Shown here: piece by piece, positions 1 through 64,000 of the stretch | Position numbering within the stretch: the stretch's first letter is position 1 | Layout: each line of letters begins with the position of its first letter | From: an uncultured Mediterraneibacter sp. | GTDB lineage: Bacteria > Bacillota > Clostridia > Lachnospirales > Lachnospiraceae | NCBI GenBank assembly: GCA_944381935.1 | Contig: CALWMN010000004.1 | Span: 1-64,000 of the forward strand | Direction: 5' to 3' | Length of the DNA: 64,000 nucleotides | The notes under the pieces: model-generated | The model's input: the letters and a program-made list of their open reading frames with translations, nothing else | What the model was told of the DNA's origin: nothing | Databases searched by the model: none | Made by a program: the position numbers and the translations under genes

Positions 1-530
1 CGGAAGATCCCGGCGTCCGGAAGATGCGCGCCCCAGTCCCACCCGAACATATAGTGGGCTTTTCGCAGATGCATGAATCCCTCGTAAGTATCCTCATTTC
101 CGATATTGCCATACCTCTTATACGCCTGCGCAATGTATCTGAGCGGGGAGTGAAACTGCACGTCCAGTATATTTTCTCCCTCCTGCAGACTGTCTGTGAC
201 GTCATATTCCCAGATACGGTGCATATTGCAGGGTTCCCCCAGAAGTTTCCCGTTCAGGTATACGGATGCGCAGGTATCCAACCCGTCAAACCTAAGCATC
301 CGCGTCCTGCTCCTCATCAGCGCTTCATCCGGCACAAACCTGCACTCGTACTCGTAGTCGTCCTCCATAAGGGCGCACGACGCGTCCTCATTATCCTTCC
401 AGTAAGGATCTTCCATCTTTTTGTTTCGGAGAAGATCCGTATATACGGTTCCCGGAACTACGGCGCTCTGCCAGTCTCCGCCGGACATACGGCGCATTCT
501 CCAGCCTCTGTTTAACTCTGTCCTTATCAT
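1..530 (-). CDS. Beta-mannosidase, GH2 family (5' part, runs off the window)
   Basis: This frame encodes the first 176 residues of a GH2 enzyme that would release beta-linked mannose, for example from Man-beta-1,4-GlcNAc. The visible part is the N-terminal sugar-binding domain. It shows VPGTVYTDLL near residue 27, DPYWKDNED near 43, LRFDGLDTCASVYLNG near 80, and KAHYMFGWDWG followed by LPDAG near 160, all typical of the beta-mannosidase branch of GH2. The catalytic glutamates lie beyond the window. ATG at 530 follows AAAGGGAG. It is the last visible gene of the minus-strand mannose-glycan locus and sits 70 bp after the lyxose isomerase, behind a possible attenuating hairpin. No signal peptide is seen, so a cytoplasmic role on imported glycans is likely. 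Confidence 0.9.
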   Translation of the reverse strand, partial: MIRTELNRGWRMRRMSGGDWQSAVVPGTVYTDLLRNKKMEDPYWKDNEDASCALMEDDYEYECRFVPDEALMRSRTRMLRFDGLDTCASVYLNGKLLGEPCNMHRIWEYDVTDSLQEGENILDVQFHSPLRYIAQAYKRYGNIGNEDTYEGFMHLRKAHYMFGWDWGAHLPDAGIF

Positions 531-550
531 GTCTCTCCCTTTCTGTGCGC

Positions 551-585
551 AAAAAGGGCCAAACAGGCGGAACTGCCGGCCCTTT
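551..585 (-). terminator. Hairpin between isomerase and beta-mannosidase
   Basis: On the minus strand AAAGGGCC (585-578) pairs with GGCCCTTT (560-553), followed by TT and GCGC. It looks like a weak intrinsic terminator or processing hairpin inside the operon and may lower beta-mannosidase expression relative to upstream genes. Confidence 0.5.
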
Positions 586-600
586 GCAGGATTTTCCGTA

Positions 601-1284
601 TTATTCCTCTGCAGACGGATACTCATTGCAGAGCAGGCGGTATGCAGGCTCATCTTCCTCGACCGTAGGAAATCTTCCGATCGGTTCATAGAAGCGGTTA
701 TCGTTCTCATCGTCGTTGCACATGGATACTTCTCCGAGCAGAACCGCTCCCGTTCCTTCCTCCACATGGAAATCATGATAGAGATACGGCTGGATCGTAA
801 TGCTCTCTCCCGGCGTCAGTCTCACACGTGTTCCCGCAGGCACTGTATAGGTCCTTCCGTCACTGTGCACGGTCACATCCGTATCGGCAAATTCTCCGTC
901 CTCTGTGGAATTGTATACCGTGATCAGGACATTGCCTCCCCCTCTGTTAATGATGTCTTCCATCTTGTTCCAATGGAAATGCATGGGCGCCATCTGTCCT
1001 TCATTTACCATGAGAAGCTTCTCTGCATACGGCTTTGTGTATCTGTCGTCCTTTACATTTCCGTTTCGGATGGTGATCAGGGCAAATCCCACTTCATCAA
1101 ACCTGCCAAGGCCGTAATCCGTAATGTCCCAGCCCAGCATATTGTCCCTGATCTCATCATACTCATGGTTCTTCGTCTTCCAGTCCTCCGGCGTCCAGTT
1201 ACAGAACGGCGGGATCTCGAACCCGTGCTCTTTGATCAGCTTTTCCATGTCTTTGATTACTGCGTTGATTTTTGATCGTTTCAT
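601..1284 (-). CDS. D-lyxose/D-mannose ketol-isomerase (cupin family)
   Basis: This 227-residue protein matches the D-lyxose isomerase family (EC 5.3.1.15), small cupin enzymes that also convert D-mannose to D-fructose. The metal-binding cupin signature is visible as PMHFHWNKMEDI near residues 99-110, and YLYHDFHVEEG near 170 supplies further histidines. An N-terminal helix KRSKINAVIKDMEKLI and the CNWTPEDW motif are also family features. ATG at 1284 follows AGGGAGGA with good spacing. In this mannosidase locus the probable job is to turn free mannose, released in the cytoplasm by GH38, GH125 and GH2 enzymes, into fructose. The family is clear from sequence; mannose as physiological substrate is inferred from context. 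Confidence 0.85.
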   Translation of the reverse strand: MKRSKINAVIKDMEKLIKEHGFEIPPFCNWTPEDWKTKNHEYDEIRDNMLGWDITDYGLGRFDEVGFALITIRNGNVKDDRYTKPYAEKLLMVNEGQMAPMHFHWNKMEDIINRGGGNVLITVYNSTEDGEFADTDVTVHSDGRTYTVPAGTRVRLTPGESITIQPYLYHDFHVEEGTGAVLLGEVSMCNDDENDNRFYEPIGRFPTVEEDEPAYRLLCNEYPSAEE

Positions 1285-1322
1285 TGTGATTATCCTCCCT
1301 TTGATTCTTCTTTCTATCTATT

Positions 1323-2378
1323 TTACACGGTCATGCGCTGTATGTCATCCAGTTCTGCGCCTTCCAGTATTCTCAAGGTGAGATTCACCGTCTCTGATTC
1401 AAAAGGTTTAAGTGTATGCAGGTCTCCCCGTCCTTCGTGGAACCCTCTCCCGTACACACTGGAGTTCGCCGGTTCAAGTCCCACCACATAGTCGCCGCTT
1501 GCTCTTGATTTCCACTGCATAAAGTAAGGCAGGTTCTTCCGCTCGAACTTAAGGCACAGCCCCAGCCCCAGCCTTTCATTGATCACGGCCGCGTAAGAGG
1601 TTCCGTCCGTCCCTTCCTTCAGTTCATGGAGGAAGACTGCCTCCGGCTCACCGTCCACGGGAGCTTCCATCCTGTCCCAGCAGTCAAGCTGGGCGGCAGC
1701 GTCTGCATCCCTCGGAACCGTTTTAACAGAAGGAATAATGATCTTTGCGCCCTCATCCAACAACGGATATCCCGCATTAAAATGATACAGCAGCATCATA
1801 GGAGCCTCCTGATACCCCTGATTCTCCACTACGTCCCTGATTCGGATCTCTTTTCCCGGCCAGGTGGTTGTAATCGTGCGCTTCAGCACCAGATTTTCTC
1901 CGAAGAGTTCTGCCTGACGCATCTCTCCGCTTACAGTGGCCGTACACCCGTCTTCGTCCCAGCCGACGGATACCCCCGCGTGTTCCGCGGGGGTCGTCCG
2001 GATCCGTCCGTGCATGGGATATTCCTTTCCGTCCTTCCGGTAAACAGCACAGATATTCTCCAGTCCGCAGGTAAAGAGCATACCGCCCATAATACTTCTG
2101 AGCGCTTCTTCTCCGTTCGTATCATAGTGGTTCCTCCCCTGCAGGCCGGGCTTGGAAAGGAAGCTGAAATTAATTCCCCGGTAGGACAGCTCGGCTATAT
2201 CCAGGCACTTGTCTTTCATCACAGTAAACTGAAGGGGACCGTTTTTGATCTGCCAGGCGGACATCCTGTCCGCCCGGCCGTCCCGGTATGTGACGGGAAC
2301 CACATCGATCACCTGATGCAGGTTTCCCACTTTTTTCATGAGCCGGGATTTTTCCGTCATATCAGTTCTGTTCATCAT
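1323..2378 (-). CDS. DUF4432 family protein (aldose-1-epimerase-like)
   Basis: This 351-residue protein belongs to the DUF4432 group of the galactose mutarotase-like beta-sandwich superfamily. It has no signal peptide. Family traits include KDKCLDIAELSYRGINFSF near residues 55-75, TCGLENI near 103, MHGRIRTTPAE near 122, and LYHFNAGYPLLDEG near 197, where His and Glu could serve in mutarotation. Homologues sit beside carbohydrate transporters and isomerases and are thought to interconvert anomers of free sugars. Here it lies between the ABC solute-binding protein (9 bp away) and the mannose isomerase, so an anomer-supplying role for mannose or mannosides is likely. ATG ATG at 2378 follows AAGGGC shortly after the upstream stop codon. 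Confidence 0.8.
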   Translation of the reverse strand: MMNRTDMTEKSRLMKKVGNLHQVIDVVPVTYRDGRADRMSAWQIKNGPLQFTVMKDKCLDIAELSYRGINFSFLSKPGLQGRNHYDTNGEEALRSIMGGMLFTCGLENICAVYRKDGKEYPMHGRIRTTPAEHAGVSVGWDEDGCTATVSGEMRQAELFGENLVLKRTITTTWPGKEIRIRDVVENQGYQEAPMMLLYHFNAGYPLLDEGAKIIIPSVKTVPRDADAAAQLDCWDRMEAPVDGEPEAVFLHELKEGTDGTSYAAVINERLGLGLCLKFERKNLPYFMQWKSRASGDYVVGLEPANSSVYGRGFHEGRGDLHTLKPFESETVNLTLRILEGAELDDIQRMTV

Positions 2379-2387
2379 AACATGCCC

Positions 2388-3884
2388 TTATTTTTCCGTT
2401 TTCCACTCGTCGATCTGTTTCTGCATCTCATCGATCACCTTATCGATGCCGGTTGCCTCCAGCTTCGTCTCAAGCTGCGGGAGATATTCCTCCGGATCTA
2501 CGCTTCCCGTATACAGAGATTTTCCGAACTCATCGAGAACGTTTCTGAATCCTGCAACCTCTGTACTTACATTTGTAAGGTCAAAGTCAAACCCGAACGA
2601 TGGGGCCGCCTGGGCTTCATCATTGAACTCTTTGAATGTTGCCCATTTGTCGATCGGTTCGTTCTCAAGCACATATGTATTGAACAGGCCTCCCTGTACA
2701 TAGTACGGTACAGAATAATCTTTGGATTTCTCGGGATCAAGTTTTACTTTGCAGTCATAGATATACGGCTTTCCCTCTGCCGCATCCAGTTCTTCCTGCG
2801 GAACATCTACTTTCTCCCAGTGGACGCCTTCGATTCCGTAGTTGAGCAGGTTTCTTAAATACTGGTCTGTATTCACAAGGTTCAGAAATTCCATTGCTTT
2901 CTCCGGATGCTCGGAGTTTGCATTGATCGCTGTCAGGGCGCCGCGAGCGGATGCATTGGTTACCTGTGTATCCATAATCGGGGATGCAACTACGTCATAG
3001 CCGAGGTCTTTCGCCCATATAAGCTCTGCGTACGGCTGTCCGTCGCCCTTCGTAACCAGACGTTTTACAGACTTGTCATCAGATGCTGTCGCGGCGTCTT
3101 TGTTGATATAGCCGGCTTCATAGTACTTGCGCATTGTATCGAGTGTGGACTGCATTTTCTCTGTGTCAAATACATTCTTTACTGTCAGGCTGTTGTCACC
3201 GTACTCGATTCCCACCGGATCCTGAATTTTATCCATGTATGTAGGTGCGGTATAATCGCTTATCAGGTACATCGGCACTACATCAGGCTCATTCTCTTTG
3301 ATCAGCTTAAGCCACGGCTCCAGGTCTTCCAGTGTGTGGATGTCTTCATACGGGATGTCATATTTATCCACATATTCTTTTGTAAATACCCACATCGGCA
3401 TACTTCCGATCTCTTTCTCGCTCGGTACTCCATAAATCTCTCCGCCTACTTTCGCAGCTTCCCAGAATCTCGGATCAATCTGGTCATACATCTCTTTCCC
3501 CTGATCCTGAAGAAGGTCATCAAGCGCGAGGAACGCGCCTTTCTGCGTATTCTGGAGATAATCGTTCGTCCATGAGCAGGTGAAGCACATATCCCATGTA
3601 TCTCCTGTATTGATCACAACCTGCATCTTCTGGTTATAATCTCCCCATCCTACTTTTACTACATTTAATTTCACGCCGATCTTCTCTTCAGTATATTTGT
3701 TGACTTCCTCAAAGACCAGCTCGTCATCTTTCTGGTTGTCGCCGACCTGATACCATGTCAGTTCCACGATTTCTTCTCCGCTTGAGTTTGTCTCGGGTTT
3801 GCTTCCGCAGCCTGCAAGCAGTCCTGCTGTCATCATCGCTGCGCAGCCTGCTGCCAGCACTCGCTTTACTTTTCCATTTTTCAT
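2388..3884 (-). CDS. ABC sugar transporter solute-binding lipoprotein
   Basis: This 498-residue extracellular solute-binding protein starts with a lipoprotein signal, KRVLAAGCAAMMTAGLLAGC, with lipobox LAGC at about residue 26, so it should be anchored to the outer face of the membrane. The mature part has the family-1 binding-protein pattern typical of LipO proteins that partner LplB/YtcP permeases, including VELTWYQVGDNQKDDELV and DTWDMCFTCSW. Two permease genes lie immediately upstream; no ATPase is present in the cluster, which is usual because a shared MsmX-type ATPase serves such systems. The ligand is not readable from sequence; neighbouring mannosidases suggest a mannose-containing oligosaccharide. 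The start follows AAGGAG. Confidence 0.9.
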   Translation of the reverse strand: MKNGKVKRVLAAGCAAMMTAGLLAGCGSKPETNSSGEEIVELTWYQVGDNQKDDELVFEEVNKYTEEKIGVKLNVVKVGWGDYNQKMQVVINTGDTWDMCFTCSWTNDYLQNTQKGAFLALDDLLQDQGKEMYDQIDPRFWEAAKVGGEIYGVPSEKEIGSMPMWVFTKEYVDKYDIPYEDIHTLEDLEPWLKLIKENEPDVVPMYLISDYTAPTYMDKIQDPVGIEYGDNSLTVKNVFDTEKMQSTLDTMRKYYEAGYINKDAATASDDKSVKRLVTKGDGQPYAELIWAKDLGYDVVASPIMDTQVTNASARGALTAINANSEHPEKAMEFLNLVNTDQYLRNLLNYGIEGVHWEKVDVPQEELDAAEGKPYIYDCKVKLDPEKSKDYSVPYYVQGGLFNTYVLENEPIDKWATFKEFNDEAQAAPSFGFDFDLTNVSTEVAGFRNVLDEFGKSLYTGSVDPEEYLPQLETKLEATGIDKVIDEMQKQIDEWKTEK

Positions 3885-3943
3885 AATTTTTTCTCCTTAT
3901 TACTCACTTTTCCATAAACATAACCAACCAGACTTCCAGAACT

Positions 3944-4906
3944 CTACTCTTTTACCGCACCGATCGTCAGTCCGTTTACGAAATATCTCTGGAAGAACGG
4001 ATATGCGAATATAATCGGAAGGGTAGAGATGACAACAATTGCCATCTTGATCGTCTCTTTCGGCATATTTGCCGCCGCCTGGATTCCTTCCACTCCCATC
4101 ATCGCCTTATTATTTGCAAGGAAATCGATAGAGCTCTCAATCTTGATCAGAAGATACTGAAGCGGGATCCAGTCCTGATTGTCTATATACATCATAGCAT
4201 TAAACCAGTCATTCCAGTAACCCAATGTCAGGAACAGGCCGATCGTGGCAAGTCCCGGCAGAGCCATCGGGATAACGATCTGGAAGAACAGCCTCCACTC
4301 GGACGCGCCGTCAATCTTGGCGGACTCCACAACGGAATCCGGGATACTCGTCTTAAAGAATGTACGCATGACAATGACATTGAACGAGTTCATCGCCAGG
4401 GGAAGGATCAGCGCCCACACACTGTCCTTAAGCATCAGCACTTTCGTGATGATCAGGTAGTTGGCGATCATACCGCCGGAAAACAGCATCGGGATTGTTA
4501 TCACCTTTGTAAAGAAGGATTTAAACGCATAGGTCTTTCTGGACAGCGCATAGGCGTATGTCCCGATCAGAAACAGCCCCAGCAGTGTTCCCACTACAGT
4601 TACGAAGATGGTAACTCCATAGCTGCGGATGATACTCTCGCCCGCCTCTACAATATACTGGTAAGCATGCAGGCTCCATTTTTTCGGTATGAACCGGTAT
4701 CCGTTCATTGCCAGTGATTCCTCATCTGTCAATGAGATAATAATTACGAATACGAACGGGATCAGGCTGAAAAACGACAGTACTGTCAGAATAGCGTTAA
4801 ACAGTACATTGGTCGGCTTTTTGATCAGATTGTATTCACACTCTTTTGCCTCGATCTTCTTAATCCGCTTCTCTTCCGCCCGTTCTTGTCTTCTACTCTT
4901 GGACAT
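3944..4906 (-). CDS. ABC sugar transporter permease, YtcP type
   Basis: This 320-residue inner-membrane permease has six predicted membrane segments, starting with NAILTVLSFFSLIPFVFVIIISL near residue 38. The EAA loop that docks the ATPase reads ESAKIDGASEWRLFFQIVIP near residue 210, and the C-terminus FVNGLTIGAVKE is typical of the YtcP group. It pairs with the LplB-type permease 14 bp upstream and the solute-binding lipoprotein downstream. ATG at 4906 follows GGAAGGAG. The basic N-terminus (SKSRRQERAEEKRIKKIE) should face the cytoplasm. Confidence 0.92.
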   Translation of the reverse strand: MSKSRRQERAEEKRIKKIEAKECEYNLIKKPTNVLFNAILTVLSFFSLIPFVFVIIISLTDEESLAMNGYRFIPKKWSLHAYQYIVEAGESIIRSYGVTIFVTVVGTLLGLFLIGTYAYALSRKTYAFKSFFTKVITIPMLFSGGMIANYLIITKVLMLKDSVWALILPLAMNSFNVIVMRTFFKTSIPDSVVESAKIDGASEWRLFFQIVIPMALPGLATIGLFLTLGYWNDWFNAMMYIDNQDWIPLQYLLIKIESSIDFLANNKAMMGVEGIQAAANMPKETIKMAIVVISTLPIIFAYPFFQRYFVNGLTIGAVKE

Positions 4907-4920
4907 GATTTTTCTCCTTC

Positions 4921-5886
4921 CTAGAATAATGCATTCTCTTCATCAATCTTGGATACCAGTTTATTCGCACCCATGATCATGATGAATCCGACGACTGACT
5001 GGAACAGCGCCGCGGCCGAGCTCATTCCGATCTCACCGTTTGTCTGCAGCGCACGGAAGATATATGTATCCAGAACGTTTGTTACCGGGTAGAGCGGACC
5101 CGAATCTCTCGGCAGCTGGTAGAACAGCCCGAAATCCGATTTGAAGATTCCGCCCACGGCCATGATCAAAAGGATCGTGATGACCGGTTTTAACAGCGGA
5201 AGTGTAATGTACTTCATCTGCTGCCATTTTGTAGCGCCGTCTATTACGGCAGCCTCATAATAAGTCTTGTTGATGCCGCAGATAGACGCAAGGTATACGA
5301 CTGTATTGTAGCCGATTCCTTTCCACTGGCTCATGATGATAATGATGAATGGCCAGAGGCCTTTCTCTGTATACCATGAAATCCCGTCTCCTCCGAACTG
5401 CTGGATGATGGAATTGAAGTATCCTTTTTCCGGGTTCAGGAACGCATAGACACAGTAGCTTACAACAACCCATGAAAGGAAATACGGCAGGAACATGGAG
5501 CTTTGGTATACCTTTGTCATGCCTTTGTTCCTCAGCTCATTGAGCAGCAGCGCCACGATGACCGGAAGCACGACTCCCAGAATGATAAACGCGGCGTTGT
5601 AGAGAACCGTATTTCTCAGGATGGTCCACGCATCTCCGCTGCTGAACAGGAATTTGAAGTTGTCAAGGCCGACAAACTTACTGCTTATAAGACTCTCAAA
5701 GAAGTTGCCGGACAGCCGGTACTGTTTGAATGCCACAAGGATACCAAACAGCGGCAGGTAGGCAAAAAGCAGAAACCAGACGGCGCCAGGGGCGCTGAGG
5801 ATCAGAAGCTCTTTATTCATCTTTAACTTTGACAGAAATCCCCGCTTTTTCTTTTTTCCAGGACTCCCCTTTTTCTTCTCTTTCAC
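4921..5886 (-). CDS. ABC sugar transporter permease, LplB type
   Basis: This is the first gene of the importer. I choose GTG at 5886 (321 residues) because AAAAGGAGGT lies six bases before it; an upstream ATG at 5913 has no such site and would overlap it. The protein has a strongly basic N-terminus, then about six membrane segments beginning LLILSAPGAVWFLLFAYLPLFG. The EAA loop YYEAAVIDGATKWQQMKYITLP (in two pieces: YYEAAVIDGATKW and QQMKYITLP) contacts the ATPase. It forms the permease dimer with the downstream YtcP protein. A TATAAT -10 element precedes it, and the upstream AraC-type response regulator is the obvious candidate activator. Confidence 0.92.
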   Translation of the reverse strand: MKEKKKGSPGKKKKRGFLSKLKMNKELLILSAPGAVWFLLFAYLPLFGILVAFKQYRLSGNFFESLISSKFVGLDNFKFLFSSGDAWTILRNTVLYNAAFIILGVVLPVIVALLLNELRNKGMTKVYQSSMFLPYFLSWVVVSYCVYAFLNPEKGYFNSIIQQFGGDGISWYTEKGLWPFIIIIMSQWKGIGYNTVVYLASICGINKTYYEAAVIDGATKWQQMKYITLPLLKPVITILLIMAVGGIFKSDFGLFYQLPRDSGPLYPVTNVLDTYIFRALQTNGEIGMSSAAALFQSVVGFIMIMGANKLVSKIDEENALF

Positions 5887-5948
5887 TTTGTAACCTCCTT
5901 TTCGCATTGACAACTGCCGGCCGTCATCCCTGCGTTTCTTACATAAAT

Positions 5949-5954
5949 ATTATA
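5949..5954 (-). promoter_or_regulatory. Probable -10 element of the ABC importer operon
   Basis: TATAAT lies about 60 bp before the LplB start and downstream of the terminator of the response-regulator gene. No good -35 is at the right distance (TTGACT is 22 bp upstream), which suits an activator-dependent promoter. An inverted repeat with arms TACAT and ATGTA around 6001-6015 is a candidate YesN-type binding site. Confidence 0.45.
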
Positions 5955-6023
5955 AGAAAAAACAGGCGCTCCTCCCAGTCAAAAACTTCTGGATTCACTG
6001 TACATATTCCATGTATATTTACA

Positions 6024-6076
6024 AAAAAAGTGGACAAATTCTCTCCCGCTTTTCTCACAGAATAAGAATTTGTCCA
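6024..6076 (-). terminator. Terminator after the response regulator gene
   Basis: A perfect 12-bp stem, TGGACAAATTCT (6076-6065) with AGAATTTGTCCA (6042-6031), is followed on the minus strand by CTTTTTTTG. It separates the regulatory/mannosidase transcript from the importer operon, so the two are probably expressed separately. Confidence 0.9.
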
Positions 6077-6094
6077 GTTTCTGTTATTTCTTCT

Positions 6095-7624
6095 TCAATA
6101 TTTTTTCATCCCTCTTAATGATGCCGGCGATACGCCGTAACACTGCTTGAACTTCCGGTAGAAATAGCTCGTATCCATATACCCCACCTCTTTTGCAATA
6201 TCATTGATCTTCATATTCGTATTCAGTATCATGTCCTTTGCCTTCTCATTTTTGATATTGCCCAGATACTTATTAAACGGGCATCCGACCTCCTTCTGGA
6301 ATATCTGTCCCAGATAGGATGCATTCATATGATATTTGTAGGAGAGAACCTTTAGGCTCAGATCCTCCCTGTAATTTTCCTGGATGTAATTCAGGATCTC
6401 CCGGATCACTGGTGTGTAGTGGGAATCTTCCGTATGGAGCGCCATAATCACGGCTGATATCTCCAGCACAAGCACGGTCCTCATGCCGGCAATGTCCTCC
6501 GCCCGGTAGATATGGTCGAATATCTCCGTCAGGCTCCTTACGGTCTTCGAGCTGCTGATCTTATATTCCGACTTAATATCCTGCAGAAGGAGTACCACCT
6601 TCAGCGCATTCTGATACACTTCATCAATATCCGATCCGGACTCCACAAGGCCAATAAAGAGTTCTTCAATATACTGTAGTGCTCCGTCCTGGTCCTTTTC
6701 CAGTATCTTCTTTCTCAGGTATGTAAGATCAATGGTAATTCCGCCCGGCTTTTTGCGGGCTATACTCTCTTCGCTCACCCCCCTGCCCCAGCCTGTCGTG
6801 ATGCGGTATCTGAGCAGATGGTTCATGCGCTGGTAACTCTCCGGCAGCTCCCCATAAGAGCTGATTGCATTTCCCGCCGCAAGAAATGTGAGGATGCCGC
6901 TGCCGCTCTCAATCTGGTTCTGTATCTCGGCGAATATCCGTTCCGCTCCCCTTATTTCTGTGTCTGCATCCGCGTAGAACAGAATCAGCAGGATATCCGT
7001 CTTCAGATAGATCGGTCTGATCTTTTCCGGCCGGTTCCTGAAGCCAATCAGGATGGGCGTAATCCCCTCCTGTTCTCCCACCGACTCCAGATCGATCTTC
7101 ATCAGTGCGGGAAAGATCCGCTCCGCGCCCTCGATCTGAGGGAGCATCTGGACAAAGTTCTTAATCTCCTCCGCTTTAAGCGCCCCTTTGAGGAACTGGG
7201 CCCAGCCGATTTTTTCCTCCATATTCGCCGCCTGCTTCATATCCATATCATCCAGCCTCTGGGACGCTTTTAAGAGCGCCTCCCTGAGCATTTCGTCATT
7301 GATTGGTTTCAGGATATACTCCTCTACATCAAGGCTGAGCGCTGTCCTCGCATATTCAAATTCATCGTAGCCCGACAGGATCAGGCATCTCGTCCGGGTA
7401 TTTTCCTTCCTGACCTCCCGGATCAGCTCCAGGCCGTCCATCAGGGGCATCTCCACGTCCGTGATTATGATGTCCACCGGATCCTGCCTGAATTTCTCCA
7501 GTGCCTCTTTCCCATTGTGGGCTGTATACGCCACCTCCATGTGAATGGCCGCCCAGTCAACAATACATAATATCCCCTGAAGGATAAATTCTTCATCCTC
7601 TACAAGCATTACTCTTTTCATCAT
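6095..7624 (-). CDS. AraC-type response regulator, YesN family
   Basis: This 509-residue cytoplasmic regulator has an N-terminal receiver domain (residues 1-125) with acidic pocket LVEDEEF and phospho-acceptor Asp in IIITDVEMPLMDG near residue 56. A long middle region follows, then a C-terminal AraC/XylS helix-turn-helix pair from about residue 405 to 505, with SYLGQIFQKEVGCPFNKYL and INDIAKEVGYMDTSYFYRKF. Its ATG overlaps the stop of the histidine kinase gene, so they are translationally coupled and form a YesM/YesN pair. It probably activates the adjacent importer and mannosidase genes in response to an extracellular glycan signal; the ligand cannot be read from sequence. Confidence 0.93.
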   Translation of the reverse strand: MMKRVMLVEDEEFILQGILCIVDWAAIHMEVAYTAHNGKEALEKFRQDPVDIIITDVEMPLMDGLELIREVRKENTRTRCLILSGYDEFEYARTALSLDVEEYILKPINDEMLREALLKASQRLDDMDMKQAANMEEKIGWAQFLKGALKAEEIKNFVQMLPQIEGAERIFPALMKIDLESVGEQEGITPILIGFRNRPEKIRPIYLKTDILLILFYADADTEIRGAERIFAEIQNQIESGSGILTFLAAGNAISSYGELPESYQRMNHLLRYRITTGWGRGVSEESIARKKPGGITIDLTYLRKKILEKDQDGALQYIEELFIGLVESGSDIDEVYQNALKVVLLLQDIKSEYKISSSKTVRSLTEIFDHIYRAEDIAGMRTVLVLEISAVIMALHTEDSHYTPVIREILNYIQENYREDLSLKVLSYKYHMNASYLGQIFQKEVGCPFNKYLGNIKNEKAKDMILNTNMKINDIAKEVGYMDTSYFYRKFKQCYGVSPASLRGMKKY

Positions 7625-9339
7625 TCACTTTTCTCCGTTCCCACCCAGATGATTACGGAAAGACCGCCGCCTTCTATGTTGTCAAGTGTAATCCCATATC
7701 CATTTCCGTAAACTGCTTTAATTCTTCTGTTTACATTTTCTATTCCGACAGACTGTGTCTGTCTGTATTCATTTTCCCTCAGTTCTCTGTTTTTCTCTTC
7801 CATCAGGGAGGCATCCATTCCCATGCCGTTGTCATCGGCCCGGAACACCACTCCGTCCCCATCCTCCTTGCGCCTCACGCTCAGGCAAATCCTGTTGTCA
7901 TTGTCCTGCCTGCGGATGCCGTGTATGAAATAGTTTTCTATGATCGGCTGCAGGATGAACTTGATGACTTTCTTCTCCATCATCTCTACCGGGCAGTCTA
8001 TCTCATAGGTAAATATCCCGTTATACCTGTACTCAAACAGCTCCAGATACTGCTTACAGTAATCCAGCTCCTGCCCGATGGTAATCCAGTCGGCGTCTTT
8101 TAGCTGGCTGCGGAACAGCACGGACATACTGTACAGCATCTTCCCCACTTCCCTGTCCCCGTTGCAGATTGCCTTCATCCGTATGACCTCAAGCGTATTG
8201 TACAGGAAATGCGGATTGATCTGATTCTGAAGCGCCTGAAGGTACGCATTTTTCTTCTCAATCTCCGCAAGATAACTTTTCTGGATATAATCATCCAGTT
8301 CCACACACATTTCATTGAAATTGCCGGAGATCATATCAAGCTCATCCCCGTTCTCCCTGACCGCAAGCCTCACCTGCAGATTTCCCGTTGTCACCTGATG
8401 CATTCCGTCCAGTATTACATCCACCCGGTCCGTCAGATGCCGGATATAGATATTGATGCAGAAGACTCCGCATGCGAAAATTGCAAGTCCCACTCCGATA
8501 ATTGCCAGAAGAGCCGACACAGGGATCGTTGCCGCCAGATTCCGGTTCAGCACCGAATAGATCTGATAGTCGTCGGCCTGTTCTTTATAGAGATCGCAGG
8601 CAGGGATCTGCCTTGGCGCCGTATCGCTGCGGAGCAGATTCTCCCAGTTTTCCGATTCTTCCGACGCACATACCAGACTTCCGTCATTTTTCGTAATGAC
8701 AAGCTCCATATAATCCATTCCCTCTACCAGATCTTCTACATCGCCGGCGCAGGAAAATGTAAAGATAAAGATTCCCTCCTGGGTCATTGTACCGGAATCC
8801 AGAATATTTCTGACAAACTGTAGCTTTCCGGGTTCCGTATAGCCTGAATCCTGAATCTGATCAAATACCGCGCTTCCGTCCTGATAGGGGTGGACCTCAT
8901 TTTCCGGCAGGAATGTAGTCAGTTTCCGGTCATCGAGGCTTAACAGATCGATACGCTCCAGCTCCGGATAAGCCTCAAAAGCTCTTGTCACAAACTGACG
9001 TATCCCTCTGTACTGGAGACTGTTGGAGGCGGAATACTGATCGAGGGAGTACTCCTGATATTTATCCGGATCCAGATTCAAAAAGGCGATCACATCCCTC
9101 AGTTCCTGTCCGTCCCGGTACAGCTCGCTGAACAGATAGTCCACTGCGTCCGCGTCCCCCTCCACCAGCGAAGCCGCCTCTGCCGCGATTCTCTGCGCAC
9201 TCTCCTGCCTGTTGTGCAGCGTGTCCCTGGCCAGGGCGCTGATAAAGTATACCGTCAGCGAAAGGACAATCAAAAAAACGATCACAATATAAGTCCAGAA
9301 CAGTTTAAAATATAATTGTCTTGGTTTTCTCTTTTTCAT
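7621..9339 (-). CDS. Sensor histidine kinase, YesM family
   Basis: This membrane kinase (572 residues from ATG 9339, chosen because AGAAGGAGGGGG precedes it) has one membrane segment near residues 10-32 (YIVIVFLIVLSLTVYFISAL), a large extracellular sensor region of about 230 residues, a second membrane segment near 265-290, a HAMP linker, and a His_kinase domain with the phospho-acceptor in QINPHFLYNTLEVIRM near residue 380. The ATPase domain shows ILQPIIENYF and DDNGMGMD. The C-terminus lies four bases into the response regulator gene. Being of the YesM type, it should sense a sugar or a loaded binding protein outside the cell. Confidence 0.93.
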   Translation of the reverse strand: MKKRKPRQLYFKLFWTYIVIVFLIVLSLTVYFISALARDTLHNRQESAQRIAAEAASLVEGDADAVDYLFSELYRDGQELRDVIAFLNLDPDKYQEYSLDQYSASNSLQYRGIRQFVTRAFEAYPELERIDLLSLDDRKLTTFLPENEVHPYQDGSAVFDQIQDSGYTEPGKLQFVRNILDSGTMTQEGIFIFTFSCAGDVEDLVEGMDYMELVITKNDGSLVCASEESENWENLLRSDTAPRQIPACDLYKEQADDYQIYSVLNRNLAATIPVSALLAIIGVGLAIFACGVFCINIYIRHLTDRVDVILDGMHQVTTGNLQVRLAVRENGDELDMISGNFNEMCVELDDYIQKSYLAEIEKKNAYLQALQNQINPHFLYNTLEVIRMKAICNGDREVGKMLYSMSVLFRSQLKDADWITIGQELDYCKQYLELFEYRYNGIFTYEIDCPVEMMEKKVIKFILQPIIENYFIHGIRRQDNDNRICLSVRRKEDGDGVVFRADDNGMGMDASLMEEKNRELRENEYRQTQSVGIENVNRRIKAVYGNGYGITLDNIEGGGLSVIIWVGTEKSE

Positions 9340-9393
9340 AACCCCCTCCTTCTCACCAAGTATCATACCACAAAAAGAGAGCATTGCTGCTCT

Positions 9394-10080
9394 CTAATTT
9401 TGTCCGGCTCCCGCCTGTTCATCCAGCATGCGAACTGCTTTGCGGTTCATGAACACGATCAGGAATCCGTATATACTTGCCATGAACAGTACCACTGTTC
9501 CGGCTTTGATCTCCAGCAGCATCAGGATAAAGACTGCTGCCGCCAGATTGCCGAACGTCAGCGCCGGCTTTGTGATTGTGAGTAAAACTGCTCCTCTGAA
9601 ATAATCCTTCACCGGCATCTGATATCTGGAAGACAGAAGATACAGGTTCGGCGTCATAAGCACGGTCCCCGCAAAGAGGACGATGAAAAGGAGCATCAGC
9701 GGAAGGCAGGGTATCTGCAGGCTGAAGAACTCCACATTTGTCCAGAATACCCACAGAAGCACCCCCTGAATGGCAGCCAGCAGGATCTTCTTGAAAAATT
9801 CATCCGTATAGCCTGCCCTGTAATCTTTCCATGCCCCTGTATATGTCCCGCGGAACATACGGTTCATGGCGAAAAGTACCGCAGAGAACGCCGGGCCTGC
9901 CGGGAGGAGGCACACCAGGAAGAAGGGAAGGTATTCCCTCACACGGGTGATCCCCACAAACAGGAAGAACAGCAGCACCGGAAGATTGGAAATCAGAAAA
10001 AACATATTAATCTTCAGGAAATACAAGATCTTCTCACAGACATCAAGTATCTTATCCAGATGGAACAGTTCACTTAACAT
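9394..10080 (-). CDS. DUF624 membrane protein, YesL-like
   Basis: This 228-residue protein has about five hydrophobic segments and belongs to the YesL/DUF624 family, whose members occur almost always beside YesM/YesN and LplB/YtcP systems. Family features include the N-terminal LDKILDVCEKILYFLKINMFFLISNLP stretch (start MLSELFHL) and RMFRGTYTGAWKDY near residue 75. The biochemical role of the family is unknown; a role in tuning the sensor or transporter is plausible. It lies 21 bp after the GH38 gene and 54 bp before the kinase. ATG at 10080 follows AAGGAGAG. Confidence 0.82.
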   Translation of the reverse strand: MLSELFHLDKILDVCEKILYFLKINMFFLISNLPVLLFFLFVGITRVREYLPFFLVCLLPAGPAFSAVLFAMNRMFRGTYTGAWKDYRAGYTDEFFKKILLAAIQGVLLWVFWTNVEFFSLQIPCLPLMLLFIVLFAGTVLMTPNLYLLSSRYQMPVKDYFRGAVLLTITKPALTFGNLAAAVFILMLLEIKAGTVVLFMASIYGFLIVFMNRKAVRMLDEQAGAGQN

Positions 10081-10101
10081 AATATCTCTCCTTATAAGTT
10101 C

Positions 10102-13100
10102 CTACAGCTCAAAAAGCACCGTCTTGATCTCATATGGATGAAGTGCCATGGAAACAGCTTCCTCCCCGTGTGCATCCCCGACCTTGCGCTCTCTTAAGTC
10201 TCCTTCTGTCCATGAGCGGAAACGGAAATTGGGTTTCAGCGTTACCTTCTGCCCGGATCCCGCGAAATCATGGAACCGTACAACAAGGCATCTGCCGTCC
10301 TCTGATTTCTTCACCGCGTCGATCTCTATCTGCGGGTTATCCACAGTGAAGAAGGAGCCGTCCCCTGACGCTTCCTGTCCGGCGCTTACAAGCATCGGAT
10401 TGTTCAGGGCGTAAGCCCCGCGGACAACATCTCCGCTCACAATATCGCCTGTATGCGGCAGCAGTGAATAAGTAAATACATGCTCGCCCACGTCCTGAAT
10501 GTGATCCGGCTGTCTGCCCGAACGGATAAGGGAGAGCCTGATCAGGTTTCCTTTCACGTCATAGCCGTATTTGCAGTCGTTCATCAGCGCAACACCATAA
10601 TTTCTCTCGGACAGATCCGCAAATCTGTGTCCCACAGACTCAAATCTTGCCTGATCCCAGCTCGTATTCCAGTGGTTCGGCCTGCGGACATTTCCGTACT
10701 GGATATCATAGGTCGCGTAGGTTGTTCGGATATCCACCGGGAACGCAGTCTTTAAGAGCTGCTGCCTCTCTTTGAAATCCACCTTTGTACTAAAGTCTAT
10801 CCTTCTGTCTGATGCATACAGGATCATATCCTGTTCGATCGTGGTATTCATATACTTCCATGCCAGACCGATGACCAGTCTTAACGGACCGCACTCTTTC
10901 ACTTCGTATTTCGTCAGGTCTGTCACCTCGCGCATCTTCTGCTGATAGAAGATATCAATGTCCCACGCGTCATTGTCAATCGGCTTATCCTCAAACATCT
11001 GCAGTACATTTCCCCGCTCGCCCGGCGCAAGCACGCTGCGGTCGTTTTGCTTATCATAGAGCTTTTCGATCTGTCCCTGCCCGTTGAGAGCGATGGTATA
11101 GAACGGAGTCTCGATCATGCGTCCGTCTGCACGGAACGGTGGGTTCTCCGGTACGTTCCCGCCGGTATCCGATTTGCTGTCCGCGTCTTTTGCCGCACGG
11201 AAGAAGATTGTCCGGTGTCCCATGGCGGGAACGTCTTTCACATGGACGTAAGTTACATCTTCCTCACGCTGGACCTCCAGCACATTGCCTGCCCCATCCG
11301 TAAACTCTCCGGCCTCGGCCGCCGGTACAGCCACGATCTCGTCCATATCCCAGCCGGATGCATTGTATACGGTCCATGCACTGCCCTCATTGTGCAGGCT
11401 GTCTGCAAGGTAATCCCGGATCACATCTGTCCCGATCTCCTCAACTTTCGCATAATCTCGTCTGGAATCTTCATATACCTCGTGGATAGAAGATCCCGGG
11501 ATAATATCATGGAACTGGTTTGTGAGGATCAACTTCCATCCCTGTGTCAGTTTCTCCTGCTCCGCCCTTTCAAGGCTTCCGGATCTTACGGCCTGCATAG
11601 CTGTCAGCCACTCTGCCTGACGGTAAAGGAGCTCCATCTTCCGGTTCATGCGCTTGTTGTATCCCTGGCTTGTGTAAGTACCGCGGTGGTACTCCAGATA
11701 AAGCTCTCCGTCCCATGTGTGTACATACCGGTCTGTATTTTCCACCGTCTCCTTCAGGTCACGGAAGAACTCTCCTGCCGTGGACGTCTCAAGGGAAGGA
11801 AGTCCCGGGATCTTGTCTATCCTGCGCCTTCTCTCCAGAAGGTCACGGTTTACACCGCCGCCTCCGTCTCCGTATCCGTAGGCGATCAGCAGCTCCTGAT
11901 TCATTTCCTTTTCACTGTAGGCATCCCATACTCCCTTTACCGTCTTCGCGGTGAGAAGTCCGTTGTATGTATAGAACCATGATCCCGGCTCATTCCACGG
12001 CTCCGGTGTGGTGATAAAGTGGGTCAGCACTTCACTTCCGTCAATCCCTTTCCACTTAAAGGTATCGTGGGGCATACGGTTGTACTGGTTCCAGCTGATT
12101 TTTGTTGTCATGAACATATCGATGCCGGATTTTTTCAGGATCTGGGGCAAAGCCCATGAATAGCCGAATACGTCCGGGAGCCAGAGGTATTCCACCTCCT
12201 TGCCAAATTCATCCTTGATAAACTTGCTTCCGATCAGGATCTGGCGGGTGAGCGACTCGCCGCTTGTCAGGTTGCAGTCCGCTTCTACCCACATACCGCC
12301 GTCCACTTCCCAGCGTCCCTCTTTTACTCTCTTTTTGATCTCCCCGTAGATCTCAGGGAAATCTTCTTTTATGTATTCGTACAGCTGGGGCTGTGTCTGC
12401 AGGAAAATGTATTCCGGGAACATTTCCATCATTCTCAGCACAGTCGAGAAAGACCTTGACGCTTTCTCATGGGTATGCTTCAGCCTCCAGAGCCATGCCA
12501 TATCGATATGGGTGTGTCCCACGCATTTTACTCTTACGAGGGAATCTTTTTTCATTCCCTCGATCTTCTCATTGAGCAGGTCATCCGCCTGATGCACGGA
12601 CTCGTAGAAGTCTCCGCTTCCCGGGTAGGACCAGTCAATGAGCAGGCACGCCTCGTCCAGCGCATTTCTCAGTTCAAACTTAACCGGGTCTGTATCCGAC
12701 AGATTTTGTACCGTATCGAGCACCAACATTCCCATGTAATAGAAATCGTCTGTTTTTTCATCAAGATATGCCAGATCCGCACGGTTGATCCTGTGCTCCT
12801 GCTCTTTCGGCACGCCGCCGCCCTCCAGGCCGGACCAGAGGCGGAACGTCAGGCGGAATGTCTTTCCGTAAAGCTCCTCCGGGAAGAAGACTTCCTTATG
12901 GTTTGCATCCACTCCCTGATACGGCTTCCCATTGATATAGCACATCGCCTCAAATCCGGAATTGTTTCCTGCTCCTGTCTTTCCGAAATCAAAGATTCCG
13001 ACAGCCCGTTTCCCTTTCCAGGCCTCCGGTATTGTGATCTCCTTGTGGAGCCACAGATAACGGTCGCGCCCGCTCCATCTGTCCCCGGTATGTATTATGT

Positions 13101-13251
13101 CCCATCCCCCAGACTCTGTGGGAACCTCCGGGTTCACAATGCCCTGCCGATCCTCGCGTGCAGCGAACTCTTCCAGAGCGGCAACTTCTCTGTAACTGTA
13201 TTCTCTTATCTCAGTGATTCTTCTGTCAAGTTTTCTCTCTGTCAAAAACAT
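10102..13251 (-). CDS. Alpha-mannosidase, GH38 family
   Basis: This 1049-residue enzyme hydrolyses alpha-linked mannose. The GH38 catalytic domain is complete: the zinc-binding HxD is in GHTHIDMAWLWR near residue 247, the nucleophile Asp is in GGMWVEADCNLTSGES near 325, and WLPDVFGYSWALPQIL near 357 is another hallmark. A mid-domain follows with NQFHDIIPGSSIHEVYEDS near 600, and then the C-terminal beta-sandwich domains. There is no signal peptide, so it works in the cytoplasm on imported glycans. ATG at 13251 follows AGGAGG. It lies 122 bp after the GH125 gene on the same strand, and the two enzymes likely trim alpha-1,2/1,3 and alpha-1,6 mannose together. Confidence 0.95.
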   Translation of the reverse strand: MFLTERKLDRRITEIREYSYREVAALEEFAAREDRQGIVNPEVPTESGGWDIIHTGDRWSGRDRYLWLHKEITIPEAWKGKRAVGIFDFGKTGAGNNSGFEAMCYINGKPYQGVDANHKEVFFPEELYGKTFRLTFRLWSGLEGGGVPKEQEHRINRADLAYLDEKTDDFYYMGMLVLDTVQNLSDTDPVKFELRNALDEACLLIDWSYPGSGDFYESVHQADDLLNEKIEGMKKDSLVRVKCVGHTHIDMAWLWRLKHTHEKASRSFSTVLRMMEMFPEYIFLQTQPQLYEYIKEDFPEIYGEIKKRVKEGRWEVDGGMWVEADCNLTSGESLTRQILIGSKFIKDEFGKEVEYLWLPDVFGYSWALPQILKKSGIDMFMTTKISWNQYNRMPHDTFKWKGIDGSEVLTHFITTPEPWNEPGSWFYTYNGLLTAKTVKGVWDAYSEKEMNQELLIAYGYGDGGGGVNRDLLERRRRIDKIPGLPSLETSTAGEFFRDLKETVENTDRYVHTWDGELYLEYHRGTYTSQGYNKRMNRKMELLYRQAEWLTAMQAVRSGSLERAEQEKLTQGWKLILTNQFHDIIPGSSIHEVYEDSRRDYAKVEEIGTDVIRDYLADSLHNEGSAWTVYNASGWDMDEIVAVPAAEAGEFTDGAGNVLEVQREEDVTYVHVKDVPAMGHRTIFFRAAKDADSKSDTGGNVPENPPFRADGRMIETPFYTIALNGQGQIEKLYDKQNDRSVLAPGERGNVLQMFEDKPIDNDAWDIDIFYQQKMREVTDLTKYEVKECGPLRLVIGLAWKYMNTTIEQDMILYASDRRIDFSTKVDFKERQQLLKTAFPVDIRTTYATYDIQYGNVRRPNHWNTSWDQARFESVGHRFADLSERNYGVALMNDCKYGYDVKGNLIRLSLIRSGRQPDHIQDVGEHVFTYSLLPHTGDIVSGDVVRGAYALNNPMLVSAGQEASGDGSFFTVDNPQIEIDAVKKSEDGRCLVVRFHDFAGSGQKVTLKPNFRFRSWTEGDLRERKVGDAHGEEAVSMALHPYEIKTVLFEL

Positions 13252-13373
13252 AAGTACCTCCTACATACAGTCAGTATTCTAACTGCCTTTATTGTACCGA
13301 AAGTTTTTTTACAGAACAATTTTCCAATTTCTATGTTTAGTGTAAAAATTCTACATTCCGGTCAGTCACAGGC

Positions 13374-14660
13374 TCAGATCTCCAGCCTGTAGCCGAGATA
13401 ATCCAGAAAGAGTTCCGCGTACATGGCGTTCGCCCAGGAGAACCATTCTCTCGTATACTTTCCCGCATCGTCGGAGCAGAACCCTTCATGCATCATTCCC
13501 GTCCCCCCGGTGCAGGATACAAGCGTGTCAAGGATCTTCCGCTTCTCTTCTTGGCTGCTCTCCGTCAATCCCTGCATCGCCAGGGCGATCGGCCAGATAT
13601 AGCCCGCAGGCGTATGGGGGCTTCCGATCCCGGCTGCTTCCGTTCCTTTATAATAATACGGGTTTGCCTCGCTTAGGATCATTTTCCGGGTATTCTCCAT
13701 GGTCTCCCGGTCCGCCGGATATCCCAGATAGGACATGGACAGAAGACTGGGGACATTGGCGTCGTCCATCAGATTGAACATGCCGTATCCGTCCGCCTCA
13801 TAGGCATAGACTGTACCGAACGCCTCCGTCCGCGTCCGTCCATGCTTTTCGATCCCATTATGGATCTGATCTTTCAGGATGCCTGCCTCTTTTGCCAGCG
13901 TCCCATCGCACAGAATCTTCTCCGCAATTTCTTCCAGATATCCCAACACCACGACGGCAAACATATTGGACGGGATCAGGTAGCCGTATGTACACGCGTC
14001 GTCGCTTGGGCGGAAACCCGACCACACCATCCCGATATCCGGCTTCACACAGGTCCCCCTCCCCTCCCTGGAAAGGGTATCTGTATAGAAACTGCCCTCG
14101 CGCACAAACCGATAGGCAGAGTGATACTCATGGTTCTGCTCCATTCGGAAGACATTCAGGATCTTCCGCACCCCGGTCCGAAAATTCCCGTCAAACTGCT
14201 CCGTGCATCCGGTATTCTTCCAGAGCATCCATGCAAGCTGAATGGGATAGCAAAGAGAATCCACCTCGAACTTTCTCTCCCACACCCAGGGGCTCTGGTC
14301 CGGATCATCCTTCTCCCAGCACGCTCCCGTGGGGCCTTCGTTGAATGCATTTGCATAGGGGTCCAGGCTGATGCAGAAAAACTGCCGCTTCACAAGACCT
14401 GCGATCATTTTCCGTATCTCTTCATTTTGTTTTGCCGGAAACAGGAAAGGACGAATCTGTGCGGCAGAGTCTCTCAGCCACATCGCCGGGATATCCCCCG
14501 TGATCACATACACAGTCCCGTCGTCTTCCATTTTCACTGTCGTCTCAAGGGTATTCAAAAAGCAACGTTCAAACTGTTCCAACAGCTTCTCTTCTGCTTT
14601 TACATTCTCCCTGACTTCCTTAAGAAATCCATATAAACTTTCATTACGGATTGTTTCCAT
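13374..14660 (-). CDS. Exo-alpha-1,6-mannosidase, GH125 family
   Basis: This 428-residue cytoplasmic enzyme matches GH125 (formerly DUF1237), inverting exo-alpha-1,6-mannosidases. Signatures are ITGDIPAMWLRDSAAQIRP near residue 53, GPTGACWEKDDPDQSPWVWERKFEVDS (GPTGACWEKDD, then VWERKFEVDS) near 109-135, WSGFRPSDDACTYGY near 213, and HEGFCSDDAGKYTREWFSW near the C-terminus. It is the promoter-proximal gene of the GH125-GH38-yesL-kinase-regulator run. In pneumococci GH125 and GH38 enzymes cooperate in N-glycan use, which supports the same role here. ATG at 14660 has a spaced GGAG. Confidence 0.94.
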   Translation of the reverse strand: METIRNESLYGFLKEVRENVKAEEKLLEQFERCFLNTLETTVKMEDDGTVYVITGDIPAMWLRDSAAQIRPFLFPAKQNEEIRKMIAGLVKRQFFCISLDPYANAFNEGPTGACWEKDDPDQSPWVWERKFEVDSLCYPIQLAWMLWKNTGCTEQFDGNFRTGVRKILNVFRMEQNHEYHSAYRFVREGSFYTDTLSREGRGTCVKPDIGMVWSGFRPSDDACTYGYLIPSNMFAVVVLGYLEEIAEKILCDGTLAKEAGILKDQIHNGIEKHGRTRTEAFGTVYAYEADGYGMFNLMDDANVPSLLSMSYLGYPADRETMENTRKMILSEANPYYYKGTEAAGIGSPHTPAGYIWPIALAMQGLTESSQEEKRKILDTLVSCTGGTGMMHEGFCSDDAGKYTREWFSWANAMYAELFLDYLGYRLEI

Positions 14661-14715
14661 CTCAAATCATCTCCATCTGTGAACTAATTTATTTCCTGTT
14701 TATTTTATATTTTCA

Positions 14716-14731
14716 GAGGAACCGTTCACAG
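14716..14731. promoter_or_regulatory. Possible catabolite-response element upstream of GH125
   Basis: The minus-strand sequence CTGTGAACGGTTCCTC resembles the CcpA cre consensus WTGNNARCGNWWWCAW with about three mismatches, 56 bp before the GH125 start. CcpA control of mannosidase loci is known in pneumococcus, but this match is too weak to be sure. Confidence 0.25.
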
Positions 14732-14865
14732 AGAAAAAAATATAGAAACAGGGGAAATATTTCATATATGGATGCAAGGATTGGATTTTTGGGATTTGGT
14801 TCTAAATTATCCGGTGCAATAATCCCTGCTGCCCTTCCCCGTAAATGCCGGCAAATGTTCGATAC

Positions 14866-15525
14866 TTAATTCAATATGAAATGATTTCTGTCAAAGGACA
14901 GGATCCCCTCATCTCTCATCCTGCACAACTCCGCAGACATAGCGCTCCGATCCACCGAGAGGAAGTCCGCGAGCTGCTGCCGGTTAAAAGGGATGTCAAA
15001 TACCGGGCTCCCGGCTCTCTGGGACTGCTCTGACAGATAGGACAGGAGCTTTTCCCTCGTCGTCCTTCTGGACATGTGCTCCAGTTTCTGGGTAAGCATT
15101 TTATTCTTTTGTGCAAGCGCGGTAAGCAGATTACGGATCAGCCGCCCGTGAAACCGGCATGCCGACGGGCACATGGTAAGGATCCGCTTCACATCCAGGA
15201 AAAGCACTTTGCTCGGTTTTACTGCAACTGCATTGTTCAGCAATTCATCACTCCCGAGGCAGGCATACACTTCCCCGAACAGTTCTCCTTCTGAAATTTC
15301 GCTGAGAATACTCAGGTTTCCCCAGTAATCTTCTTTCTGAATATGGATGCAGCCTTCCAGAAGCAGCGCCACGCTGTCGATTCGTTCTCCTCTGCTGAAG
15401 ACAGATTCTCCTTTATAGTAATTCCGCGTAACAGCTGACAGACAGTCAAGCATGGACGCAAGTTCGTCTTCTCCGATTCCCTGAAAGAGCTTTGAGTTTT
15501 TCAATCGCGGTAAATATTTTTTCAT
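14866..15525 (-). CDS. Crp/Fnr-family transcriptional regulator (HcpR-like)
   Basis: This 219-residue regulator has an N-terminal cyclic-nucleotide-binding-like fold (residues 10-125, with YYKGESVFSRGERIDSVALL and GELFGEVYACLG) and a C-terminal winged helix (FNRQQLADFLSVDRSAMSAEL near 170). ATG at 15525 follows AGAAAGGTG. It is divergent from hcp, which in many anaerobes is controlled by Crp/Fnr regulators called HcpR that respond to nitrosative stress. An inverted repeat GTTGTATTTGCAAC in the shared spacer fits self-repression and hcp activation. The effector (possibly haem-bound NO) cannot be seen. Calling it HcpR is inference from context. Confidence 0.85.
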   Translation of the reverse strand: MKKYLPRLKNSKLFQGIGEDELASMLDCLSAVTRNYYKGESVFSRGERIDSVALLLEGCIHIQKEDYWGNLSILSEISEGELFGEVYACLGSDELLNNAVAVKPSKVLFLDVKRILTMCPSACRFHGRLIRNLLTALAQKNKMLTQKLEHMSRRTTREKLLSYLSEQSQRAGSPVFDIPFNRQQLADFLSVDRSAMSAELCRMRDEGILSFDRNHFILN

Positions 15526-15537
15526 AATCACCTTTCT

Positions 15538-15551
15538 GTTGTATTTGCAAC
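15538..15551. promoter_or_regulatory. Crp/Fnr-like operator between the regulator and hcp
   Basis: GTTGTATTTGCAAC has TTG-N6-CAA symmetry as in Crp/Fnr sites. Its centre (15544.5) lies about 41.5 bp before the hcp start predicted from TATACT at 15574-15579, the class II activation position, and just downstream of the predicted start of the regulator transcript. Confidence 0.55.
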
Positions 15552-15566
15552 TGTTTTGTTTTAAAC

Positions 15567-15595
15567 ATTGTATTATACTCGCCATGTAAAGTCAA
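15567..15595 (-). promoter_or_regulatory. Promoter of the Crp/Fnr-type regulator
   Basis: TTGACT (15595-15590) and TACAAT (15572-15567) are separated by 17 bp, a near-consensus vegetative promoter directed toward the regulator gene. Confidence 0.65.
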
Positions 15596-15672
15596 GCAAT
15601 GCAATAGAAACATCAATCACAGTGCCGGTATGCAGGCCAAAATGCAGCCGGCAACAACAGGAGGTTATGAAA

Positions 15673-17265
15673 ATGTCAGACAAAATGTTTTGTTTTCAGT
15701 GTGAACAGACTGCAGGATGTACCGGATGCACCGGGAAAGCCGGAGTATGCGGGAAGACCGCAGATGTGTCCGCACTTCAGGATGAACTTACAGGCGCCTT
15801 GGTCGGCCTTGCCCGGGCAGCCAGCGGAAATGCCCCTTCCCCGTCCACTCACAGGGCAATGATCGAAGGGCTGTTCACAACCGTCACCAACGTAAACTTT
15901 AACGAAGAGACAGTCCGCCAGCAGATCGAAAATGTAACGCGGGAGAAAAATGCACTGATCCCCGGATGCGGAGCCTGTCTTTCGTCCTGCGGCAGGACGG
16001 AAGATTATGATATGCAGCTCCTCTGGGATGCAGACGAAGACATCCGTTCTCTGAAATCCCTGATCCTCTTCGGCCTCAGAGGGATGGCAGCGTATGCGTA
16101 CCACGCAATGGTACTGGGATATTCCGACGAAGAAGTCAATACTTTCTTCTACGAAGGACTGTTCGCCATCGGCGAAGATCTGGACAGGGAACAACTTCTC
16201 CCTGTCGTAATGAGGGTGGGCGAGATCAACCTGAAATGCATGGCTCTTCTGGATCAGGCAAACACTGAGACCTACGGGGATCCGGCACCTGTCACTGTAC
16301 CGCTTACAGTAGAAAAAGGACCGTTTATCGTGATCAGCGGGCACGACCTGAAAGACCTGCAGCTTCTCCTGGAGCAGACAGGGGGGAAAGGGATCAATAT
16401 CTATACCAACGGCGAGATGCTCCCGGCACACGCATATCCGAAACTGAAAGCTTATTCTCACCTGAAAGGAAATTTCGGGACCGCATGGCATAATCAGCAG
16501 AAAGAGTTCGCTGACATTCCGGCTCCGATCCTGTTTACGACCAACTGCCTGATGCCGCCGAAAGCCAGCTATGCAGACCGTGTATTCACAACGGAGGTGG
16601 TCTCTTATCCCGGAGTCGTCCACATTGGCGAAGATAAGGATTTCACACCTGTTATTGAAAAGGCCCTGGAGCTTGGCGGTTACGCGGAAGATCAGGAATT
16701 TGCCGGGCTCAACGGCGGAAGGAGTGTCACCACAGGATTTGCCCGCAATACCGTATTATCCGCCGCGGATACGATCGTCAATGCAGTAAAAGACGGCGCC
16801 TTAAAGCACATCTTTCTTGTTGGCGGATGCGACGGGGCAAGAAACGGCCGCAGCTATTACACCGAGTTTGTAAAGCAGACGCCGTCCGATACGGCAGTGC
16901 TCACTCTTGCCTGCGGAAAATACCGCTTCAATGACCTTGACCTAGGATCGATCGGAGGACTTCCCCGGATCATGGACATGGGGCAGTGCAACGACGCATA
17001 CAGTGCGATCCGGGCTGCTCTTGCTCTGGCGGATGCGTTCGGCTGCGGCGTCAACGACCTGCCCCTCACCCTGGTGCTGTCATGGTATGAACAGAAAGCC
17101 GTCTGCATCCTCCTCACTCTCCTGCACCTGGGTATCCGAAATATTTACCTCGGACCTACGCTCCCGGCATTCCTCTCTCCCGGCATACTGGATTTCCTCG
17201 TAGAGAATTACGGGATCCGTCCGACTTCCACACCGGAGCAGGACCTAAAGGAAATACTCGGATAA
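15673..17265 (+). CDS. hcp: Hydroxylamine reductase / hybrid-cluster protein
   Basis: This 530-residue enzyme is the hybrid-cluster protein, which reduces hydroxylamine to ammonia and, in current work, NO to N2O. The N-terminal cysteines CFQC-x8-C-x6-C (residues 5-23) bind the iron-sulphur cluster. Hybrid-cluster ligands lie in ALIPGCGACLSSCGR (about 97), FTTNCLMPP (about 293), VGGCDGAR (about 387), LTLACGKYRFN (about 414) and the C-terminal domain. I prefer ATG 15673 over 15667 because AGGAGG ends at 15664, giving eight-base spacing. It protects against nitrosative stress. It is monocistronic, divergent from its likely regulator, and followed by a hairpin. Confidence 0.95.
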   Translation: MSDKMFCFQCEQTAGCTGCTGKAGVCGKTADVSALQDELTGALVGLARAASGNAPSPSTHRAMIEGLFTTVTNVNFNEETVRQQIENVTREKNALIPGCGACLSSCGRTEDYDMQLLWDADEDIRSLKSLILFGLRGMAAYAYHAMVLGYSDEEVNTFFYEGLFAIGEDLDREQLLPVVMRVGEINLKCMALLDQANTETYGDPAPVTVPLTVEKGPFIVISGHDLKDLQLLLEQTGGKGINIYTNGEMLPAHAYPKLKAYSHLKGNFGTAWHNQQKEFADIPAPILFTTNCLMPPKASYADRVFTTEVVSYPGVVHIGEDKDFTPVIEKALELGGYAEDQEFAGLNGGRSVTTGFARNTVLSAADTIVNAVKDGALKHIFLVGGCDGARNGRSYYTEFVKQTPSDTAVLTLACGKYRFNDLDLGSIGGLPRIMDMGQCNDAYSAIRAALALADAFGCGVNDLPLTLVLSWYEQKAVCILLTLLHLGIRNIYLGPTLPAFLSPGILDFLVENYGIRPTSTPEQDLKEILG

Positions 17266-17309
17266 TGTTTCCATTTTGTTTCCGAAATATTAATTCTCCT
17301 TAGTAATAA

Positions 17310-17342
17310 ATGCGGCAGGTTTGCCAAAGCTCAACCTGCCGC
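17310..17342. terminator. Hairpin between hcp and the LacI gene
   Basis: TGCGGCAGGTT (17311-17321) pairs with AACCTGCCGCA (17332-17342). It lies between convergent genes and probably ends transcription from both, although the T tracts are poor. Confidence 0.7.
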
Positions 17343-17367
17343 ATTGTTCGTTATCAAATCTTAAACC

Positions 17368-18363
17368 TCACCCGCTCTCCCGTTCCACCAATTGAGACGT
17401 AAATACCAGATGCTGCGCCGTTGGCTTCTGGTCTGCCGGCGCCTCTATTTCTTCTATTGTCATGGATGCAGCCTTCACTCCCATTTCATAGGCAGGCATC
17501 TCCAGCGAAGTCATGGACGTCTCCAGCATACTGCTGATAACATCGCCGGTCAGGCTTATCACCCTGACCTGGTCCGGGAAACTGACCTCACTTTCTTTCA
17601 GGGCACGCATTGCCCCGATACCCTGAATATCTGTTGCCGCCATAATCGCATCCAGATCCGGATTCTGCGCCATCAGCTCCATAGTACACTGATAGCCATA
17701 TTCAAGACTGTGGACCGACGATTCAGACACTGCGCATGTCTCGGAAAATCCCAGTTCTTTCAGCGCCCTCTGGTATCCGTCGTATCTGCCCTTATACGGA
17801 GAAAGCTTCATGGATCCGTTAATAAGCCCAATCTCACTGCATCCCTTTCCTGCAAGATATTTCACCGCCTCATACCCGCACGCCTCGTAGTCGACTGTAA
17901 CGCTGCTGACAGTCTCGATCTGCTTTCTCATGATCTGAGTAACAGCAAGGCCGCTTGTCTTGATATCGCGTATAATCCGGCTGTTTCTTCCTGTTCCGGT
18001 AATGATAATCCCATCAACAAAACCATTCCTCAGACGGTTAAGGCTTTCACGTTCTATCTTTGCATCGTCTTCTGTGTTGCATATCAGCGTCGCATAACCT
18101 CTCTTGCGGGCTTCCTCCTCGATCCCCTGGGTTGTCGCCGCAAATACCGTCATGTGCAGGCGGGGAACCAGCACTCCTATCGTGTGCCTTTTCCCGTGCC
18201 TTAATCCCTGTGCCAGTACGTTTGGCGTGTAGCTTAGTTCTTTTACTGCTGCAAGGATACGCGCTTTTGTCTCTGGATGTACATAAGAAGTATTGTTCAA
18301 CGCACGGGAAACCGTACTCACATCAACATCCGCAAGCTTTGCAACATCCTTCAGTGTAGCCAT
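17368..18363 (-). CDS. LacI-family transcriptional regulator
   Basis: This 331-residue repressor starts with the LacI helix-turn-helix (ATLKDVAKLADVDVSTVSRALNN, as LKDVAKLADVDVSTVSRALN at residues 4-23) and hinge helix (NVLAQGLR), then a periplasmic-binding-protein-like effector domain (IGVLVPRLHMTVFAATTQGIEEEA; IGLINGS; AIMAATDIQGIGAMRAL). ATG at 18363 follows AAAGGGAGGTG. It is divergent from the aldolase/NRAMP-like operon, and both promoters hold matching operators, so it should repress itself and that operon until an unknown effector, perhaps a sugar acid, binds. Confidence 0.93.
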   Translation of the reverse strand: MATLKDVAKLADVDVSTVSRALNNTSYVHPETKARILAAVKELSYTPNVLAQGLRHGKRHTIGVLVPRLHMTVFAATTQGIEEEARKRGYATLICNTEDDAKIERESLNRLRNGFVDGIIITGTGRNSRIIRDIKTSGLAVTQIMRKQIETVSSVTVDYEACGYEAVKYLAGKGCSEIGLINGSMKLSPYKGRYDGYQRALKELGFSETCAVSESSVHSLEYGYQCTMELMAQNPDLDAIMAATDIQGIGAMRALKESEVSFPDQVRVISLTGDVISSMLETSMTSLEMPAYEMGVKAASMTIEEIEAPADQKPTAQHLVFTSQLVERESG

Positions 18364-18384
18364 TATCGTCACCTCCCTTTCTTG

Positions 18385-18398
18385 TACAAAGGTTTGCA
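18385..18398. promoter_or_regulatory. LacI-type operator of the regulator gene
   Basis: TACAAAGGTTTGCA matches the perfect palindrome at 18590-18603 at 12 of 14 positions and lies just downstream of the regulator's predicted transcription start, which suggests autorepression. Confidence 0.65.
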
Positions 18399-18405
18399 TA
18401 AAAAA

Positions 18406-18435
18406 ATTATAACCAATAATTTATCTGGAAGTCAA
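18406..18435 (-). promoter_or_regulatory. Promoter of the LacI-family gene
   Basis: TTGACT (18435-18430) and TATAAT (18411-18406) with an 18-bp spacer point to the regulator gene. The operator at 18385-18398 follows at once. Confidence 0.65.
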
Positions 18436-18546
18436 CATAATATATATCAAAAATAACAAAAATAATCCAAAAAATGGATATCTTTTTATGATTTATGCAA
18501 ATTATTGCATCATATATGCAAAATATTGCAGAGGTTATCCAAAATA

Positions 18547-18575
18547 TTGACGCCGAAAATGATACATGCTATAAA
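18547..18575 (+). promoter_or_regulatory. Promoter of the aldolase/NRAMP-like operon
   Basis: TTGACG (18547-18552) and TATAAA (18570-18575) are separated by exactly 17 bp. The predicted start near 18582 is eight bases before the operator at 18590. Confidence 0.7.
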
Positions 18576-18589
18576 AGAATCACAAGATA

Positions 18590-18603
18590 TACAAACGTTT
18601 GTA
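18590..18603. promoter_or_regulatory. LacI-type operator, perfect palindrome
   Basis: TACAAACGTTTGTA is a perfect 14-bp palindrome with the central CG typical of LacI-family sites. Placed at about +8 to +21 of the operon promoter, it would block transcription when bound. The remaining sequence of this 337-bp intergenic region is AT-rich and shows no other feature I can support. Confidence 0.75.
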
Positions 18604-18700
18604 CATAAAAGGACAATGCGCAGGTCCTGAATCAAAACCCAAATTTCTGTTATAGGATGAAACAATAATTTATTACCATAAACAAAAAGGAGAATTTATC

Positions 18701-19675
18701 ATGGCTAAAGTAAAAACATTTAAAACAATCTTTCCGGCAGTTTCCGTTCCGCTTAACGACGACTATTCCATCAATGAAAAAGAATTTCGCGCTTACCTCC
18801 GCTGGATCAAGAGCTTCTACGGAAAAGGGATCGAGGGTCTCGTATGCAACGGACATACCGGCGAGATCACCGGATTAAGCCGCGCAGAGCGAAAACGTGT
18901 CGTAGAGATCTGCTCAGAGGAATGTGGCGATGTTATGACGATCATCTCCGGAATCAACTGTGAAAACACAATCGAGAGCATCGAGATGGCAAAAGAGGCG
19001 AAAGAAGCCGGCGCTGATGGGATTCTTCTGATGCCGCCTCACATGTGGCTCCGCTTCGGCATGAACGAGAACGCTCCGTTTGAATACGTCAAAGACGTCG
19101 CAGAAGGCGCTGACATTGATATCATCATCCACCTGTATCCGGCTACAAGCAAAGCCTTCTATCCGGTTGAAACTCTGATCAAAATGTGCAAGGAGATCGA
19201 TCATGTAAAATGCATCAAGATGGGAACACGTGTCACATCGATTTACGAGCATGACGTAAGGCTGCTCCGCGAAGAGTGCCCGGACATCTCACTTATCACA
19301 TGCCATGACGAGACACTGTGCGTAAGCTGGTTCCCGGGTATGGACGGAGCCCTGATCGGTTTCGCAGGATGTGTGCCGGAGCTGATCTGCCCGGCATGGG
19401 ATGTATTCAAAAATCCTGAGAAGCACACGCTGAAAGAAGCCCAGGACTGGTCAAACCGGATCTATCATATCTCCCAGGCGATTTACGGAGGCGGCCAGCC
19501 TTCCGGAGAAGCACATGCGCGCCTGAAAGAGGCCCTGGTACAGCGCGGAGTCTTCAAATCCGCCCTGATGCGCAAACCTGTCCTCCCCCTGAACCAGGAA
19601 GAGAAAGACTGGGTTGCCCTTGGAATCACACGCAGTGGGCTCCCAAAAGTTGACATGGGGCAGTACGAAGACTAA
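18701..19675 (+). CDS. DapA-family class I aldolase/lyase, substrate unknown
   Basis: This 324-residue TIM-barrel protein belongs to the dihydrodipicolinate synthase/N-acetylneuraminate lyase family, which forms a Schiff base between a lysine and a pyruvate-like keto acid. Visible residues are CNGHTGEITGLSRAER near residue 50 (carboxylate-binding), the tyrosine in IIHLYPATSKAF near 145, and the candidate lysine in KCIKMGTRVTS near 175. It is longer than true DapA (about 290 residues), and a LacI repressor controls it, so a catabolic sugar-acid or hydroxy-keto acid aldolase is more likely than lysine synthesis. It shares an operon with an NRAMP-like transporter. ATG at 18701 follows AAGGAG. 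Confidence 0.87.
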   Translation: MAKVKTFKTIFPAVSVPLNDDYSINEKEFRAYLRWIKSFYGKGIEGLVCNGHTGEITGLSRAERKRVVEICSEECGDVMTIISGINCENTIESIEMAKEAKEAGADGILLMPPHMWLRFGMNENAPFEYVKDVAEGADIDIIIHLYPATSKAFYPVETLIKMCKEIDHVKCIKMGTRVTSIYEHDVRLLREECPDISLITCHDETLCVSWFPGMDGALIGFAGCVPELICPAWDVFKNPEKHTLKEAQDWSNRIYHISQAIYGGGQPSGEAHARLKEALVQRGVFKSALMRKPVLPLNQEEKDWVALGITRSGLPKVDMGQYED

Positions 19676-19686
19676 AGGTACTCAAA

Positions 19687-19744
19687 GCTGTGGCTGTCAG
19701 AAAAGCAATACATTACTTGCCTCCGGCAGTCACAGTTCTTTTTT
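19687..19744 (+). terminator. Intra-operon terminator-like hairpin
   Basis: CTGTGGCTG (19688-19696) pairs with CAGTCACAG (19727-19735, one mismatch) and is followed by TTCTTTTTT. It lies between the aldolase and transporter genes and could reduce transporter expression. Confidence 0.5.
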
Positions 19745-19759
19745 ATCAGGAGGTATGAT

Positions 19760-21037
19760 ATGGGTAAAGTAATGATAGACGGAAAGGAAGTGAAAAAACT
19801 TTCCTTTCTTGAAATAGTCAAGAGGGTCGGGCCGGGGATCATTCTGACGGGCGTTGTCATCGGGCCGGGCAACATCACCACATCCGCCATGCTGGGTGCC
19901 AACTACGGCTACCGGATGATCTGGCTGATCATCCCGATTGCATTTATGGGAATCACCTTTATGCTCACTACATACAGAATCGGTATGCTTTCGGGGATGC
20001 CGATCATCCATGCGATCCGGCATTATTATGGAAAAGTTGCAGCCGCCTTCGTCGGAATCGCCACTTTCCTGGCATGCTTCTTTTTTACACTGGGGAACAT
20101 CACCGGAACGGGGACAGGAATGACTTTGATTTTCGGCATTAACTGGAAACTGGGGGCGATCATTATGCTTGCGGTTCTTGCTTACTGTTATTTTTCAAAG
20201 GGAGTATATTCCAAAGTAGAAAAAGGGATTCTCCTCTGTATCCTTGCCATGATCGTCGCATTCTACGCAACCTTAGTATCGGCAGGCGGTCCCGACTGGG
20301 GTGAGATGGGATATGGTCTTACTCACTGGGGATTCGCAGCGGGCAGCTTTGCCACCGCTCTTGGATATATCAGCACAAATGCTGCTGTCACATCCGGGAT
20401 TTACGGTACTTATCTCGGGGCAGAGAAGAAATGGAAAAAAGAGGATCTCTTTAACGGCGCCATGCTGGCGGACGCAATCGCACATGTAGTCAGCGTAATC
20501 CTGATCTCAGGCGCCGTCGTTCTCGTAGGTGCAATCGTCCTGTTTCCGCAGGGAATCTCCATTACGGCACCGCAGCAGCTGGCAGATCTGCTCGTGCCGT
20601 TTATGGGAAATGCGGCAAAATACATGATGGGAATTGCTCTGGTGGGAGCCGGGTTTTCTTCTTTGCTTGGCAATACGCAGAGAGGGATGGTTCTTCTCAA
20701 TGCAGGATTCGACAAAGAAGTCGGCCTGGAATCGAAATCCATCCAGTGGGGATGCATGGTCTGTATCGCGGTTGCCTGTGTGATATGCTTCGCATACGGC
20801 GGTTCCCCGACGCAGCTGATCTACATGGCAAACGTCGCAACCGCCATCGCAACTCCCGTGGCAGGTTTCTTTATCACACGGATGATCTTCAGGAAGGATA
20901 TTTTCAAAGGATATCCGACTCCTACCGTACTCAAGATCTGCATGCTTATCAGTTATGTTTTCGTGCTGATTATGACATTTTTCGCTCTGAAAAATTCCGT
21001 TCCTGCACTGGTCAATTCAATCGTCAATCTGTTTTAA
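19760..21037 (+). CDS. NRAMP-family-like membrane transporter lacking the metal-site residues
   Basis: This 425-residue protein has about eleven membrane segments and clear NRAMP ancestry. However, the first-helix metal motif DPGN is VIGPGNITTS (near residue 37), with Gly in place of the metal-binding Asp. The sixth-helix MPHN-type motif is absent; the region reads ALGYISTNAAVTSGIYG (near 196). Canonical manganese/iron transport is therefore unlikely. It sits downstream of a DapA-family aldolase under a LacI repressor, which suggests uptake of the organic substrate of that enzyme. ATG at 19760 follows CAGGAGG. Family membership is seen; substrate is inference. Confidence 0.85.
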   Translation: MGKVMIDGKEVKKLSFLEIVKRVGPGIILTGVVIGPGNITTSAMLGANYGYRMIWLIIPIAFMGITFMLTTYRIGMLSGMPIIHAIRHYYGKVAAAFVGIATFLACFFFTLGNITGTGTGMTLIFGINWKLGAIIMLAVLAYCYFSKGVYSKVEKGILLCILAMIVAFYATLVSAGGPDWGEMGYGLTHWGFAAGSFATALGYISTNAAVTSGIYGTYLGAEKKWKKEDLFNGAMLADAIAHVVSVILISGAVVLVGAIVLFPQGISITAPQQLADLLVPFMGNAAKYMMGIALVGAGFSSLLGNTQRGMVLLNAGFDKEVGLESKSIQWGCMVCIAVACVICFAYGGSPTQLIYMANVATAIATPVAGFFITRMIFRKDIFKGYPTPTVLKICMLISYVFVLIMTFFALKNSVPALVNSIVNLF

Positions 21038-21042
21038 GCAAC

Positions 21043-21072
21043 TCCCCCTCTGAGATGGGATACAGAGGGGGA
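21043..21072 (+). terminator. Hairpin after the NRAMP-like gene
   Basis: TCCCCCTCTG (21043-21052) pairs perfectly with CAGAGGGGGA (21063-21072). There is no long T tract after it, so termination efficiency is uncertain. Confidence 0.55.
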
Positions 21073-21284
21073 TTCAATATACTGCGCTTTATAGTCCCGG
21101 AAAGAAAGGAGTCCTTTTATCATGAACAAAAATGCTTTCTTTCGGTGCTGATCTTATAATTTGTGAGGATCACTCGGCTTTTTTGCTGATACTCTTCTGC
21201 CGCTGCAATCCTATCGTCACTGCATCAAATCCTCCCCCCTGTTTTCATACAAACATTTGCCAGAAATCATCGGGTTCTGCCAGA

Positions 21285-21596
21285 TCAGTTGAGACCGTAA
21301 CTGCCTCTGACCCTGTACTCACAGGCAAGTGGCCGGTTATCGGAGCCATCATGAAACGGGATTTCCGCAGCCTTTCTAAATCCACGTTTTTCATAAGGCT
21401 CCCACGCTACAAGAGTGTTTGTAAAAAGCCGCACACAATCCGCCCCATCGGCTTTTGCCCGGCGCAAAAACTATGTGGCTAATGCGGTTCCCATACCTTT
21501 TCTGTAATTTCTTTTAGATGAAAGGGCAACAAGTCCCAGATCGCATTTCCCAAAGGTTTTCTTGTCCCTTTCCTGTGACTGACGTAAAAAACTCAT
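21285..21596 (-). pseudogene. GNAT acetyltransferase remnant with an amber stop
   Basis: The minus strand encodes the C-terminal half of a GNAT acetyltransferase: LGLVALSSKRNYRKGMGTAL (the acetyl-CoA loop), then a TAG codon at 21471-21473, then KADGADCVRLFTNTLVAW and YEKRGFRKAAEIPF in the same frame, ending with TGA at 21285. The N-terminal half is missing. The 5'-truncated, stop-interrupted frame indicates decay. The rest of the 21038-21636 gap holds only a hairpin and a nine-codon frame (21122-21151) with a good AAAGGAG site that stops at once, perhaps the start of another lost gene. Confidence 0.7.
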
Positions 21597-21636
21597 AGAA
21601 ACAATCCCCGCAGGCCGCAAAGATCTGGCTCTTTCT

Positions 21637-22320
21637 TTATTCTGCCAGCCCGATGCTGCTCAGCCACCCTGACACTGTCTCAGCGCAGCCAGCCGCCTCA
21701 CTGCTTCCCAGCGAGAGTCCTTCCGTAACATCTGCATCCGGCTCCATCTCTGCGATTGTAGCAAGAGAACCTGAAAACCCGCTTCCTCCGCTTGTATTAA
21801 AAGGAGCCACCGTTTTCCCTGAGAGATCATACTCGTCCAGGAATGTATAGAGGATCATCGGCATATCGCCCCACCAGTTAGGGAATCCCAGAAAAACCGT
21901 GTCATATCCTGACAGGTCCACCCTATCCGCAATCGCAGGACGGGCATCACTGCTCTGCTCCTCCTGTGCAACGTCAAGAAGCTCATTATAGTCATCTGTG
22001 TAAGGCTCTGCCGGAACAATTTCAAACAGATCCGCCCCTGTCTGGTTCTGGATTTCCTGCGCTACATCCTCTGTATTGCCCGACCAGGAAAAATAGACAA
22101 CCAGCGCACCGCTCTCCCCGGCAGCCCTTTCCGCACCATCTTCTGTATTCTCTTCCTGCCCGGCATCGGCATCCGCTGGATTCTGGCTATCTGCATTTTC
22201 TTTTGCCTGATCAGATACCGTACTGCCATCTCCAGTCTGGCTGCCGCATGCAGCCAGGCAAATAGCCGCCGTTCCGGCAATCATGACAGAAATCATTTTT
22301 TTCAATCGTTTTGTTTTCAT
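21637..22320 (-). CDS. Flavodoxin-domain lipoprotein
   Basis: This 227-residue protein starts at ATG 22320 (AGGAGG six bases before it) and has a lipoprotein signal, KKMISVMIAGTAAICLAAC, so the flavodoxin domain should be outside the membrane. After an acidic, low-complexity linker (DSQNPADADAGQEENTEDG) comes a flavodoxin fold: ALVVYFSWSGNTEDVA (FMN phosphate loop), AEPYTDDYNELLDVA, VFLGFPNWWGDMPM and PFNTSGGSGFSGSL. It is the last gene of a seven-gene redox operon. An exported flavodoxin may carry electrons at the cell surface; this is inference. Confidence 0.88.
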   Translation of the reverse strand: MKTKRLKKMISVMIAGTAAICLAACGSQTGDGSTVSDQAKENADSQNPADADAGQEENTEDGAERAAGESGALVVYFSWSGNTEDVAQEIQNQTGADLFEIVPAEPYTDDYNELLDVAQEEQSSDARPAIADRVDLSGYDTVFLGFPNWWGDMPMILYTFLDEYDLSGKTVAPFNTSGGSGFSGSLATIAEMEPDADVTEGLSLGSSEAAGCAETVSGWLSSIGLAE

Positions 22321-22341
22321 AATCATCCTCCTGATTCCTTC

Positions 22342-22884
22342 CTATTCACTGACATTCATGCATTTCCCGATCACATCCCCTGTTCGGAGATACTCGTAAG
22401 TGGGCATTTCAAAAAGCACCGGCTTCAATGCATGGTAATCGATTTTTCCGGCCTCGTTTAGCACACTCTCTTCCGCATAAACACCGTCGATCTTGCAGAT
22501 AAAGCTCTCAAACCCTTCCGTCTCATAGACGTCATCCACAATACAGTCCATAACTACCGGAGCCTCGTCAATAACCGGCGCTCCTGTCCCTCTTGTATGG
22601 AACACAAACATATCGGATTTATCTACTTTGTTCCCGCTGACACATCCCGCGCGGTCCGCTTTCTTCAACATCCCTTCATCCACGATGTTGACCGTCATGG
22701 CACGGGTCTCTTTGATCCCCCGGTTACTATAATGTTGTTTTGCAAGGCTGACCATGATCCGGTCATGCCCGATAATTCCCACATGCCCTGCCAGGACATA
22801 ATTCGGTTTTCCTTTTACCATTGTTCCCACTACCACAAGGGGTGCAGGATACAGTGCAGGACTGTTCCCAATGTCTTTTTTCAT
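22342..22884 (-). CDS. Flavin reductase-like FMN-binding protein
   Basis: This 180-residue cytoplasmic protein matches the flavin reductase/FMN-binding split-barrel family (the high-molecular-weight-rubredoxin and FlRed group). Visible elements are YPAPLVVVGTMVKGKPNY, GIIGHDRIMVSLAKQHYSN, where FMN binds, and KADRAGCVSGNKVDKSD. Such proteins hold FMN and pass electrons from NAD(P)H or reduced flavodoxin. It lies 21 bp upstream of the flavodoxin lipoprotein gene and 25 bp downstream of the FMN reductase gene, in one operon. ATG at 22884 has an AGAGGAAG-type site. Confidence 0.87.
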   Translation of the reverse strand: MKKDIGNSPALYPAPLVVVGTMVKGKPNYVLAGHVGIIGHDRIMVSLAKQHYSNRGIKETRAMTVNIVDEGMLKKADRAGCVSGNKVDKSDMFVFHTRGTGAPVIDEAPVVMDCIVDDVYETEGFESFICKIDGVYAEESVLNEAGKIDYHALKPVLFEMPTYEYLRTGDVIGKCMNVSE

Positions 22885-22909
22885 GATACTCCTTCCTCTC
22901 AGTTTCAGT

Positions 22910-23446
22910 TTATTTCAGTTTTTTCCCAAGTTCATATGCCTGCCCCAGATATTTTGAGTGCTGCGTCATGGACGGCGTACCGCACCCCTTGCCGAGCACC
23001 ATCCCCATATCCTTCAGGTCCAGATAATGTACCAGCGTCTTATAGTGCGCCTCCAGCGCATCAAAAGTCCATCCGTCGCTGTTCCAGGCTGCTGCCAGAA
23101 GCGCAGACCTCATCCGCCTGCGCTGGATACTGCCGTTAAATGCGCAGAAACGGTCCACCAGAATTTTTAACTGCGCCGACATCCCATAATAATACAGCGG
23201 CGTGACAAATACCATCATATCTGCATCCAGGATATCCTCCCGGTATTTTTCTACGTCATCCTCCTGTACGCAGGGGCCGTCATAGCCGCAGTGGATACAT
23301 CCGGTACAGGGATGAATATCTGCGTGGGCAGCGTCAATCACCTTGGCCACATGGCCGGCTTCTTCCGCGCCCCGGATAAAACTGTCTGCCAGCATATTGG
23401 AGGAGCCGTGCCGATTCGGGCTCCCTTCCAGAACTACTATCTTCAT
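22910..23446 (-). CDS. NADPH-dependent FMN reductase / flavodoxin-like oxidoreductase
   Basis: This 178-residue enzyme has the flavodoxin-like NAD(P)H:FMN/quinone oxidoreductase fold. KIVVLEGSPNRHGSSNMLAD (residues 2-21) is the FMN phosphate loop. CTGCIHCGYDGPCVQEDD near residue 47 is a cysteine-rich segment typical of the iron-sulphur flavoprotein-like branch, and VFVTPLYYYGMSAQLKILVDR follows. ATG 23446 is chosen since GGAGG lies seven bases upstream. The C-x2-C-x2-C pattern is shorter than the four-cysteine cluster of true Isf proteins, so cluster binding is uncertain. It is the fifth gene of the redox operon. Confidence 0.87.
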   Translation of the reverse strand: MKIVVLEGSPNRHGSSNMLADSFIRGAEEAGHVAKVIDAAHADIHPCTGCIHCGYDGPCVQEDDVEKYREDILDADMMVFVTPLYYYGMSAQLKILVDRFCAFNGSIQRRRMRSALLAAAWNSDGWTFDALEAHYKTLVHYLDLKDMGMVLGKGCGTPSMTQHSKYLGQAYELGKKLK

Positions 23447-23515
23447 CTTCATGCCTCCAATCTGAAAGATCATTTTCTTTCCTGTATTTTATGAAACAGA
23501 TTGTTTTCCTTCCCC

Positions 23516-24415
23516 TTATATGACCCGGTCCACCGCCAGTCCGATTGCCAGGGAAATCAGGACCACATAGAGCAGGTAAAGGGCGAATCTTTTCGCTCCC
23601 AGCACAATCTTCAGCGCCCCCAGATTCGTGATCTTCGTTGCCGGACCGGTAATCATAAACGCCGCCGCAGAACCCATGCTCATCCCCGATGCGAGCCACT
23701 GCTGCAATAAGGGAACTGTCCCTCCGCCGCACGCATATAGGGGTACACCGATGGTAGCTGCCATAAGTACGCCGAACCCCTCCTGCCTGCCGAAAAGTCC
23801 GACAAAGGCATCGGCGGGCACATATCTCTGAAACAGCGCAGAGAGCAGAACCCCCGCAAGGAACCAGGGAGCAGTGGCGCGGATATTCCTGCCCAGGTTC
23901 TTCAGAAACCGTAAGGCAGGGTTCGGGTCTGTATCCCTTCCCTGCGGTTCGGAAAATCCCGTGAAATTAAAGTAACTTCTTCCTCTGTAAAAAATCCTGA
24001 CGCACAGGCCTGCCCCCAAGCCGCCCAGAAAGCAGGATAAAAATCTCACCGCCACCGCCTCCGGCCCCAGCATACCGCTTGTGATCAGAAGCTGCGGATT
24101 TAAAAGGATGGAACTCATCATGAAGGCGGCCAGCATATCGTCTTTCATTCCTTTCCCGGAGAATGACGCCGCAATAGGGATCGTGCCATACATGCACAGC
24201 GGGGATGCAATCCCCAGCAGGCTGGCTGGGATCAACCCCAGGGCCCCTGTTGTTTTCTTCCCCAGCGCCTGAAAAGCAGAGTGGATCTTCCCTTTCCCGA
24301 ACACGGAGATGGCGGATCCGATCACCATTCCCAGCACCCAATAGAAAAGAACCTGCTCCAGCTGGATACTGAAATAGTACCATATGTAAATAAATTCTCT
24401 TCGCAATATCTCCAT
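23516..24415 (-). CDS. Permease, SO_0444/ArsP-like (DUF318) family
   Basis: This 299-residue protein has about eight membrane segments and belongs to the DUF318 permease family (YraQ, ArsP). Family marks are GIASPLCMYGTIPIAASF with a conserved cysteine near residue 72, MMSSILLNPQLLI near 98, and the repeat GVPLYACGGGTVPLLQQWL near 222 with a second cysteine. ArsP relatives export trivalent organoarsenicals; others have unknown cargo. Its place among flavin-dependent reductases suggests export of a reduced product or thiol-reactive compound, which is inference. Confidence 0.85.
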   Translation of the reverse strand: MEILRREFIYIWYYFSIQLEQVLFYWVLGMVIGSAISVFGKGKIHSAFQALGKKTTGALGLIPASLLGIASPLCMYGTIPIAASFSGKGMKDDMLAAFMMSSILLNPQLLITSGMLGPEAVAVRFLSCFLGGLGAGLCVRIFYRGRSYFNFTGFSEPQGRDTDPNPALRFLKNLGRNIRATAPWFLAGVLLSALFQRYVPADAFVGLFGRQEGFGVLMAATIGVPLYACGGGTVPLLQQWLASGMSMGSAAAFMITGPATKITNLGALKIVLGAKRFALYLLYVVLISLAIGLAVDRVI

Positions 24416-24439
24416 TCCATCCTGCCTTCCACTGTATCT

Positions 24440-25432
24440 CTACCCGTCAATATCTATCAGCTCATAGGTCCTGCTCCCAAGCCCGATCGCCTCCGCATGC
24501 TCCAATGTATGAAGTCCGTTTCTGGACTCGATCCTTTCGGCCAGGGAATCTCCATCCTTTGCACTGTATACCAGGTCAATGCATGCCTGGTCCAGCGCTA
24601 CCGGATCATAGGAAGCAAGGATTCCGATGTCATGCATATCAGGCTCTGCCGGATTCCCGTCACAGTCACAGTCTACGGAAAGCCGGTTCATGACATTGAT
24701 ATACAGGATACTGCCGTCCAGATAATCCACAACAGACTTTCCCGCCTCTGCCATGGACTCCAGAAACGCATCCTGGTCTGCGCCCCACATACTGCCGCCG
24801 GTACCGCCGCTGTGGATATGGGACTTTCCTTCAGCAGATGCAATGCCGATGGAAATATTCTTGATGGCTCCTCCGTATCCTGCCATAGCATGTCCCTTAA
24901 AATGAGAAAGCACTACATAGTAATCATATTTTTCAAAATGGCTCCCCACATAGTTTTCCTCCAGATTCGCACCCCCTGCTACAGGCAGGGTCATAGAACC
25001 GTCCTCGTCCATGATATCCACATCTGCGATCTCCGTATAGCCGTGGTCCTCAGCCACCTGATAATGCATCGCCGTGTTGGCGCGGGAACCCCCATAGGCC
25101 GTATTGCACTCTACAATTGTCGGATCGTCAAAAGACCGGACCAAGTCCCCGATCAGATCTGTCCTGAGATAATTGCTGCCCGGCTCACCTGTGGAGAGCT
25201 TGACAGCGATGTTTCCTTCCGGCACTGCCCCAAGAGCCTCATAGACAGCGATCAGTCCGTCAGAGCTGATATCCTCCGTCATATAGACTGCCGGGGAGCC
25301 TGACGTGCTTTCTGTTCCGGCAGTTTCTGCAGATGTATTTTCCATCGGTTCCACTCTCCCGCTGCATCCTGCCAGCATGCCTGTGAATGCCATGACAGCG
25401 ATCCGGGTGGTCACAACTTTTCTCCTCATCAT
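24440..25432 (-). CDS. DUF362-family lipoprotein
   Basis: This 330-residue protein has a lipoprotein signal ending in GMLAGC (cysteine near residue 22), so it is probably surface-anchored. The DUF362 domain follows, with NIAVKLSTGEPGSNYLR, HFKGHAMAGYGGAIKN near residue 178, SGGTGGSMWG and ILASYDPVALDQACIDLV. DUF362 proteins are often fused to ferredoxin domains; none is present here, though VDCDCDG may bind metal. Its function is not known. It lies between the permease and the DUF4405 membrane protein in the redox operon. Confidence 0.83.
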   Translation of the reverse strand: MMRRKVVTTRIAVMAFTGMLAGCSGRVEPMENTSAETAGTESTSGSPAVYMTEDISSDGLIAVYEALGAVPEGNIAVKLSTGEPGSNYLRTDLIGDLVRSFDDPTIVECNTAYGGSRANTAMHYQVAEDHGYTEIADVDIMDEDGSMTLPVAGGANLEENYVGSHFEKYDYYVVLSHFKGHAMAGYGGAIKNISIGIASAEGKSHIHSGGTGGSMWGADQDAFLESMAEAGKSVVDYLDGSILYINVMNRLSVDCDCDGNPAEPDMHDIGILASYDPVALDQACIDLVYSAKDGDSLAERIESRNGLHTLEHAEAIGLGSRTYELIDIDG

Positions 25433-25451
25433 AGGTCCAAGTCACCTCTTT

Positions 25452-26150
25452 TCAAGTTTTCCGTTTTCTGGATTTCTGAATAATCACGGACAGATAATGG
25501 GCAATCCAGATAAACAGCCCCATTATCGCCAGGTAATCTATATAGAAAGATATCGGGGACTCACTGTAATCCAGAAAGACAAACTGTGTCCTCAGAAACA
25601 TGTACGTCACCAGATCTCTTGCCGCAAAAATATACAATCCATATCCTGCAATCCCCGTGCCGAGGATCCGCATGACAAGGCTGCGGCCTCTGGATTGCTT
25701 TCCCACACCGAAGTTCTTTCTCACTTTTGCCATCACCATGCCCCAATGCAGCCCCAGATGCAGTGCCATCAGAACGAATCCCCAGTAGCAGGCAGCCATG
25801 TGGACCAGCCTTGCCATCCCCATCCCGCCGTCAATGGGGAGAAATACAAACACATGGCGTGACATCGTAATGCCGCTTGCCATCAGGCAGATCATCACCG
25901 CAAGGAGCACCAGATCCACCATGCTGACCAGAACCCTCGCCGCGTTATATTTCCCCCGGAACAGATTCCTGTACCATCCAACGTTCAGCATGTGATGGAC
26001 AATGAACAGAGCAAGCATAGCGGCTCCAGCCCATTCATGGGCAATATCGCCCCAAAGCTGATATCCCATCAGGAATAGGAGCAGGAGAGTCATGAGAAGA
26101 TCAACTGCCAGTTTGATTTTTGACTTTACTTTTTTCTTGTTTTCGTCCAT
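25452..26150 (-). CDS. DUF4405 membrane protein (cytochrome b-like)
   Basis: This 232-residue protein has about five membrane segments (first LAVDLLMTLLLLFLMGYQLW near residue 13). Histidines are placed within helices in the way seen in haem-binding four-helix b-type cytochromes: HEWAGAAMLALFIVHHMLN, SGITMSRHVF, RLVHMAACYWGF, MALHLGLHWGM and IAHYLSV. It matches the DUF4405 group. ATG at 26150 lies inside the 3' end of the flavodoxin gene, overlapping by 50 bp, so translation is coupled. It could move electrons across the membrane between the cytoplasmic flavodoxin and the surface lipoproteins; haem binding is inferred. Confidence 0.82.
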   Translation of the reverse strand: MDENKKKVKSKIKLAVDLLMTLLLLFLMGYQLWGDIAHEWAGAAMLALFIVHHMLNVGWYRNLFRGKYNAARVLVSMVDLVLLAVMICLMASGITMSRHVFVFLPIDGGMGMARLVHMAACYWGFVLMALHLGLHWGMVMAKVRKNFGVGKQSRGRSLVMRILGTGIAGYGLYIFAARDLVTYMFLRTQFVFLDYSESPISFYIDYLAIMGLFIWIAHYLSVIIQKSRKRKT

Positions 26151-26661
26151 GATTTTTAAATATCCCCCACTTCTCTCCAAGATTCTGTTCCAGCCACGCC
26201 TGTACTGTATCCCGGATATCTTTACTTCCATTTTCCAACACGTACAGGCTGCTCCCCGTTTTCGCTGTCGGGCACAAATCCCGGACTGCCTGTTCCATCC
26301 CTCTGTCCTCTCCGCCGCAATGGCTGAAAAAGGGGAGAAGTATCTTTCCTGCCAGATTGTTTTCTCTTAGCCAGGACGTCAAAGGCGGGGCAATAGTCCC
26401 GCACCAGTTGGGAGAACCCGTAATGATGACATCATATTTGTCGGCGTTTTCCGTAACCGGAAGCAGCTGCGGATATTTCCCTGCCCTCATTTCTTCCCGC
26501 ACCTGGCTCAGAAGTTTCCCAAAATCCGCCGGATAAGGCTGTCTCGGATAAATCTGGCTGAGCTTTCCTCCTGCCTGTTTCTGTATTGTTTCTGCAATCC
26601 TCCGGGTTTTCCCGGAATAAGAATAACAGACGATTAAAATATTTCCTCTCATACAATCCAT
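26101..26661 (-). CDS. Cytoplasmic flavodoxin-family protein
   Basis: This 186-residue protein has no signal peptide. NILIVCYSYSGKTRRIAETI (residues 7-26) is the FMN phosphate loop, followed by PRQPYPADFGKLLSQVREE, VIITGSPNWCGTIAPPLTSW and PFFSHCGGEDRG. A basic tail of about 15 residues after KWGIFKNHG is read from DNA that also encodes the start of the DUF4405 gene. It is the first gene of the seven-gene redox operon; ATG at 26661 follows AGAGGTAAAGGA. The 13-base motif at 26740-26752 is shared with the flavodoxin gene at 32413-32886. Confidence 0.87.
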   Translation of the reverse strand: MDCMRGNILIVCYSYSGKTRRIAETIQKQAGGKLSQIYPRQPYPADFGKLLSQVREEMRAGKYPQLLPVTENADKYDVIITGSPNWCGTIAPPLTSWLRENNLAGKILLPFFSHCGGEDRGMEQAVRDLCPTAKTGSSLYVLENGSKDIRDTVQAWLEQNLGEKWGIFKNHGRKQEKSKVKNQTGS

Positions 26662-26739
26662 CGTCCTTTACCTCTTGTTTTTTGGTCATCCGGCTGTCTG
26701 GATTTCCTTTTCGTCCATTATCCTATAATATCTGCAGAC

Positions 26740-26752
26740 TGTCTAATACCTG
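26740..26752 (-). promoter_or_regulatory. Shared motif and promoter region of the flavodoxin operon
   Basis: The minus strand reads CAGGTATTAGACA, containing a TAGACA -35-like hexamer about 80 bp before the first flavodoxin gene. The same motif, with one base changed, is at 32945-32957 before another flavodoxin gene. Confidence 0.45.
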
Positions 26753-26876
26753 TCTTTTATCAGGAACTATGCCTGTTCCGTATGATAATCACCGGAAGTG
26801 CCCAAAGGCACATTCCGGGATTGCAAGCGGTCGCCGAGGTCTCGGGCAAGCCCGGACTTTGGCTCGTCGCCGCTGC

Positions 26877-26919
26877 AAAAAAGGCTATGTCACCGGCGGT
26901 GCATGCTGATGACATAACC
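26877..26919 (-). terminator. Terminator after the LysR gene
   Basis: GGTTATGTCA (26919-26910) pairs with TGACATAGCC (26892-26883, one G-T pair) and is followed by TTTTTT. It lies five bases after the LysR stop codon and isolates the redox operon, which must have its own promoter. Between it and 26662 I see two more small hairpins (26792-26820, 26832-26845) but no gene. Confidence 0.8.
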
Positions 26920-26923
26920 ATTT

Positions 26924-27796
26924 TTAATGTTCCTGTATCGTCTGTACAAAAAGTGATGCCGCCTGTGAAAACAAATGGTTCTTCTTCCACAGGATCACGC
27001 TTCGGGTGACATGTACCGGAAATATCTGACGGAAACAGAGCACCGGATCCGCATGTATGGACAGGGCCCCATCCAGGCAGACTGCACACCCCATCCCCTC
27101 CTTCACCAGCAGCGCGCTGTTGGAAAGGATGTTGTAATACGCCGGAATATCCAAATGCCGCTCCTCACACTGCATCCAGTGAAGAATCTGGTTTTTGGCG
27201 TTTTCCCTTCCCGGCATGATCAGGGGATACTGCTTTATGTCCTCCACGGTTATCGTTCCCTTTTTGGCAAGCTCATGGTCACGCCGGACGAGGATCCCCC
27301 AGGTTTCATCCTGGGGAAGCCTTACATACTCGAATTTTGCGGTGTCGACAGGTTCCATCACAAGACCGATATCAAGCAGCCCGTGTTCTATCATCTCTTT
27401 GATGTTGTCTGCCATACCGTTATAAAGGTCAAACTGGACATCGGGATATTTCTCGCGAAATTCTTTCATGCAGACAGCCAGGGTATGGCTCCCCACAGCT
27501 TCTGTGGCTCCGATGCGGATAGTTCCGCAGATAATATCCTTCTGGTCTGTAAATGTATGTTCCAGTTTATCTGCAAGTTCTACGATCGTTTCTGCCTGCT
27601 GCTTGAACAGGAATCCGTCGTCCGTCAGCGTGACAGAACGTTTTCCCCTGATCAGCAGAGGCGTCCCCATCTCATCCTCCAGCTCCATCAGCTGACGGCT
27701 GAGGGTGGGCTGGGTGACATGGAGAATATCTGCCGCTCTCGTAATATTGCCTTCGTCCGCTACCGTCAGAAAATATTTCAGTACACGCAGCTCCAT
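26924..27796 (-). CDS. LysR-family transcriptional regulator
   Basis: This 290-residue regulator begins with a LysR helix-turn-helix (residues 1-60: ELRVLKYFLTVADEGNITRA, ADILHVTQPTLSRQLMELE), followed by the substrate-binding-like domain (GTIRIGATEAVGSHTLAVCM; VMEPVDTAKFEYVRLP). ATG 27796 follows AGGAGGGG. It lies 59 bp after the flavodoxin-lipoprotein gene on the same strand, so it may be cotranscribed with the aldo/keto reductase and that gene. Likely targets are the flanking redox operons; the effector is unknown. Confidence 0.92.
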   Translation of the reverse strand: MELRVLKYFLTVADEGNITRAADILHVTQPTLSRQLMELEDEMGTPLLIRGKRSVTLTDDGFLFKQQAETIVELADKLEHTFTDQKDIICGTIRIGATEAVGSHTLAVCMKEFREKYPDVQFDLYNGMADNIKEMIEHGLLDIGLVMEPVDTAKFEYVRLPQDETWGILVRRDHELAKKGTITVEDIKQYPLIMPGRENAKNQILHWMQCEERHLDIPAYYNILSNSALLVKEGMGCAVCLDGALSIHADPVLCFRQIFPVHVTRSVILWKKNHLFSQAASLFVQTIQEH

Positions 27797-27855
27797 CCTA
27801 TCCCCTCCTGCCACATAAAAGAACGGTTTTTCTCTTCATACAGATGACTTCCTCC

Positions 27856-28587
27856 TTAATATCCTATTTCAGAAACCCAGTCCCTGATATCCTCCCTGGA
27901 AGAAGATGCATCCTCTTCATAGCAATCAAAGATATCTTCCGAAATCACCGCATCCGGCACCGCCTCGGTGATGATCTTTACACTGTTTGCCAGCCCCCCT
28001 GTCCCGTGGGAACAGAATAAATATACCTGCTTGCCTGAAAGGTCATTTTCTTCCAGGAATGTCAACAGGGGCATGGGCACTCCATACCACCAGTTCGGAT
28101 ATCCCAGAAATACCGTGTCGTAGTCATCCAGATTTTCAACCCGCCCTTCCAGTTCCGGGCGTGCGTCCTCTCCCCGTTCCTGATTCGCCCGGTCCAGGCA
28201 CTCGTCCCAGTCACTGGGGTAGGGATCTGTCACGCGGATCGAGAAAAGATCGCCGCCGGTTTCCTCCTGTACCCATCCCGCAAGCTGCTGTACATTCCCC
28301 GGAGGTATCACGCTGGGCGAAGCCACAGCATCCACATCATCCGCGAGTACCGCATTATCCGCCCATGAAAAGTACGCAACAAGGATATTTTCGCCTGAAC
28401 CTGTACCGCTTACGCTATTCTCCGCGCTCTCCTCTTCTGCCGGAGGATCAGGCTGCGCGGCCTCATCGTTGTTCTCATTTGTCTTCTCAATTGCGGAAGA
28501 ATCTGCCGCTGTCTCAGGAGTGCTGCCGCAACCGGATACAGCAAAAACAAATCCGATACAAAAAACTGTCAAAATTCTTTTTTTCAT
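27856..28587 (-). CDS. Flavodoxin-domain lipoprotein (second copy)
   Basis: This 243-residue protein has a lipoprotein signal (ILTVFCIGFVFAVSGC, cysteine at about residue 20), an acidic linker of about 45 residues, and a flavodoxin domain: ENILVAYFSWADNAVLADDV, GDLFSIRVTDPYPSDWDECL, TVFLGYPNWWYGVPM and FCSHGTGGLANSV. The domain plan equals that of the 21637-22320 lipoprotein, but the sequence is clearly diverged, so it is not a recent duplicate. It lies 18 bp after the aldo/keto reductase gene. Export to the outer face of the membrane is predicted from the lipobox. Confidence 0.88.
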   Translation of the reverse strand: MKKRILTVFCIGFVFAVSGCGSTPETAADSSAIEKTNENNDEAAQPDPPAEEESAENSVSGTGSGENILVAYFSWADNAVLADDVDAVASPSVIPPGNVQQLAGWVQEETGGDLFSIRVTDPYPSDWDECLDRANQERGEDARPELEGRVENLDDYDTVFLGYPNWWYGVPMPLLTFLEENDLSGKQVYLFCSHGTGGLANSVKIITEAVPDAVISEDIFDCYEEDASSSREDIRDWVSEIGY

Positions 28588-28605
28588 ACTGTCCCCTGCT
28601 CTTTC

Positions 28606-29646
28606 TTATGAGAATTTCTGATCCCCGGCAGACCAGACATGTTCCTCTTTTGATGCCGCCTTTGTGTTCTGCGCCATCACGCCAACCAGCCTGTGCGGGA
28701 CATAGGCTTCTTCGAGCCAATTGATCTCTTTCTCCGTCAACACAAGATCTGCCGCCTTTGCCGCCCCCTCTATATGATGCAGCTTTGTCGCCCCGACCAC
28801 CGGCGCAGCCACCTTCGTCAAAAGCCACGCCAGTGCGACCTCTGTCATAGAAACGCCTCTTGCATCCGCCAGTTCTGCAACGCGCTGGATAATGATCTGA
28901 TCCTGCTTTGCAGTGGCGTCATATTTCAGTTTTGCATAGCTGTCTTCCTCCAGGCGCTTTGACGTCTCCCCCGGATGCCTGGAGAGCCTCCCTCCTGCCA
29001 GTGCACTGTATGGGGTCATCGCGATATTATCCTCCTCGCACAGCTTCGCCATTTCCCGTTCTTCTTCCCGGAAAATCAGATTATAGTGACCCTGGACCGA
29101 GACAAACTTTGCAAACCCCTCTTTTTCCGCCAGAGCGTTCGCCTTTGCAAGCTGCCATGCAAAGCAGTTTGATATCCCGATGTAACGGGCTTTTCCTGCT
29201 TTTACGACCCGGTTCAGCCCGTCCATAATATCATAGAGCGGCGTCTGGTAATCCCACATATGATAAATATACAGATCTACATAATCCATACCGAGGTTTT
29301 CCAGGCTTTTGTTGACCATTCTCTCGATATGCTGCTGCCCTGTGACCCCTGACTCTATATCCTCCTGCGTCCGGGGAAGGAATTTCGTCGCCACAACGAC
29401 ATCTTCCCTTTTGGCAAAATCCCGGAGCGCTCTTCCGACATATTGCTCGCTTGTCCCGCTCTGATAGGCGATAGCCGTATCATAAAAATTGACTCCCAGT
29501 TCTATCCCCCGCTTTATAATCTCTCTGGAATGTTCTTCGTCCAGCGTCCAGCTGTGCTGCCCGTTCTGCGCGTCGCCAAATCCCATACAGCCCATACAGA
29601 TACGCGACACCATTAAATCCGAGTTTCCTAATTTTATATACTTCAT
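28606..29646 (-). CDS. Aldo/keto reductase
   Basis: This 346-residue NADPH-dependent oxidoreductase has the AKR TIM barrel. ICMGCMGFGDAQNG is near residue 17, and the catalytic Asp and Tyr are in GVNFYDTAIAYQSGTSE near 52. The catalytic Lys is in VVVATKFLPR, and a histidine in VDLYIYHMWDY. Cofactor binding fits ARYIGISNCF and PVVGATKLHHIE. It has the general features of the YajO/Tas-like branch; the substrate is unknown. It is the first gene of the AKR-flavodoxin unit and has its own promoter (29670-29697). ATG at 29646 follows AAGGAGGAG. Confidence 0.92.
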   Translation of the reverse strand: MKYIKLGNSDLMVSRICMGCMGFGDAQNGQHSWTLDEEHSREIIKRGIELGVNFYDTAIAYQSGTSEQYVGRALRDFAKREDVVVATKFLPRTQEDIESGVTGQQHIERMVNKSLENLGMDYVDLYIYHMWDYQTPLYDIMDGLNRVVKAGKARYIGISNCFAWQLAKANALAEKEGFAKFVSVQGHYNLIFREEEREMAKLCEEDNIAMTPYSALAGGRLSRHPGETSKRLEEDSYAKLKYDATAKQDQIIIQRVAELADARGVSMTEVALAWLLTKVAAPVVGATKLHHIEGAAKAADLVLTEKEINWLEEAYVPHRLVGVMAQNTKAASKEEHVWSAGDQKFS

Positions 29647-29669
29647 TTTCTGCTCCTCCTTCTGTTTCT

Positions 29670-29697
29670 ATTATACCTGTAGTTATTCTTTACACAA
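29670..29697 (-). promoter_or_regulatory. Promoter of the aldo/keto reductase gene
   Basis: TTGTGT (29697-29692) and TATAAT (29675-29670) have a 16-bp spacer. The dyad ATAAC-TACA-GGTAT overlapping the -10 is a possible LysR-type site. Confidence 0.55.
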
Positions 29698-29779
29698 ATA
29701 CTTATCCTGTATGAAGAATAATACAGAAAACGCATACATGCCGTACCATTCCCTTTTGAACAGCCTGGAGAAATGGTCC

Positions 29780-29803
29780 GGAGCCGCCCTCTCGGGCGAC
29801 TCC
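29780..29803 (-). terminator. Hairpin after the MATE gene
   Basis: GGAGTCGCCC (29803-29794) pairs with GGGCGGCTCC (29789-29780) around GAGA. No T tract follows, so it is a probable but atypical terminator 17 bp after the MATE stop codon. Confidence 0.5.
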
Positions 29804-29820
29804 TTTGTAAGCTTCAGATG

Positions 29821-31179
29821 CTATACTGCCTGCAGCTGCCGTATTGTTTTTTTCCTGACAAAATAAAGACACACCGCCTGCATGAGGATCGTAACGATCC
29901 AGGAGGCCGGATAAGAAATAAAAAGGAAAGAGAGCGACCTGTGATGCGGGAAAAACGCAAAGATCCACAGGATCCTCAGTCCGACAGTCCCGATCACGGA
30001 AAGGATCATGGGAACCGCGGAATGCCCCATCCCCCGGAGCGCCCCCGGGATCAGGTCCATGATGCCGCAGAGGAAATAGGGAACCGTTGTAATGGACAGG
30101 ATATCCAGCCCGCACCGGATCACATCTGCCTCCGACGTGTAGATCCGAAGGACCTGCGCCCCGAATACATACGCTCCCACCCCCAGTATCAGCGAAACCC
30201 CTGCCGACAGGACCACGCAGTCTGCGAGCACGCGGTCCATCCGTTTCTGCTTCCCGACACTGTAATTCTGGCTGGTAAAGCTCATGCATGCCTGTGTGAC
30301 GGCATTTACCGCAACATATAAAAATCCGAGGATATTATTGGCAGCCGTGTAGCCTGCCATTGCGGTCGAGCCAAAAGAGTTTACCGAGGACTGCAGCAGT
30401 GCGTTGGAGAAGTTGATTACGGTGCTCTGGATTCCAGCCGGTATGCCGACCTGGAAGATACGTTTCAGATAGACCCATCTGACCGTAAGTTTGGAAAAGC
30501 AAAGCTGATAACTCCCTTCCGTCCTGTGGAGGCACCACACTACGAGAATACAGGATATGAACTGTGAAGCCACTGTCCCGACCGCCACACCTGCTACTCC
30601 CAGCGGGATCACGATGACCAGAAGCAGATCCAGCGCCACATTTGCCAGTCCTGCCGCCATGAGAAAGAGCAGCGGTCTCTTCGTGTCACCGACTGCCCTT
30701 AAGATCGACGCCCCATAGTTATAGACCATGAAAAACGGCATCCCCAGGAAATAAATCCTCATATATGTCACGGACAGGCCAATCACATTTTCAGGCGTAT
30801 CCATCAGCTCCAGCGCTGCCCGGGAAGCGCCCTGTCCGATAAATGCCATAACAACGCCGCTGATAACCGCCAGTGCGACCGCAGTATGTACCATATCCGA
30901 CATTTCCTTTTCCCGTCCCGATGCAAAATACCGGGCAGCAAGAACATTCGCCCCTACCGATATCCCGATAAACAGATTGGTAAAAGTATTAATCAGCGCT
31001 GTCGTTGACCCGACTGCCGCCAGAGCCTGGCTGTCGGTGAATCTTCCGATCACGATGATATCAACAGCATTGAACATAAGCTGCAAGATACTGGAAAGCA
31101 TGAGCGGAAGTGAAAAAGAGATCAGCTTATCCATGATCGAGCCGCTGCACATATCAATTTCATACTTATTCCGTTTCAA
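29821..31179 (-). CDS. MATE-family multidrug/cation efflux protein
   Basis: This 452-residue protein has twelve predicted membrane segments in two related halves, with the MATE signature PLMLSSILQLMFNAVDIIVI near residue 25 and GISVGANVLAARYFASG near 75. It would export drugs or other organic compounds using a sodium or proton gradient. The start codon is TTG at 31179, supported by GAGGAGG eight bases upstream. It follows aroD by 33 bp on the same strand. Substrates cannot be read from sequence. Confidence 0.9.
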   Translation of the reverse strand: MKRNKYEIDMCSGSIMDKLISFSLPLMLSSILQLMFNAVDIIVIGRFTDSQALAAVGSTTALINTFTNLFIGISVGANVLAARYFASGREKEMSDMVHTAVALAVISGVVMAFIGQGASRAALELMDTPENVIGLSVTYMRIYFLGMPFFMVYNYGASILRAVGDTKRPLLFLMAAGLANVALDLLLVIVIPLGVAGVAVGTVASQFISCILVVWCLHRTEGSYQLCFSKLTVRWVYLKRIFQVGIPAGIQSTVINFSNALLQSSVNSFGSTAMAGYTAANNILGFLYVAVNAVTQACMSFTSQNYSVGKQKRMDRVLADCVVLSAGVSLILGVGAYVFGAQVLRIYTSEADVIRCGLDILSITTVPYFLCGIMDLIPGALRGMGHSAVPMILSVIGTVGLRILWIFAFFPHHRSLSFLFISYPASWIVTILMQAVCLYFVRKKTIRQLQAV

Positions 31180-31212
31180 TGTCCGTCCCTCCTCAAAGCA
31201 TTGGACCTGCCT

Positions 31213-31974
31213 TTACATATTCTTGTGGAGAAGTTTCAGCATCGTACGGAGCTCTTCCGCCTCCATCTGCCCCGGTGCAGACGCTTTCCCGGCCGTCCCG
31301 AACGTCAGGGCAGAGCCGAACACCTCTCCGCACAGGCGGCTGATCACGCCTTGCCCTGACATGGACATGGTAATGACCGGGCGGTCCGCATGCTCAGCCG
31401 TCATCTCCTCCGTAGCTTCCAGAAGGGCGAGAACATCCTTCCTGCTCTGCGGCATCACCGCAATCTTCAGGATGTCCGCCCCAAGTTCCTGCATCCTGCA
31501 GAGGCGGGATACAATCTCATCCTTCTCCGGTGTCTTGTGGAAATCATGATACGATACGATGACTTTCACCCCATATTCACGGGCAGTGTTGATAATGCTT
31601 TTTACTTCGCTGTCACCGGCAGACATCTCGGCGTCCACAAGGTCGATCAGTCCTGTACGGGACGCCCTCTGGTTGAGTTTTACATACTCGTCTGGCGCAA
31701 TGGATTTTTCTCCTCCCTCTTGTGCCGTTCGGAAGGTAAACAGAAGCGGGGCCTCCCCGAGTATATCCCTTACCTTTTTCAGTGTTTCTTCTGTCTTCCC
31801 AATGTCAAAGATATCCTCGTACCAGTCCGCCCTCCACTCTACGACGTCAGCCGGGGACCCAACGGCTGCCTCTGCCGCCTTTTGTATTTCTTCTTCTGTA
31901 GTTCCCGTAATCGGGACACAGATCTTCGGTATCCCGGAGCCGATCTCAAGATCTCGTATTTTTACTGGTTTCAT
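31213..31974 (-). CDS. aroD: 3-dehydroquinate dehydratase, type I
   Basis: This 253-residue enzyme makes 3-dehydroshikimate in the shikimate pathway by Schiff-base chemistry. The catalytic His is in VIVSYHDFHKTP near residue 140 and the Schiff-base Lys in GADILKIAVMPQS near 168. ADVVEWRADWYED near 47 and VITMSMSGQG near 202 are further type I marks. ATG 31974 is chosen because the length then matches the usual 252 residues; AAGGAG is ten bases upstream. It is followed closely by the MATE gene, not by other aro genes. Confidence 0.93.
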   Translation of the reverse strand: MKPVKIRDLEIGSGIPKICVPITGTTEEEIQKAAEAAVGSPADVVEWRADWYEDIFDIGKTEETLKKVRDILGEAPLLFTFRTAQEGGEKSIAPDEYVKLNQRASRTGLIDLVDAEMSAGDSEVKSIINTAREYGVKVIVSYHDFHKTPEKDEIVSRLCRMQELGADILKIAVMPQSRKDVLALLEATEEMTAEHADRPVITMSMSGQGVISRLCGEVFGSALTFGTAGKASAPGQMEAEELRTMLKLLHKNM

Positions 31975-32037
31975 ACATCCGTTTCTCCTTGTCACAATAT
32001 CCCCCTTGTCGGCCAGACGGCGCTCCCCAGCCGATCT

Positions 32038-32336
32038 TCATACATACTTGCCAAGCTTTAAAGCTGCCCTTTCCCAGCTTGGCAAACGCTTTTCGCACCG
32101 TGTCACGGCTCGCATGATATCCTCCTTGTCAGAGCGGCAGGAAACGCATGCCTGTTCCTGATCCATTATCATAAGGATACCAGAAATTTCATTATCTGCA
32201 AATATTCTTTTTTGTATATTCTTCTCTATTTTACGCAAACAAGCCCCTCTTTGAGCGCCTGCCCGACTGCAAGCGTGGGAACTTTTACACTCTCTGTCAG
32301 CGCGCAGGGCCTTTCCTTAAGAAACGGATGGAGCTC
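32038..32336 (-). other. Possible decayed coding fragments between aroD and a flavodoxin gene
   Basis: Two short minus-strand frames look protein-like but lack a complete gene: 32226-32336 contains ALTESVKVPTLAVGQALKEG and ends with TAG, without a start codon; 32038-32238 contains SDKEDIMRAVTRCEKRLPSW with a start but only a weak ribosome site. I do not recognise either. The rest of the 31975-32412 gap holds the flavodoxin terminator. Confidence 0.25.
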
Positions 32337-32353
32337 TCATTATCACTTTATAC

Positions 32354-32384
32354 AAAAACAGCAGCCAGGCAAAAGCCTGACTGC
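32354..32384 (-). terminator. Terminator after a flavodoxin gene
   Basis: GCAGTCAGGC (32384-32375) pairs with GCCTGGCTGC (32370-32361, one mismatch), loop TTTT, followed by TGTTTTTG on the minus strand. Confidence 0.8.
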
Positions 32385-32412
32385 CGCCGGACATGTCATC
32401 TGCTATACAGGC

Positions 32413-32886
32413 CTATAATCTCTCCACCCATTTTTTCAGCTTCTCCACAGACGGGTTTCCATTCAGGAGCTTTCCCTCCCGGACAGTGGCGCCCGGACAG
32501 CTTGGTGCAAGCCCCTGCACGGTCTTTCCGAATCCGCTTCCCCCGGAGGTGGCAAACAGGATAATTTCCTTCCCCGAAAAGTCGTAGCTCTCGAGAAACG
32601 TATTGACGATCGTCGGAGCGACATACCACCAGATTGGGAATCCCAGGAAAATCCTGTCATGGGACGCGATATCCGCCTCCTTATCCGCCAGCTCTGGGCG
32701 GAACGTCCGGTCATTCATCTCCACGGAGCTGCGGGATTTCTTATCCATCCAGTCCAGGTCAGCCTGTGTGTAAGGCACGGCAGGGGTGATCTCATATAAA
32801 TCCGCCTCTGCTGCCTGCGCAAGCCTCTTTGCCGTCTCTTTTGTCGTTCCGCTCGCAGAAAAATATGCTACAAGTGTCCTGCCCAT
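32413..32886 (-). CDS. Flavodoxin-family protein
   Basis: This 157-residue cytoplasmic protein is a compact flavodoxin: RTLVAYFSASGTTKETAKRL (residues 3-22) is the FMN phosphate loop, followed by ADLYEITPAVPYTQADLDWM, RIFLGFPIWWYVAPTIV and LFATSGGSGFGKTV. It is the fourth flavodoxin-fold protein of this type within 11 kb. It stands alone, with its own promoter (TAGACA-17-TATAAT) and terminator. The shared motif upstream suggests coregulation with the 26101-26661 flavodoxin. Confidence 0.9.
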   Translation of the reverse strand: MGRTLVAYFSASGTTKETAKRLAQAAEADLYEITPAVPYTQADLDWMDKKSRSSVEMNDRTFRPELADKEADIASHDRIFLGFPIWWYVAPTIVNTFLESYDFSGKEIILFATSGGSGFGKTVQGLAPSCPGATVREGKLLNGNPSVEKLKKWVERL

Positions 32887-32921
32887 ACTATCAGCCTTCC
32901 TTTCTATCTTTACTGGTTCCT

Positions 32922-32957
32922 ATTATAGAACTCATGAGACCGGATGTCTAATGCCTG
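32922..32957 (-). promoter_or_regulatory. Promoter and shared motif of the lone flavodoxin gene
   Basis: TAGACA (32950-32945) and TATAAT (32927-32922) are separated by 17 bp. The -35 lies inside CAGGCATTAGACA (32957-32945), which matches 26752-26740 at 12 of 13 positions. AGAC and GTCT form a small dyad next to it. Confidence 0.6.
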
Positions 32958-32996
32958 CTGATTATCTGATCCCATGCTTTTTGTGCATATTATTTC

Positions 32997-33323
32997 TTAA
33001 AATACCGTCTGCACCAGAAGCATGTAGCACACTGTGCCTCCGGCAATAGACAGCAGCATCTGGCGTTTCCACACATGCAGGACAATCACCAGCAGGATCG
33101 AGAGCATTTCCGGGACGCCGTGGCTGCCTGCCAGGACGCTCACGTCCTTCAGGCTGTAGATGACAAGGAGCCCGAACACTGCGGACGGAAGGACTTTTCC
33201 GAGATATTGTATGTATTTCGGCGTCGGTTTCCCGGCAGGGAAAACGAGAAAGGGCAGGAACCTCGTAACCGCAGTCCCGAGCACTACCATTGCCACTGTT
33301 ATGATCTGTTGTGTCAGCGTCAT
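32997..33323 (-). CDS. azlD: AzlD-type branched-chain amino acid exporter subunit
   Basis: This 108-residue membrane protein has three to four hydrophobic helices and the AzlD pattern: [20 protein letters not shown] near residue 20 and [18 protein letters not shown] near 42. AzlD works with AzlC to export branched-chain amino acids or related compounds. Its start overlaps the azlC stop by four bases. It is the last gene of the purine/NAD run. Confidence 0.9.
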
Positions 33324-34033
33324 TGTATCTCTCCCCCTCTCTGGAGCGGGCGCCTCATCAGTGTCAGAACCGCAAGGATGGCAAGCATGGCCGGTATGAT
33401 AAAATCATCGGCTCCAAACACAGCAAGGCACAGCAGGGATATCCCCAGTCCCAAAAGCGAACTTGTATGGTTCCTTTCTTTGAGCCACTGCTCCAGAAAG
33501 ATCACCACAAACATGGCTGTCATGACAAACTCAAGTCCCTCTGTGCTGAAATGGATCAGGGACCCGAATATCCCGCCCAGCGTCGCCCCGAAAAACCAGT
33601 AGAAGTGGTTCAGCAAAGTGACGAAGAACATAAACCATCCTCTGTCCACATCTTCTGGAATGTCCGCGGTGTAATTGATCGAAAAGCTTTCATCACACAT
33701 TCCAAAGATCAGATAAAATTTCTTCCAGCCTGTGCCTCTGTATTTATCCAGCATGGATATTCCGTAAAAGAGATGCCTTGCATTGATCATCAGCGTCATT
33801 GTAAACGCCTGCAGGGGGTCGAATGCCCCCAGCAGCATATTGACGGTCACAAACTCGATCGAGCCGGCAAAAATCGTAACACTCATCAGCATCGGATACC
33901 AGAAGCTGAACCCGGATACGTTCATATAAATCCCATATGTAAGCCCGAGGAACCAGAAACCGGCAAAAATCGGTATCGTATAAGGAAAGGCTGTAACAAA
34001 TGCCTTTTTCAGCATTTTAGATTTTGACTGCAT
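33320..34033 (-). CDS. azlC: AzlC-type branched-chain amino acid exporter subunit
   Basis: This 237-residue membrane protein has AzlC features: [17 protein letters not shown] near residue 21, [20 protein letters not shown] near 54, [17 protein letters not shown] near 80 and [10 protein letters not shown] near 110. It pairs with AzlD. The coding region begins 25 bp inside the 3' end of the guanine deaminase gene. That location is odd for an amino acid exporter, and its cargo here may differ from branched-chain amino acids. Confidence 0.9.
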
Positions 34034-35304
34034 ACTTCTTCCCCCCTGACAAACTTTGCACGGACTTCCCGCTCATCTGCAAGAAAGATCATCCTCTCAA
34101 GCCTGCTTCGGACATCGGGCAGGCGGGGAGAGGCAAGCCTTCTGTCATCCAGCACGACCGCGTCAAACTCATACCCCGGTTCAAAACTTCCCACTTTTCC
34201 GAAAAAGCTTCCCCCGCCTTTTGTCGCCATATGGAACACTTCCTCCACTGTCAGCGGCTTTAAAGTGCCGTCCTGTATCCTCCACCGCAGCTTCGACGCG
34301 CGGATGGCATGCGCCATTGCGGCAAACAGATTTTCCGTAGTCCCGGCAGCGATATCGCTCCCCAGGCCGACCCGGATGCCTTCGTCGAGAAACCGCCGGA
34401 CAGGCGCAATCCCGGAGGAGACATTCATATTCGATTCCGGGCAGTGCGCAACGAACACGCCGTTCTCTTTCATCCTCTGGATCTCATTCTCGCCGCTGTA
34501 GACGCAGTGCGCCATGACAGCCGGGGACTCTGTCCCGAAAAGTCCGAACCTGTCATATGCATCCGCGTAACATGACGCCCACGGGCAGAGTTCTTTCACC
34601 CATTTTACCTCGTCTGTATTTTCAGAAAGATGGGACTGGACCGGCAGCCGGTACTCCTTTGCAAGCGCCCCAAGCTTTTCTAACAGTTCATCGGAGCAGC
34701 TCGGAATAAACCGGGGCGTCAGGATCGGGGCAGTATTTGCATACTTCCTGCCGATGACGTCCCGGATCCATTTCTTTGTCTCCTTTGCCGACTCTTCTGT
34801 CCCCTCCCTGATATCGTCGGGACAGTTCCGGTCCATATTCACTTTGCCCACAAATGTGACAAGACCGCTCTTCTCCAGCATATCCATCAGAAGCAGCGCG
34901 GCCTCACGGTGCACTGTGGCAAAGATACACGCCCTTGTCACAGCGCTCTTTTGCAGCCCTGCCGTAAAGATCCGGTACGCCTTTTCTGCGTATTCTGCCT
35001 CCCGGTATCTGGCTTCTTCCGGAAACGTGTTTTTCTCAAGCCACTCCAGAAGTTCCATGTCCATCCCGTATCCCCGGAACGCATACTGCGGCGCATGAGT
35101 ATGAAGGTCGGTCAGGCCCGGGACAATCAGGCAGTCCCCATAGTCACAGACCGGGTTGCCTCCCAGGCGAAAGGGGAGCGTCTGATAGACGCCCTTCACA
35201 AATCCGTCCTCACAGACCAGATATCCATGCTCACAGATCTCCAGTCCTGTTCTGTTTTTGCTGTATATGATATTTCCCTTTAAAATAAAAACCGATTTTC
35301 TCAT
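34009..35304 (-). CDS. guaD: Guanine deaminase
   Basis: This 431-residue amidohydrolase converts guanine to xanthine. The guanine-deaminase form of the metal site is visible: PGLTDLHTHAPQYAFRG near residue 63, QSHLSENTDEV near 232, MAHCVYSG near 268 and GLGSDIAAGTTEN near 315, with zinc ligands His, His, His, His and Asp. It overlaps XdhC by four bases and azlC by 25 bases. Its product would be the substrate of xanthine dehydrogenase, whose maturation the next upstream genes serve, although no dehydrogenase gene is seen in the window. Confidence 0.92.
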   Translation of the reverse strand: MRKSVFILKGNIIYSKNRTGLEICEHGYLVCEDGFVKGVYQTLPFRLGGNPVCDYGDCLIVPGLTDLHTHAPQYAFRGYGMDMELLEWLEKNTFPEEARYREAEYAEKAYRIFTAGLQKSAVTRACIFATVHREAALLLMDMLEKSGLVTFVGKVNMDRNCPDDIREGTEESAKETKKWIRDVIGRKYANTAPILTPRFIPSCSDELLEKLGALAKEYRLPVQSHLSENTDEVKWVKELCPWASCYADAYDRFGLFGTESPAVMAHCVYSGENEIQRMKENGVFVAHCPESNMNVSSGIAPVRRFLDEGIRVGLGSDIAAGTTENLFAAMAHAIRASKLRWRIQDGTLKPLTVEEVFHMATKGGGSFFGKVGSFEPGYEFDAVVLDDRRLASPRLPDVRSRLERMIFLADEREVRAKFVRGEEVCSQNLKC

Positions 35305-36278
35305 TTCACCTTCTCCAGCATCACTTCCACAACGCCTCCGCAGACCATTCCCTCATCTTCAGCCGCATCTGCCGTCATGTCGACGGTACAGATCTGAAAT
35401 TCATCAGCTTTATCCCTCATCATAAGCAGCGCTCTTTGGATCACTTCGCTCTCCACGCATCCGCCGCCTATCGTATCCGCCGTGGCGCCGTCCTCCCTTA
35501 TGAGCATCTTTGTGCCGATGCTCCTGGGGGCAGAGCCTTTCCTGGAAATGATCGTGGCGACCACCTTCTCTTTTCCATCCTCCGCAAAAAGCATCTCCTG
35601 CAGCTCCTTTGAATAGCCGCATCCTTTCTCCCTGCTGTTTTTCACCTGTATGATCTCTGCCATAACAGAGACGGCGATCTCCTCCGGGGTCTCAGCGCCG
35701 ATCGCAAGGCCGATGGGCGTATATACCCCATCTAGCGCCCCGCGGCTGATCCCGCTCTTTTCAAGCTGGTCCTTCACAATCGCAGCACGCCTTTTGCTTC
35801 CCATCATCCCCACATATGCCCGCGGTTTATGCAGGATGCCCTCAAGGCATATCCTGTCGTATCGGTGCCCTCTTGTGACAATCACAAACCAGGAGTCCAA
35901 GTCCCCTTTGATCTGTTCGATGCCGGCTTCAAAAGGCTCGCAGATCACGCGGTCCGCTCCTGCCCTCCGGGCATGGTCTGCGAATTTCGGGCGGTCCTCC
36001 AGCACGGTCACAGTAAAGCCGAGCATCTTTCCGATCCGTATGACAGGCATGGATACGTGCCCTGCCCCGCACAGGATCAGCTTCGGGGAGCGCCCGATGC
36101 GTTCACGGAAAACGCGGTCGGCCTGACCCGGCATTTCCGCATCCGCCTTTTCCTTTTCCGGTTCAGTGACCAGGCGCTTTTTTCCGGCATGCTCCCCGCT
36201 CAGGACAGTCTCGGACCAGATGTCGCCCGAAGCGGAAGAAAGCGCCTCCTTAAGCTGAGAATAAAAACCCTCTCCCAT
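35301..36278 (-). CDS. XdhC/CoxI-family molybdenum hydroxylase accessory protein
   Basis: This 325-residue protein is an XdhC-type factor that helps insert or sulphurate the molybdenum cofactor of xanthine dehydrogenase-like enzymes. ATG 36278 follows AGGAGGAG. The Rossmann domain comes first (KLILCGAGHVSMPVIRIGKM near residue 66; YVGMMGSKRRAAIVKDQLEK near 155), and the CoxI-like domain with its cysteine motif comes last (ISRKGSAPRSIGTKMLI; TIGGGCVESEVI near 275; EGMVCGGVVEVML). The usual order is the reverse. It overlaps guaD by four bases and follows the molybdopterin-binding gene by eight. Confidence 0.88.
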   Translation of the reverse strand: MGEGFYSQLKEALSSASGDIWSETVLSGEHAGKKRLVTEPEKEKADAEMPGQADRVFRERIGRSPKLILCGAGHVSMPVIRIGKMLGFTVTVLEDRPKFADHARRAGADRVICEPFEAGIEQIKGDLDSWFVIVTRGHRYDRICLEGILHKPRAYVGMMGSKRRAAIVKDQLEKSGISRGALDGVYTPIGLAIGAETPEEIAVSVMAEIIQVKNSREKGCGYSKELQEMLFAEDGKEKVVATIISRKGSAPRSIGTKMLIREDGATADTIGGGCVESEVIQRALLMMRDKADEFQICTVDMTADAAEDEGMVCGGVVEVMLEKVK

Positions 36279-36286
36279 CTCTCCTC

Positions 36287-37303
36287 CTATTTCCCGAATC
36301 CACAGTTTGGAAATGTACATACCTCACAGTTTAGGCACAATCCGCCTTCTCCCATGACGGAAAAATCCTCCCGGCACAGCCGCTCTCCTGCCACAATCCG
36401 GGGCAGCACGAGGTCAAAGATCGTCCTCTTTGAGTACATGACACATCCCGGCAGTCCCATCACAGGCACGTCTTTTGCATATGCCAGCATGAACATGGCT
36501 CCGGGCAGCACGGGCGCGCCGTATGTGATCACTTCATCTGCCACATTCCTGATGGCAAGGGGCGTCCTGTCGTCCGGGTCAACGCTCATTCCCCCTGTGC
36601 ACACGACCATGTCGGCTCCCTTATCTATCCAGCTCTGTATGGATGACGTCACCATCCCCGGGTCATCGCTGCAAAGTGTATCTCCCATCACGTCCACGCC
36701 GGACTCCTGAAGCTTTTCCCTTACCACCGGCGTAAACTGATCCTGTATCCTGCCGTGATACACTTCGTTTCCTGTAGTCACGATACCGGCTTTCATCTTC
36801 CCAAACGGAAGCAGGCGAAAAATCGGCTCATCCCCGCAGATTTCTTTTACCCGGTCCATTTTTTCCTGCTCGATGACAAGGGGCACCACTCTCATGCCGA
36901 CGATCTTGTCCCCCTTCCTGACCGGGAAGTTCCCGTGGCGGGACGCCAGTACCATCTGCCCCATTGCGTTGGCTGCGTCGAGTTTCTCACGGTCAATCTT
37001 CAGAAGGCCGTCACACTCTGCCGTAAGCTCGATCTTGCCCTCCTTCACATCGGACGCCTTCATAAATTTGCCCTGGCAGACCTGGCGCAGGATGTCTGCC
37101 GCGTCGTTTTCGTGGAGCATCCCTTCCTGCTTCTCCCACACATACAGGTTCTCTTTCCCCACCGAGAGAAGCACAGGGATGTCCTCTTCCCGCACGACGT
37201 GCCCCTTCCTGAACACCGCGTCTTTCGTCACGCCCGGGATGATCTGCGTAATATCGTGGCAGAGCACGCTTCCGACCGCATCTTCTGTTTTGATCAGTTT
37301 CAT
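36287..37303 (-). CDS. Molybdopterin-binding protein (MoeA/MoaB-like)
   Basis: This 338-residue protein has a MoeA-like N-terminal part (AVGSVLCHDITQIIPG; FRKGHVVREEDIPVLLSVG) and a MoaB/Mog-type molybdopterin-binding domain (VTTGNEVYHGRIQDQFTPVV near residue 176; GADMVVCTGGMSVDPDD near 235; VMGLPGCVMYSKRT near 283). The tail LCLNCEVCTFPNCGFGK is cysteine-rich (C-x2-C-x2-C-x4-C) and may bind a metal. It probably serves molybdenum cofactor handling for a purine or related hydroxylase together with the adjacent XdhC. Confidence 0.88.
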   Translation of the reverse strand: MKLIKTEDAVGSVLCHDITQIIPGVTKDAVFRKGHVVREEDIPVLLSVGKENLYVWEKQEGMLHENDAADILRQVCQGKFMKASDVKEGKIELTAECDGLLKIDREKLDAANAMGQMVLASRHGNFPVRKGDKIVGMRVVPLVIEQEKMDRVKEICGDEPIFRLLPFGKMKAGIVTTGNEVYHGRIQDQFTPVVREKLQESGVDVMGDTLCSDDPGMVTSSIQSWIDKGADMVVCTGGMSVDPDDRTPLAIRNVADEVITYGAPVLPGAMFMLAYAKDVPVMGLPGCVMYSKRTIFDLVLPRIVAGERLCREDFSVMGEGGLCLNCEVCTFPNCGFGK

Positions 37304-37309
37304 TCGTAT

Positions 37310-39259
37310 CTATCTCCTTTTTGCTCTTTCGGTCTCTCCCTCTTTCAGAGAAATATTCCCCATATCTTTTAGCCAGGCTGCCACGCATGCGTCGCTCGGC
37401 ATACGCCAGTCCCCCCTGGGCGAGAGCGCGACCGTACCGATCTTAGGTCCGTCGGGCAGGCAGGAGCGCTTGAACTGCTGGGAGAAAAATCTCCGGCAGA
37501 ATGTCTCCAGCCATTTTAAGACCGTTACCTTATCATATTCTCCCTCAAAGGTCTGTGCCGCAATGCGGAAGATCTTGCTCGGCTCATACCCGAAACGCAG
37601 CATATAGTACAGGAAGAAGTCGTGCAGCTCATAAGGTCCTACCAGATCTTCCGTCCTCTGTGCAATGTCCCCGTCTTTCGGCGGGAGCAGCTCCGGGCTG
37701 ACCGGGGTATCCAGCACATCGTAAAGCACCTTTTTCAGCGTTTCATCCTCCGCCTTGTCCGCGGCATATTTTACCAGATGCCGTACCAGAGTTTTCGGGA
37801 CAGACGCATTGACCCCGTACATGGACATATGGTCGCCATTGTAAGTCGCCCAGCCAAGCGCCAGCTCCGACATATCCCCGGTTCCGACCACCATGCCCCA
37901 TGTCCTGTTCGCAAGGTCCATCAGTACCTGGGTCCGTTCCCTTGCCTGCGCATTTTCATAAGTGACGCTGTGGTCCTCCGGGTCCTGCCCGATATCACGG
38001 AAATGGATCTTTACCGCATCCTTTATCGGCACTTCTTTCAGGGTCGCCCCCATCTGTCTTGCCATCTCGCATGCATTCTGGTAAGTCCGGTCCGTCGTCC
38101 CGAAGCACGGCATGGTGACGGCAAGGATATCCTTCTTATCCTTCCCGAGCATATCGAACGCCCTGGCTGTCACGAGCAGGGCCAGAGTGGAGTCCAGTCC
38201 GCCCGAGATCCCCACGACTGCCGTCCTGGCATTCGTATGCGCCAGGCGCTTTTTCAGCCCCATCGCCTGTATGGTCAGAATCTCCTCGCAGCGCTGCGCC
38301 CTTTCCTGTTCATCCGAGGGGACAAACGGCTTTTTCGGAAATGTCCTGGTAAGCACTGTCTTCTGGCTTTCGATATAGAACGGCACTCTGACGAGCGTCC
38401 TCAATTCCGGTGGCTGAAACGTTGTGTTCTTTCTGCGCTCCCCCACGATCCTTCTGATATCCAGTTCCGAATAAAGAATCTCATTGTGATACCGGCGCGA
38501 CTCTTTGAGGATCGCCCCGTTCTCTGCAATGAGATTGTGCCCGCCGAACACAAGGTCCGTCGTGGACTCCCCTTCTCCTGCATTCGCATAGATATATCCG
38601 GCGATCAGCCTGGCAGACTGCCCTGCGATCAGCTCCCTCCTGTAGGCATCCTTCCCGATCGTCTCGTCGCTGGCAGAGCAGTTGACGATCACCGTCGCCC
38701 CCTCAAGTGCAGCTCCAATGCTGGGCGGAACGGGAGACCACACATCCTCGCAGATTTCCGCTGCGACGATGAGATGGTCCATCCCGGTCGCCTCAAACAG
38801 GATCCGGGGTCCAAACGGGATCTGATCCCCATCGAAGGAAAGATACCTTGCCGCCTCCGGTCCGGGCGTGAACTGGCGCATCTCATAAAATTCCGCATAG
38901 TTCGGGAGAAAGGTCTTTGTCGTAAGCCCCAGCACCTTCCCCCTGTTAAGTGCCGCCGCCACGTTATAAAGCTTCCCCTCTATGTCAAGCGGCGCCCCGA
39001 CAAACGCCAGAATATCCTTATCTGCCGTATAATCCGCAAGCTCCAGCAGAGACTTTTTTGCCGCTTCCAGCAGCACGTCATGGGTAAACAGGTCGCCGCA
39101 TGTATAGCCTGTTACACACAGTTCCGGAAACACGATGATTTTCGCTCCGTTTTCGCACGCCTGATGGATCCCTTCTTTTATCTTCTTTGTATTGTATGCC
39201 ACGTCTGCCACACGTATCCTGGGTGTCGCGGCAGCCACTTTCACAAATCCATGCTCCAT
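37310..39259 (-). CDS. nadE: Glutamine-dependent NAD+ synthase
   Basis: This 649-residue enzyme makes NAD+ from deamido-NAD+. The N-terminal nitrilase-type glutaminase (residues 1-300) shows the catalytic Glu in IIVFPELCVTGYTC and Cys in VAAEICEDVWSP near 172. The C-terminal synthase has the PP-loop VVGISGGLDSTLALLV near 347, TMPCFGTTDRTYQNA, and VVGTGDMSELALGW near 462. It lies six bases upstream of the molybdopterin gene and 18 after hslO, so it leads into the molybdenum/purine genes. Confidence 0.95.
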   Translation of the reverse strand: MEHGFVKVAAATPRIRVADVAYNTKKIKEGIHQACENGAKIIVFPELCVTGYTCGDLFTHDVLLEAAKKSLLELADYTADKDILAFVGAPLDIEGKLYNVAAALNRGKVLGLTTKTFLPNYAEFYEMRQFTPGPEAARYLSFDGDQIPFGPRILFEATGMDHLIVAAEICEDVWSPVPPSIGAALEGATVIVNCSASDETIGKDAYRRELIAGQSARLIAGYIYANAGEGESTTDLVFGGHNLIAENGAILKESRRYHNEILYSELDIRRIVGERRKNTTFQPPELRTLVRVPFYIESQKTVLTRTFPKKPFVPSDEQERAQRCEEILTIQAMGLKKRLAHTNARTAVVGISGGLDSTLALLVTARAFDMLGKDKKDILAVTMPCFGTTDRTYQNACEMARQMGATLKEVPIKDAVKIHFRDIGQDPEDHSVTYENAQARERTQVLMDLANRTWGMVVGTGDMSELALGWATYNGDHMSMYGVNASVPKTLVRHLVKYAADKAEDETLKKVLYDVLDTPVSPELLPPKDGDIAQRTEDLVGPYELHDFFLYYMLRFGYEPSKIFRIAAQTFEGEYDKVTVLKWLETFCRRFFSQQFKRSCLPDGPKIGTVALSPRGDWRMPSDACVAAWLKDMGNISLKEGETERAKRR

Positions 39260-39277
39260 ATCCTCTCTCCGCCTTCC

Positions 39278-40153
39278 TTATTTGCTCTTTTTTAACAGTT
39301 CCTTCAATTCATCCACCGTATACCGATATGCCGTATTGCAGAAATGGCATTTCACCTCAATGTCCTCTCCGTCATCAATCATGGACCGGATCTCCTTTTT
39401 CCCGATACTGATGATTGCCTTCTCAATCTTTTTCCTGGAACAGTTGCAGGAAAACTCTGCCGGAAGGGTATCTGTAATCTCAACGTCCAGTCCCTCCAGC
39501 ACCTGCCCCAGCATTTCCTCCGGCGTGTGTCCGTTGTCGAGCATCGAAGTCACAGGTCTGATCTGCCTGATATTCTCCTCCAGACGGCCCAGAACCTCAT
39601 CCTCGATAAAGGGCATTACCTGTACGATAAAGCCTCCCGCACATCTGACCGTATTGTCCTTTTCCATCAGCACTCCCAGTCCCACAGAGGACGGGATCTG
39701 CTCTGACGTTGCAAAATAATAGGTCAGGTCCTCTGCAATCTCTCCGGTCTGCAGGATTGTCTGCCCCGAGTATGGTTCCTTCAGTCCCATATCCTTGATC
39801 ACATTCAGGACCCCCTGACCGAGAGCGCCTCCCACATCCAGCTTGCCGTTTTTCGGCGGCAGGATCACGTCAGGATTGTGGACATATCCCTTGACATGCC
39901 CCCTGCTGTCAGACGTCACGGTCAGTCCGCCGATGGGGCCGCTGCACTTGATCTGTATGGTCAGAAGGTCCTCCTCATTTTTCATCATACTTCCCATAAT
40001 GACGCCTCCGGTGAGAAGCCTCCCCAGAGCTGCCGTCGCAACCGGGCTGGTATTGTGCCTCTCCCTTGCCTCCTCCACAAGGTCTGTCGTCACCGCGGCA
40101 AAGGCACGGACCTGTGATCCTGCCGCCGATGCTCTTACAATATAATCACTCAT
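39278..40153 (-). CDS. hslO: Redox-regulated chaperone Hsp33
   Basis: This 291-residue cytoplasmic chaperone is activated by oxidation. The zinc/redox-switch cysteines are visible near the C-terminus as FSCNCSRKKIEKAI (C-x-C, residue about 235) and KCHFCNTAYRY (C-x2-C, about 268). The N-terminal core has AAGSQVRAFAAVTTDLVEEA and HNTSPVATAALGRLL. ATG at 40153 follows GAGGAG. It heads the run into nadE. Confidence 0.95.
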   Translation of the reverse strand: MSDYIVRASAAGSQVRAFAAVTTDLVEEARERHNTSPVATAALGRLLTGGVIMGSMMKNEEDLLTIQIKCSGPIGGLTVTSDSRGHVKGYVHNPDVILPPKNGKLDVGGALGQGVLNVIKDMGLKEPYSGQTILQTGEIAEDLTYYFATSEQIPSSVGLGVLMEKDNTVRCAGGFIVQVMPFIEDEVLGRLEENIRQIRPVTSMLDNGHTPEEMLGQVLEGLDVEITDTLPAEFSCNCSRKKIEKAIISIGKKEIRSMIDDGEDIEVKCHFCNTAYRYTVDELKELLKKSK

Positions 40154-40189
40154 CTCTTCTTCTCTCCTCAGTTATCTTATTATACCCGC

Positions 40190-40978
40190 TTATCTTATGC
40201 ACTGTCCTGCTTTACCGGATTCCCTTGCGATAAAGCAGACCCTCTCGCTCTTCTTCCCTGGAGCATTGCGCGTGAAGGCATCGTATGCCGCCACAAATTC
40301 CAACCCCGACGCTCCGATGATTCCCTGCATCTCTTCTACCGTATAGCCGCGCTGATAATGGGTCTCCTGATATTTGCGGTAGACCTCGCCCCTTTCGTCC
40401 GAGCATTCTTCGTCTTTGATAAACAGAGTCAGATCGTATTCATTGATCTTTTCATCCTCATAGTAGCTGTTGTCCCATATAAAGCTGCACTCTCCCCGGT
40501 CTTCTGCGATCACACAGTCGCCCAGGATCTCCCTGTATTTGTATTCCGTATTGAAGTCAAAGAGAAAGATCCCTCCCGGATCCAGATAATTGTTCACGAG
40601 CCGGAACACTTCTGCCAGTTCCTTCGGGTCCGTGATATAGTTCAGCGAATCGCAGACACTCACAACAGCTTTCACTGTCCCATACAGTTCAAACTCCCGC
40701 ATGTCCTGCAGCAGATACAGGATGTCATGGCCTGACGCCATCCTCTTCTCCACTGCAAGTTCCAGCATATCTTCTGCGTTATCCACTCCAATCATATCAT
40801 ACCCATAACCGGAGAGGATCTCCGTCATATTCCCCGTGCCGCAGCCAAGCTCAAGCACCACGCCGTCATTCACGCCATATTCCCTGAGCAGGCCGCAGAG
40901 GTATTCCCCCCATTCCCCATAGGGGACATTATCCATAAAAGTATCGTACACACGGGCAAATCCGGTATATGTCTCCAT
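40190..40978 (-). CDS. Class I SAM-dependent methyltransferase
   Basis: This 262-residue enzyme has a Rossmann methyltransferase fold: VVLELGCGTGNMTEILSGYG near residue 40 is motif I, MIGVDNAEDMLELAVEK follows, and YLLQDMREFEL and GGIFLFDFNTEYKY are later motifs. The target is unknown. ATG 40978 is chosen because GGAGGTG stands just upstream. It is divergent from the OPT transporter; a strong cre-like sequence lies in its 5' untranslated region. Confidence 0.88.
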   Translation of the reverse strand: METYTGFARVYDTFMDNVPYGEWGEYLCGLLREYGVNDGVVLELGCGTGNMTEILSGYGYDMIGVDNAEDMLELAVEKRMASGHDILYLLQDMREFELYGTVKAVVSVCDSLNYITDPKELAEVFRLVNNYLDPGGIFLFDFNTEYKYREILGDCVIAEDRGECSFIWDNSYYEDEKINEYDLTLFIKDEECSDERGEVYRKYQETHYQRGYTVEEMQGIIGASGLEFVAAYDAFTRNAPGKKSERVCFIARESGKAGQCIR

Positions 40979-40990
40979 TTTGGCACCTCC

Positions 40991-41004
40991 TGTAAACGTT
41001 AGTT
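40991..41004. promoter_or_regulatory. Cre-like site upstream of the methyltransferase
   Basis: TGTAAACGTTAGTT matches the cre consensus TGWAARCGYTWNCW at 13 of 14 positions. It overlaps a possible -10 (TTAAACT) of the methyltransferase gene, where CcpA would repress. Confidence 0.4.
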
Positions 41005-41147
41005 TAACACATTTTAGAAAACTTGACACTATAAATATAGAAATTCAAATTTGTCCTTTCTTTTATATACACAAAATGTTATAATTTTGTTTGTCACGCT
41101 ATTGTTAAGAAAGTGTTAAGACAAAACAAAAGAAAGGAATGAATACA

Positions 41148-43028
41148 ATGGACAATAACAAGTCTGAATTTAAGCCGTATATTCCGGCGAATAAAATCGT
41201 CCCGGAATTTACGGTCACTTCTCTCCTGATTGGAATCATTATGGCAATCGTATTCGGAGCGGCGAACGCATATCTCGGGCTTCTCGTAGGTATGACGATC
41301 TCCGCCTCCATTCCGGCTGCCGTAATCTCGATGGGAATCATCCGCGTGGTTCTCCGCAGGGACTCCATTCTTGAGAACAATCTCGTGCAGACCATCGGAT
41401 CAGCCGGTGAGTCTGTCGCCGCAGGAGCGATCTTCACACTCCCTGCCCTGTTCTTATGGGCGGAAGAGGGGAAAATCGAATTTCCCAGCATCCTGACCAT
41501 CTTTCTGATCGCCCTCTTCGGCGGTATCCTCGGCGTATGCTTCATGGTTCCGCTGCGCCAGGCTCTAATCGTGGAAGAGCATGGCACGCTTCCCTTCCCG
41601 GAAGGAACGGCATGTGCGGAAGTCCTTCTCGCAGGCGAGGAAGGGGGCTCTAAGGCGGGAACCGTGTTTGCCGGTCTTGGAATCTCTGCCGTCTATAAAT
41701 TCATCGCAGACGGGCTCAAGCTTTTCCCGAGTGAGATCGGTTATGTATTCAAAGGGTATGCCGGTTCCCAGATCGGAATCCAGGTACTTCCCTCCCTCGC
41801 AGGCGTGGGATATATCTGTGGTCCGAAGATTGCCAGCTACATGCTGGCAGGCGGTACATTGAGCTGGCTTGTGATCATGCCGCTCATCGCCCTGTTCGGC
41901 GGGGACGCTGTGATCTTTCCGGGTGAACTTGCGATTTCTGCCATGACTCCGTCAGACTTATGGAGCAATTATATCAAGTATATTGGCGCTGGCGCGGTGG
42001 CAGCAGGAGGAATGATCAGCCTGATCAAAACCTTCCCTTTGATCATCCGCACATTCAAACAGGCGATGAAAAGCATGTCCCAAAAGCATGCAAACAAAAA
42101 TGTGCTCCGCACAGAGGAAGATCTTCCAATGCCTCTGCTGCTTGTCGTCATTCTTGTCATTGCAGCTTTAATCTGGATCATCCCGACCTTCCCGGTTAAT
42201 CCCATAGGTGCACTGATCGTCGTGATCTTCGGATTCTTCTTCGCATCTGTGTCCTCCCGCATGGTCGGACTGATCGGCTCTTCCAACAACCCGGTATCCG
42301 GTATGGCGATCGCTACGCTCATCATTGCCACACTGGTCCTCAAAGCCACGGGAACCGGCGGAACGACCGGCATGATAGGAGCCATCGCGATCGGCGGCAT
42401 TATCTGTATCGTAGCGGCGATTGCCGGAGATACCTCCCAGGACCTCAAGACCGGATTTATCGTCGGCGCCACGCCAAAGAAACAGCAGATCGGCGAGATG
42501 GTCGGCGTACTCGTCTCTGCCGCTGCAATCGGATTTGTCCTTTACCTGCTGAATGAAGCCTGGGGATACGGCACGGAGCATATCCCCGCTGCACAGGCCA
42601 CTATGATGAAAATGCTTGTGGAAGGAATCATGAATGCAGAACTGCCGTGGGCACTGATCCTGGCAGGGGTCTTCATCGCGGTTGTCGCTGAGATCCTGAA
42701 GATTCCGGTCATGCCGTTTGCTGTCGGTATGTATCTGCCGTTCAGCCTAAGCGCGGGAATCATGGCAGGAGGCGTTGTGCGCTTTATCGTTGAGCGCGTC
42801 AAAGGAAGCGACCAGGAAAAGAAAGAACGCACAGACCGCGGCGTCCTCTTCACATCCGGGCTTATCGCCGGAGAAGGTATCATGGGCATCGTGCTGGCGA
42901 TCCTTGCGGTCGCCAATGTCGCAGGCGTGATTGCACTTCCGTTCTCACTGCCGCAGATCGGAAGCCTGGTCATCTTCATTGCACTGCTCTTTTTCCTGTA
43001 CAGACTGTGCATGAAAAAAGGGAAATAA
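41148..43028 (+). CDS. Oligopeptide transporter, OPT family
   Basis: This 626-residue membrane protein has about fifteen hydrophobic segments. OPT-family marks are PEFTVTSLLIGIIMAIVFGA near residue 17, YLGLLVGMTISASIPAAVIS, ENNLVQTIGSAGESVAAGAI near 80 (signature NxxQTxxSAGE), and PFPEGTACAEVL near 145. It imports small peptides or metal-peptide complexes with protons. ATG 41148 gives ten bases from AAAGG; ATG 41139 would be too close. A PqqD-like gene follows after a terminator. Confidence 0.92.
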   Translation: MDNNKSEFKPYIPANKIVPEFTVTSLLIGIIMAIVFGAANAYLGLLVGMTISASIPAAVISMGIIRVVLRRDSILENNLVQTIGSAGESVAAGAIFTLPALFLWAEEGKIEFPSILTIFLIALFGGILGVCFMVPLRQALIVEEHGTLPFPEGTACAEVLLAGEEGGSKAGTVFAGLGISAVYKFIADGLKLFPSEIGYVFKGYAGSQIGIQVLPSLAGVGYICGPKIASYMLAGGTLSWLVIMPLIALFGGDAVIFPGELAISAMTPSDLWSNYIKYIGAGAVAAGGMISLIKTFPLIIRTFKQAMKSMSQKHANKNVLRTEEDLPMPLLLVVILVIAALIWIIPTFPVNPIGALIVVIFGFFFASVSSRMVGLIGSSNNPVSGMAIATLIIATLVLKATGTGGTTGMIGAIAIGGIICIVAAIAGDTSQDLKTGFIVGATPKKQQIGEMVGVLVSAAAIGFVLYLLNEAWGYGTEHIPAAQATMMKMLVEGIMNAELPWALILAGVFIAVVAEILKIPVMPFAVGMYLPFSLSAGIMAGGVVRFIVERVKGSDQEKKERTDRGVLFTSGLIAGEGIMGIVLAILAVANVAGVIALPFSLPQIGSLVIFIALLFFLYRLCMKKGK

Positions 43029-43047
43029 ACAGACCGTTTACAGGAAG

Positions 43048-43077
43048 CAGCCTGCCTGTTGGCAGGCTGTTTCTTTT
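43048..43077 (+). terminator. Terminator after the OPT gene
   Basis: CAGCCTGCC pairs perfectly with GGCAGGCTG around TGTT and is followed by TTTCTTTT. Confidence 0.92.
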
Positions 43078-43137
43078 CAGAGCAATGCCTTGTCCATCTA
43101 AAAAGGCACTGACATGAGAAAGGAGAGAAGACAGACC

Positions 43138-43485
43138 ATGAAGAAAAAGCAGGCACAGAATTACCTGGACTATGTCCCGGTCAAAAATCCTGAGATTGAA
43201 TATACGGTCTCGGATAACGGGCGGGTCACTGTCCTGGTCGAATGGAAGGGTTTCTTCCACCGGATCGCCCAGCGCTTCTTCCATCGTCCCAAAACCAGCA
43301 GGATCAGCCTGGACGGTTACGGAAGCTTCGTATGGCTTGCCATAGATGACGAAGCGGACGTGCATCAGCTATCCCAGAAGCTGGAGGAAGCCTATCCGAA
43401 AATGGAAAAATCCCTGTCCCGTCTGATCAAATTCCTGGAGATCCTCCACGACAATCATCTGATCCGCTGGAAAGGGGAAAATTAA
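43138..43485 (+). CDS. PqqD-family protein
   Basis: This 115-residue protein fits the PqqD family of small peptide-binding winged-helix proteins: QNYLDYVPVKNPEIEYTVSD at the N-terminus, RIAQRFFHRPKTSRISLDGY near residue 42, GSFVWLAIDDEADVHQLSQK near 63, and LIKFLEILHDNHLIRW near the end. PqqD proteins normally deliver a ribosomal peptide to a radical SAM enzyme; no such enzyme or precursor peptide is seen nearby, so its partner is unknown. ATG 43138 lies about eleven bases after AAAGGAGAG. Confidence 0.82.
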   Translation: MKKKQAQNYLDYVPVKNPEIEYTVSDNGRVTVLVEWKGFFHRIAQRFFHRPKTSRISLDGYGSFVWLAIDDEADVHQLSQKLEEAYPKMEKSLSRLIKFLEILHDNHLIRWKGEN

Positions 43486-43488
43486 AAC

Positions 43489-43510
43489 GGGGACAGCCTT
43501 TCCTGTCCCC
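43489..43510. terminator. Bidirectional terminator between pqqD-like and dipeptidase genes
   Basis: GGGGACAG pairs with CTGTCCCC around six bases. T-rich sequence follows on both strands (ATTTC plus later T runs on plus; GTTTTAATTTT on minus), fitting two convergent genes. Confidence 0.88.
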
Positions 43511-43526
43511 ATTTCATCTGTTTATT

Positions 43527-44987
43527 TTATTTTTCTGCCAGTCTCTTAAGCACATCTTTCAAAAGCATGTAAAACCGCTCGAAAGAATCCAGCGGGAGAT
43601 TTTCCTCCGGCGTGTGCACGTTGTTCAGCGTCGGGCCGACCGCGATCGCGTCCAGCCCCGGAATCGCATCGGAAAACAGTCCGCACTCCAGTCCCGCATG
43701 GAGCGCTTCTACTTTAAGTTCTGCACCGTACAGCTCACGATAGCTCTCTTTAAATACTTCCCGGATCCTGGAATCCTCTTTGAAATCCCATCCCGGATAT
43801 TCTCCACTGTAATCGGCAGTAAAGCCGAATGTGTCGGCAAGGAGCGCGAATCTCGCTTTCGTATCCTCCTGGAGGGAAGCCACGGAAGATCTCGGAGATA
43901 CGACGATTACAAGTTCCTTCTCGCCCGCTCTTACGACTCCCATATTGGACGATACGACTACAAAGCCGTCCATCTTGATGTTCCGTCTGTATACTCCATT
44001 CGGAGCAAGGCGGATCGCGCTGACCAATGCTCTCGCATCTCCATCGCCGAGTGCGGAGACGCTCTGCCCCTCCTCGACTGCCACTTCGCAGGCAAAATCC
44101 GGCTCAAAGGGCGATATCTCCTCTGATAATGTCCCGGCAAGTTCACAGGCAAGTTTCTCTGCTTTCTCAGCCTCCGCTTTCTCCGCGTAGATCAGGGACG
44201 CCTCGCATTCTCTCGTGATAGCGTTCTCCTTTGTCCCCCCTGCAAATGTGACAAGCTTTCCGTCTGTATGTTTCATCAGATGTTCCACCATGCGCGCCAT
44301 CAGGATGTTTGCGTTCTGGCGTTCTTTGTCTATATCCGTACCGGAATGTCCGCCCAGCAGGCCTTTGATCCTGATCTGTACAAGGCTCCCGTCTGCGGGT
44401 CTCCTCTCCACCGGTCTTGCAAGCCGGACTCTTAAGCCTCCCGCACAGCTTATAGTGGCGATGCCCTCCTCCTCTGAGTCCATATTGATCATCGTCCGTG
44501 CAGTGATCCGGGATTTGTCCAGAGCCTGCGCACCGTTTAAGCCCACTTCCTCTTCTGTCGTGAACACGCACTCGACCGGAGGATGTTTGATATCTTCATC
44601 GTCCAGCACCATCATCATAAGCGCGACCGCCACGCCGTTGTCCGCTCCAAGCGTCGTGCCGTTGGCCGAGAGTACGCCGTCCTTAACGACAAGCTCGATA
44701 CCCTCTTTCTCGAAGTCATGGTCCACTCCCGCACGTTTGTCACACACCATATCAATGTGCCCCTGCAGCATGACGGGTGCTTTGTCCTCTGCGCCTTTGC
44801 TTGCGCCTTTTTTGATGATCACATTGTAGCTGTCGTCCTGATACACCCACAACCCTCTGTCCTTTGCGAATTTCACAAGGAAATCGCTGATTCCTTTCTC
44901 GTTGCCCGATCCTCTCGGTATCGCGCATACATCCTCAAAAAAGTGAAATAATTTTTCCGGTTTGTAGCCGGTGATCTTGTATTCCAT
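43527..44987 (-). CDS. pepD: Aminoacyl-histidine dipeptidase (M20 family)
   Basis: This 486-residue metallopeptidase cleaves dipeptides such as carnosine-type aminoacyl-histidines. Zinc-site motifs are MLQGHIDMVCDK near residue 74, TLGADNGVAVAL near 112 and VFTTEEEVGLNGAQAL near 140; KVEALHAGLECGLF and GPTLNNVHTPEENL lie near the end. ATG 44987 follows AGAGGAG. A TATAAT at 45027-45022, with TG in front, is a likely promoter element. It could digest peptides brought in by the OPT protein encoded beyond the terminator. Confidence 0.93.
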   Translation of the reverse strand: MEYKITGYKPEKLFHFFEDVCAIPRGSGNEKGISDFLVKFAKDRGLWVYQDDSYNVIIKKGASKGAEDKAPVMLQGHIDMVCDKRAGVDHDFEKEGIELVVKDGVLSANGTTLGADNGVAVALMMMVLDDEDIKHPPVECVFTTEEEVGLNGAQALDKSRITARTMINMDSEEEGIATISCAGGLRVRLARPVERRPADGSLVQIRIKGLLGGHSGTDIDKERQNANILMARMVEHLMKHTDGKLVTFAGGTKENAITRECEASLIYAEKAEAEKAEKLACELAGTLSEEISPFEPDFACEVAVEEGQSVSALGDGDARALVSAIRLAPNGVYRRNIKMDGFVVVSSNMGVVRAGEKELVIVVSPRSSVASLQEDTKARFALLADTFGFTADYSGEYPGWDFKEDSRIREVFKESYRELYGAELKVEALHAGLECGLFSDAIPGLDAIAVGPTLNNVHTPEENLPLDSFERFYMLLKDVLKRLAEK

Positions 44988-45069
44988 GTCCAACTCCTCT
45001 TTTCTGTTTATTTCCATATCGATTATAACAGATATCGTTCAGCTTTTCACTAATTACATATGCATGGGG

Positions 45070-45729
45070 TTACTCTCTGTCCTTTCCGTTCAATCTCGGA
45101 AGATTCCAGCGATAATATGCCGCTAGCACACGCATGACTATCACTGCCAGCATCCCGGCTGTCATGGCCGTCACTATATCGGTCTGCCTGCTGAGGAATA
45201 CACATGCCATCGCTCCGATGATCGACGCGCATGCATAGATATGGCGGACAAAAATATAAGGCGGCACCCCTGCCATTAGATCCCGCATAAGCCCTCCGCC
45301 CACTCCTGTGATCGTCCCCAGAAATACAAGCAGAAAGGTGTTATCCCCATATCCCTGGCCAATCCCGGTATTGACTCCGACCACTGTAAAAATCCCCAGG
45401 CCGACTGAATCCATAGCCATCATGATCTTGTCATAGATCCCATGAAATTCCTCGTCTGCAGAGATCTTGCGAAAGTATGTCCCCGCAAAGAACAGGCACG
45501 ATGTGACAGCCGCCACGATCACATAGGCCGGACGCTGAAATACAGCAGGCGGGATGACACCCACAATAATATCTCTCGTCATCCCGCCTCCGACTGATGT
45601 CAGCACGCCCAGTACGCACACACCGAAAATATCCATTGATTTGCGGATGCCGACCATAGCTCCCGACGCCGCGAAAGCTATGGTTCCGACTATTTCAAGA
45701 GTAAAGATAATACCTTCCTGTAAATCCAT
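45070..45729 (-). CDS. TRIC-type (UPF0126, YadS-like) cation channel protein
   Basis: This 219-residue membrane protein has seven helices made of two three-helix repeats. Each repeat carries the glycine-rich signature: LTSVGGGMTRDIIVG near residue 43 and ITGVGGGLMRDLMAG near 130. Bacterial relatives form trimeric potassium-permeable channels. It lies 57 bp downstream of the APC permease gene and may be cotranscribed with it. Confidence 0.9.
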   Translation of the reverse strand: MDLQEGIIFTLEIVGTIAFAASGAMVGIRKSMDIFGVCVLGVLTSVGGGMTRDIIVGVIPPAVFQRPAYVIVAAVTSCLFFAGTYFRKISADEEFHGIYDKIMMAMDSVGLGIFTVVGVNTGIGQGYGDNTFLLVFLGTITGVGGGLMRDLMAGVPPYIFVRHIYACASIIGAMACVFLSRQTDIVTAMTAGMLAVIVMRVLAAYYRWNLPRLNGKDRE

Positions 45730-45786
45730 ACTTCATCTTCTCCCCCTTACCGCTTATATTCATTCTGTTACGGAAATGCAAAGGCA

Positions 45787-47085
45787 TTACTCTGCATCGG
45801 TAAACTCATACCCGTGCTTTTCGTTGTATTTCTTGATGATAAAGTAGATTGGCACAATAATTACCAGGGCTCCCAGGCCTATCAAAAGCCTGACAGGATC
45901 TGAGTTGAACAGAAGCCAGAGGCTTACCAGCGTGGCAACGATCGGGATAGTGTATCCAAATGGCACCTTAAACGTCGATTCCATTCCTCTGCGGCGAAAT
46001 ACGATAATGGAAAGACACGTCGGAATGTACTGTGTAAATCTGGAAATCACACTGATCGCGGCAAGCTGGGTGAATGTTCCGGAAAGAGACAGCGGGATCA
46101 CAAGTACTGCCGAGATAATGATCGCGACAACCGGCGTGCCGCGTTTGCTCATCGTCTTCACGATCGGCGGGAGCATCCCCCTCTCTCCCAGCGCCAGACA
46201 TCCGCGGGGGACGAAAATTGAGTTTGCTGCATTGATGCCGCCGATAGAAATCAGTGTTCCGACTGTTACAAGAGTGCCTCCGGCGCTCCCCATAAATGTC
46301 GACATCGCATCTACCACCGGCGTCTCAGTCCCTGAAAGGCTGCTTCCGAGAATACCGATACTCACAAACTGGAGAAGGATATAAATCAGGGATACGCAGC
46401 CAATCGCCACTGCAATCGCGATCGGAAGATTCTTCTTCGGATTGTCCATCTCTTCCGACGCTCCCGCAATCGCCTCAAAACCGGTAAACGCATAAAAAAT
46501 GAGGATGGACGCCTCTGCAAACGTAGCGACAGACAAGTCCTCAGGAACAATAGGCTGGAAATTACTTCCTTTGATAAAGAAGATTCCTGCCGCAATGAAA
46601 ATGATAATCGGGGCAAGCTTTCCAACCGTAGCAATATTATTTACATATTTTGCAACATCAATACCGATATAATTCACAACACTTAATACTACAATCAGTC
46701 CCACAATAATCGCGGCACGCAGCGGTCCCTCCGAGACTTCCGGGAAAATAGCAGCCAGCGCAGTCACAAACCCTACGGCCATCGTCGCCCACGCGATGAG
46801 CTGTACCACATACTTCATAAACCCTACTTCAAAGCCGGCGAAATTGCCAAAAGCTTCTTTCGCATAGATGTAAGCTGCACCGTTCGACCTGAACAGTCCG
46901 GCAGCCTCCGCAAAGCAGAGCGCCAGTGAGCCTGCCAGTAATGTGATAAACAAAAATACAAACAGGCTGCTCGTTCCCATGAGATCATAAGCCTGTCCCG
47001 GCAGAAGGAAGATCCCGGAACCTATGATTGCGTTCATGCCAAGTAAAATAATACTGATAAGACCAAATTTCTTCTTGTTTTTCAT
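45787..47085 (-). CDS. APC-family amino acid permease
   Basis: This 432-residue protein has twelve membrane segments with the APC first-helix motif GMNAIIGSGIFLLPGQAYDL near residue 16 and FAEAAGLFRSNGAAYIYAKE near 60. Later, LIFYAFTGFEAIAGASEEMD (near 198) is the sixth-helix region. It imports an amino acid or amine by symport or exchange. ATG 47085 overlaps the amidotransferase stop (ATGA) and has AGGAGG, so the two are coupled. The substrate could be gamma-glutamyl compounds or a sulphur amino acid, judging from neighbours. Confidence 0.92.
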   Translation of the reverse strand: MKNKKKFGLISIILLGMNAIIGSGIFLLPGQAYDLMGTSSLFVFLFITLLAGSLALCFAEAAGLFRSNGAAYIYAKEAFGNFAGFEVGFMKYVVQLIAWATMAVGFVTALAAIFPEVSEGPLRAAIIVGLIVVLSVVNYIGIDVAKYVNNIATVGKLAPIIIFIAAGIFFIKGSNFQPIVPEDLSVATFAEASILIFYAFTGFEAIAGASEEMDNPKKNLPIAIAVAIGCVSLIYILLQFVSIGILGSSLSGTETPVVDAMSTFMGSAGGTLVTVGTLISIGGINAANSIFVPRGCLALGERGMLPPIVKTMSKRGTPVVAIIISAVLVIPLSLSGTFTQLAAISVISRFTQYIPTCLSIIVFRRRGMESTFKVPFGYTIPIVATLVSLWLLFNSDPVRLLIGLGALVIIVPIYFIIKKYNEKHGYEFTDAE

Positions 47086-47825
47086 ATGTTTCCCTCCTGT
47101 TGTCTGCATTTGTCAGCAAATGCCTGAAACAACTGAATCATCATCTTGTCCCCATGCTGCGCCATCATCTCTGGATGCCACTGAACGCCGCAGATAAAGT
47201 TCCCCTGTGTGCGTTCAATCGCTTCGACCACTCCATCTTCTGCGCTTGCCGTAACCCGGAATCCGGGGGCAACCGCCTTTATACTCTGATGGTGGAAAGA
47301 GTTCACCATGACGTCTTTCCCGAATACATCTCCCAGAAACGACTCCTCCTCCACACAGATCCTGTGGGTTGGGTTGTATCTCGGAGCCTGCTGCATATGC
47401 TGGAGACATTCTTTCATCTGGCAACCTATATCCTGCCAGAGCGTACCTCCAAAAGCCACGTTGACCGCCTGCATCCCTTTGCAGATACCGAATACAGGGA
47501 TAGAAAGTTCATCTCCCGCCTTTATGACAGCCAGAAAGAAGCGGTCCACTTCATTCATCGTAAACCCCTGCTGCGGTTGGGGCTGTTCTCCGTACAGCAG
47601 GGGATCTATGTCCCATCCCCCGGAAAGGACGATACCGTCCAGGCTTTTCACCTGCTCCTTCACATCTGCAAGGTCGGATATAACCGGAAGCATCACGGGG
47701 ATACACCCCGCTTTTTCCACGCTTTCCACATAGTCATTGTTGACATATGCACGGTAGATCCCCGGCATCATCCCAGAATCCATGATCAAAATATTGGCGG
47801 CAATCCCTATCTTTGGTTTCTTCAT
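47082..47825 (-). CDS. Class I glutamine amidotransferase-like hydrolase (PuuD type)
   Basis: This 247-residue enzyme resembles gamma-glutamyl-GABA hydrolases. The catalytic triad is visible: Cys in VFGICKGMQAVNVAFGG near residue 115, and His plus Glu in GVQWHPEMMA near 225. DGIVLSGGWDIDPLLYGEQP near 78 supplies the oxyanion region. ATG 47825 follows AAGGAGGG. Its place between a UPF0597 enzyme and an amino acid permease suggests cleavage of a gamma-glutamyl amide taken up by the permease; the exact substrate is unknown. Confidence 0.9.
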   Translation of the reverse strand: MKKPKIGIAANILIMDSGMMPGIYRAYVNNDYVESVEKAGCIPVMLPVISDLADVKEQVKSLDGIVLSGGWDIDPLLYGEQPQPQQGFTMNEVDRFFLAVIKAGDELSIPVFGICKGMQAVNVAFGGTLWQDIGCQMKECLQHMQQAPRYNPTHRICVEEESFLGDVFGKDVMVNSFHHQSIKAVAPGFRVTASAEDGVVEAIERTQGNFICGVQWHPEMMAQHGDKMMIQLFQAFADKCRQQEGNI

Positions 47826-47855
47826 TTCACCCTCCTTTTGTTCTTCCATAAACTC

Positions 47856-49127
47856 TTATACCTTTGTTTTTCCTATCATGAGATTCAGTATTTCAATATC
47901 TGTCTGTCTCATCCCCTCCCTTCCCACAATACCGATCGCTTTTACAGTGTCTTCCGCCGAACCCATGACCAGCCCGTCCCCTGCTTCAAAGCAGATTCCT
48001 TTCATGGCCATCTCATGGCCGAGAAAGGCCGCCTGCAGAGCGGAATAAATCTTGGAGGCACAGCTTGGCTTTGCACCGTCGCAGACCATCCCCCCGATAT
48101 TTGCGATCGTATTGACGACCGTATTTTCTATCTGTTCCGCCGTTCCGCCTGCCAGATATGTGACGGCGGCTCCTGATGCAGCCGCCGCGCAGACAACTCC
48201 ACAGTATGCAGACAATGCCCCTATGTAACGCTTCTGGTCCTGCGCGATCAGATTAGACAGGCACAGGGCCCTGTATAGCTGCTCTTCTGTTTTTCCTGTG
48301 GCATACGCATACTCGATGACAGGAAGAGAACAGGTCATCCCCTGGTTGCCCGAACCGGAGTTGATGATTACCGGAAGCGGACAGCCGCTCATCCGGGCGT
48401 CGGAGCCTGCCGCTGTCCGGGCGATCGCCCTCCAACGCACATCACTTCCCTCTTCCCGGGCAATATGCCCGACTCCTGCGCCCCATCGCTTTTTCAGTCC
48501 TTCCTCTGAAATTGCATAATTACATTGTATCTGGCGGTTCAGTATGTCCTTTACATCCTCGATGCGCACTTCATTGGCAAACGTGATAATATCCCGTATA
48601 TTCAGCGAGGATTTATCTGCCCGATCGTCCTGATATGCCTGAGTATCCTCATAGACCACATCCCCATTATACATGATATACGTAATATTCGTATGCTCAT
48701 GTTCCATACGGACAGCAGCCCGGTTCCCGCCGCCCTCTGCCCGGACTTCTATAAACAGGTTGGGCACTCCTTCTTTCAGCGAGCAGGTACAGAACCCGTC
48801 CGCGATCAGTTCCTTCGTACGCACCCTGTGCTCTTCCGTTACATTCTGAAGGACTTCCAGCGCTTTTTCCGCCTCTCCTCCCGTGATTCCGAGAACCACG
48901 GCCGCCTCGATCCCTTTCAGGCCTCCAGAGTTCGGGACCGTCACCCCTTTGACATTTTTAATGATGTTACCGCTGCATAATGCTTCCACCTTCTCCGGAA
49001 ACACCCCCAGCGTTTCTCTGCATTTTGCCGCTGCATAGGCGAGAGCAATCGGTTCCGTACAGCCAAGGGCCGGAACAAGTTCTTTCATCAGAATATGCAG
49101 GTAATCCTGGTATAACTTACGCTCCAT
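47856..49127 (-). CDS. UPF0597 family protein (L-cysteine desulfidase / YhaM-like)
   Basis: This 423-residue protein matches UPF0597 and the serine-dehydratase alpha-like fold. LVPALGCTEPIALAYAAAKC near residue 17 has the first cluster cysteine, CSGNIIKNVKGVTVPNSGG near 51 is a family mark, and GGMVCDGAKPSCASKIYSAL near 345 gives two more cysteines for a likely [4Fe-4S] cluster. Members include cysteine desulfidases giving sulphide, ammonia and pyruvate. It heads the cluster with the amidotransferase and permease; ATG follows AAGGAGGAGGAG. Confidence 0.88.
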   Translation of the reverse strand: MERKLYQDYLHILMKELVPALGCTEPIALAYAAAKCRETLGVFPEKVEALCSGNIIKNVKGVTVPNSGGLKGIEAAVVLGITGGEAEKALEVLQNVTEEHRVRTKELIADGFCTCSLKEGVPNLFIEVRAEGGGNRAAVRMEHEHTNITYIMYNGDVVYEDTQAYQDDRADKSSLNIRDIITFANEVRIEDVKDILNRQIQCNYAISEEGLKKRWGAGVGHIAREEGSDVRWRAIARTAAGSDARMSGCPLPVIINSGSGNQGMTCSLPVIEYAYATGKTEEQLYRALCLSNLIAQDQKRYIGALSAYCGVVCAAAASGAAVTYLAGGTAEQIENTVVNTIANIGGMVCDGAKPSCASKIYSALQAAFLGHEMAMKGICFEAGDGLVMGSAEDTVKAIGIVGREGMRQTDIEILNLMIGKTKV

Positions 49128-49151
49128 CTCCTCCTCCTTTTCTTATGTACT

Positions 49152-49199
49152 GATGGTATTATAAATATTATTACTGATATTATTACAAATAGTATCATC
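49152..49199. promoter_or_regulatory. Candidate GntR operator in the divergent promoter region
   Basis: An outer dyad, GATGGTATTAT (49152-49162) with ATAGTATCATC (49189-49199), matches at 9 of 11 positions. Inside it, ATATTATTAC occurs twice (49165-49174, 49177-49186). It overlaps TATAAT (49163-49158 on the minus strand), the likely -10 of the desulfidase gene, so binding would repress that operon. Confidence 0.55.
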
Positions 49200-49316
49200 A
49201 ATACCGATATATGTCAATTCCCTAATTTCTCTATTTACTTCTTTTTCGGCTTTTAGTATGATTGAAAGATGAAGGAGGAACTGTATGTCTTCAGAAAAAC
49301 ATACAGAAATTGGAAA

Positions 49317-49943
49317 ATGGCCAGAAAAAATCTAAAAGAAATTGTTTATGATTCTATATTGGAAAGTATTTATTCTTCTGAATTTCGTCCAAATGAAATT
49401 ATTACAGAAAGCGGTCTGATCAAAAAATTCGGATTCAGTAAGTCTCCTGTCAGGGAGGCCCTGACCGCCCTTTGTCATGAAGGAGTCCTCCACAATATTC
49501 CCAGATGTGGTTATCAGGTTGTGGCAATGACCACGGAGGATGTGGAGCAGATGATAGAATACCGCAGGATTCTGGAAACCGGCATGCTGCGGATAAACAT
49601 ATCGCACATCACCGGGAAACACCTTAAAAAACTGGAGGAACTGGCCGTTCTGTGCAGTAAGACTACAGAAGATGTCATGGAGCACTGGGTCTATAACGTA
49701 AATTTCCATCTCACCCTTGCATCGGTCAGCAATAACGAATACGTCACCGCCCAGCTTAATAACTGCATGTCCCGGCTCTGGCGTGCATACGCTCAGCTTC
49801 ACTGGAATAAATGGAACCATTACTCGCTGCCCGAGGATATGAAATACCATAAGCAGATTATCGAAGCTCTTAAAAGAAACGATCTGGAGGAAGCTGTTGC
49901 CTGTCTGGAAAAGGATCTGGAGGATTTCGGACACTCCTCCTAG
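49317..49943 (+). CDS. GntR-family (FCD) transcriptional regulator
   Basis: This 208-residue regulator has an N-terminal winged helix (KEIVYDSILESIYSSEFRPN; KKFGFSKSPVREALTALCHE) and an FCD ligand domain (EYRRILETGMLRINISHITG; a likely metal-site histidine in VNFHLTLASVSN; MKYHKQIIEALKRND). It is divergent from the desulfidase operon and probably controls it. The start is uncertain: ATG 49317 has only GGAAA, ATG 49269 has no site, while the strong AAGGAGG serves ATG 49285 in another frame, which stops at 49335. A one-base slip back on the run of six A at 49325-49330 would join that start to the gene frame. Confidence 0.88.
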   Translation: MARKNLKEIVYDSILESIYSSEFRPNEIITESGLIKKFGFSKSPVREALTALCHEGVLHNIPRCGYQVVAMTTEDVEQMIEYRRILETGMLRINISHITGKHLKKLEELAVLCSKTTEDVMEHWVYNVNFHLTLASVSNNEYVTAQLNNCMSRLWRAYAQLHWNKWNHYSLPEDMKYHKQIIEALKRNDLEEAVACLEKDLEDFGHSS

Positions 49944-50003
49944 ATCTGTCTGTCCCGGGAGGATGCGGACAACGGCCAGGTGTGGGCTTTAATGATTTTC
50001 CCC

Positions 50004-50032
50004 TTGACAACGTCATTTCTGTGAACTACAAT
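50004..50032 (+). promoter_or_regulatory. Promoter of the M-box/mgtE transcript
   Basis: TTGACA (50004-50009) and TACAAT (50027-50032) are 17 bp apart, giving a start near 50039 just before the M-box. Confidence 0.85.
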
Positions 50033-50054
50033 GTACACGTACAAAAACAGAATA

Positions 50055-50215
50055 TATCATTCGGTAGGTGAGGTTACCGCAGGGATTGGGAATTTTCCCG
50101 AAGATTGCTGCCGCGAGATTGTGGAGACACAAAGTGATGGTCAGCAGGTCGTGTCGTGAAGGCACAACCTAATGCAATTGATATGCCCTGCGATACTAAA
50201 GCTTGAACGATGCAT
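50055..50215 (+). promoter_or_regulatory. M-box (ykoK) magnesium riboswitch
   Basis: The leader carries M-box landmarks in order: GGTAGGTGAGG (50063-50073), GCTGCCGCGAGA, GGTCAGCAGG (50139-50148) and CTAAAGCTTGAACGA (50196-50210). When magnesium binds, M-box RNAs favour the terminator that follows. The downstream gene encodes a MgtE magnesium transporter, which agrees. Confidence 0.88.
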
Positions 50216-50242
50216 TATTTTTTCAGGAGTTTTATCGGATTG

Positions 50243-50280
50243 AAGCTTCGTCATTGTTCGGGCAGTGACGGAGCTTTTTT
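50243..50280 (+). terminator. Regulated terminator of the M-box leader
   Basis: AGCTTCGTCATTG pairs with CAGTGACGGAGCT (wobble pairs included) and is followed by seven T. It is the expression platform of the magnesium riboswitch. Confidence 0.9.
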
Positions 50281-50379
50281 TGATCCCGGCATAAAAAGGA
50301 GGTGAGGTTATGGACTCTGGCGCCAGTTATCACTTATGCAGTTTAAGAAGGAAAAATATCATAAAGAGAGGGAATCATT

Positions 50380-51711
50380 ATGGACAAAGATATTTTTGTA
50401 AAACTTCTCCAGCAGCGTCAGTACAAAGCTGTGAGGAGTATTCTCGATGTAATGAACGAAGTGGACATAGCCTTGCTTCTCTCGGAACTGGAAGACAAAG
50501 AGCTGGCGATCGCGTTCCGGCTGATCCCAAAAGACAAGGCAGCGGAAGTTTTTTCCAACATGGACAGCACCATGCAGTCCTATCTGGTACAGATTTTCAC
50601 GGAGAAGGAGTTGAAAGAGCTTCTCGACGCCCTGTATATGGACGATACGGTAGATATGCTCGAAGAGCTCCCTGCCAACCTTGTCAGCCGTATTCTCGAC
50701 TCAGTCTCGGCCGCTGACCGGGTCAAGATCAACGAACTGCTGAACTATCCTGCGGACAGCGCAGGCAGCATCATGACAACGGAATATGTGGATCTTAGAA
50801 AAAACATGACTGTAGCGCAGTCTATGGCCCATATCAAGGAAACCGGGATCCACAAGGAGACCATCTATACGTGCTACGTCACGGAGCGCAGGAAACTGAT
50901 CGGCACCGTCTCTGCCAAGGAACTGATGACAGAGGACGACAATATGCGGATCGAGGAACTGATGGAGACAGAACTCATCTCTGTCCGCACGCATACGGAT
51001 AAGGAAGACGTCGCCCGGATCTTCCGCAAATACGACCTGATCGCACTGCCCGTACTGGATGAAGGGGATCTCCTTGTGGGCATCGTCACCTTCGACGATG
51101 CAATGGACGTCATGGTAGAAGAGGCAACGGAAGATATCACGAAGATGGCAGCCATGAGCCCCAGTGAAAAGCCTTATTTTGCCACTTCCGTGTTTGAGCA
51201 GGCACGGCACCGTATACCCTGGCTTTTAGTCCTCATGTTTGCGTCCATCGTCACCGGGACGATCCTGACGAAATATGAAAATGCTTTTTCTGCCATTCCG
51301 CTCCTTGTCGCATTCATCCCCATGCTCATGGACACCGGAGGGAACTGCGGCTCCCAGAGTTCCACCCTGGTCATCCGCGGCCTGGCTTTAAACGAGATCC
51401 AATTTAAAGATTTTTTCAGGGTCGTTTTCAAGGAATTTCGCATTTCCCTGATCGTCGGAGCAGTGCTTGCCATTGCGAACGGCATACGTGTCCTGGTCCA
51501 GTATCAGAACATTGCCCTGGCAGTCGTGATCGCGCTCTCCCTGGTCGGGACTGTGGTCATCTCCAAACTGATCGGCTGCATGCTGCCCATGTTCGCGAGC
51601 AGGATACATCTGGATCCGGCGATCATGGCGTCTCCCCTGATCACGACGCTGGTGGATACTTTTTCTATCCTGATCTATTTCAATATTGCCACACTGCTCT
51701 TCAACCTTTAA
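50380..51711 (+). CDS. mgtE: Magnesium transporter MgtE
   Basis: This 443-residue protein has the cytoplasmic MgtE N-domain (LLQQRQYKAVRSILDVMN; LEELPANLVSRILDSV), two CBS domains (about residues 130-255, with GSIMTTEYVDLRKNMTVAQS and YDLIALPVLDEGDLLVGIVT), and a five-helix membrane domain from about 280, including PMLMDTGGNCGSQSSTLVIR, the ion-pore signature. It imports magnesium and closes at high cytoplasmic magnesium. ATG at 50380 follows AGAGAGGG. An out-of-frame ATG at 50310 with a stronger site overlaps its start. Confidence 0.96.
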   Translation: MDKDIFVKLLQQRQYKAVRSILDVMNEVDIALLLSELEDKELAIAFRLIPKDKAAEVFSNMDSTMQSYLVQIFTEKELKELLDALYMDDTVDMLEELPANLVSRILDSVSAADRVKINELLNYPADSAGSIMTTEYVDLRKNMTVAQSMAHIKETGIHKETIYTCYVTERRKLIGTVSAKELMTEDDNMRIEELMETELISVRTHTDKEDVARIFRKYDLIALPVLDEGDLLVGIVTFDDAMDVMVEEATEDITKMAAMSPSEKPYFATSVFEQARHRIPWLLVLMFASIVTGTILTKYENAFSAIPLLVAFIPMLMDTGGNCGSQSSTLVIRGLALNEIQFKDFFRVVFKEFRISLIVGAVLAIANGIRVLVQYQNIALAVVIALSLVGTVVISKLIGCMLPMFASRIHLDPAIMASPLITTLVDTFSILIYFNIATLLFNL

Positions 51712-51740
51712 ACCCTGATCCCGCAGCTTTCTGACACCAA

Positions 51741-51785
51741 AACCGGCGGGCTGGCTTTTCTCCTGTCCGCCGGTTTTGCCTTTCC
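51741..51785. terminator. Bidirectional terminator between mgtE and nagA
   Basis: AACCGGCGG (51741-51749) pairs with CCGCCGGTT (51767-51775), followed by TTTGCCTTT on plus and by TTTTGG on minus. It lies between convergent genes. Confidence 0.88.
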
Positions 51786-51806
51786 GGCCGGCTCCCCTGG
51801 CCGCTC

Positions 51807-52937
51807 TTATGCTTCCGCGATCTCCCCCATACTGATCGTGCACTGGAGCTGGTACGCCTCATCCAATATGACAAAGTCTGCATCCCTGCCCGCTTTCACA
51901 GCGCCTTTCTGGGTCAGGCCAAACTCCTTCGCCTGGTTTCCCGAGCTCATCTTCACGGCGTCTTCCAGGCTCGCCCCCGTGAATTTCATAACATTCTGGA
52001 ATGCCCTGATATATGTCAGGACACTTCCCGCGATCGTGCCGTCCTCCAGCCTCGCCGTACCATCCTTTACATAAACCGTCTGTCCCCCAAGCTCACTCTT
52101 TCCTTCCGGCATCCCTTTCGCGCGCATGGAGTCTGTCACCAGCTCGATCCCGTCGCTTCCCTTCACTTTATATGCCAGGCTGATCATCTGCGGCCTGATA
52201 TGGATCCCGTCGCAGATCAGCTCCGCATTTACACCTTCTGTGAGCAGCCCATATCCGGTCACGCCCGGCTCTCTGTGATTCAATCCGCGCTGTGCATTGT
52301 AGAGATGGGTCACGTGGCAGGCTCTTGAGGCTGTCAGCTCATCAAACGTGGCGTTGGAGTGGCCCGCGCTCAGTATGATGCGGTTGGACAGACACCAGTT
52401 TTCAAATTCCTCTGTCGCCTCTTCCGGGGCGTATGTTACAACACGGATGCGGTTCCCGCTCAGGTCATTCCAGTACGCCAGCGTCTTTTCATCCGGCGTC
52501 TTGATATAGGAGGGATCCTGCGCCCCCTTATAATTGACCGAGATAAACGGTCCCTCCAGATGGATTCCCTGGATAACCGGGTTCTTTTCCGCGGCTTCCC
52601 TGATGTTCTGCATCGCCTTCTCAATATTATCATAAGTCTGTGTCATGGTTGTGCAGAAATAGGAAGTGATCCCTTCCCTCGCCGTCATCTGTCTTACCAT
52701 CCGGTCAATCTCGTCCGGTGAGGCATCCATGCTGTCAAAGCCGTAGCCTCCGTGGCTGTGGACGTCGATAAACCCTGGAATCACATATTTCCCGCCCGTC
52801 TCAATGATCTCATCATCCTCCCGCGGCACATAATTTCTCATGTCATCCGCTTCAGAGATCCGCTCCCGATAACGGATATAGCCGTTTTCAATGGTCCTGC
52901 TTCCCGTGCAGATCGTCTTATTCTTTATTACTTTCAT
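51807..52937 (-). CDS. nagA: N-acetylglucosamine-6-phosphate deacetylase
   Basis: This 376-residue amidohydrolase converts GlcNAc-6-phosphate to glucosamine-6-phosphate. Visible residues are the metal-site region GFIDVHSHGGYGFDS near 55, IHLEGPFIS near 123 (metal-binding Glu), LSAGHSNATFDE near 185, HVTHLYNAQRGLNHREPG near 206 and LVTDSMRAKGMPEG near 264 (catalytic Asp). It lies 19 bp after ilvN on the same strand with no visible promoter, so it may be read from the ilv T-box promoter. It could process GlcNAc from the glycans targeted by the mannosidase locus. Confidence 0.93.
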   Translation of the reverse strand: MKVIKNKTICTGSRTIENGYIRYRERISEADDMRNYVPREDDEIIETGGKYVIPGFIDVHSHGGYGFDSMDASPDEIDRMVRQMTAREGITSYFCTTMTQTYDNIEKAMQNIREAAEKNPVIQGIHLEGPFISVNYKGAQDPSYIKTPDEKTLAYWNDLSGNRIRVVTYAPEEATEEFENWCLSNRIILSAGHSNATFDELTASRACHVTHLYNAQRGLNHREPGVTGYGLLTEGVNAELICDGIHIRPQMISLAYKVKGSDGIELVTDSMRAKGMPEGKSELGGQTVYVKDGTARLEDGTIAGSVLTYIRAFQNVMKFTGASLEDAVKMSSGNQAKEFGLTQKGAVKAGRDADFVILDEAYQLQCTISMGEIAEA

Positions 52938-52956
52938 ACGCTGCTCCTTTCTCTGT

Positions 52957-53466
52957 TTATCGCTCCATCATACTGATTGACTCAATACCGACACTTCCGC
53001 CCCTTACGACTTCTATGGTCTTAAATTCCTCTTTCATCAGCTTTACCACAGCGTCATTCTTCGTCGCGGTCTGCACAAACTCGACAAGGACGCTGTCCCT
53101 GCCATAGTCGATGACCTTTGCCTTAAATGTCTCCGCAATCTGGAAGACCTCCGCCTTATCCGCCGCACTGCATTTGAATACCTTGACATATAGGATCTCC
53201 TTCATCCTGACAAAAATATCCGTAAAGTCAATTACTTTTATCACTTCAATCATGCGGTTCAGCTGTTTTTTGATCTGCTCAAAGGTCTCGTCGTCACTCA
53301 CCGTCGCTATTGTCATCCTGGAGACAGTCGGGTCTTCTGTTGTGCCGACTGTCAGACTGTCCAGGTTATACGATTTCGCGGAAAAAAGACCGGATATTTT
53401 AGACAGCACCCCCACCTGATTTTCCACATAGAGGGAAATCCATCTCTTCTTCATATTGTTATCCAT
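52957..53466 (-). CDS. ilvN: Acetolactate synthase small (regulatory) subunit
   Basis: This 169-residue protein has an N-terminal ACT domain (RWISLYVENQVGVLSKISGL; NLDSLTVGTTEDPTVSRMTI) and the C-terminal ALS_ss domain (ELMYVKVFKC-like stretch EILYVKVFKC; VEFVQTATKNDAVVKLM). It binds valine and adjusts the catalytic subunit encoded 16 bp upstream. Length matches the family. Confidence 0.94.
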   Translation of the reverse strand: MDNNMKKRWISLYVENQVGVLSKISGLFSAKSYNLDSLTVGTTEDPTVSRMTIATVSDDETFEQIKKQLNRMIEVIKVIDFTDIFVRMKEILYVKVFKCSAADKAEVFQIAETFKAKVIDYGRDSVLVEFVQTATKNDAVVKLMKEEFKTIEVVRGGSVGIESISMMER

Positions 53467-53482
53467 CCTGCATGCCCCCTTC

Positions 53483-55201
53483 CTAACAATCTATGATCAT
53501 CTCTTCAAGTGTTCCGCCCGGCTTCACCATCGGATATACCATCTCCTCCGGGTCAATGATAAATTCAATCAGAGTCGGCGTTTTCTCGTTTTTCTTTGCC
53601 TCTTCAAACGCTGCCGCAATCTCTTCTCTCTTTGTAACACGGATTCCTTTTGCGCCGTAGCTTTCTGCCAGTTTCACAAAATCAGGCGTGTATTCCGGCA
53701 TCTCTTCCCCGTTCGTCCTCCGGTAAAGAGCCCCGGCGCGAAGGTTCGTCATCCCGTAGCGTTTGCCATAGAACAGCTTCTGCCACTGGCGCACCATCCC
53801 CAGATATTCATTGTTGAAGACACAAAGGATGAGAGGGAGTTCCTCGAGGACTGCGGTTGCGAACTCCTGTATGTTCATCTGCATCCCGCCGTCGCCCGAA
53901 ACTGCGATTACCCTTTTCCCCGGATTGCCAAGCTGCGCCCCGATCGCTCCCGGGAATCCGTATCCCATCGTCCCCAGGCCTCCTGACGTGATAAACTGTT
54001 TCTTTTCCGTTATCTCGGTATACTGGGTCACAAACATCTGATGCTGTCCGACATCTGCCACAACAATCGCATCATCAAACTGACGGTTCATCTCGTCGAT
54101 GATATCCTTCGGGCCAAGCTGGATGTGCTTTTTCATATCCAAGGGATGCTCCTGCTTCCACTCCTGTATCTGGCTTACCCATTTTGCTGTCTCGCAGGGT
54201 TCCACATATTCCTTCATCTTCATGATGGCTTCCAGCGCATCTGCCACGATCGGCACATCAACATGGATATTTCTGGAAATAGAAGCCGTATCAATGTCGA
54301 TATGTACGATCTGCGCCTTCGGGGCAAAGGCGTGCAGCTTTCCTGTAATCCTGTCATTAAACCTTGTTCCGATGGAAAAGAGCAGATCGCACTCCCCGAC
54401 TGCCATATTCGCGGCATAAGCGCCGTGCATCCCCAGATTCCCGATAAAAAGAGGATGATTCGTCGGGACGGCGCCCCTCCCCATAATCGTGGTCACAACC
54501 GGGACATTCGTCCGGTTCACAACTTCTGTGAACACCTCATTTGCACGTGCAATATTCACCCCTCCCCCCGCGAGAAACAGGGGACGCTTTGCTTTTTTCA
54601 GCATTTTCAGCGCCCGTTTAAGCTGTCCCATATGAACGCTTGTATTCGGTTTATATCCACGGATATTCACTGTCTGAGGATAATCGGCGCTTCCCAGCTC
54701 GCCCATCACGTCTTTCGGCAGGTCGACCAGCACCGGTCCCGGTCTTCCGGTCCTCGCAATATAGAAGGCCTCCTTGATGATCCTCCCCAGGTCTTCCCTG
54801 TTGCGGACCGTCACGCCGTACTTTGTGATACTTCTGGTGATCCCCACAATGTCTACTTCCTGGAAGGCGTCGTTTCCGATCAGGTGCCTTGCCACCTGTC
54901 CGGTAAAGCATACAAGCGGAACACTGTCATAGTTTGCCGTCGCCAGTCCTGTCACAAGATTCGTGGCTCCGGGTCCGCTGGTCACCAGGCATACGCCCAC
55001 CTTGCCTGTCGTTCTTGCATACGCGTCAGCCTCATGGACAAGAGCCTGCTCATGCCTTGGCAATATGACCCGTATATCATCCTGTTTGTACAGCTCATCG
55101 CTGATGTCGATCGTGCAGGCGCCCGGATATCCAAAGATCGTATCCACGCCCTCCTCTTTCAGAGCTCTCACCAATAATTTGTTCCCCGTGATCTTTCTCA
55201 A
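53483..55201 (-). CDS. ilvB: Acetolactate synthase large (catalytic) subunit
   Basis: This 572-residue TPP enzyme makes acetolactate or acetohydroxybutyrate for valine, leucine and isoleucine synthesis. I use TTG 55201, which follows AAAAGGAGG; frames open further upstream run through the T-box leader. The TPP-activating Glu is in LPRHEQALVHEADAYA near residue 47, FAD-region motifs include GRGAVPTNHPLFIGNLGMHG, and the TPP motif is AVSGDGGMQMNIQEFAT with FNNEYLGMVRQWQ near 445-480. It pairs with ilvN. Confidence 0.95.
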   Translation of the reverse strand: MRKITGNKLLVRALKEEGVDTIFGYPGACTIDISDELYKQDDIRVILPRHEQALVHEADAYARTTGKVGVCLVTSGPGATNLVTGLATANYDSVPLVCFTGQVARHLIGNDAFQEVDIVGITRSITKYGVTVRNREDLGRIIKEAFYIARTGRPGPVLVDLPKDVMGELGSADYPQTVNIRGYKPNTSVHMGQLKRALKMLKKAKRPLFLAGGGVNIARANEVFTEVVNRTNVPVVTTIMGRGAVPTNHPLFIGNLGMHGAYAANMAVGECDLLFSIGTRFNDRITGKLHAFAPKAQIVHIDIDTASISRNIHVDVPIVADALEAIMKMKEYVEPCETAKWVSQIQEWKQEHPLDMKKHIQLGPKDIIDEMNRQFDDAIVVADVGQHQMFVTQYTEITEKKQFITSGGLGTMGYGFPGAIGAQLGNPGKRVIAVSGDGGMQMNIQEFATAVLEELPLILCVFNNEYLGMVRQWQKLFYGKRYGMTNLRAGALYRRTNGEEMPEYTPDFVKLAESYGAKGIRVTKREEIAAAFEEAKKNEKTPTLIEFIIDPEEMVYPMVKPGGTLEEMIIDC

Positions 55202-55229
55202 TGTACTACCTCCTTTTCGCCTTTCCACG

Positions 55230-55567
55230 TATAAAGAAAAAACCCTAAGCAATGATATGCTTAGGGCGAATCTTCCATCCGTGTTACCACCTAAATTCAG
55301 AGAATCCTCTCTGCACTCTGCCGGTACGGGAACCCTCCATCCTGCCGGAAAAGTCCGATACCGCTTCCCTGTAACGTGGGAATTACGTTGAAGCCTACTG
55401 AGATCCGCTCCGTTCGGTCCACTGCTCAAAGGCTACTTCCATAACCCCGTCACGGAGATTTGCACCACCCATCTCCTCTCTCTGCATCCGGAAGCTATGT
55501 ACTCCTCCCTGTCTTAGCATTTTCTGCCCCGCTGTCCCAAAACCTGGACATGCGGCGGGTGAAATTT
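55230..55567 (-). promoter_or_regulatory. T-box leader of ilvB (probable valine specifier)
   Basis: The T-box sequence TAGGTGGTAACACGG (near 55293-55279) and the terminator CCCTAAGC...GCTTAGGG plus TTTTTTC (55266-55237) are clear. In stem I, GGAA-GTA-GCCTTTGAGC places codon GTA (55436-55434) at the specifier position, reading valine. UGGU in the T-box can pair with an ACCA tRNA end, as in tRNA-Val. Uncharged tRNA would prevent termination. The specifier assignment rests on pattern, not on a computed fold. Confidence 0.88.
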
Positions 55568-55573
55568 AAATAC

Positions 55574-55602
55574 ATTATAGTGTCTCTTTTTCGCTTTGTC
55601 AA
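55574..55602 (-). promoter_or_regulatory. Promoter of the T-box/ilvBN transcript
   Basis: TTGACA (55602-55597) and TATAAT (55579-55574) with a 17-bp spacer form a full-consensus promoter. Confidence 0.9.
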
Positions 55603-55649
55603 TGTCGATTTCTTGATTTAATTTAATCTCAGGCTATTCCCGCTGCCGT

Positions 55650-56327
55650 TCAAACCCAGATCCGCATTGCCAGAAGATAGACAGACAGATAGTAAAGAAT
55701 GAGGACCAACATTCCCCGCACTGCACTGCGCTTCCTTCCAAGCCGGTTTTTCCCCAGCAGAATGTCCGAGGCCACAAAGCATACAGCTCCCAGTACAGCG
55801 GCACTGCCTTCCCGTCCTCCCTGGAGCAGTCCGTATGCCACTGCAAGCGAAGCCATCAGGCTCAGGATAAGGATATACAGCACTGCCGGGACAAGGAGCC
55901 TTTTCTTTTTCAGATGAGGAAAATACGGATGCAGCACAGTATATGCCGCAGCGGCGAATACCACGAGAATAACTGCCGCAAAGCTTATGCCTTCTGGGAC
56001 AGTCCTTTCCATATATGCCCCTGTCTCCAGGATTCCCCGGGCACTCAGAAGGAATCCTGCCGCCACACAGATATGCCCTGCGCTGAAGCACGCGGCTCCC
56101 CGGACAAACCTGCACTCAAGCAGGACATCCGCAGCCATATAGAAGATCAGTCCCGCCAGCGTCCACAGGGCAGCGCCGGAAGGCTGCTCCACTGTATGGC
56201 GCAGAAGAAGAAAGGTCGGCGTCGCCGTGGCTGCCGCCTTGAAAAAAAGCGCTTTTGGTTTGTCCTTTTTCTTCAGGAACACATATAATGTGCCGAACAC
56301 TGCCATCAATACTGCCGCTTCTGCCAT
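55650..56327 (-). CDS. YhhN-family (lysoplasmalogenase-like) membrane protein
   Basis: This 225-residue protein has about eight membrane helices and YhhN/TMEM86 features: TPTFLLLRHTV, LAGLIFYMAADVLLE near residue 60, AVAYGLLQGGREGSAAVLGA near 165, CFVASDILLGKNR near 186, and ILYYLSVYLLA at the end. Eukaryotic members cleave the vinyl-ether bond of lysoplasmalogens; plasmalogens occur in clostridia, so a similar role is possible. ATG 56327 lies one base after the zinc permease stop, so it is the tail of that operon. Confidence 0.83.
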   Translation of the reverse strand: MAEAAVLMAVFGTLYVFLKKKDKPKALFFKAAATATPTFLLLRHTVEQPSGAALWTLAGLIFYMAADVLLECRFVRGAACFSAGHICVAAGFLLSARGILETGAYMERTVPEGISFAAVILVVFAAAAYTVLHPYFPHLKKKRLLVPAVLYILILSLMASLAVAYGLLQGGREGSAAVLGAVCFVASDILLGKNRLGRKRSAVRGMLVLILYYLSVYLLAMRIWV

Positions 56328-56328
56328 C

Positions 56329-57159
56329 CTATTTCCCACCCCGCCGGTTTCTGAGCGCCCCGACCAGCGCATACACACAAAGTGCCGCAATGTTTACCAT
56401 GACTACGCTTGCCCCCGCCGGGGTCGCACACACATAGGATACTGTAATCCCCACGACCAGGCAAACGACCGAGACGGCCGCGGAATTGACAATCACGCTC
56501 TTAAATGTCCTGCACACGCGCATGGATGTCAGCGCGGGGAAAATGATCAGGCTGGAGATCAAAAGGGCCCCCATCATTCTCATCCCCAGCACAATCGTAA
56601 CGGCCGTGAGCACAGCGATCAGCGTGTTGTAGAGACCTGCCCTGACACCTGTCGCCTGCGCGAAAGTCTCATCGAATGTTATGGCAAAGATTTTCTGGTA
56701 AAAGAAGAAAAAGAGAACCAGGACAATCACGGATAAAAGAACACTGAGCCTGACGTCCTCCTCACTCATTGCCAGAATGCTTCCAAACATATAATTATAA
56801 ACGTCTGTGTTCATTCCCGTTGTCACCGAGATCACCATAACTCCCACCGCCAGAGAGCTTGTGGAGATCAGGGCGATCGCCGAATCTCCCTTGATCCTGC
56901 TGCCGCCGCTGATCCGAAGCAGGAGCACAGCCGCGACCACGACCACCGGGATGGCGACCGTAAGCGGCGCGACATTCAAAGCTGCAGCCAGCGCCAGGGC
57001 TCCGAACCCCACATGGGAGAGTCCGTCCCCGATCATGGAATAGCGTTTTAACACAAGGCTGACCCCGAGAAGCGCAGAGCACAGGGCCACCAGCGTCCCC
57101 ACGGCAAACGCGCGGACCATAAAGGGATAGGACAGCATATGGAACAACGTATCAAGCAT
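56329..57159 (-). CDS. Zinc/manganese-type ABC transporter permease
   Basis: This 276-residue membrane protein of the ABC-3 family (ZnuB/AdcB-like) has about eight helices: YPFMVRAFAVGTLVALCSAL, VLKRYSMIGDGLSHVGFGAL near residue 35, ISTSSLAVGVMVISVTTG, and FDETFAQATGVRAGLYNTLI near 175. ATG 57159 follows TGGAGGTG and overlaps the ATPase stop by eight bases. It works with the ATPase and the binding protein next to it. Confidence 0.92.
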   Translation of the reverse strand: MLDTLFHMLSYPFMVRAFAVGTLVALCSALLGVSLVLKRYSMIGDGLSHVGFGALALAAALNVAPLTVAIPVVVVAAVLLLRISGGSRIKGDSAIALISTSSLAVGVMVISVTTGMNTDVYNYMFGSILAMSEEDVRLSVLLSVIVLVLFFFFYQKIFAITFDETFAQATGVRAGLYNTLIAVLTAVTIVLGMRMMGALLISSLIIFPALTSMRVCRTFKSVIVNSAAVSVVCLVVGITVSYVCATPAGASVVMVNIAALCVYALVGALRNRRGGK

Positions 57160-57862
57160 TTTGCCCACCTCCAAGAAATGTCTTTCCGATTCTGCTTTTG
57201 CGATAGTCTTCTGCTGTCCCGAAGAACAGGACTTTCTCCTGGAGATGCAGGATATGGCTTGCATCTTCCACCGCGCTTTCGATATCATGGGATACCATCA
57301 CAACGGCAATCCCGGACTCTCTGTTAATCCGGCGGATGAGCTGATAGAACTCTGCCGTCACAATCGGATCAAGGCCTGTCACCGGTTCATCCAGAAGGAG
57401 CAGCTTCTTTGTCGCACACAGCGCCCTTGCCAGCAGCGCACGCTGTTTCTGCCCTCCCGAGAGGTCCCGGAAGCATTGCCTGGCAAGATCACGGATTCCC
57501 AGTATTTCCATCTTCTCGTAGGCCTGCTGTTTATCTGCTGCCGTATAGAAGGGCCGGAATCCCCGGCTGTTTAACCTCCCCGAGAGGACGACCTCATAGA
57601 CGCTCGCCGGGAAGTCCTTCTGCACATCTGTCTGCTGGGGGAGATAGCCGATCTCATTTTGCTTAAGGCCGTCCCCGAACAGGATCGCCCCGCTCTCCAC
57701 TGCCTTGAGCCCGAGAATACTTTTTACCAGGGTACTCTTCCCCGATCCGTTCTCCCCGACAATGCAGAGATAATCGCCCGTACTTATCTCAAAATTCAGG
57801 TCCTTGACCACTGTCTGTCCCTCATAGCCTATCGATACATTCTCACATTTTATCAGTGCCAT
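57152..57862 (-). CDS. Zinc/manganese-type ABC transporter ATPase
   Basis: This 236-residue ATPase has all ABC motifs: Walker A GENGSGKSTLVK near residue 37, Q-loop GYLPQQTDV, signature LSGGQKQRALLARAL near 134, Walker B LLLLDEPVTGLD, and H-loop VMVSHDIES. It energises metal uptake with the downstream permease. It overlaps the binding-protein stop by ten bases. Confidence 0.94.
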   Translation of the reverse strand: MALIKCENVSIGYEGQTVVKDLNFEISTGDYLCIVGENGSGKSTLVKSILGLKAVESGAILFGDGLKQNEIGYLPQQTDVQKDFPASVYEVVLSGRLNSRGFRPFYTAADKQQAYEKMEILGIRDLARQCFRDLSGGQKQRALLARALCATKKLLLLDEPVTGLDPIVTAEFYQLIRRINRESGIAVVMVSHDIESAVEDASHILHLQEKVLFFGTAEDYRKSRIGKTFLGGGQNA

Positions 57863-58839
57863 CCGTTCAATGCCTCCCTTAAAGTCTCAACATTTCGCTC
57901 CATCAGGCTTACATAAGTCTCGCCGTTTTCAAAATCTTCCGCGGACAGATTATGACAACTGTAAAATGTCATCACCTTCGTTCCCGTCGCCTCTGCGACT
58001 GCATTGGCGATGTTGTCGCTGCTAAGCTCCATCTTCAGCACAACCGGCGCCTTGTCTTCCCGTGTTTTATCAATCAGAAACGCCATCGTCGCAGCACTCG
58101 GTTCCGTATCAGAGGCGCATCCCGGGAAGGCGGCATAATAGTCCAGTCCGTATGCATCTGCAAAATAGCGGAACGGGAAACGGTCCCCGAAGATCAGCAG
58201 ATTACTCTGTGAATGATCCACCACATCCCGGAATTTCCCATCGAGCATGGCAAGCTCTTCTGTATATCGCTTCGCATTGTCCTCATAAACATCACGGTTC
58301 GCCGGATCTTCCCGGACCAGGATATCCCGGATCTGCTCCACGATCAGGGCAGCGTTTTCCGGAGACGTCCAGACGTGCTCGTCTATCTCATGGACGGAAT
58401 GGTCCTCCGTCCCCCCTTCATGGCTGTGCCCGCCTGCCCCCTTCATTCCTTCGACATATTCTTCCTCCACGGTGTCCACACAGTCCATGAGCCTTAACGT
58501 GACCAGGTCTTCCTCCACAGAGTCCAGGATGTCCTCCACCCAGGCATCGTTCTCCCCTCCGACATAGATAAAAATGTCGCTGTTCTGGATCGCGATAATA
58601 TCCTGGGGTGTGGGTTCATAAGAGTGGGTCTCCTCGCCCGGCTTTAAAAGCATTTTCAGGTCAACCTGTTCCCCGGCGATCTCTCTGGTAAAATCATACT
58701 GGGGGAAAATCGTAGTGACAACGCTGAGCTTTCCATCCTCCCCATGCTCCCCCGCCGGTTCTCCTGCGCATCCTGCCTGCAGGCTTCCAAGAAGAAAGAG
58801 GCAGGCAAGCATCCGGGCAGTTTTTCTTTTTCTCGTCAT
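57853..58839 (-). CDS. Zinc/manganese-type ABC transporter binding lipoprotein
   Basis: This 328-residue lipoprotein (lipobox LQAGC near residue 23) belongs to the cluster A-I metal-binding proteins. VTTIFPQYDFTREIAGEQV opens the fold; His in GEETHSYEPTPQDI is the first metal ligand. A short histidine-rich loop, GGHSHEGGTEDHSVHEIDEH, precedes HVWTSPENA with the next ligand. Such loops are typical of zinc rather than manganese importers. ATG 58839 is chosen; an in-frame GTG at 58848 overlaps the folA stop. Confidence 0.9.
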   Translation of the reverse strand: MTRKRKTARMLACLFLLGSLQAGCAGEPAGEHGEDGKLSVVTTIFPQYDFTREIAGEQVDLKMLLKPGEETHSYEPTPQDIIAIQNSDIFIYVGGENDAWVEDILDSVEEDLVTLRLMDCVDTVEEEYVEGMKGAGGHSHEGGTEDHSVHEIDEHVWTSPENAALIVEQIRDILVREDPANRDVYEDNAKRYTEELAMLDGKFRDVVDHSQSNLLIFGDRFPFRYFADAYGLDYYAAFPGCASDTEPSAATMAFLIDKTREDKAPVVLKMELSSDNIANAVAEATGTKVMTFYSCHNLSAEDFENGETYVSLMERNVETLREALNGWH

Positions 58840-58844
58840 AACCG

Positions 58845-59336
58845 TCACACCCGCCGCTCATATTTTGTAAAGGCAAACTCCAGGTCAAAGCAGGTCTGCT
58901 CCTCGCCCTCTTCCGTCATCTCCCACTCTTCCATCTGATCCAGGTCCGGGAAGAAGGTGTCCGCCTGGAAGGCGCGGTCGATCCTGGTGACATAGACCGT
59001 ATCGCAGTAGGGAAGGAGCATCCTGTAAACACTCTCCCCTCCGATGACATAGACCCGCTCCGTGTCGTATTTTTTCAGTTCTTCCAGAAGCTCCTCCTCT
59101 GAGTGGACGACCACTGCATCCTTCACCTGATAATCCCGGTTCCCGGTCAGGACAATATTCACCCTGTCCTTGAGCGGAAGTCCGTTCGGAAAGCTCTCCA
59201 AAGTCTTTCTCCCTATCACCACAACGTTTCCTGTCGTAGTCTCCCGGAAAAATTTCATATCTGACGGGATTCTGACAAGGAGCTTGTTCCGATAGCCGAT
59301 CCCCCAGTTTCTGTCCGCTGACAATATTGCTTTCAA
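58845..59336 (-). CDS. folA: Dihydrofolate reductase
   Basis: This 163-residue enzyme regenerates tetrahydrofolate with NADPH. Motifs: KAILSADRNWGIGYRNKLLV at the N-terminus, PSDMKFFRETTTGNVVVIGR (active site and cofactor), LKDRVNIVLTGN, and VYVIGGESVYRMLLPYCD near 100. It lies 17 bp after thyA, whose reaction makes dihydrofolate, and its stop lies beside the zinc transporter start. Confidence 0.95.
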   Translation of the reverse strand: MKAILSADRNWGIGYRNKLLVRIPSDMKFFRETTTGNVVVIGRKTLESFPNGLPLKDRVNIVLTGNRDYQVKDAVVVHSEEELLEELKKYDTERVYVIGGESVYRMLLPYCDTVYVTRIDRAFQADTFFPDLDQMEEWEMTEEGEEQTCFDLEFAFTKYERRV

Positions 59337-59353
59337 TCTGTTTTCCTCCTGTT

Positions 59354-60202
59354 TTACACCGCAACCGGAATATTTTTCATCTGCGGATGCGTCTCATAAT
59401 TCTCCAGTTCTACGTCGTCCGGCGTGAAATCATAGAAATCCCTGACCTCGGGATTGAGCCGGAAAACGGGCGCCGGAAGCGGTTCCCTGGAGATCAGTTC
59501 CTCGATCATAGGGATATGCCGGTCATAGATGTGGGCGTCCGCAATCACATGGACAAACTCTCCTGCTTTCATGCCGCACACCTGCGCAAGCATATGGAGC
59601 AGCACCGCATACTGGCACACATTCCAGTTGTTCGCGGTAAGCACATCCTGTGAGCGCTGGTTTAAGATCCCATTCAGGGTCAGGACGTCACTGCCCTTCT
59701 CCTTCGTCACGTTAAATGTCATGCTGTATGCGCACGGGTACAGATTCATCTCGTGGAGATCCTGATGGACATACAGGTTCGTCATGATCCGTCGGCTGTA
59801 TGGATTGTTCTTCAGGTCATAGATCACCCGGTCGACCTGGTCCATCATCCCTTCTCTGTACTGGTGTTTCACACCCATCTGGTAGCCGTACGCTTTCCCG
59901 ATCGATCCGCTCTCATCTGACCAGCTGTCCCAGATATGGCTTTTCAGTTCGTGCACATTATTTGACTTCTTCTGCCAGATCCAGAGCAGCTCGTCCACAC
60001 AGCTCTTAATCGCCGTGCGCCTTAGGGTCAGCGCCGGAAATTCTTTCGACAGGTCATACCGGTTCACTACCCCGAACTTTTTAACCGTGTAGGCGGGCGA
60101 TCCGTCCTCCCACACCGGACGCACCTTCTCTCCCTCCGTGCTCGTGCCGTTGTCTATGATATCGCGGCACATGTCAATAAAAACTTTATCTGCGTAACTC
60201 AT
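59354..60202 (-). CDS. thyA: Thymidylate synthase
   Basis: This 282-residue enzyme makes dTMP from dUMP. The family is clear from SPAYTVKKFGVVNRYDLSKE, ALTLRRTAIKSCVDELLWIW near residue 60, and the dUMP-binding region LNQRSQDVLTANNWNVCQYA. The catalytic Cys lies in MNLYPCAYSMTFNV near 170, where most ThyA enzymes show PCH; this PCA form resembles the divergent Bacillus ThyA branch. ATG 60202 follows AAGGAGGG. It is coupled to folA. Confidence 0.93.
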   Translation of the reverse strand: MSYADKVFIDMCRDIIDNGTSTEGEKVRPVWEDGSPAYTVKKFGVVNRYDLSKEFPALTLRRTAIKSCVDELLWIWQKKSNNVHELKSHIWDSWSDESGSIGKAYGYQMGVKHQYREGMMDQVDRVIYDLKNNPYSRRIMTNLYVHQDLHEMNLYPCAYSMTFNVTKEKGSDVLTLNGILNQRSQDVLTANNWNVCQYAVLLHMLAQVCGMKAGEFVHVIADAHIYDRHIPMIEELISREPLPAPVFRLNPEVRDFYDFTPDDVELENYETHPQMKNIPVAV

Positions 60203-60278
60203 GTTTCCCTCCTTGTCAAAGCATTCCCTTTCTCCATGCCGCACGCCCATTTCTGGCGCGCGGAAACGGCGCCGCAGA

Positions 60279-60713
60279 TCACGGATCTGCGATATTGTAG
60301 AGAAGCTTTTCCAGATTTTTCCTCAGCGCCGCGACCTCCCGTTTTGTCATGCCGCGGGTCAGCTCCTTGTCCATCTTCCTTCTGTCCATCTCCATCCGCC
60401 TCTGGATATCATATGCTTTTTCCGTCAGATAGATGTTCTTCTTCCTTCTGTCATTCGCGTTCGGCACGCACAGGATATACCCCTTCTCATCCAGGCGCTT
60501 GAGCAGGCCGGTCACAGTCGGATTTTTCAGGCAGAGACCCTTCTCCACATCTCTCTGGCTGACCTCGTCTTTGCTCGTATGAAAGAGATAATCCAGGACT
60601 GCGCACTGCGATGACGTAATCCCCAGCGTCCTGAGTTTTTCATTTAAATCCTTTTCATATACGTTATTGATCTGTTTAATCATAAAACCTATGGGCTGGC
60701 TGCGTTTTTCCAT
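60279..60713 (-). CDS. MarR-family transcriptional regulator
   Basis: This 144-residue regulator has a MarR winged helix: ITSSQCAVLDYLFHTSKDEV, SQRDVEKGLCLKNPTVTGLL near residue 55, KRLDEKGYILCVPNANDRRK with the wing. Its position before thyA-folA-zinc transporter genes recalls AdcR, but the histidines that bind zinc in AdcR (H-x3-H in the last third) are absent. ATG 60713 follows GGAGG. A stronger start at 60750 opens a 24-codon frame that ends inside the gene at 60676. Confidence 0.87.
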   Translation of the reverse strand: MEKRSQPIGFMIKQINNVYEKDLNEKLRTLGITSSQCAVLDYLFHTSKDEVSQRDVEKGLCLKNPTVTGLLKRLDEKGYILCVPNANDRRKKNIYLTEKAYDIQRRMEMDRRKMDKELTRGMTKREVAALRKNLEKLLYNIADP

Positions 60714-60819
60714 CTGCGTCCTCCACTCGTCCAACATCACATTCTGTCATAGCGGCTTCCTCCAATGTCCACAGTATATCATAAAAGAACTGCCCCCGGA
60801 AGGTCCCTGTCCCCAGATA

Positions 60820-60872
60820 AAAGAAAAAGCACCTGAACCTCTCAAACCAAAGAGCAATCCAAGTGCTTTATT
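60820..60872 (-). terminator. Terminator after tRNA-Gly
   Basis: AAAGCAC (near 60870) pairs with GTGCTTT and is followed by TTCTTTT on the minus strand; the enclosed loop is long. Confidence 0.6.
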
Positions 60873-60875
60873 CAG

Positions 60876-60948
60876 AGCGACAGACGGGGTTCGAACCCGC
60901 GACCCCGACCTTGGCAAGGTCGTACTCTACCAACTGAGCCACTGTCGC
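60876..60948 (-). tRNA. tRNA-Gly(GCC)
   Basis: The minus strand folds as a cloverleaf: acceptor arms GCGACAG and CTGTCGC, D-arm GCTCAGTTGGTAGAGT, anticodon arm CGACCTTGCCAAGGTCG with anticodon GCC, and T-arm GCGGGTTCGAACCCCG (T-loop TTCGAAC). CCA is not encoded. The 73 nt include the discriminator T. Confidence 0.97.
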
Positions 60949-60980
60949 ATTTCTCTGTTCCGCTGACCGGAACAATAAAT

Positions 60981-61009
60981 ACTATACTATACGTTTTCCA
61001 AAATGTCAA
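60981..61009 (-). promoter_or_regulatory. Promoter of tRNA-Gly
   Basis: TTGACA (61009-61004) and TATAGT (60986-60981) are 17 bp apart. Between promoter and tRNA is a perfect small hairpin GTTCCG-CTGAC-CGGAAC (60957-60973), probably in the 5' leader removed by RNase P. Confidence 0.85.
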
Positions 61010-61044
61010 CAAGAAATTTCAAAAAAACAGTTTCCGTTTCTCTC

Positions 61045-61073
61045 TTGCCATTTTCAGAAATATATAATATACT
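61045..61073 (+). promoter_or_regulatory. Probable promoter of the HicB gene
   Basis: TTGCCA (61045-61050) and TATACT (61068-61073) are 17 bp apart, 30 bp before the gene. Confidence 0.6.
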
Positions 61074-61102
61074 ATGCGCACAACCGGAAAGGAGCCGATA
61101 GA

Positions 61103-61381
61103 ATGAAATTTATATATCCTGCCGTTTTCAGCAAGAGAGAGGAAGGCGGCTACAAATGCTATTTCCCTGATCTGGAGTACTGTGAGGCAACGGGCGACAC
61201 GCTTGACGACGCGATTGACAACGCCAACGAAGCCGCCCGGACATGGCTTACAGTGGAGCTTGAGGAGGACGTCCCCGACCTGCCCTTTGTCTCTGACATC
61301 AGTGACATTCCGGTCAGAGAGGGGGATATCGTGCGCAACATTTCTGTCAATATCAGGTTTTATGAAGGGTGGGACGAGTAG
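61103..61381 (+). CDS. HicB-family protein without a HicA partner
   Basis: This 92-residue protein has the HicB partial RNase-H-like fold: KFIYPAVFSKREEGGYKCYF, PDLEYCEATGDTLDDAIDNA and NEAARTWLTVELEED. It lacks an obvious DNA-binding C-terminal domain. In type II systems HicB neutralises the HicA mRNA interferase; no HicA frame is adjacent on either side. ATG at 61103 follows AAAGGAG. It may be an orphan with another role or the remnant of a lost pair. Confidence 0.85.
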   Translation: MKFIYPAVFSKREEGGYKCYFPDLEYCEATGDTLDDAIDNANEAARTWLTVELEEDVPDLPFVSDISDIPVREGDIVRNISVNIRFYEGWDE

Positions 61382-61403
61382 TCCTGCCATTTGCAGCCCG
61401 CTC

Positions 61404-63194
61404 TTAATCCTCCTGTACTGCGATCTCAAGCCCCAGCTCCTCAAGCTGCTTTTTGTCCGCCGGAGTAGGCGCTTCTGTCATCAGGCAGGAGGCATCCTTG
61501 ATCTTCGGGAACGCGATCACATCCCGGATGCTGTCCTGTTTTGCCATAAGCATAACAAGGCGGTCAAGCCCATAAGCCAGTCCCGCATGGGGCGGCACAC
61601 CATACCGGAAGGCGTCGAGAAGGAACCCGAACTGGCTGTGGGCCTGCTCTTTCGTGAAACCGAGAGCCTCAAACATCTTTTCCTGCACGTCGTCCTGGAA
61701 GATCCTCACGCTTCCCCCGCCGATCTCATTTCCATTGAGCACAATATCATACGCCTTTGCCCTGACTTTCCCGGGATCGGAATCGAGAAGGGGCAGATCC
61801 TCTTCCATCGGCATTGTAAAGGGATGGTGCATCGCCACATACCGGTTCTGCTCCTCACTCCACTCAAGCAGCGGGAACTCCGTAATCCAGACAAACCGGT
61901 ACTCATCCCTGTCAGACAGCTCAAGCTGCTTTGCCAGCTCCACTCTCAGGGCACCAAGAGAATCCCATACCACCTTATCCTTATCCGCTGCGAACAGGAG
62001 CAGGTCTCCCGGCTCGCCGTCCATCGCTTTGACCAGGGCGCCCATCTCATCTTCGCTTAAGAACTTTGCAAAAGAGGACTTTACCGCGCCGTCCTCCTGG
62101 ACAGCCGCATACGCAAGGCCTTTTGCGCCGTAATCCTTTACAAAAGCGATCAGTTTGTCGATTTTTTTCCTCGGCATCCCGCCCTGTCCTTTCACATTGA
62201 TTCCCCGGACGCTTCCTCCGTTCTCAACGGCTCCGGTGAACACGCCGAAACCGCATCCTCTCACAACATCGGTCACATCCTTTAGTTCCATGCCAAAGCG
62301 AAGATCCGGTTTATCAGAGCCAAACCGGTCCATCGCCTCCTGCCATGTCATCCTCTGGACCGGAAGCGTGACCTCCACATCCAGCACTTCTCTGAACAGC
62401 CTGGCAAGATATCTCTCATTCACCTCGATCACGTCGTCCACATCCACGAATGACAGCTCCATGTCGATCTGTGTGAACTCAGGCTGCCTGTCCGCCCTTA
62501 AGTCCTCATCCCGGAAACACCTGGCAATCTGGATATAGCGGTCAAAGCCGGAACACATCAGAAGCTGCTTGTAGAGCTGGGGAGACTGGGGAAGCCCGTA
62601 GAAACTTCCCGGATGGATACGGCTTGGCACCAGATAGTCTCTTGCCCCCTCCGGGGTCGTCTTCCCGAGCATCGGCGTCTCCACCTCGATAAATCCTTCT
62701 TCTGCGAAGAACTGCCTCGTCAGCGTCATGACGCGGCTCTTCATGATAAGATTCCTCTGGAGGTCCGGTCTGCGAAGATCAAGATACCGGTATTTCAGGC
62801 GCACCTCTTCCTTGGTCCTGGAATTTTCCTCCACCGGGAACGGGGGAGTCAGCGCTTCTGAGAGAATGCGCAGTTCCATCGGAAGGATCTCGATCTCGCC
62901 TGTTGCGATCTTGTCGTTTACTGCGCCGGAGCGTTTTGCCACCTCTCCCGTAACAGCCACCACATACTCGGAGCGGAGTCCGGCAGCTTTCTCCAGAAGG
63001 GCAGGATCTGTCTTTCCCTCCTCGCACACGATCTGGATAAGTCCTGAGCGGTCACGCACATCGACAAATACCAGTCCTCCTTTGTTCCTGTTCTTCTGCA
63101 CCCATCCCATGACGGTCACCGTCTCGCCGATATTCACCGCCGAGAGCTCACCGCAGCGGTGGGTTCTCTTTAAGCCCTGCATTGATTCAGCCAT
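61404..63194 (-). CDS. aspS: Aspartyl-tRNA synthetase
   Basis: This 596-residue class II synthetase has an N-terminal OB anticodon-binding domain (GETVTVMGWVQKNRNKGGLV), the bacterial GAD insertion, and the class II core: motif 1 FIEVETPMLGKTTPEGARDY, motif 2 IARCFRDEDLRADRQPEFTQ near residue 215, and motif 3 GLAYGLDRLVMLMAKQDSIR near 540. The length matches bacterial AspRS. ATG 63194 follows GGAGGTG and overlaps the hisS stop by eight bases, the common hisS-aspS pair. Confidence 0.97.
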   Translation of the reverse strand: MAESMQGLKRTHRCGELSAVNIGETVTVMGWVQKNRNKGGLVFVDVRDRSGLIQIVCEEGKTDPALLEKAAGLRSEYVVAVTGEVAKRSGAVNDKIATGEIEILPMELRILSEALTPPFPVEENSRTKEEVRLKYRYLDLRRPDLQRNLIMKSRVMTLTRQFFAEEGFIEVETPMLGKTTPEGARDYLVPSRIHPGSFYGLPQSPQLYKQLLMCSGFDRYIQIARCFRDEDLRADRQPEFTQIDMELSFVDVDDVIEVNERYLARLFREVLDVEVTLPVQRMTWQEAMDRFGSDKPDLRFGMELKDVTDVVRGCGFGVFTGAVENGGSVRGINVKGQGGMPRKKIDKLIAFVKDYGAKGLAYAAVQEDGAVKSSFAKFLSEDEMGALVKAMDGEPGDLLLFAADKDKVVWDSLGALRVELAKQLELSDRDEYRFVWITEFPLLEWSEEQNRYVAMHHPFTMPMEEDLPLLDSDPGKVRAKAYDIVLNGNEIGGGSVRIFQDDVQEKMFEALGFTKEQAHSQFGFLLDAFRYGVPPHAGLAYGLDRLVMLMAKQDSIRDVIAFPKIKDASCLMTEAPTPADKKQLEELGLEIAVQED

Positions 63195-64000
63195 TGTACA
63201 CCTCCGTAATATCCGTATATCCCTGTTCCACAAGCTGCTCCTTCTGGAATTTCTTATTCTTCTTCATGTTCACGATCATAACCTGCCATCCCTTATCCCG
63301 GAGCGTTTTCGCCTCCTCAAGCACCTCAAGGATCCTATCCCGGGACGCATTCTTCTCAATCAGGAATGCTTTCTTTGCCCTGCCTGTGGACACCTGATAC
63401 CCGCGTTCCAAAAGGAGCATGACGATCCGCTCAAATCCGATGGAGAATCCCACCGCCGGGGTATCCTGCCCGGTAAACTTCCCGATCATCCTGTCATAAC
63501 GGCCGCCGCCGCCGACGCTGCCCCCAAATTCATCCATGGAAATCTCAAAGATTGTTCCCGTGTAGTAGGACATTCCCCGCACAAGCGTCGGGTCAAACTT
63601 CATCCTGAAGTCCGCCTCTTTCGCACTCTGTACACTGGTGATGATCATTTCCAGTGAATCCGCCGCTTCAGGCGCAAGAAATCCCTGTAATTTCTCTTTA
63701 CATGCACGCACACCTTCCACATCGTACGTAATTTCCTGAAATAACTGAAGATACTTTTCCACTGATTCTTCCGCATACCCGTTCTCCTTCAGCTCTGCCG
63801 CCACGCCCTCTGCGCCGATCTTGTCCATCTTGTCCAGGGTGATAAAGACACTGTCATAATCTTCATCAGAAAAACCGCTGTAAGCTGCCATCGCTTTCAG
63901 GAAACGGCGGTCATTGATACGGATGGTAAAGTTCCGAAAATCCAGTTTGCCAAGGAGTGACGTGGTCGCCAGGATCAGTTCGATCTCCGCTAAATTGGAT
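63187..64000 (-). CDS. hisS: Histidyl-tRNA synthetase (3' part, runs off the window)
   Basis: The open frame continues to the window end and encodes about 270 C-terminal residues of HisRS. It shows the histidine-A region LVRGMSYYTGTIFEI, then GGSVGGGGRYDRMIGKF, motif 3 VGFSIGFERIVMLLLERG and the anticodon-binding domain (KAFLIEKNASRDRILEVLEE; TLRDKGWQVMI). SYYTGT differs from the common DYYTGT. The upstream part, including motifs 1 and 2, is outside the window. Confidence 0.95.
   Translation of the reverse strand, partial: SNLAEIELILATTSLLGKLDFRNFTIRINDRRFLKAMAAYSGFSDEDYDSVFITLDKMDKIGAEGVAAELKENGYAEESVEKYLQLFQEITYDVEGVRACKEKLQGFLAPEAADSLEMIITSVQSAKEADFRMKFDPTLVRGMSYYTGTIFEISMDEFGGSVGGGGRYDRMIGKFTGQDTPAVGFSIGFERIVMLLLERGYQVSTGRAKKAFLIEKNASRDRILEVLEEAKTLRDKGWQVMIVNMKKNKKFQKEQLVEQGYTDITEVYNG

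Follow-up and report, generated by a model that had tools for sequence, protein, structure and literature searches.

Can a protein with the fold of the NRAMP metal transporters serve in the uptake of an organic acid? The question is raised by a gene cluster in a DNA stretch of 64,000 nucleotides from an uncultured Mediterraneibacter sp. (the window), in which an Nramp-related transporter is encoded next to an aldolase-type enzyme and a LacI-family regulator. A first-pass annotation of the sequence had proposed that the cluster imports and cleaves a keto or sugar acid. Our analysis confirms the underlying observation and supports its interpretation in part, while the main point is strengthened: judged from sequence comparisons, the Nramp-like transporter is likely to import the organic-acid substrate of the enzyme.

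Organization and regulation of the locus

Positions 17368-21037 of the window show a divergent arrangement of a LacI-family gene on the reverse strand and of genes for a DHDPS-family and then an Nramp-family protein on the forward strand, the latter two separated by 84 bases. The three open reading frames of the first-pass annotation were verified, and the locus comprises the following features:

17368-18399, reverse strand: lacI, LacI-family regulator (PF00356 and PF13377)
18385-18398, no strand assigned: LacI-type operator with one mismatch, TACAAAGGTTTGCA, at the 5' end of lacI
18590-18603, no strand assigned: exact LacI-type operator, palindrome TACAAACGTTTGTA, ahead of the enzyme gene
18701-19675, forward strand: DHDPS-family (PF00701) aldolase-type enzyme with the signature GHTGE / MPPHxWLRF / HxYP / KxGxR / CHDE
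19760-21037, forward strand: Nramp-related transporter (PF01566) without DPGN or MPH, proposed organic-acid importer

The nearest relative found, also from an uncultured Mediterraneibacter, aligned with positions 17368-21033 of the window in a single block (84.2% identity over 3675 bases) that covers just the three genes. The two sequences gave no match on the upstream side of this block, and on the downstream side only three shorter and weaker ones from position 21713 onward. The three genes are best explained as a self-contained cassette, for which we propose a catabolic role.

A scan of contigs yielded 83 stretches encoding a relative of the transporter, and the best 80 were kept, representing 79 loci with 59-96% identity. 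Relatives of the regulator (at least 50% identity over at least 250 amino acids) were present in 52 of these 79 loci. The LacI protein of the window, in which both the helix-turn-helix (PF00356) and the ligand domain (PF13377) were matched in Pfam, scored below all NCBIfam equivalog cut-offs shown. Its translation probably begins with the ATG at 18363 (MATLKDVAKLADV), so that the operator at 18385 would fall in the lacI leader. The operator pattern TRCAAACGWTTGYA was found in 43 of 65 upstream regions exactly, in 51 with at most one and in 57 with at most two mismatches, compared with means of 0.0, 0.16 and 1.9 in dinucleotide-preserving shuffles of the upstream regions, counts that describe the motif and are no independent test of it because the pattern was derived from those same regions. 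Eight regions (L004, L006, L026, L041, L058, L076, L078 and L079) were devoid of the pattern at two mismatches, and six of these have merely a LacI protein of approximately 26-27% identity, as is expected if the operator is the regulator's own. The suggestion of LacI control through LacI-type operators was thus borne out by the exact site at 18590-18603 and by its recurrence, and the LacI-family protein would repress the divergent promoter region via paired operators.

Residues of the transporter and of its partner enzyme

The transporter was matched by the Pfam family Nramp with 159.9 bits (gathering cut-off 29.8) and shows the NRAMP fold with broken TM1 and TM6. TM1 reads VIGPGNITT and TM6 YISTNAAVTSGIYG, with STNAAVT as the TM6 motif, so that neither DPGN nor MPH is present; MPH was likewise found in none of the aligned rows of the transporter clade (AL) shown. 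In all 49 clade sequences the Asp of TM1 is replaced by Gly (G35) and the Glu of TM3 by Asn (N113), which upholds the initial view of an NRAMP fold that lacks the established metal ligands. The proposed exchange of DPGN for GPGN is correct for the window and, as regards the Asp, for the whole clade. However, the residue after GPG is Ala in 27, Asn in 16, Ser in five and Val in one of the 49 sequences, and the Asn of GPGN is therefore no clade feature.

An Arg in TM8, R308, is found in 49 of 49 clade sequences and is absent from the other clades aligned. It is a candidate carboxylate-binding residue and, judged by its position in the helix, may lie in the cytoplasmic half. Databases annotate the genes of this clade as 'divalent metal transporter'.

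The enzyme belongs to the Pfam family DHDPS (105.7 bits, cut-off 22.1), and its predicted structure (pLDDT 92.3) shows the DHDPS fold. Alignment with a solved DapA (3flu) placed H52, H114, M115, H144 and T149 at the positions of Thr44, Tyr106, Tyr107, Tyr133 and Arg138, numbers which we take to be those of E. coli DapA, in agreement with mutant titles. The earlier statement that carboxylate-binding loop, Tyr and Lys are all retained in the enzyme could be upheld only in part. Lys173 corresponds to the Schiff-base Lys and is invariant in the alignment, whereas the GTTGE loop of DapA has become GHTGE, with His at the position of Thr44, and the position of the catalytic Tyr is occupied by His144 (HLYP versus YNVP), a Tyr following two residues further on. 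Neither the Thr44-Tyr107-Tyr133 triad nor Arg138 of DapA is kept. His residues at positions 52, 114, 144, 202 and 272 are invariant.

The signature GHTGE, MPPHxWLRF, HxYP, KxGxR and CHDE occurred in this order in all 101 full-length entries with at least 200 bits, which represent 78 distinct sequences (78 of 78). Another 12 rows, including L136 and L152 with an incomplete signature, were left out because they were short or weak. Over 54 loci, the median identity to the window was 89% for the enzyme and 66% for the transporter. The enzyme thus represents a very conserved subgroup of the DHDPS superfamily, and it differs from DapA, NanA, YagE and other members by the His residues at the Thr44 and Tyr133 positions. 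The libraries searched assigned no function to it, and its scores were below every curated equivalog cut-off. A role as DapA in lysine biosynthesis was rejected (82.1 versus 206.15 bits), and a better dapA is encoded elsewhere in the genome (333.4 bits). N-acetylneuraminate lyase was the best-scoring equivalog, yet reached only 85.6 of the 281 bits needed. Because the Tyr and Thr positions of DapA are His, aldolase chemistry is uncertain and aldol cleavage can be put forward only conditionally; the enzyme may catalyse a Schiff-base cleavage or a dehydration.

Gene linkage and exchange of the carrier

The first-pass annotation had regarded a lack of conserved linkage between the two genes as evidence against its reading. 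Among the best 80 of the 83 stretches, 71 loci have 1 kb or more of sequence in front of the transporter gene (eight loci were too short), and in 69 of these 71 this gene is immediately preceded by the enzyme gene in the same orientation. At L015, the enzyme gene is located approximately 7 kb from the transporter gene, with a TAXI-TRAP pair in between. At L052, TAXI-TRAP genes directly precede the transporter gene, and an enzyme gene was found neither at the locus nor in the whole genome. The hosts include Lachnospiraceae, Oscillospiraceae, Streptococcus, Enterococcus, Veillonella, Bacillaceae and two spirochaete MAGs. The next commonest genuine flanking family, an ABC ATPase as judged by eye, occurred in 14 of the 79 loci from the best 80 of 83 stretches; two larger flanking clusters are, as far as visible, antisense frames over the module itself. 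Among 99 related genomes, ranging from the same genus to the same order, five including the own genome encode this transporter type, and in all five the enzyme gene adjoins it. Frame changes disrupt the two genes in G008, and G018 and G005 gave a partial match. No publication on the enzyme/Nramp-like pair appeared among the open-access PMC papers listed in literature searches.

Members of the enzyme subfamily also occur beside other carriers, namely TAXI-TRAP systems (L126, L128, L129, L130 and L132), MFS carriers (L127, L133 and L134) and SSS carriers (L131 and L135). Five other genomes were found to encode the enzyme: four have no PF01566 match, and G478 has four such matches, three of which were examined and proved to be of other types. 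In a 36-row tree of the enzyme, seven changes of the Nramp label are required, at least six of them forced by well supported branches; the four carrier labels together require nine, L130 and L135 being long rows. Within the Bacilli enzyme group alone (approximately 45% identity) the partners are Nramp-like, TAXI-TRAP and MFS proteins. The Veillonella pair R32 shows 54% identity to the enzyme and 78% to the transporter of the window, and in Bacilli and Veillonella together, enzymes of 44-55% identity are paired with transporters of 63-78%, indicating that the pair was assembled more than once.

TAXI-TRAP systems are uptake systems with a periplasmic-type binding protein. TRAP receptors have been described as restricted to carboxylates (PMC4646407), and a TAXI protein as glutamate-specific (PMC11574862). 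The simplest reading is that TRAP, MFS, SSS and Nramp-like carriers all import one common organic acid. Since carriers are exchanged beside the same enzyme, the Nramp-like protein most likely imports the organic-acid substrate of that enzyme, and the swaps to TRAP, MFS and SSS carriers thereby strengthen the organic-acid role proposed at the outset. We also considered the neighbouring genes of distant relatives as a source for the substrate. L135 has genes for an SDR, a mandelate-racemase family protein, an SSS carrier and an alpha/beta hydrolase, a sugar-acid setting; UbiD and a class II aldolase are encoded near L128, and DUF6282 and UbiD near L130. As these extra enzymes disagree on a common pathway, we name no substrate. 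Further contexts were sought in the classes of G212 and G407, with hits in 1 of 12 and 2 of 72 genomes, respectively.

Cargo of the transporter and comparison with known systems

From these comparisons we infer in which direction transport runs, that cargo and enzyme substrate are one compound, what chemistry applies and to which class the substrate belongs. The Nramp-related protein, which has a LeuT-type fold, would import an organic acid, whose 2-oxo group the enzyme would bind as a Schiff base via Lys173 and which it would cleave or dehydrate, most likely to pyruvate and an aldehyde, or to a similar product. The best match for the transported compound is a 2-oxo or sugar acid. Its class would be that of the 2-oxo or 2-keto-3-deoxy sugar acids, and it may have a second carboxylate, as the invariant enzyme residues are rich in His, Arg and Lys. 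The import reading is supported by the linkage in 69 of 71 loci, the carrier swaps, the lost metal ligands and the precedent of PxpT (see below). It is weakened by the occurrence of a single PF01566 protein in the genome, a report of Mn import by YcsG, the absence of the enzyme at L052 and the replacement of the DapA Tyr and Thr by His.

The transporter might instead import a metal such as Mn2+ or Mg2+ through an unusual site and be co-regulated with a metal-requiring enzyme, which we consider unlikely. It is a member of PF01566 with the full NRAMP fold and the only PF01566 match of its genome, and a canonical DPGN/MPH gene was present in eight of 25 host genomes examined, so that a metal role cannot be dismissed on grounds of redundancy. 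The invariant His residues of the enzyme (52, 114, 144, 202 and 272) could in principle hold a metal. Moreover, YcsG of B. subtilis, a PxpT homologue encoded in an organic-acid operon, has been reported to raise cellular Mn and was renamed mntG, an earlier effect on 5-oxoproline being possibly polar according to its authors (PMC10448178). The YcsG-like sequences analysed here also have no TM1 Asp; the earlier verdict that the transporter is unable to bind Mn or Fe in the established manner is justified as worded, but has to be read with this report in mind. NRMTs are described as having shifted to Mg2+ with the site motif DxxG-TxxA/T, and the TM1 Asp as being kept in the canonical, NRAT and NRMT clades (PMC8806188). 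Against metal import speak the replacement of the TM1 Asp and the TM3 Glu in 49 of 49 sequences, the presence of the same enzyme beside TRAP, MFS and SSS carriers, whose families are not known to transport metals, control by a LacI protein that has an operator of its own, and the restriction of the type to five of 99 related genomes, unlike a housekeeping metal importer.

Import of an organic compound other than the direct substrate of the enzyme, either an inducer or a precursor that needs enzymes encoded elsewhere, is unlikely in our view: the cassette has a single enzyme, and L135 adds an SDR, a mandelate-racemase family protein and a hydrolase, as L128 and L130 add UbiD and others, but what 69 of 71 loci share is limited to LacI, enzyme and transporter. 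LeuT-fold carriers can run in either direction and the sequence gives no import direction. Nevertheless, export of the enzyme product, or its exchange for the substrate, with the substrate entering otherwise or arising intracellularly, appears unlikely, as the substituting TAXI-TRAP systems are uptake systems with a binding protein. Import of the enzyme's substrate hence remains our preferred reading.

More tentatively, the Nramp-related proteins without the TM1 Asp might largely be a branch of carboxylate carriers, metal transport having been derived with the gain of the Asp, and the partner of the present clade a new DHDPS-superfamily enzyme with His for the catalytic Tyr; this we regard as possible rather than probable. 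It is hinted at by the pxp genes beside YcsG-like proteins and by Nramp relatives beyond the clade, which are found with DHDPS-family and mandelate-racemase-family genes (L152), with LacI and a DHDPS-family gene (L136) or, in haloarchaea, with hydantoinase/oxoprolinase or Gfo/Idh genes nearby. NRAMP proteins are generally regarded as metal carriers. A clade that replaces TRAP, MFS and SSS carriers of one enzyme would allow a second substrate class to be tested directly in the NRAMP fold, and it bears on the origin of metal selectivity.

A non-metal role, as envisaged in the first-pass annotation, would not be the first for an NRAMP relative. PxpT of C. glutamicum, placed in the NRAMP family, is described as required for growth on 5-oxoproline, although its authors leave metal transport possible (PMC13274462). 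This precedent is very recent (2026); new here are a separate clade and another partner enzyme. Among twelve YcsG-like loci, LamB_YcsF adjoins in seven (Pfam) and pxp-like genes, judged by eye, in two, while three have none. Organic-acid operons around NRAMP relatives thus recur, with the cargo of the sister group being contested. The suggested alignment with NRAMP subfamilies separated the present clade (AL) from the YcsG/PxpT group (PX) with support of 100/100 each, in a tree in which YcsG-like rows stand for YcsG and which is without B. subtilis YcsG itself, named PxpT or any NRMT; membership of the YcsG/PxpT clade was rejected on this basis.

Like PxpT and YcsG, the transporter is an NRAMP-family protein encoded in a putative organic-acid operon. 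It differs from them in its partners, a DHDPS-family enzyme (PF00701) and a LacI protein in place of PxpABC and a GntR regulator, and in its TM6 and TM8 motifs. Canonical Nramp/MntH proteins (SLC11) have DPGN, MPH and the TM3 Glu, all three of which are missing here. EleNRMT and other NRMTs, as far as described, keep the TM1 Asp in DxxG-TxxA/T, whereas the present clade has Gly in 49 of 49 sequences. The xylonate operons xynABC of Salmonella and yjh/yag of E. coli likewise combine a regulator, a sugar-acid carrier and a DHDPS-family aldolase, but are described with an MFS carrier, a dehydratase gene and an IclR-type regulator (PMC12445098).

Other elements in the window

Between the two LacI-type operators, positions 18496-18530 hold two more palindromes, TGCAAATTATTGCA and TGCAAAATATTGCA, both lacking the central CG. 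Other genes in the window include:

10102-14660, adjoining GH38 and GH125 mannosidase genes
14866-17265, Crp-like regulator gene, divergent to a prismane/hybrid-cluster-type gene

Related gene clusters

In genome G008 (loci L083, L087 and L089), the enzyme gene and the transporter gene alike carry frame breaks, which represent either decay or assembly errors. A plasmid of Neorhizobium petrolearium (L136) shows the gene layout of the window:

4647-8230, LacI, DHDPS-family and Nramp-like genes

Identity to the window's counterparts is 30% for the DHDPS-family gene and 27% for the Nramp-like gene, and GHAGE, FQYP and CHDE are present in the enzyme. Locus L152 (G478) encodes a further Nramp relative, with GPGS in TM1, in the following cluster:

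4591-5817, Nramp relative
7278-8246, DHDPS-family gene (26% identity to the window's enzyme)
8259-9455, mandelate-racemase-family gene

Nramp relatives with a GPG-type TM1

Haloarchaeal plasmids (L137, L138, L153-L156) encode Nramp relatives whose TM1 reads GPGS or GPGT; their neighbours are genes for Gfo/Idh oxidoreductases or hydantoinase/oxoprolinase pairs, or a heparinase-like gene. The relatives from Shouchella and Marinococcus genomes (L105-L107), which score high for PF01566, have GPGT in TM1 yet VPYN in TM6.
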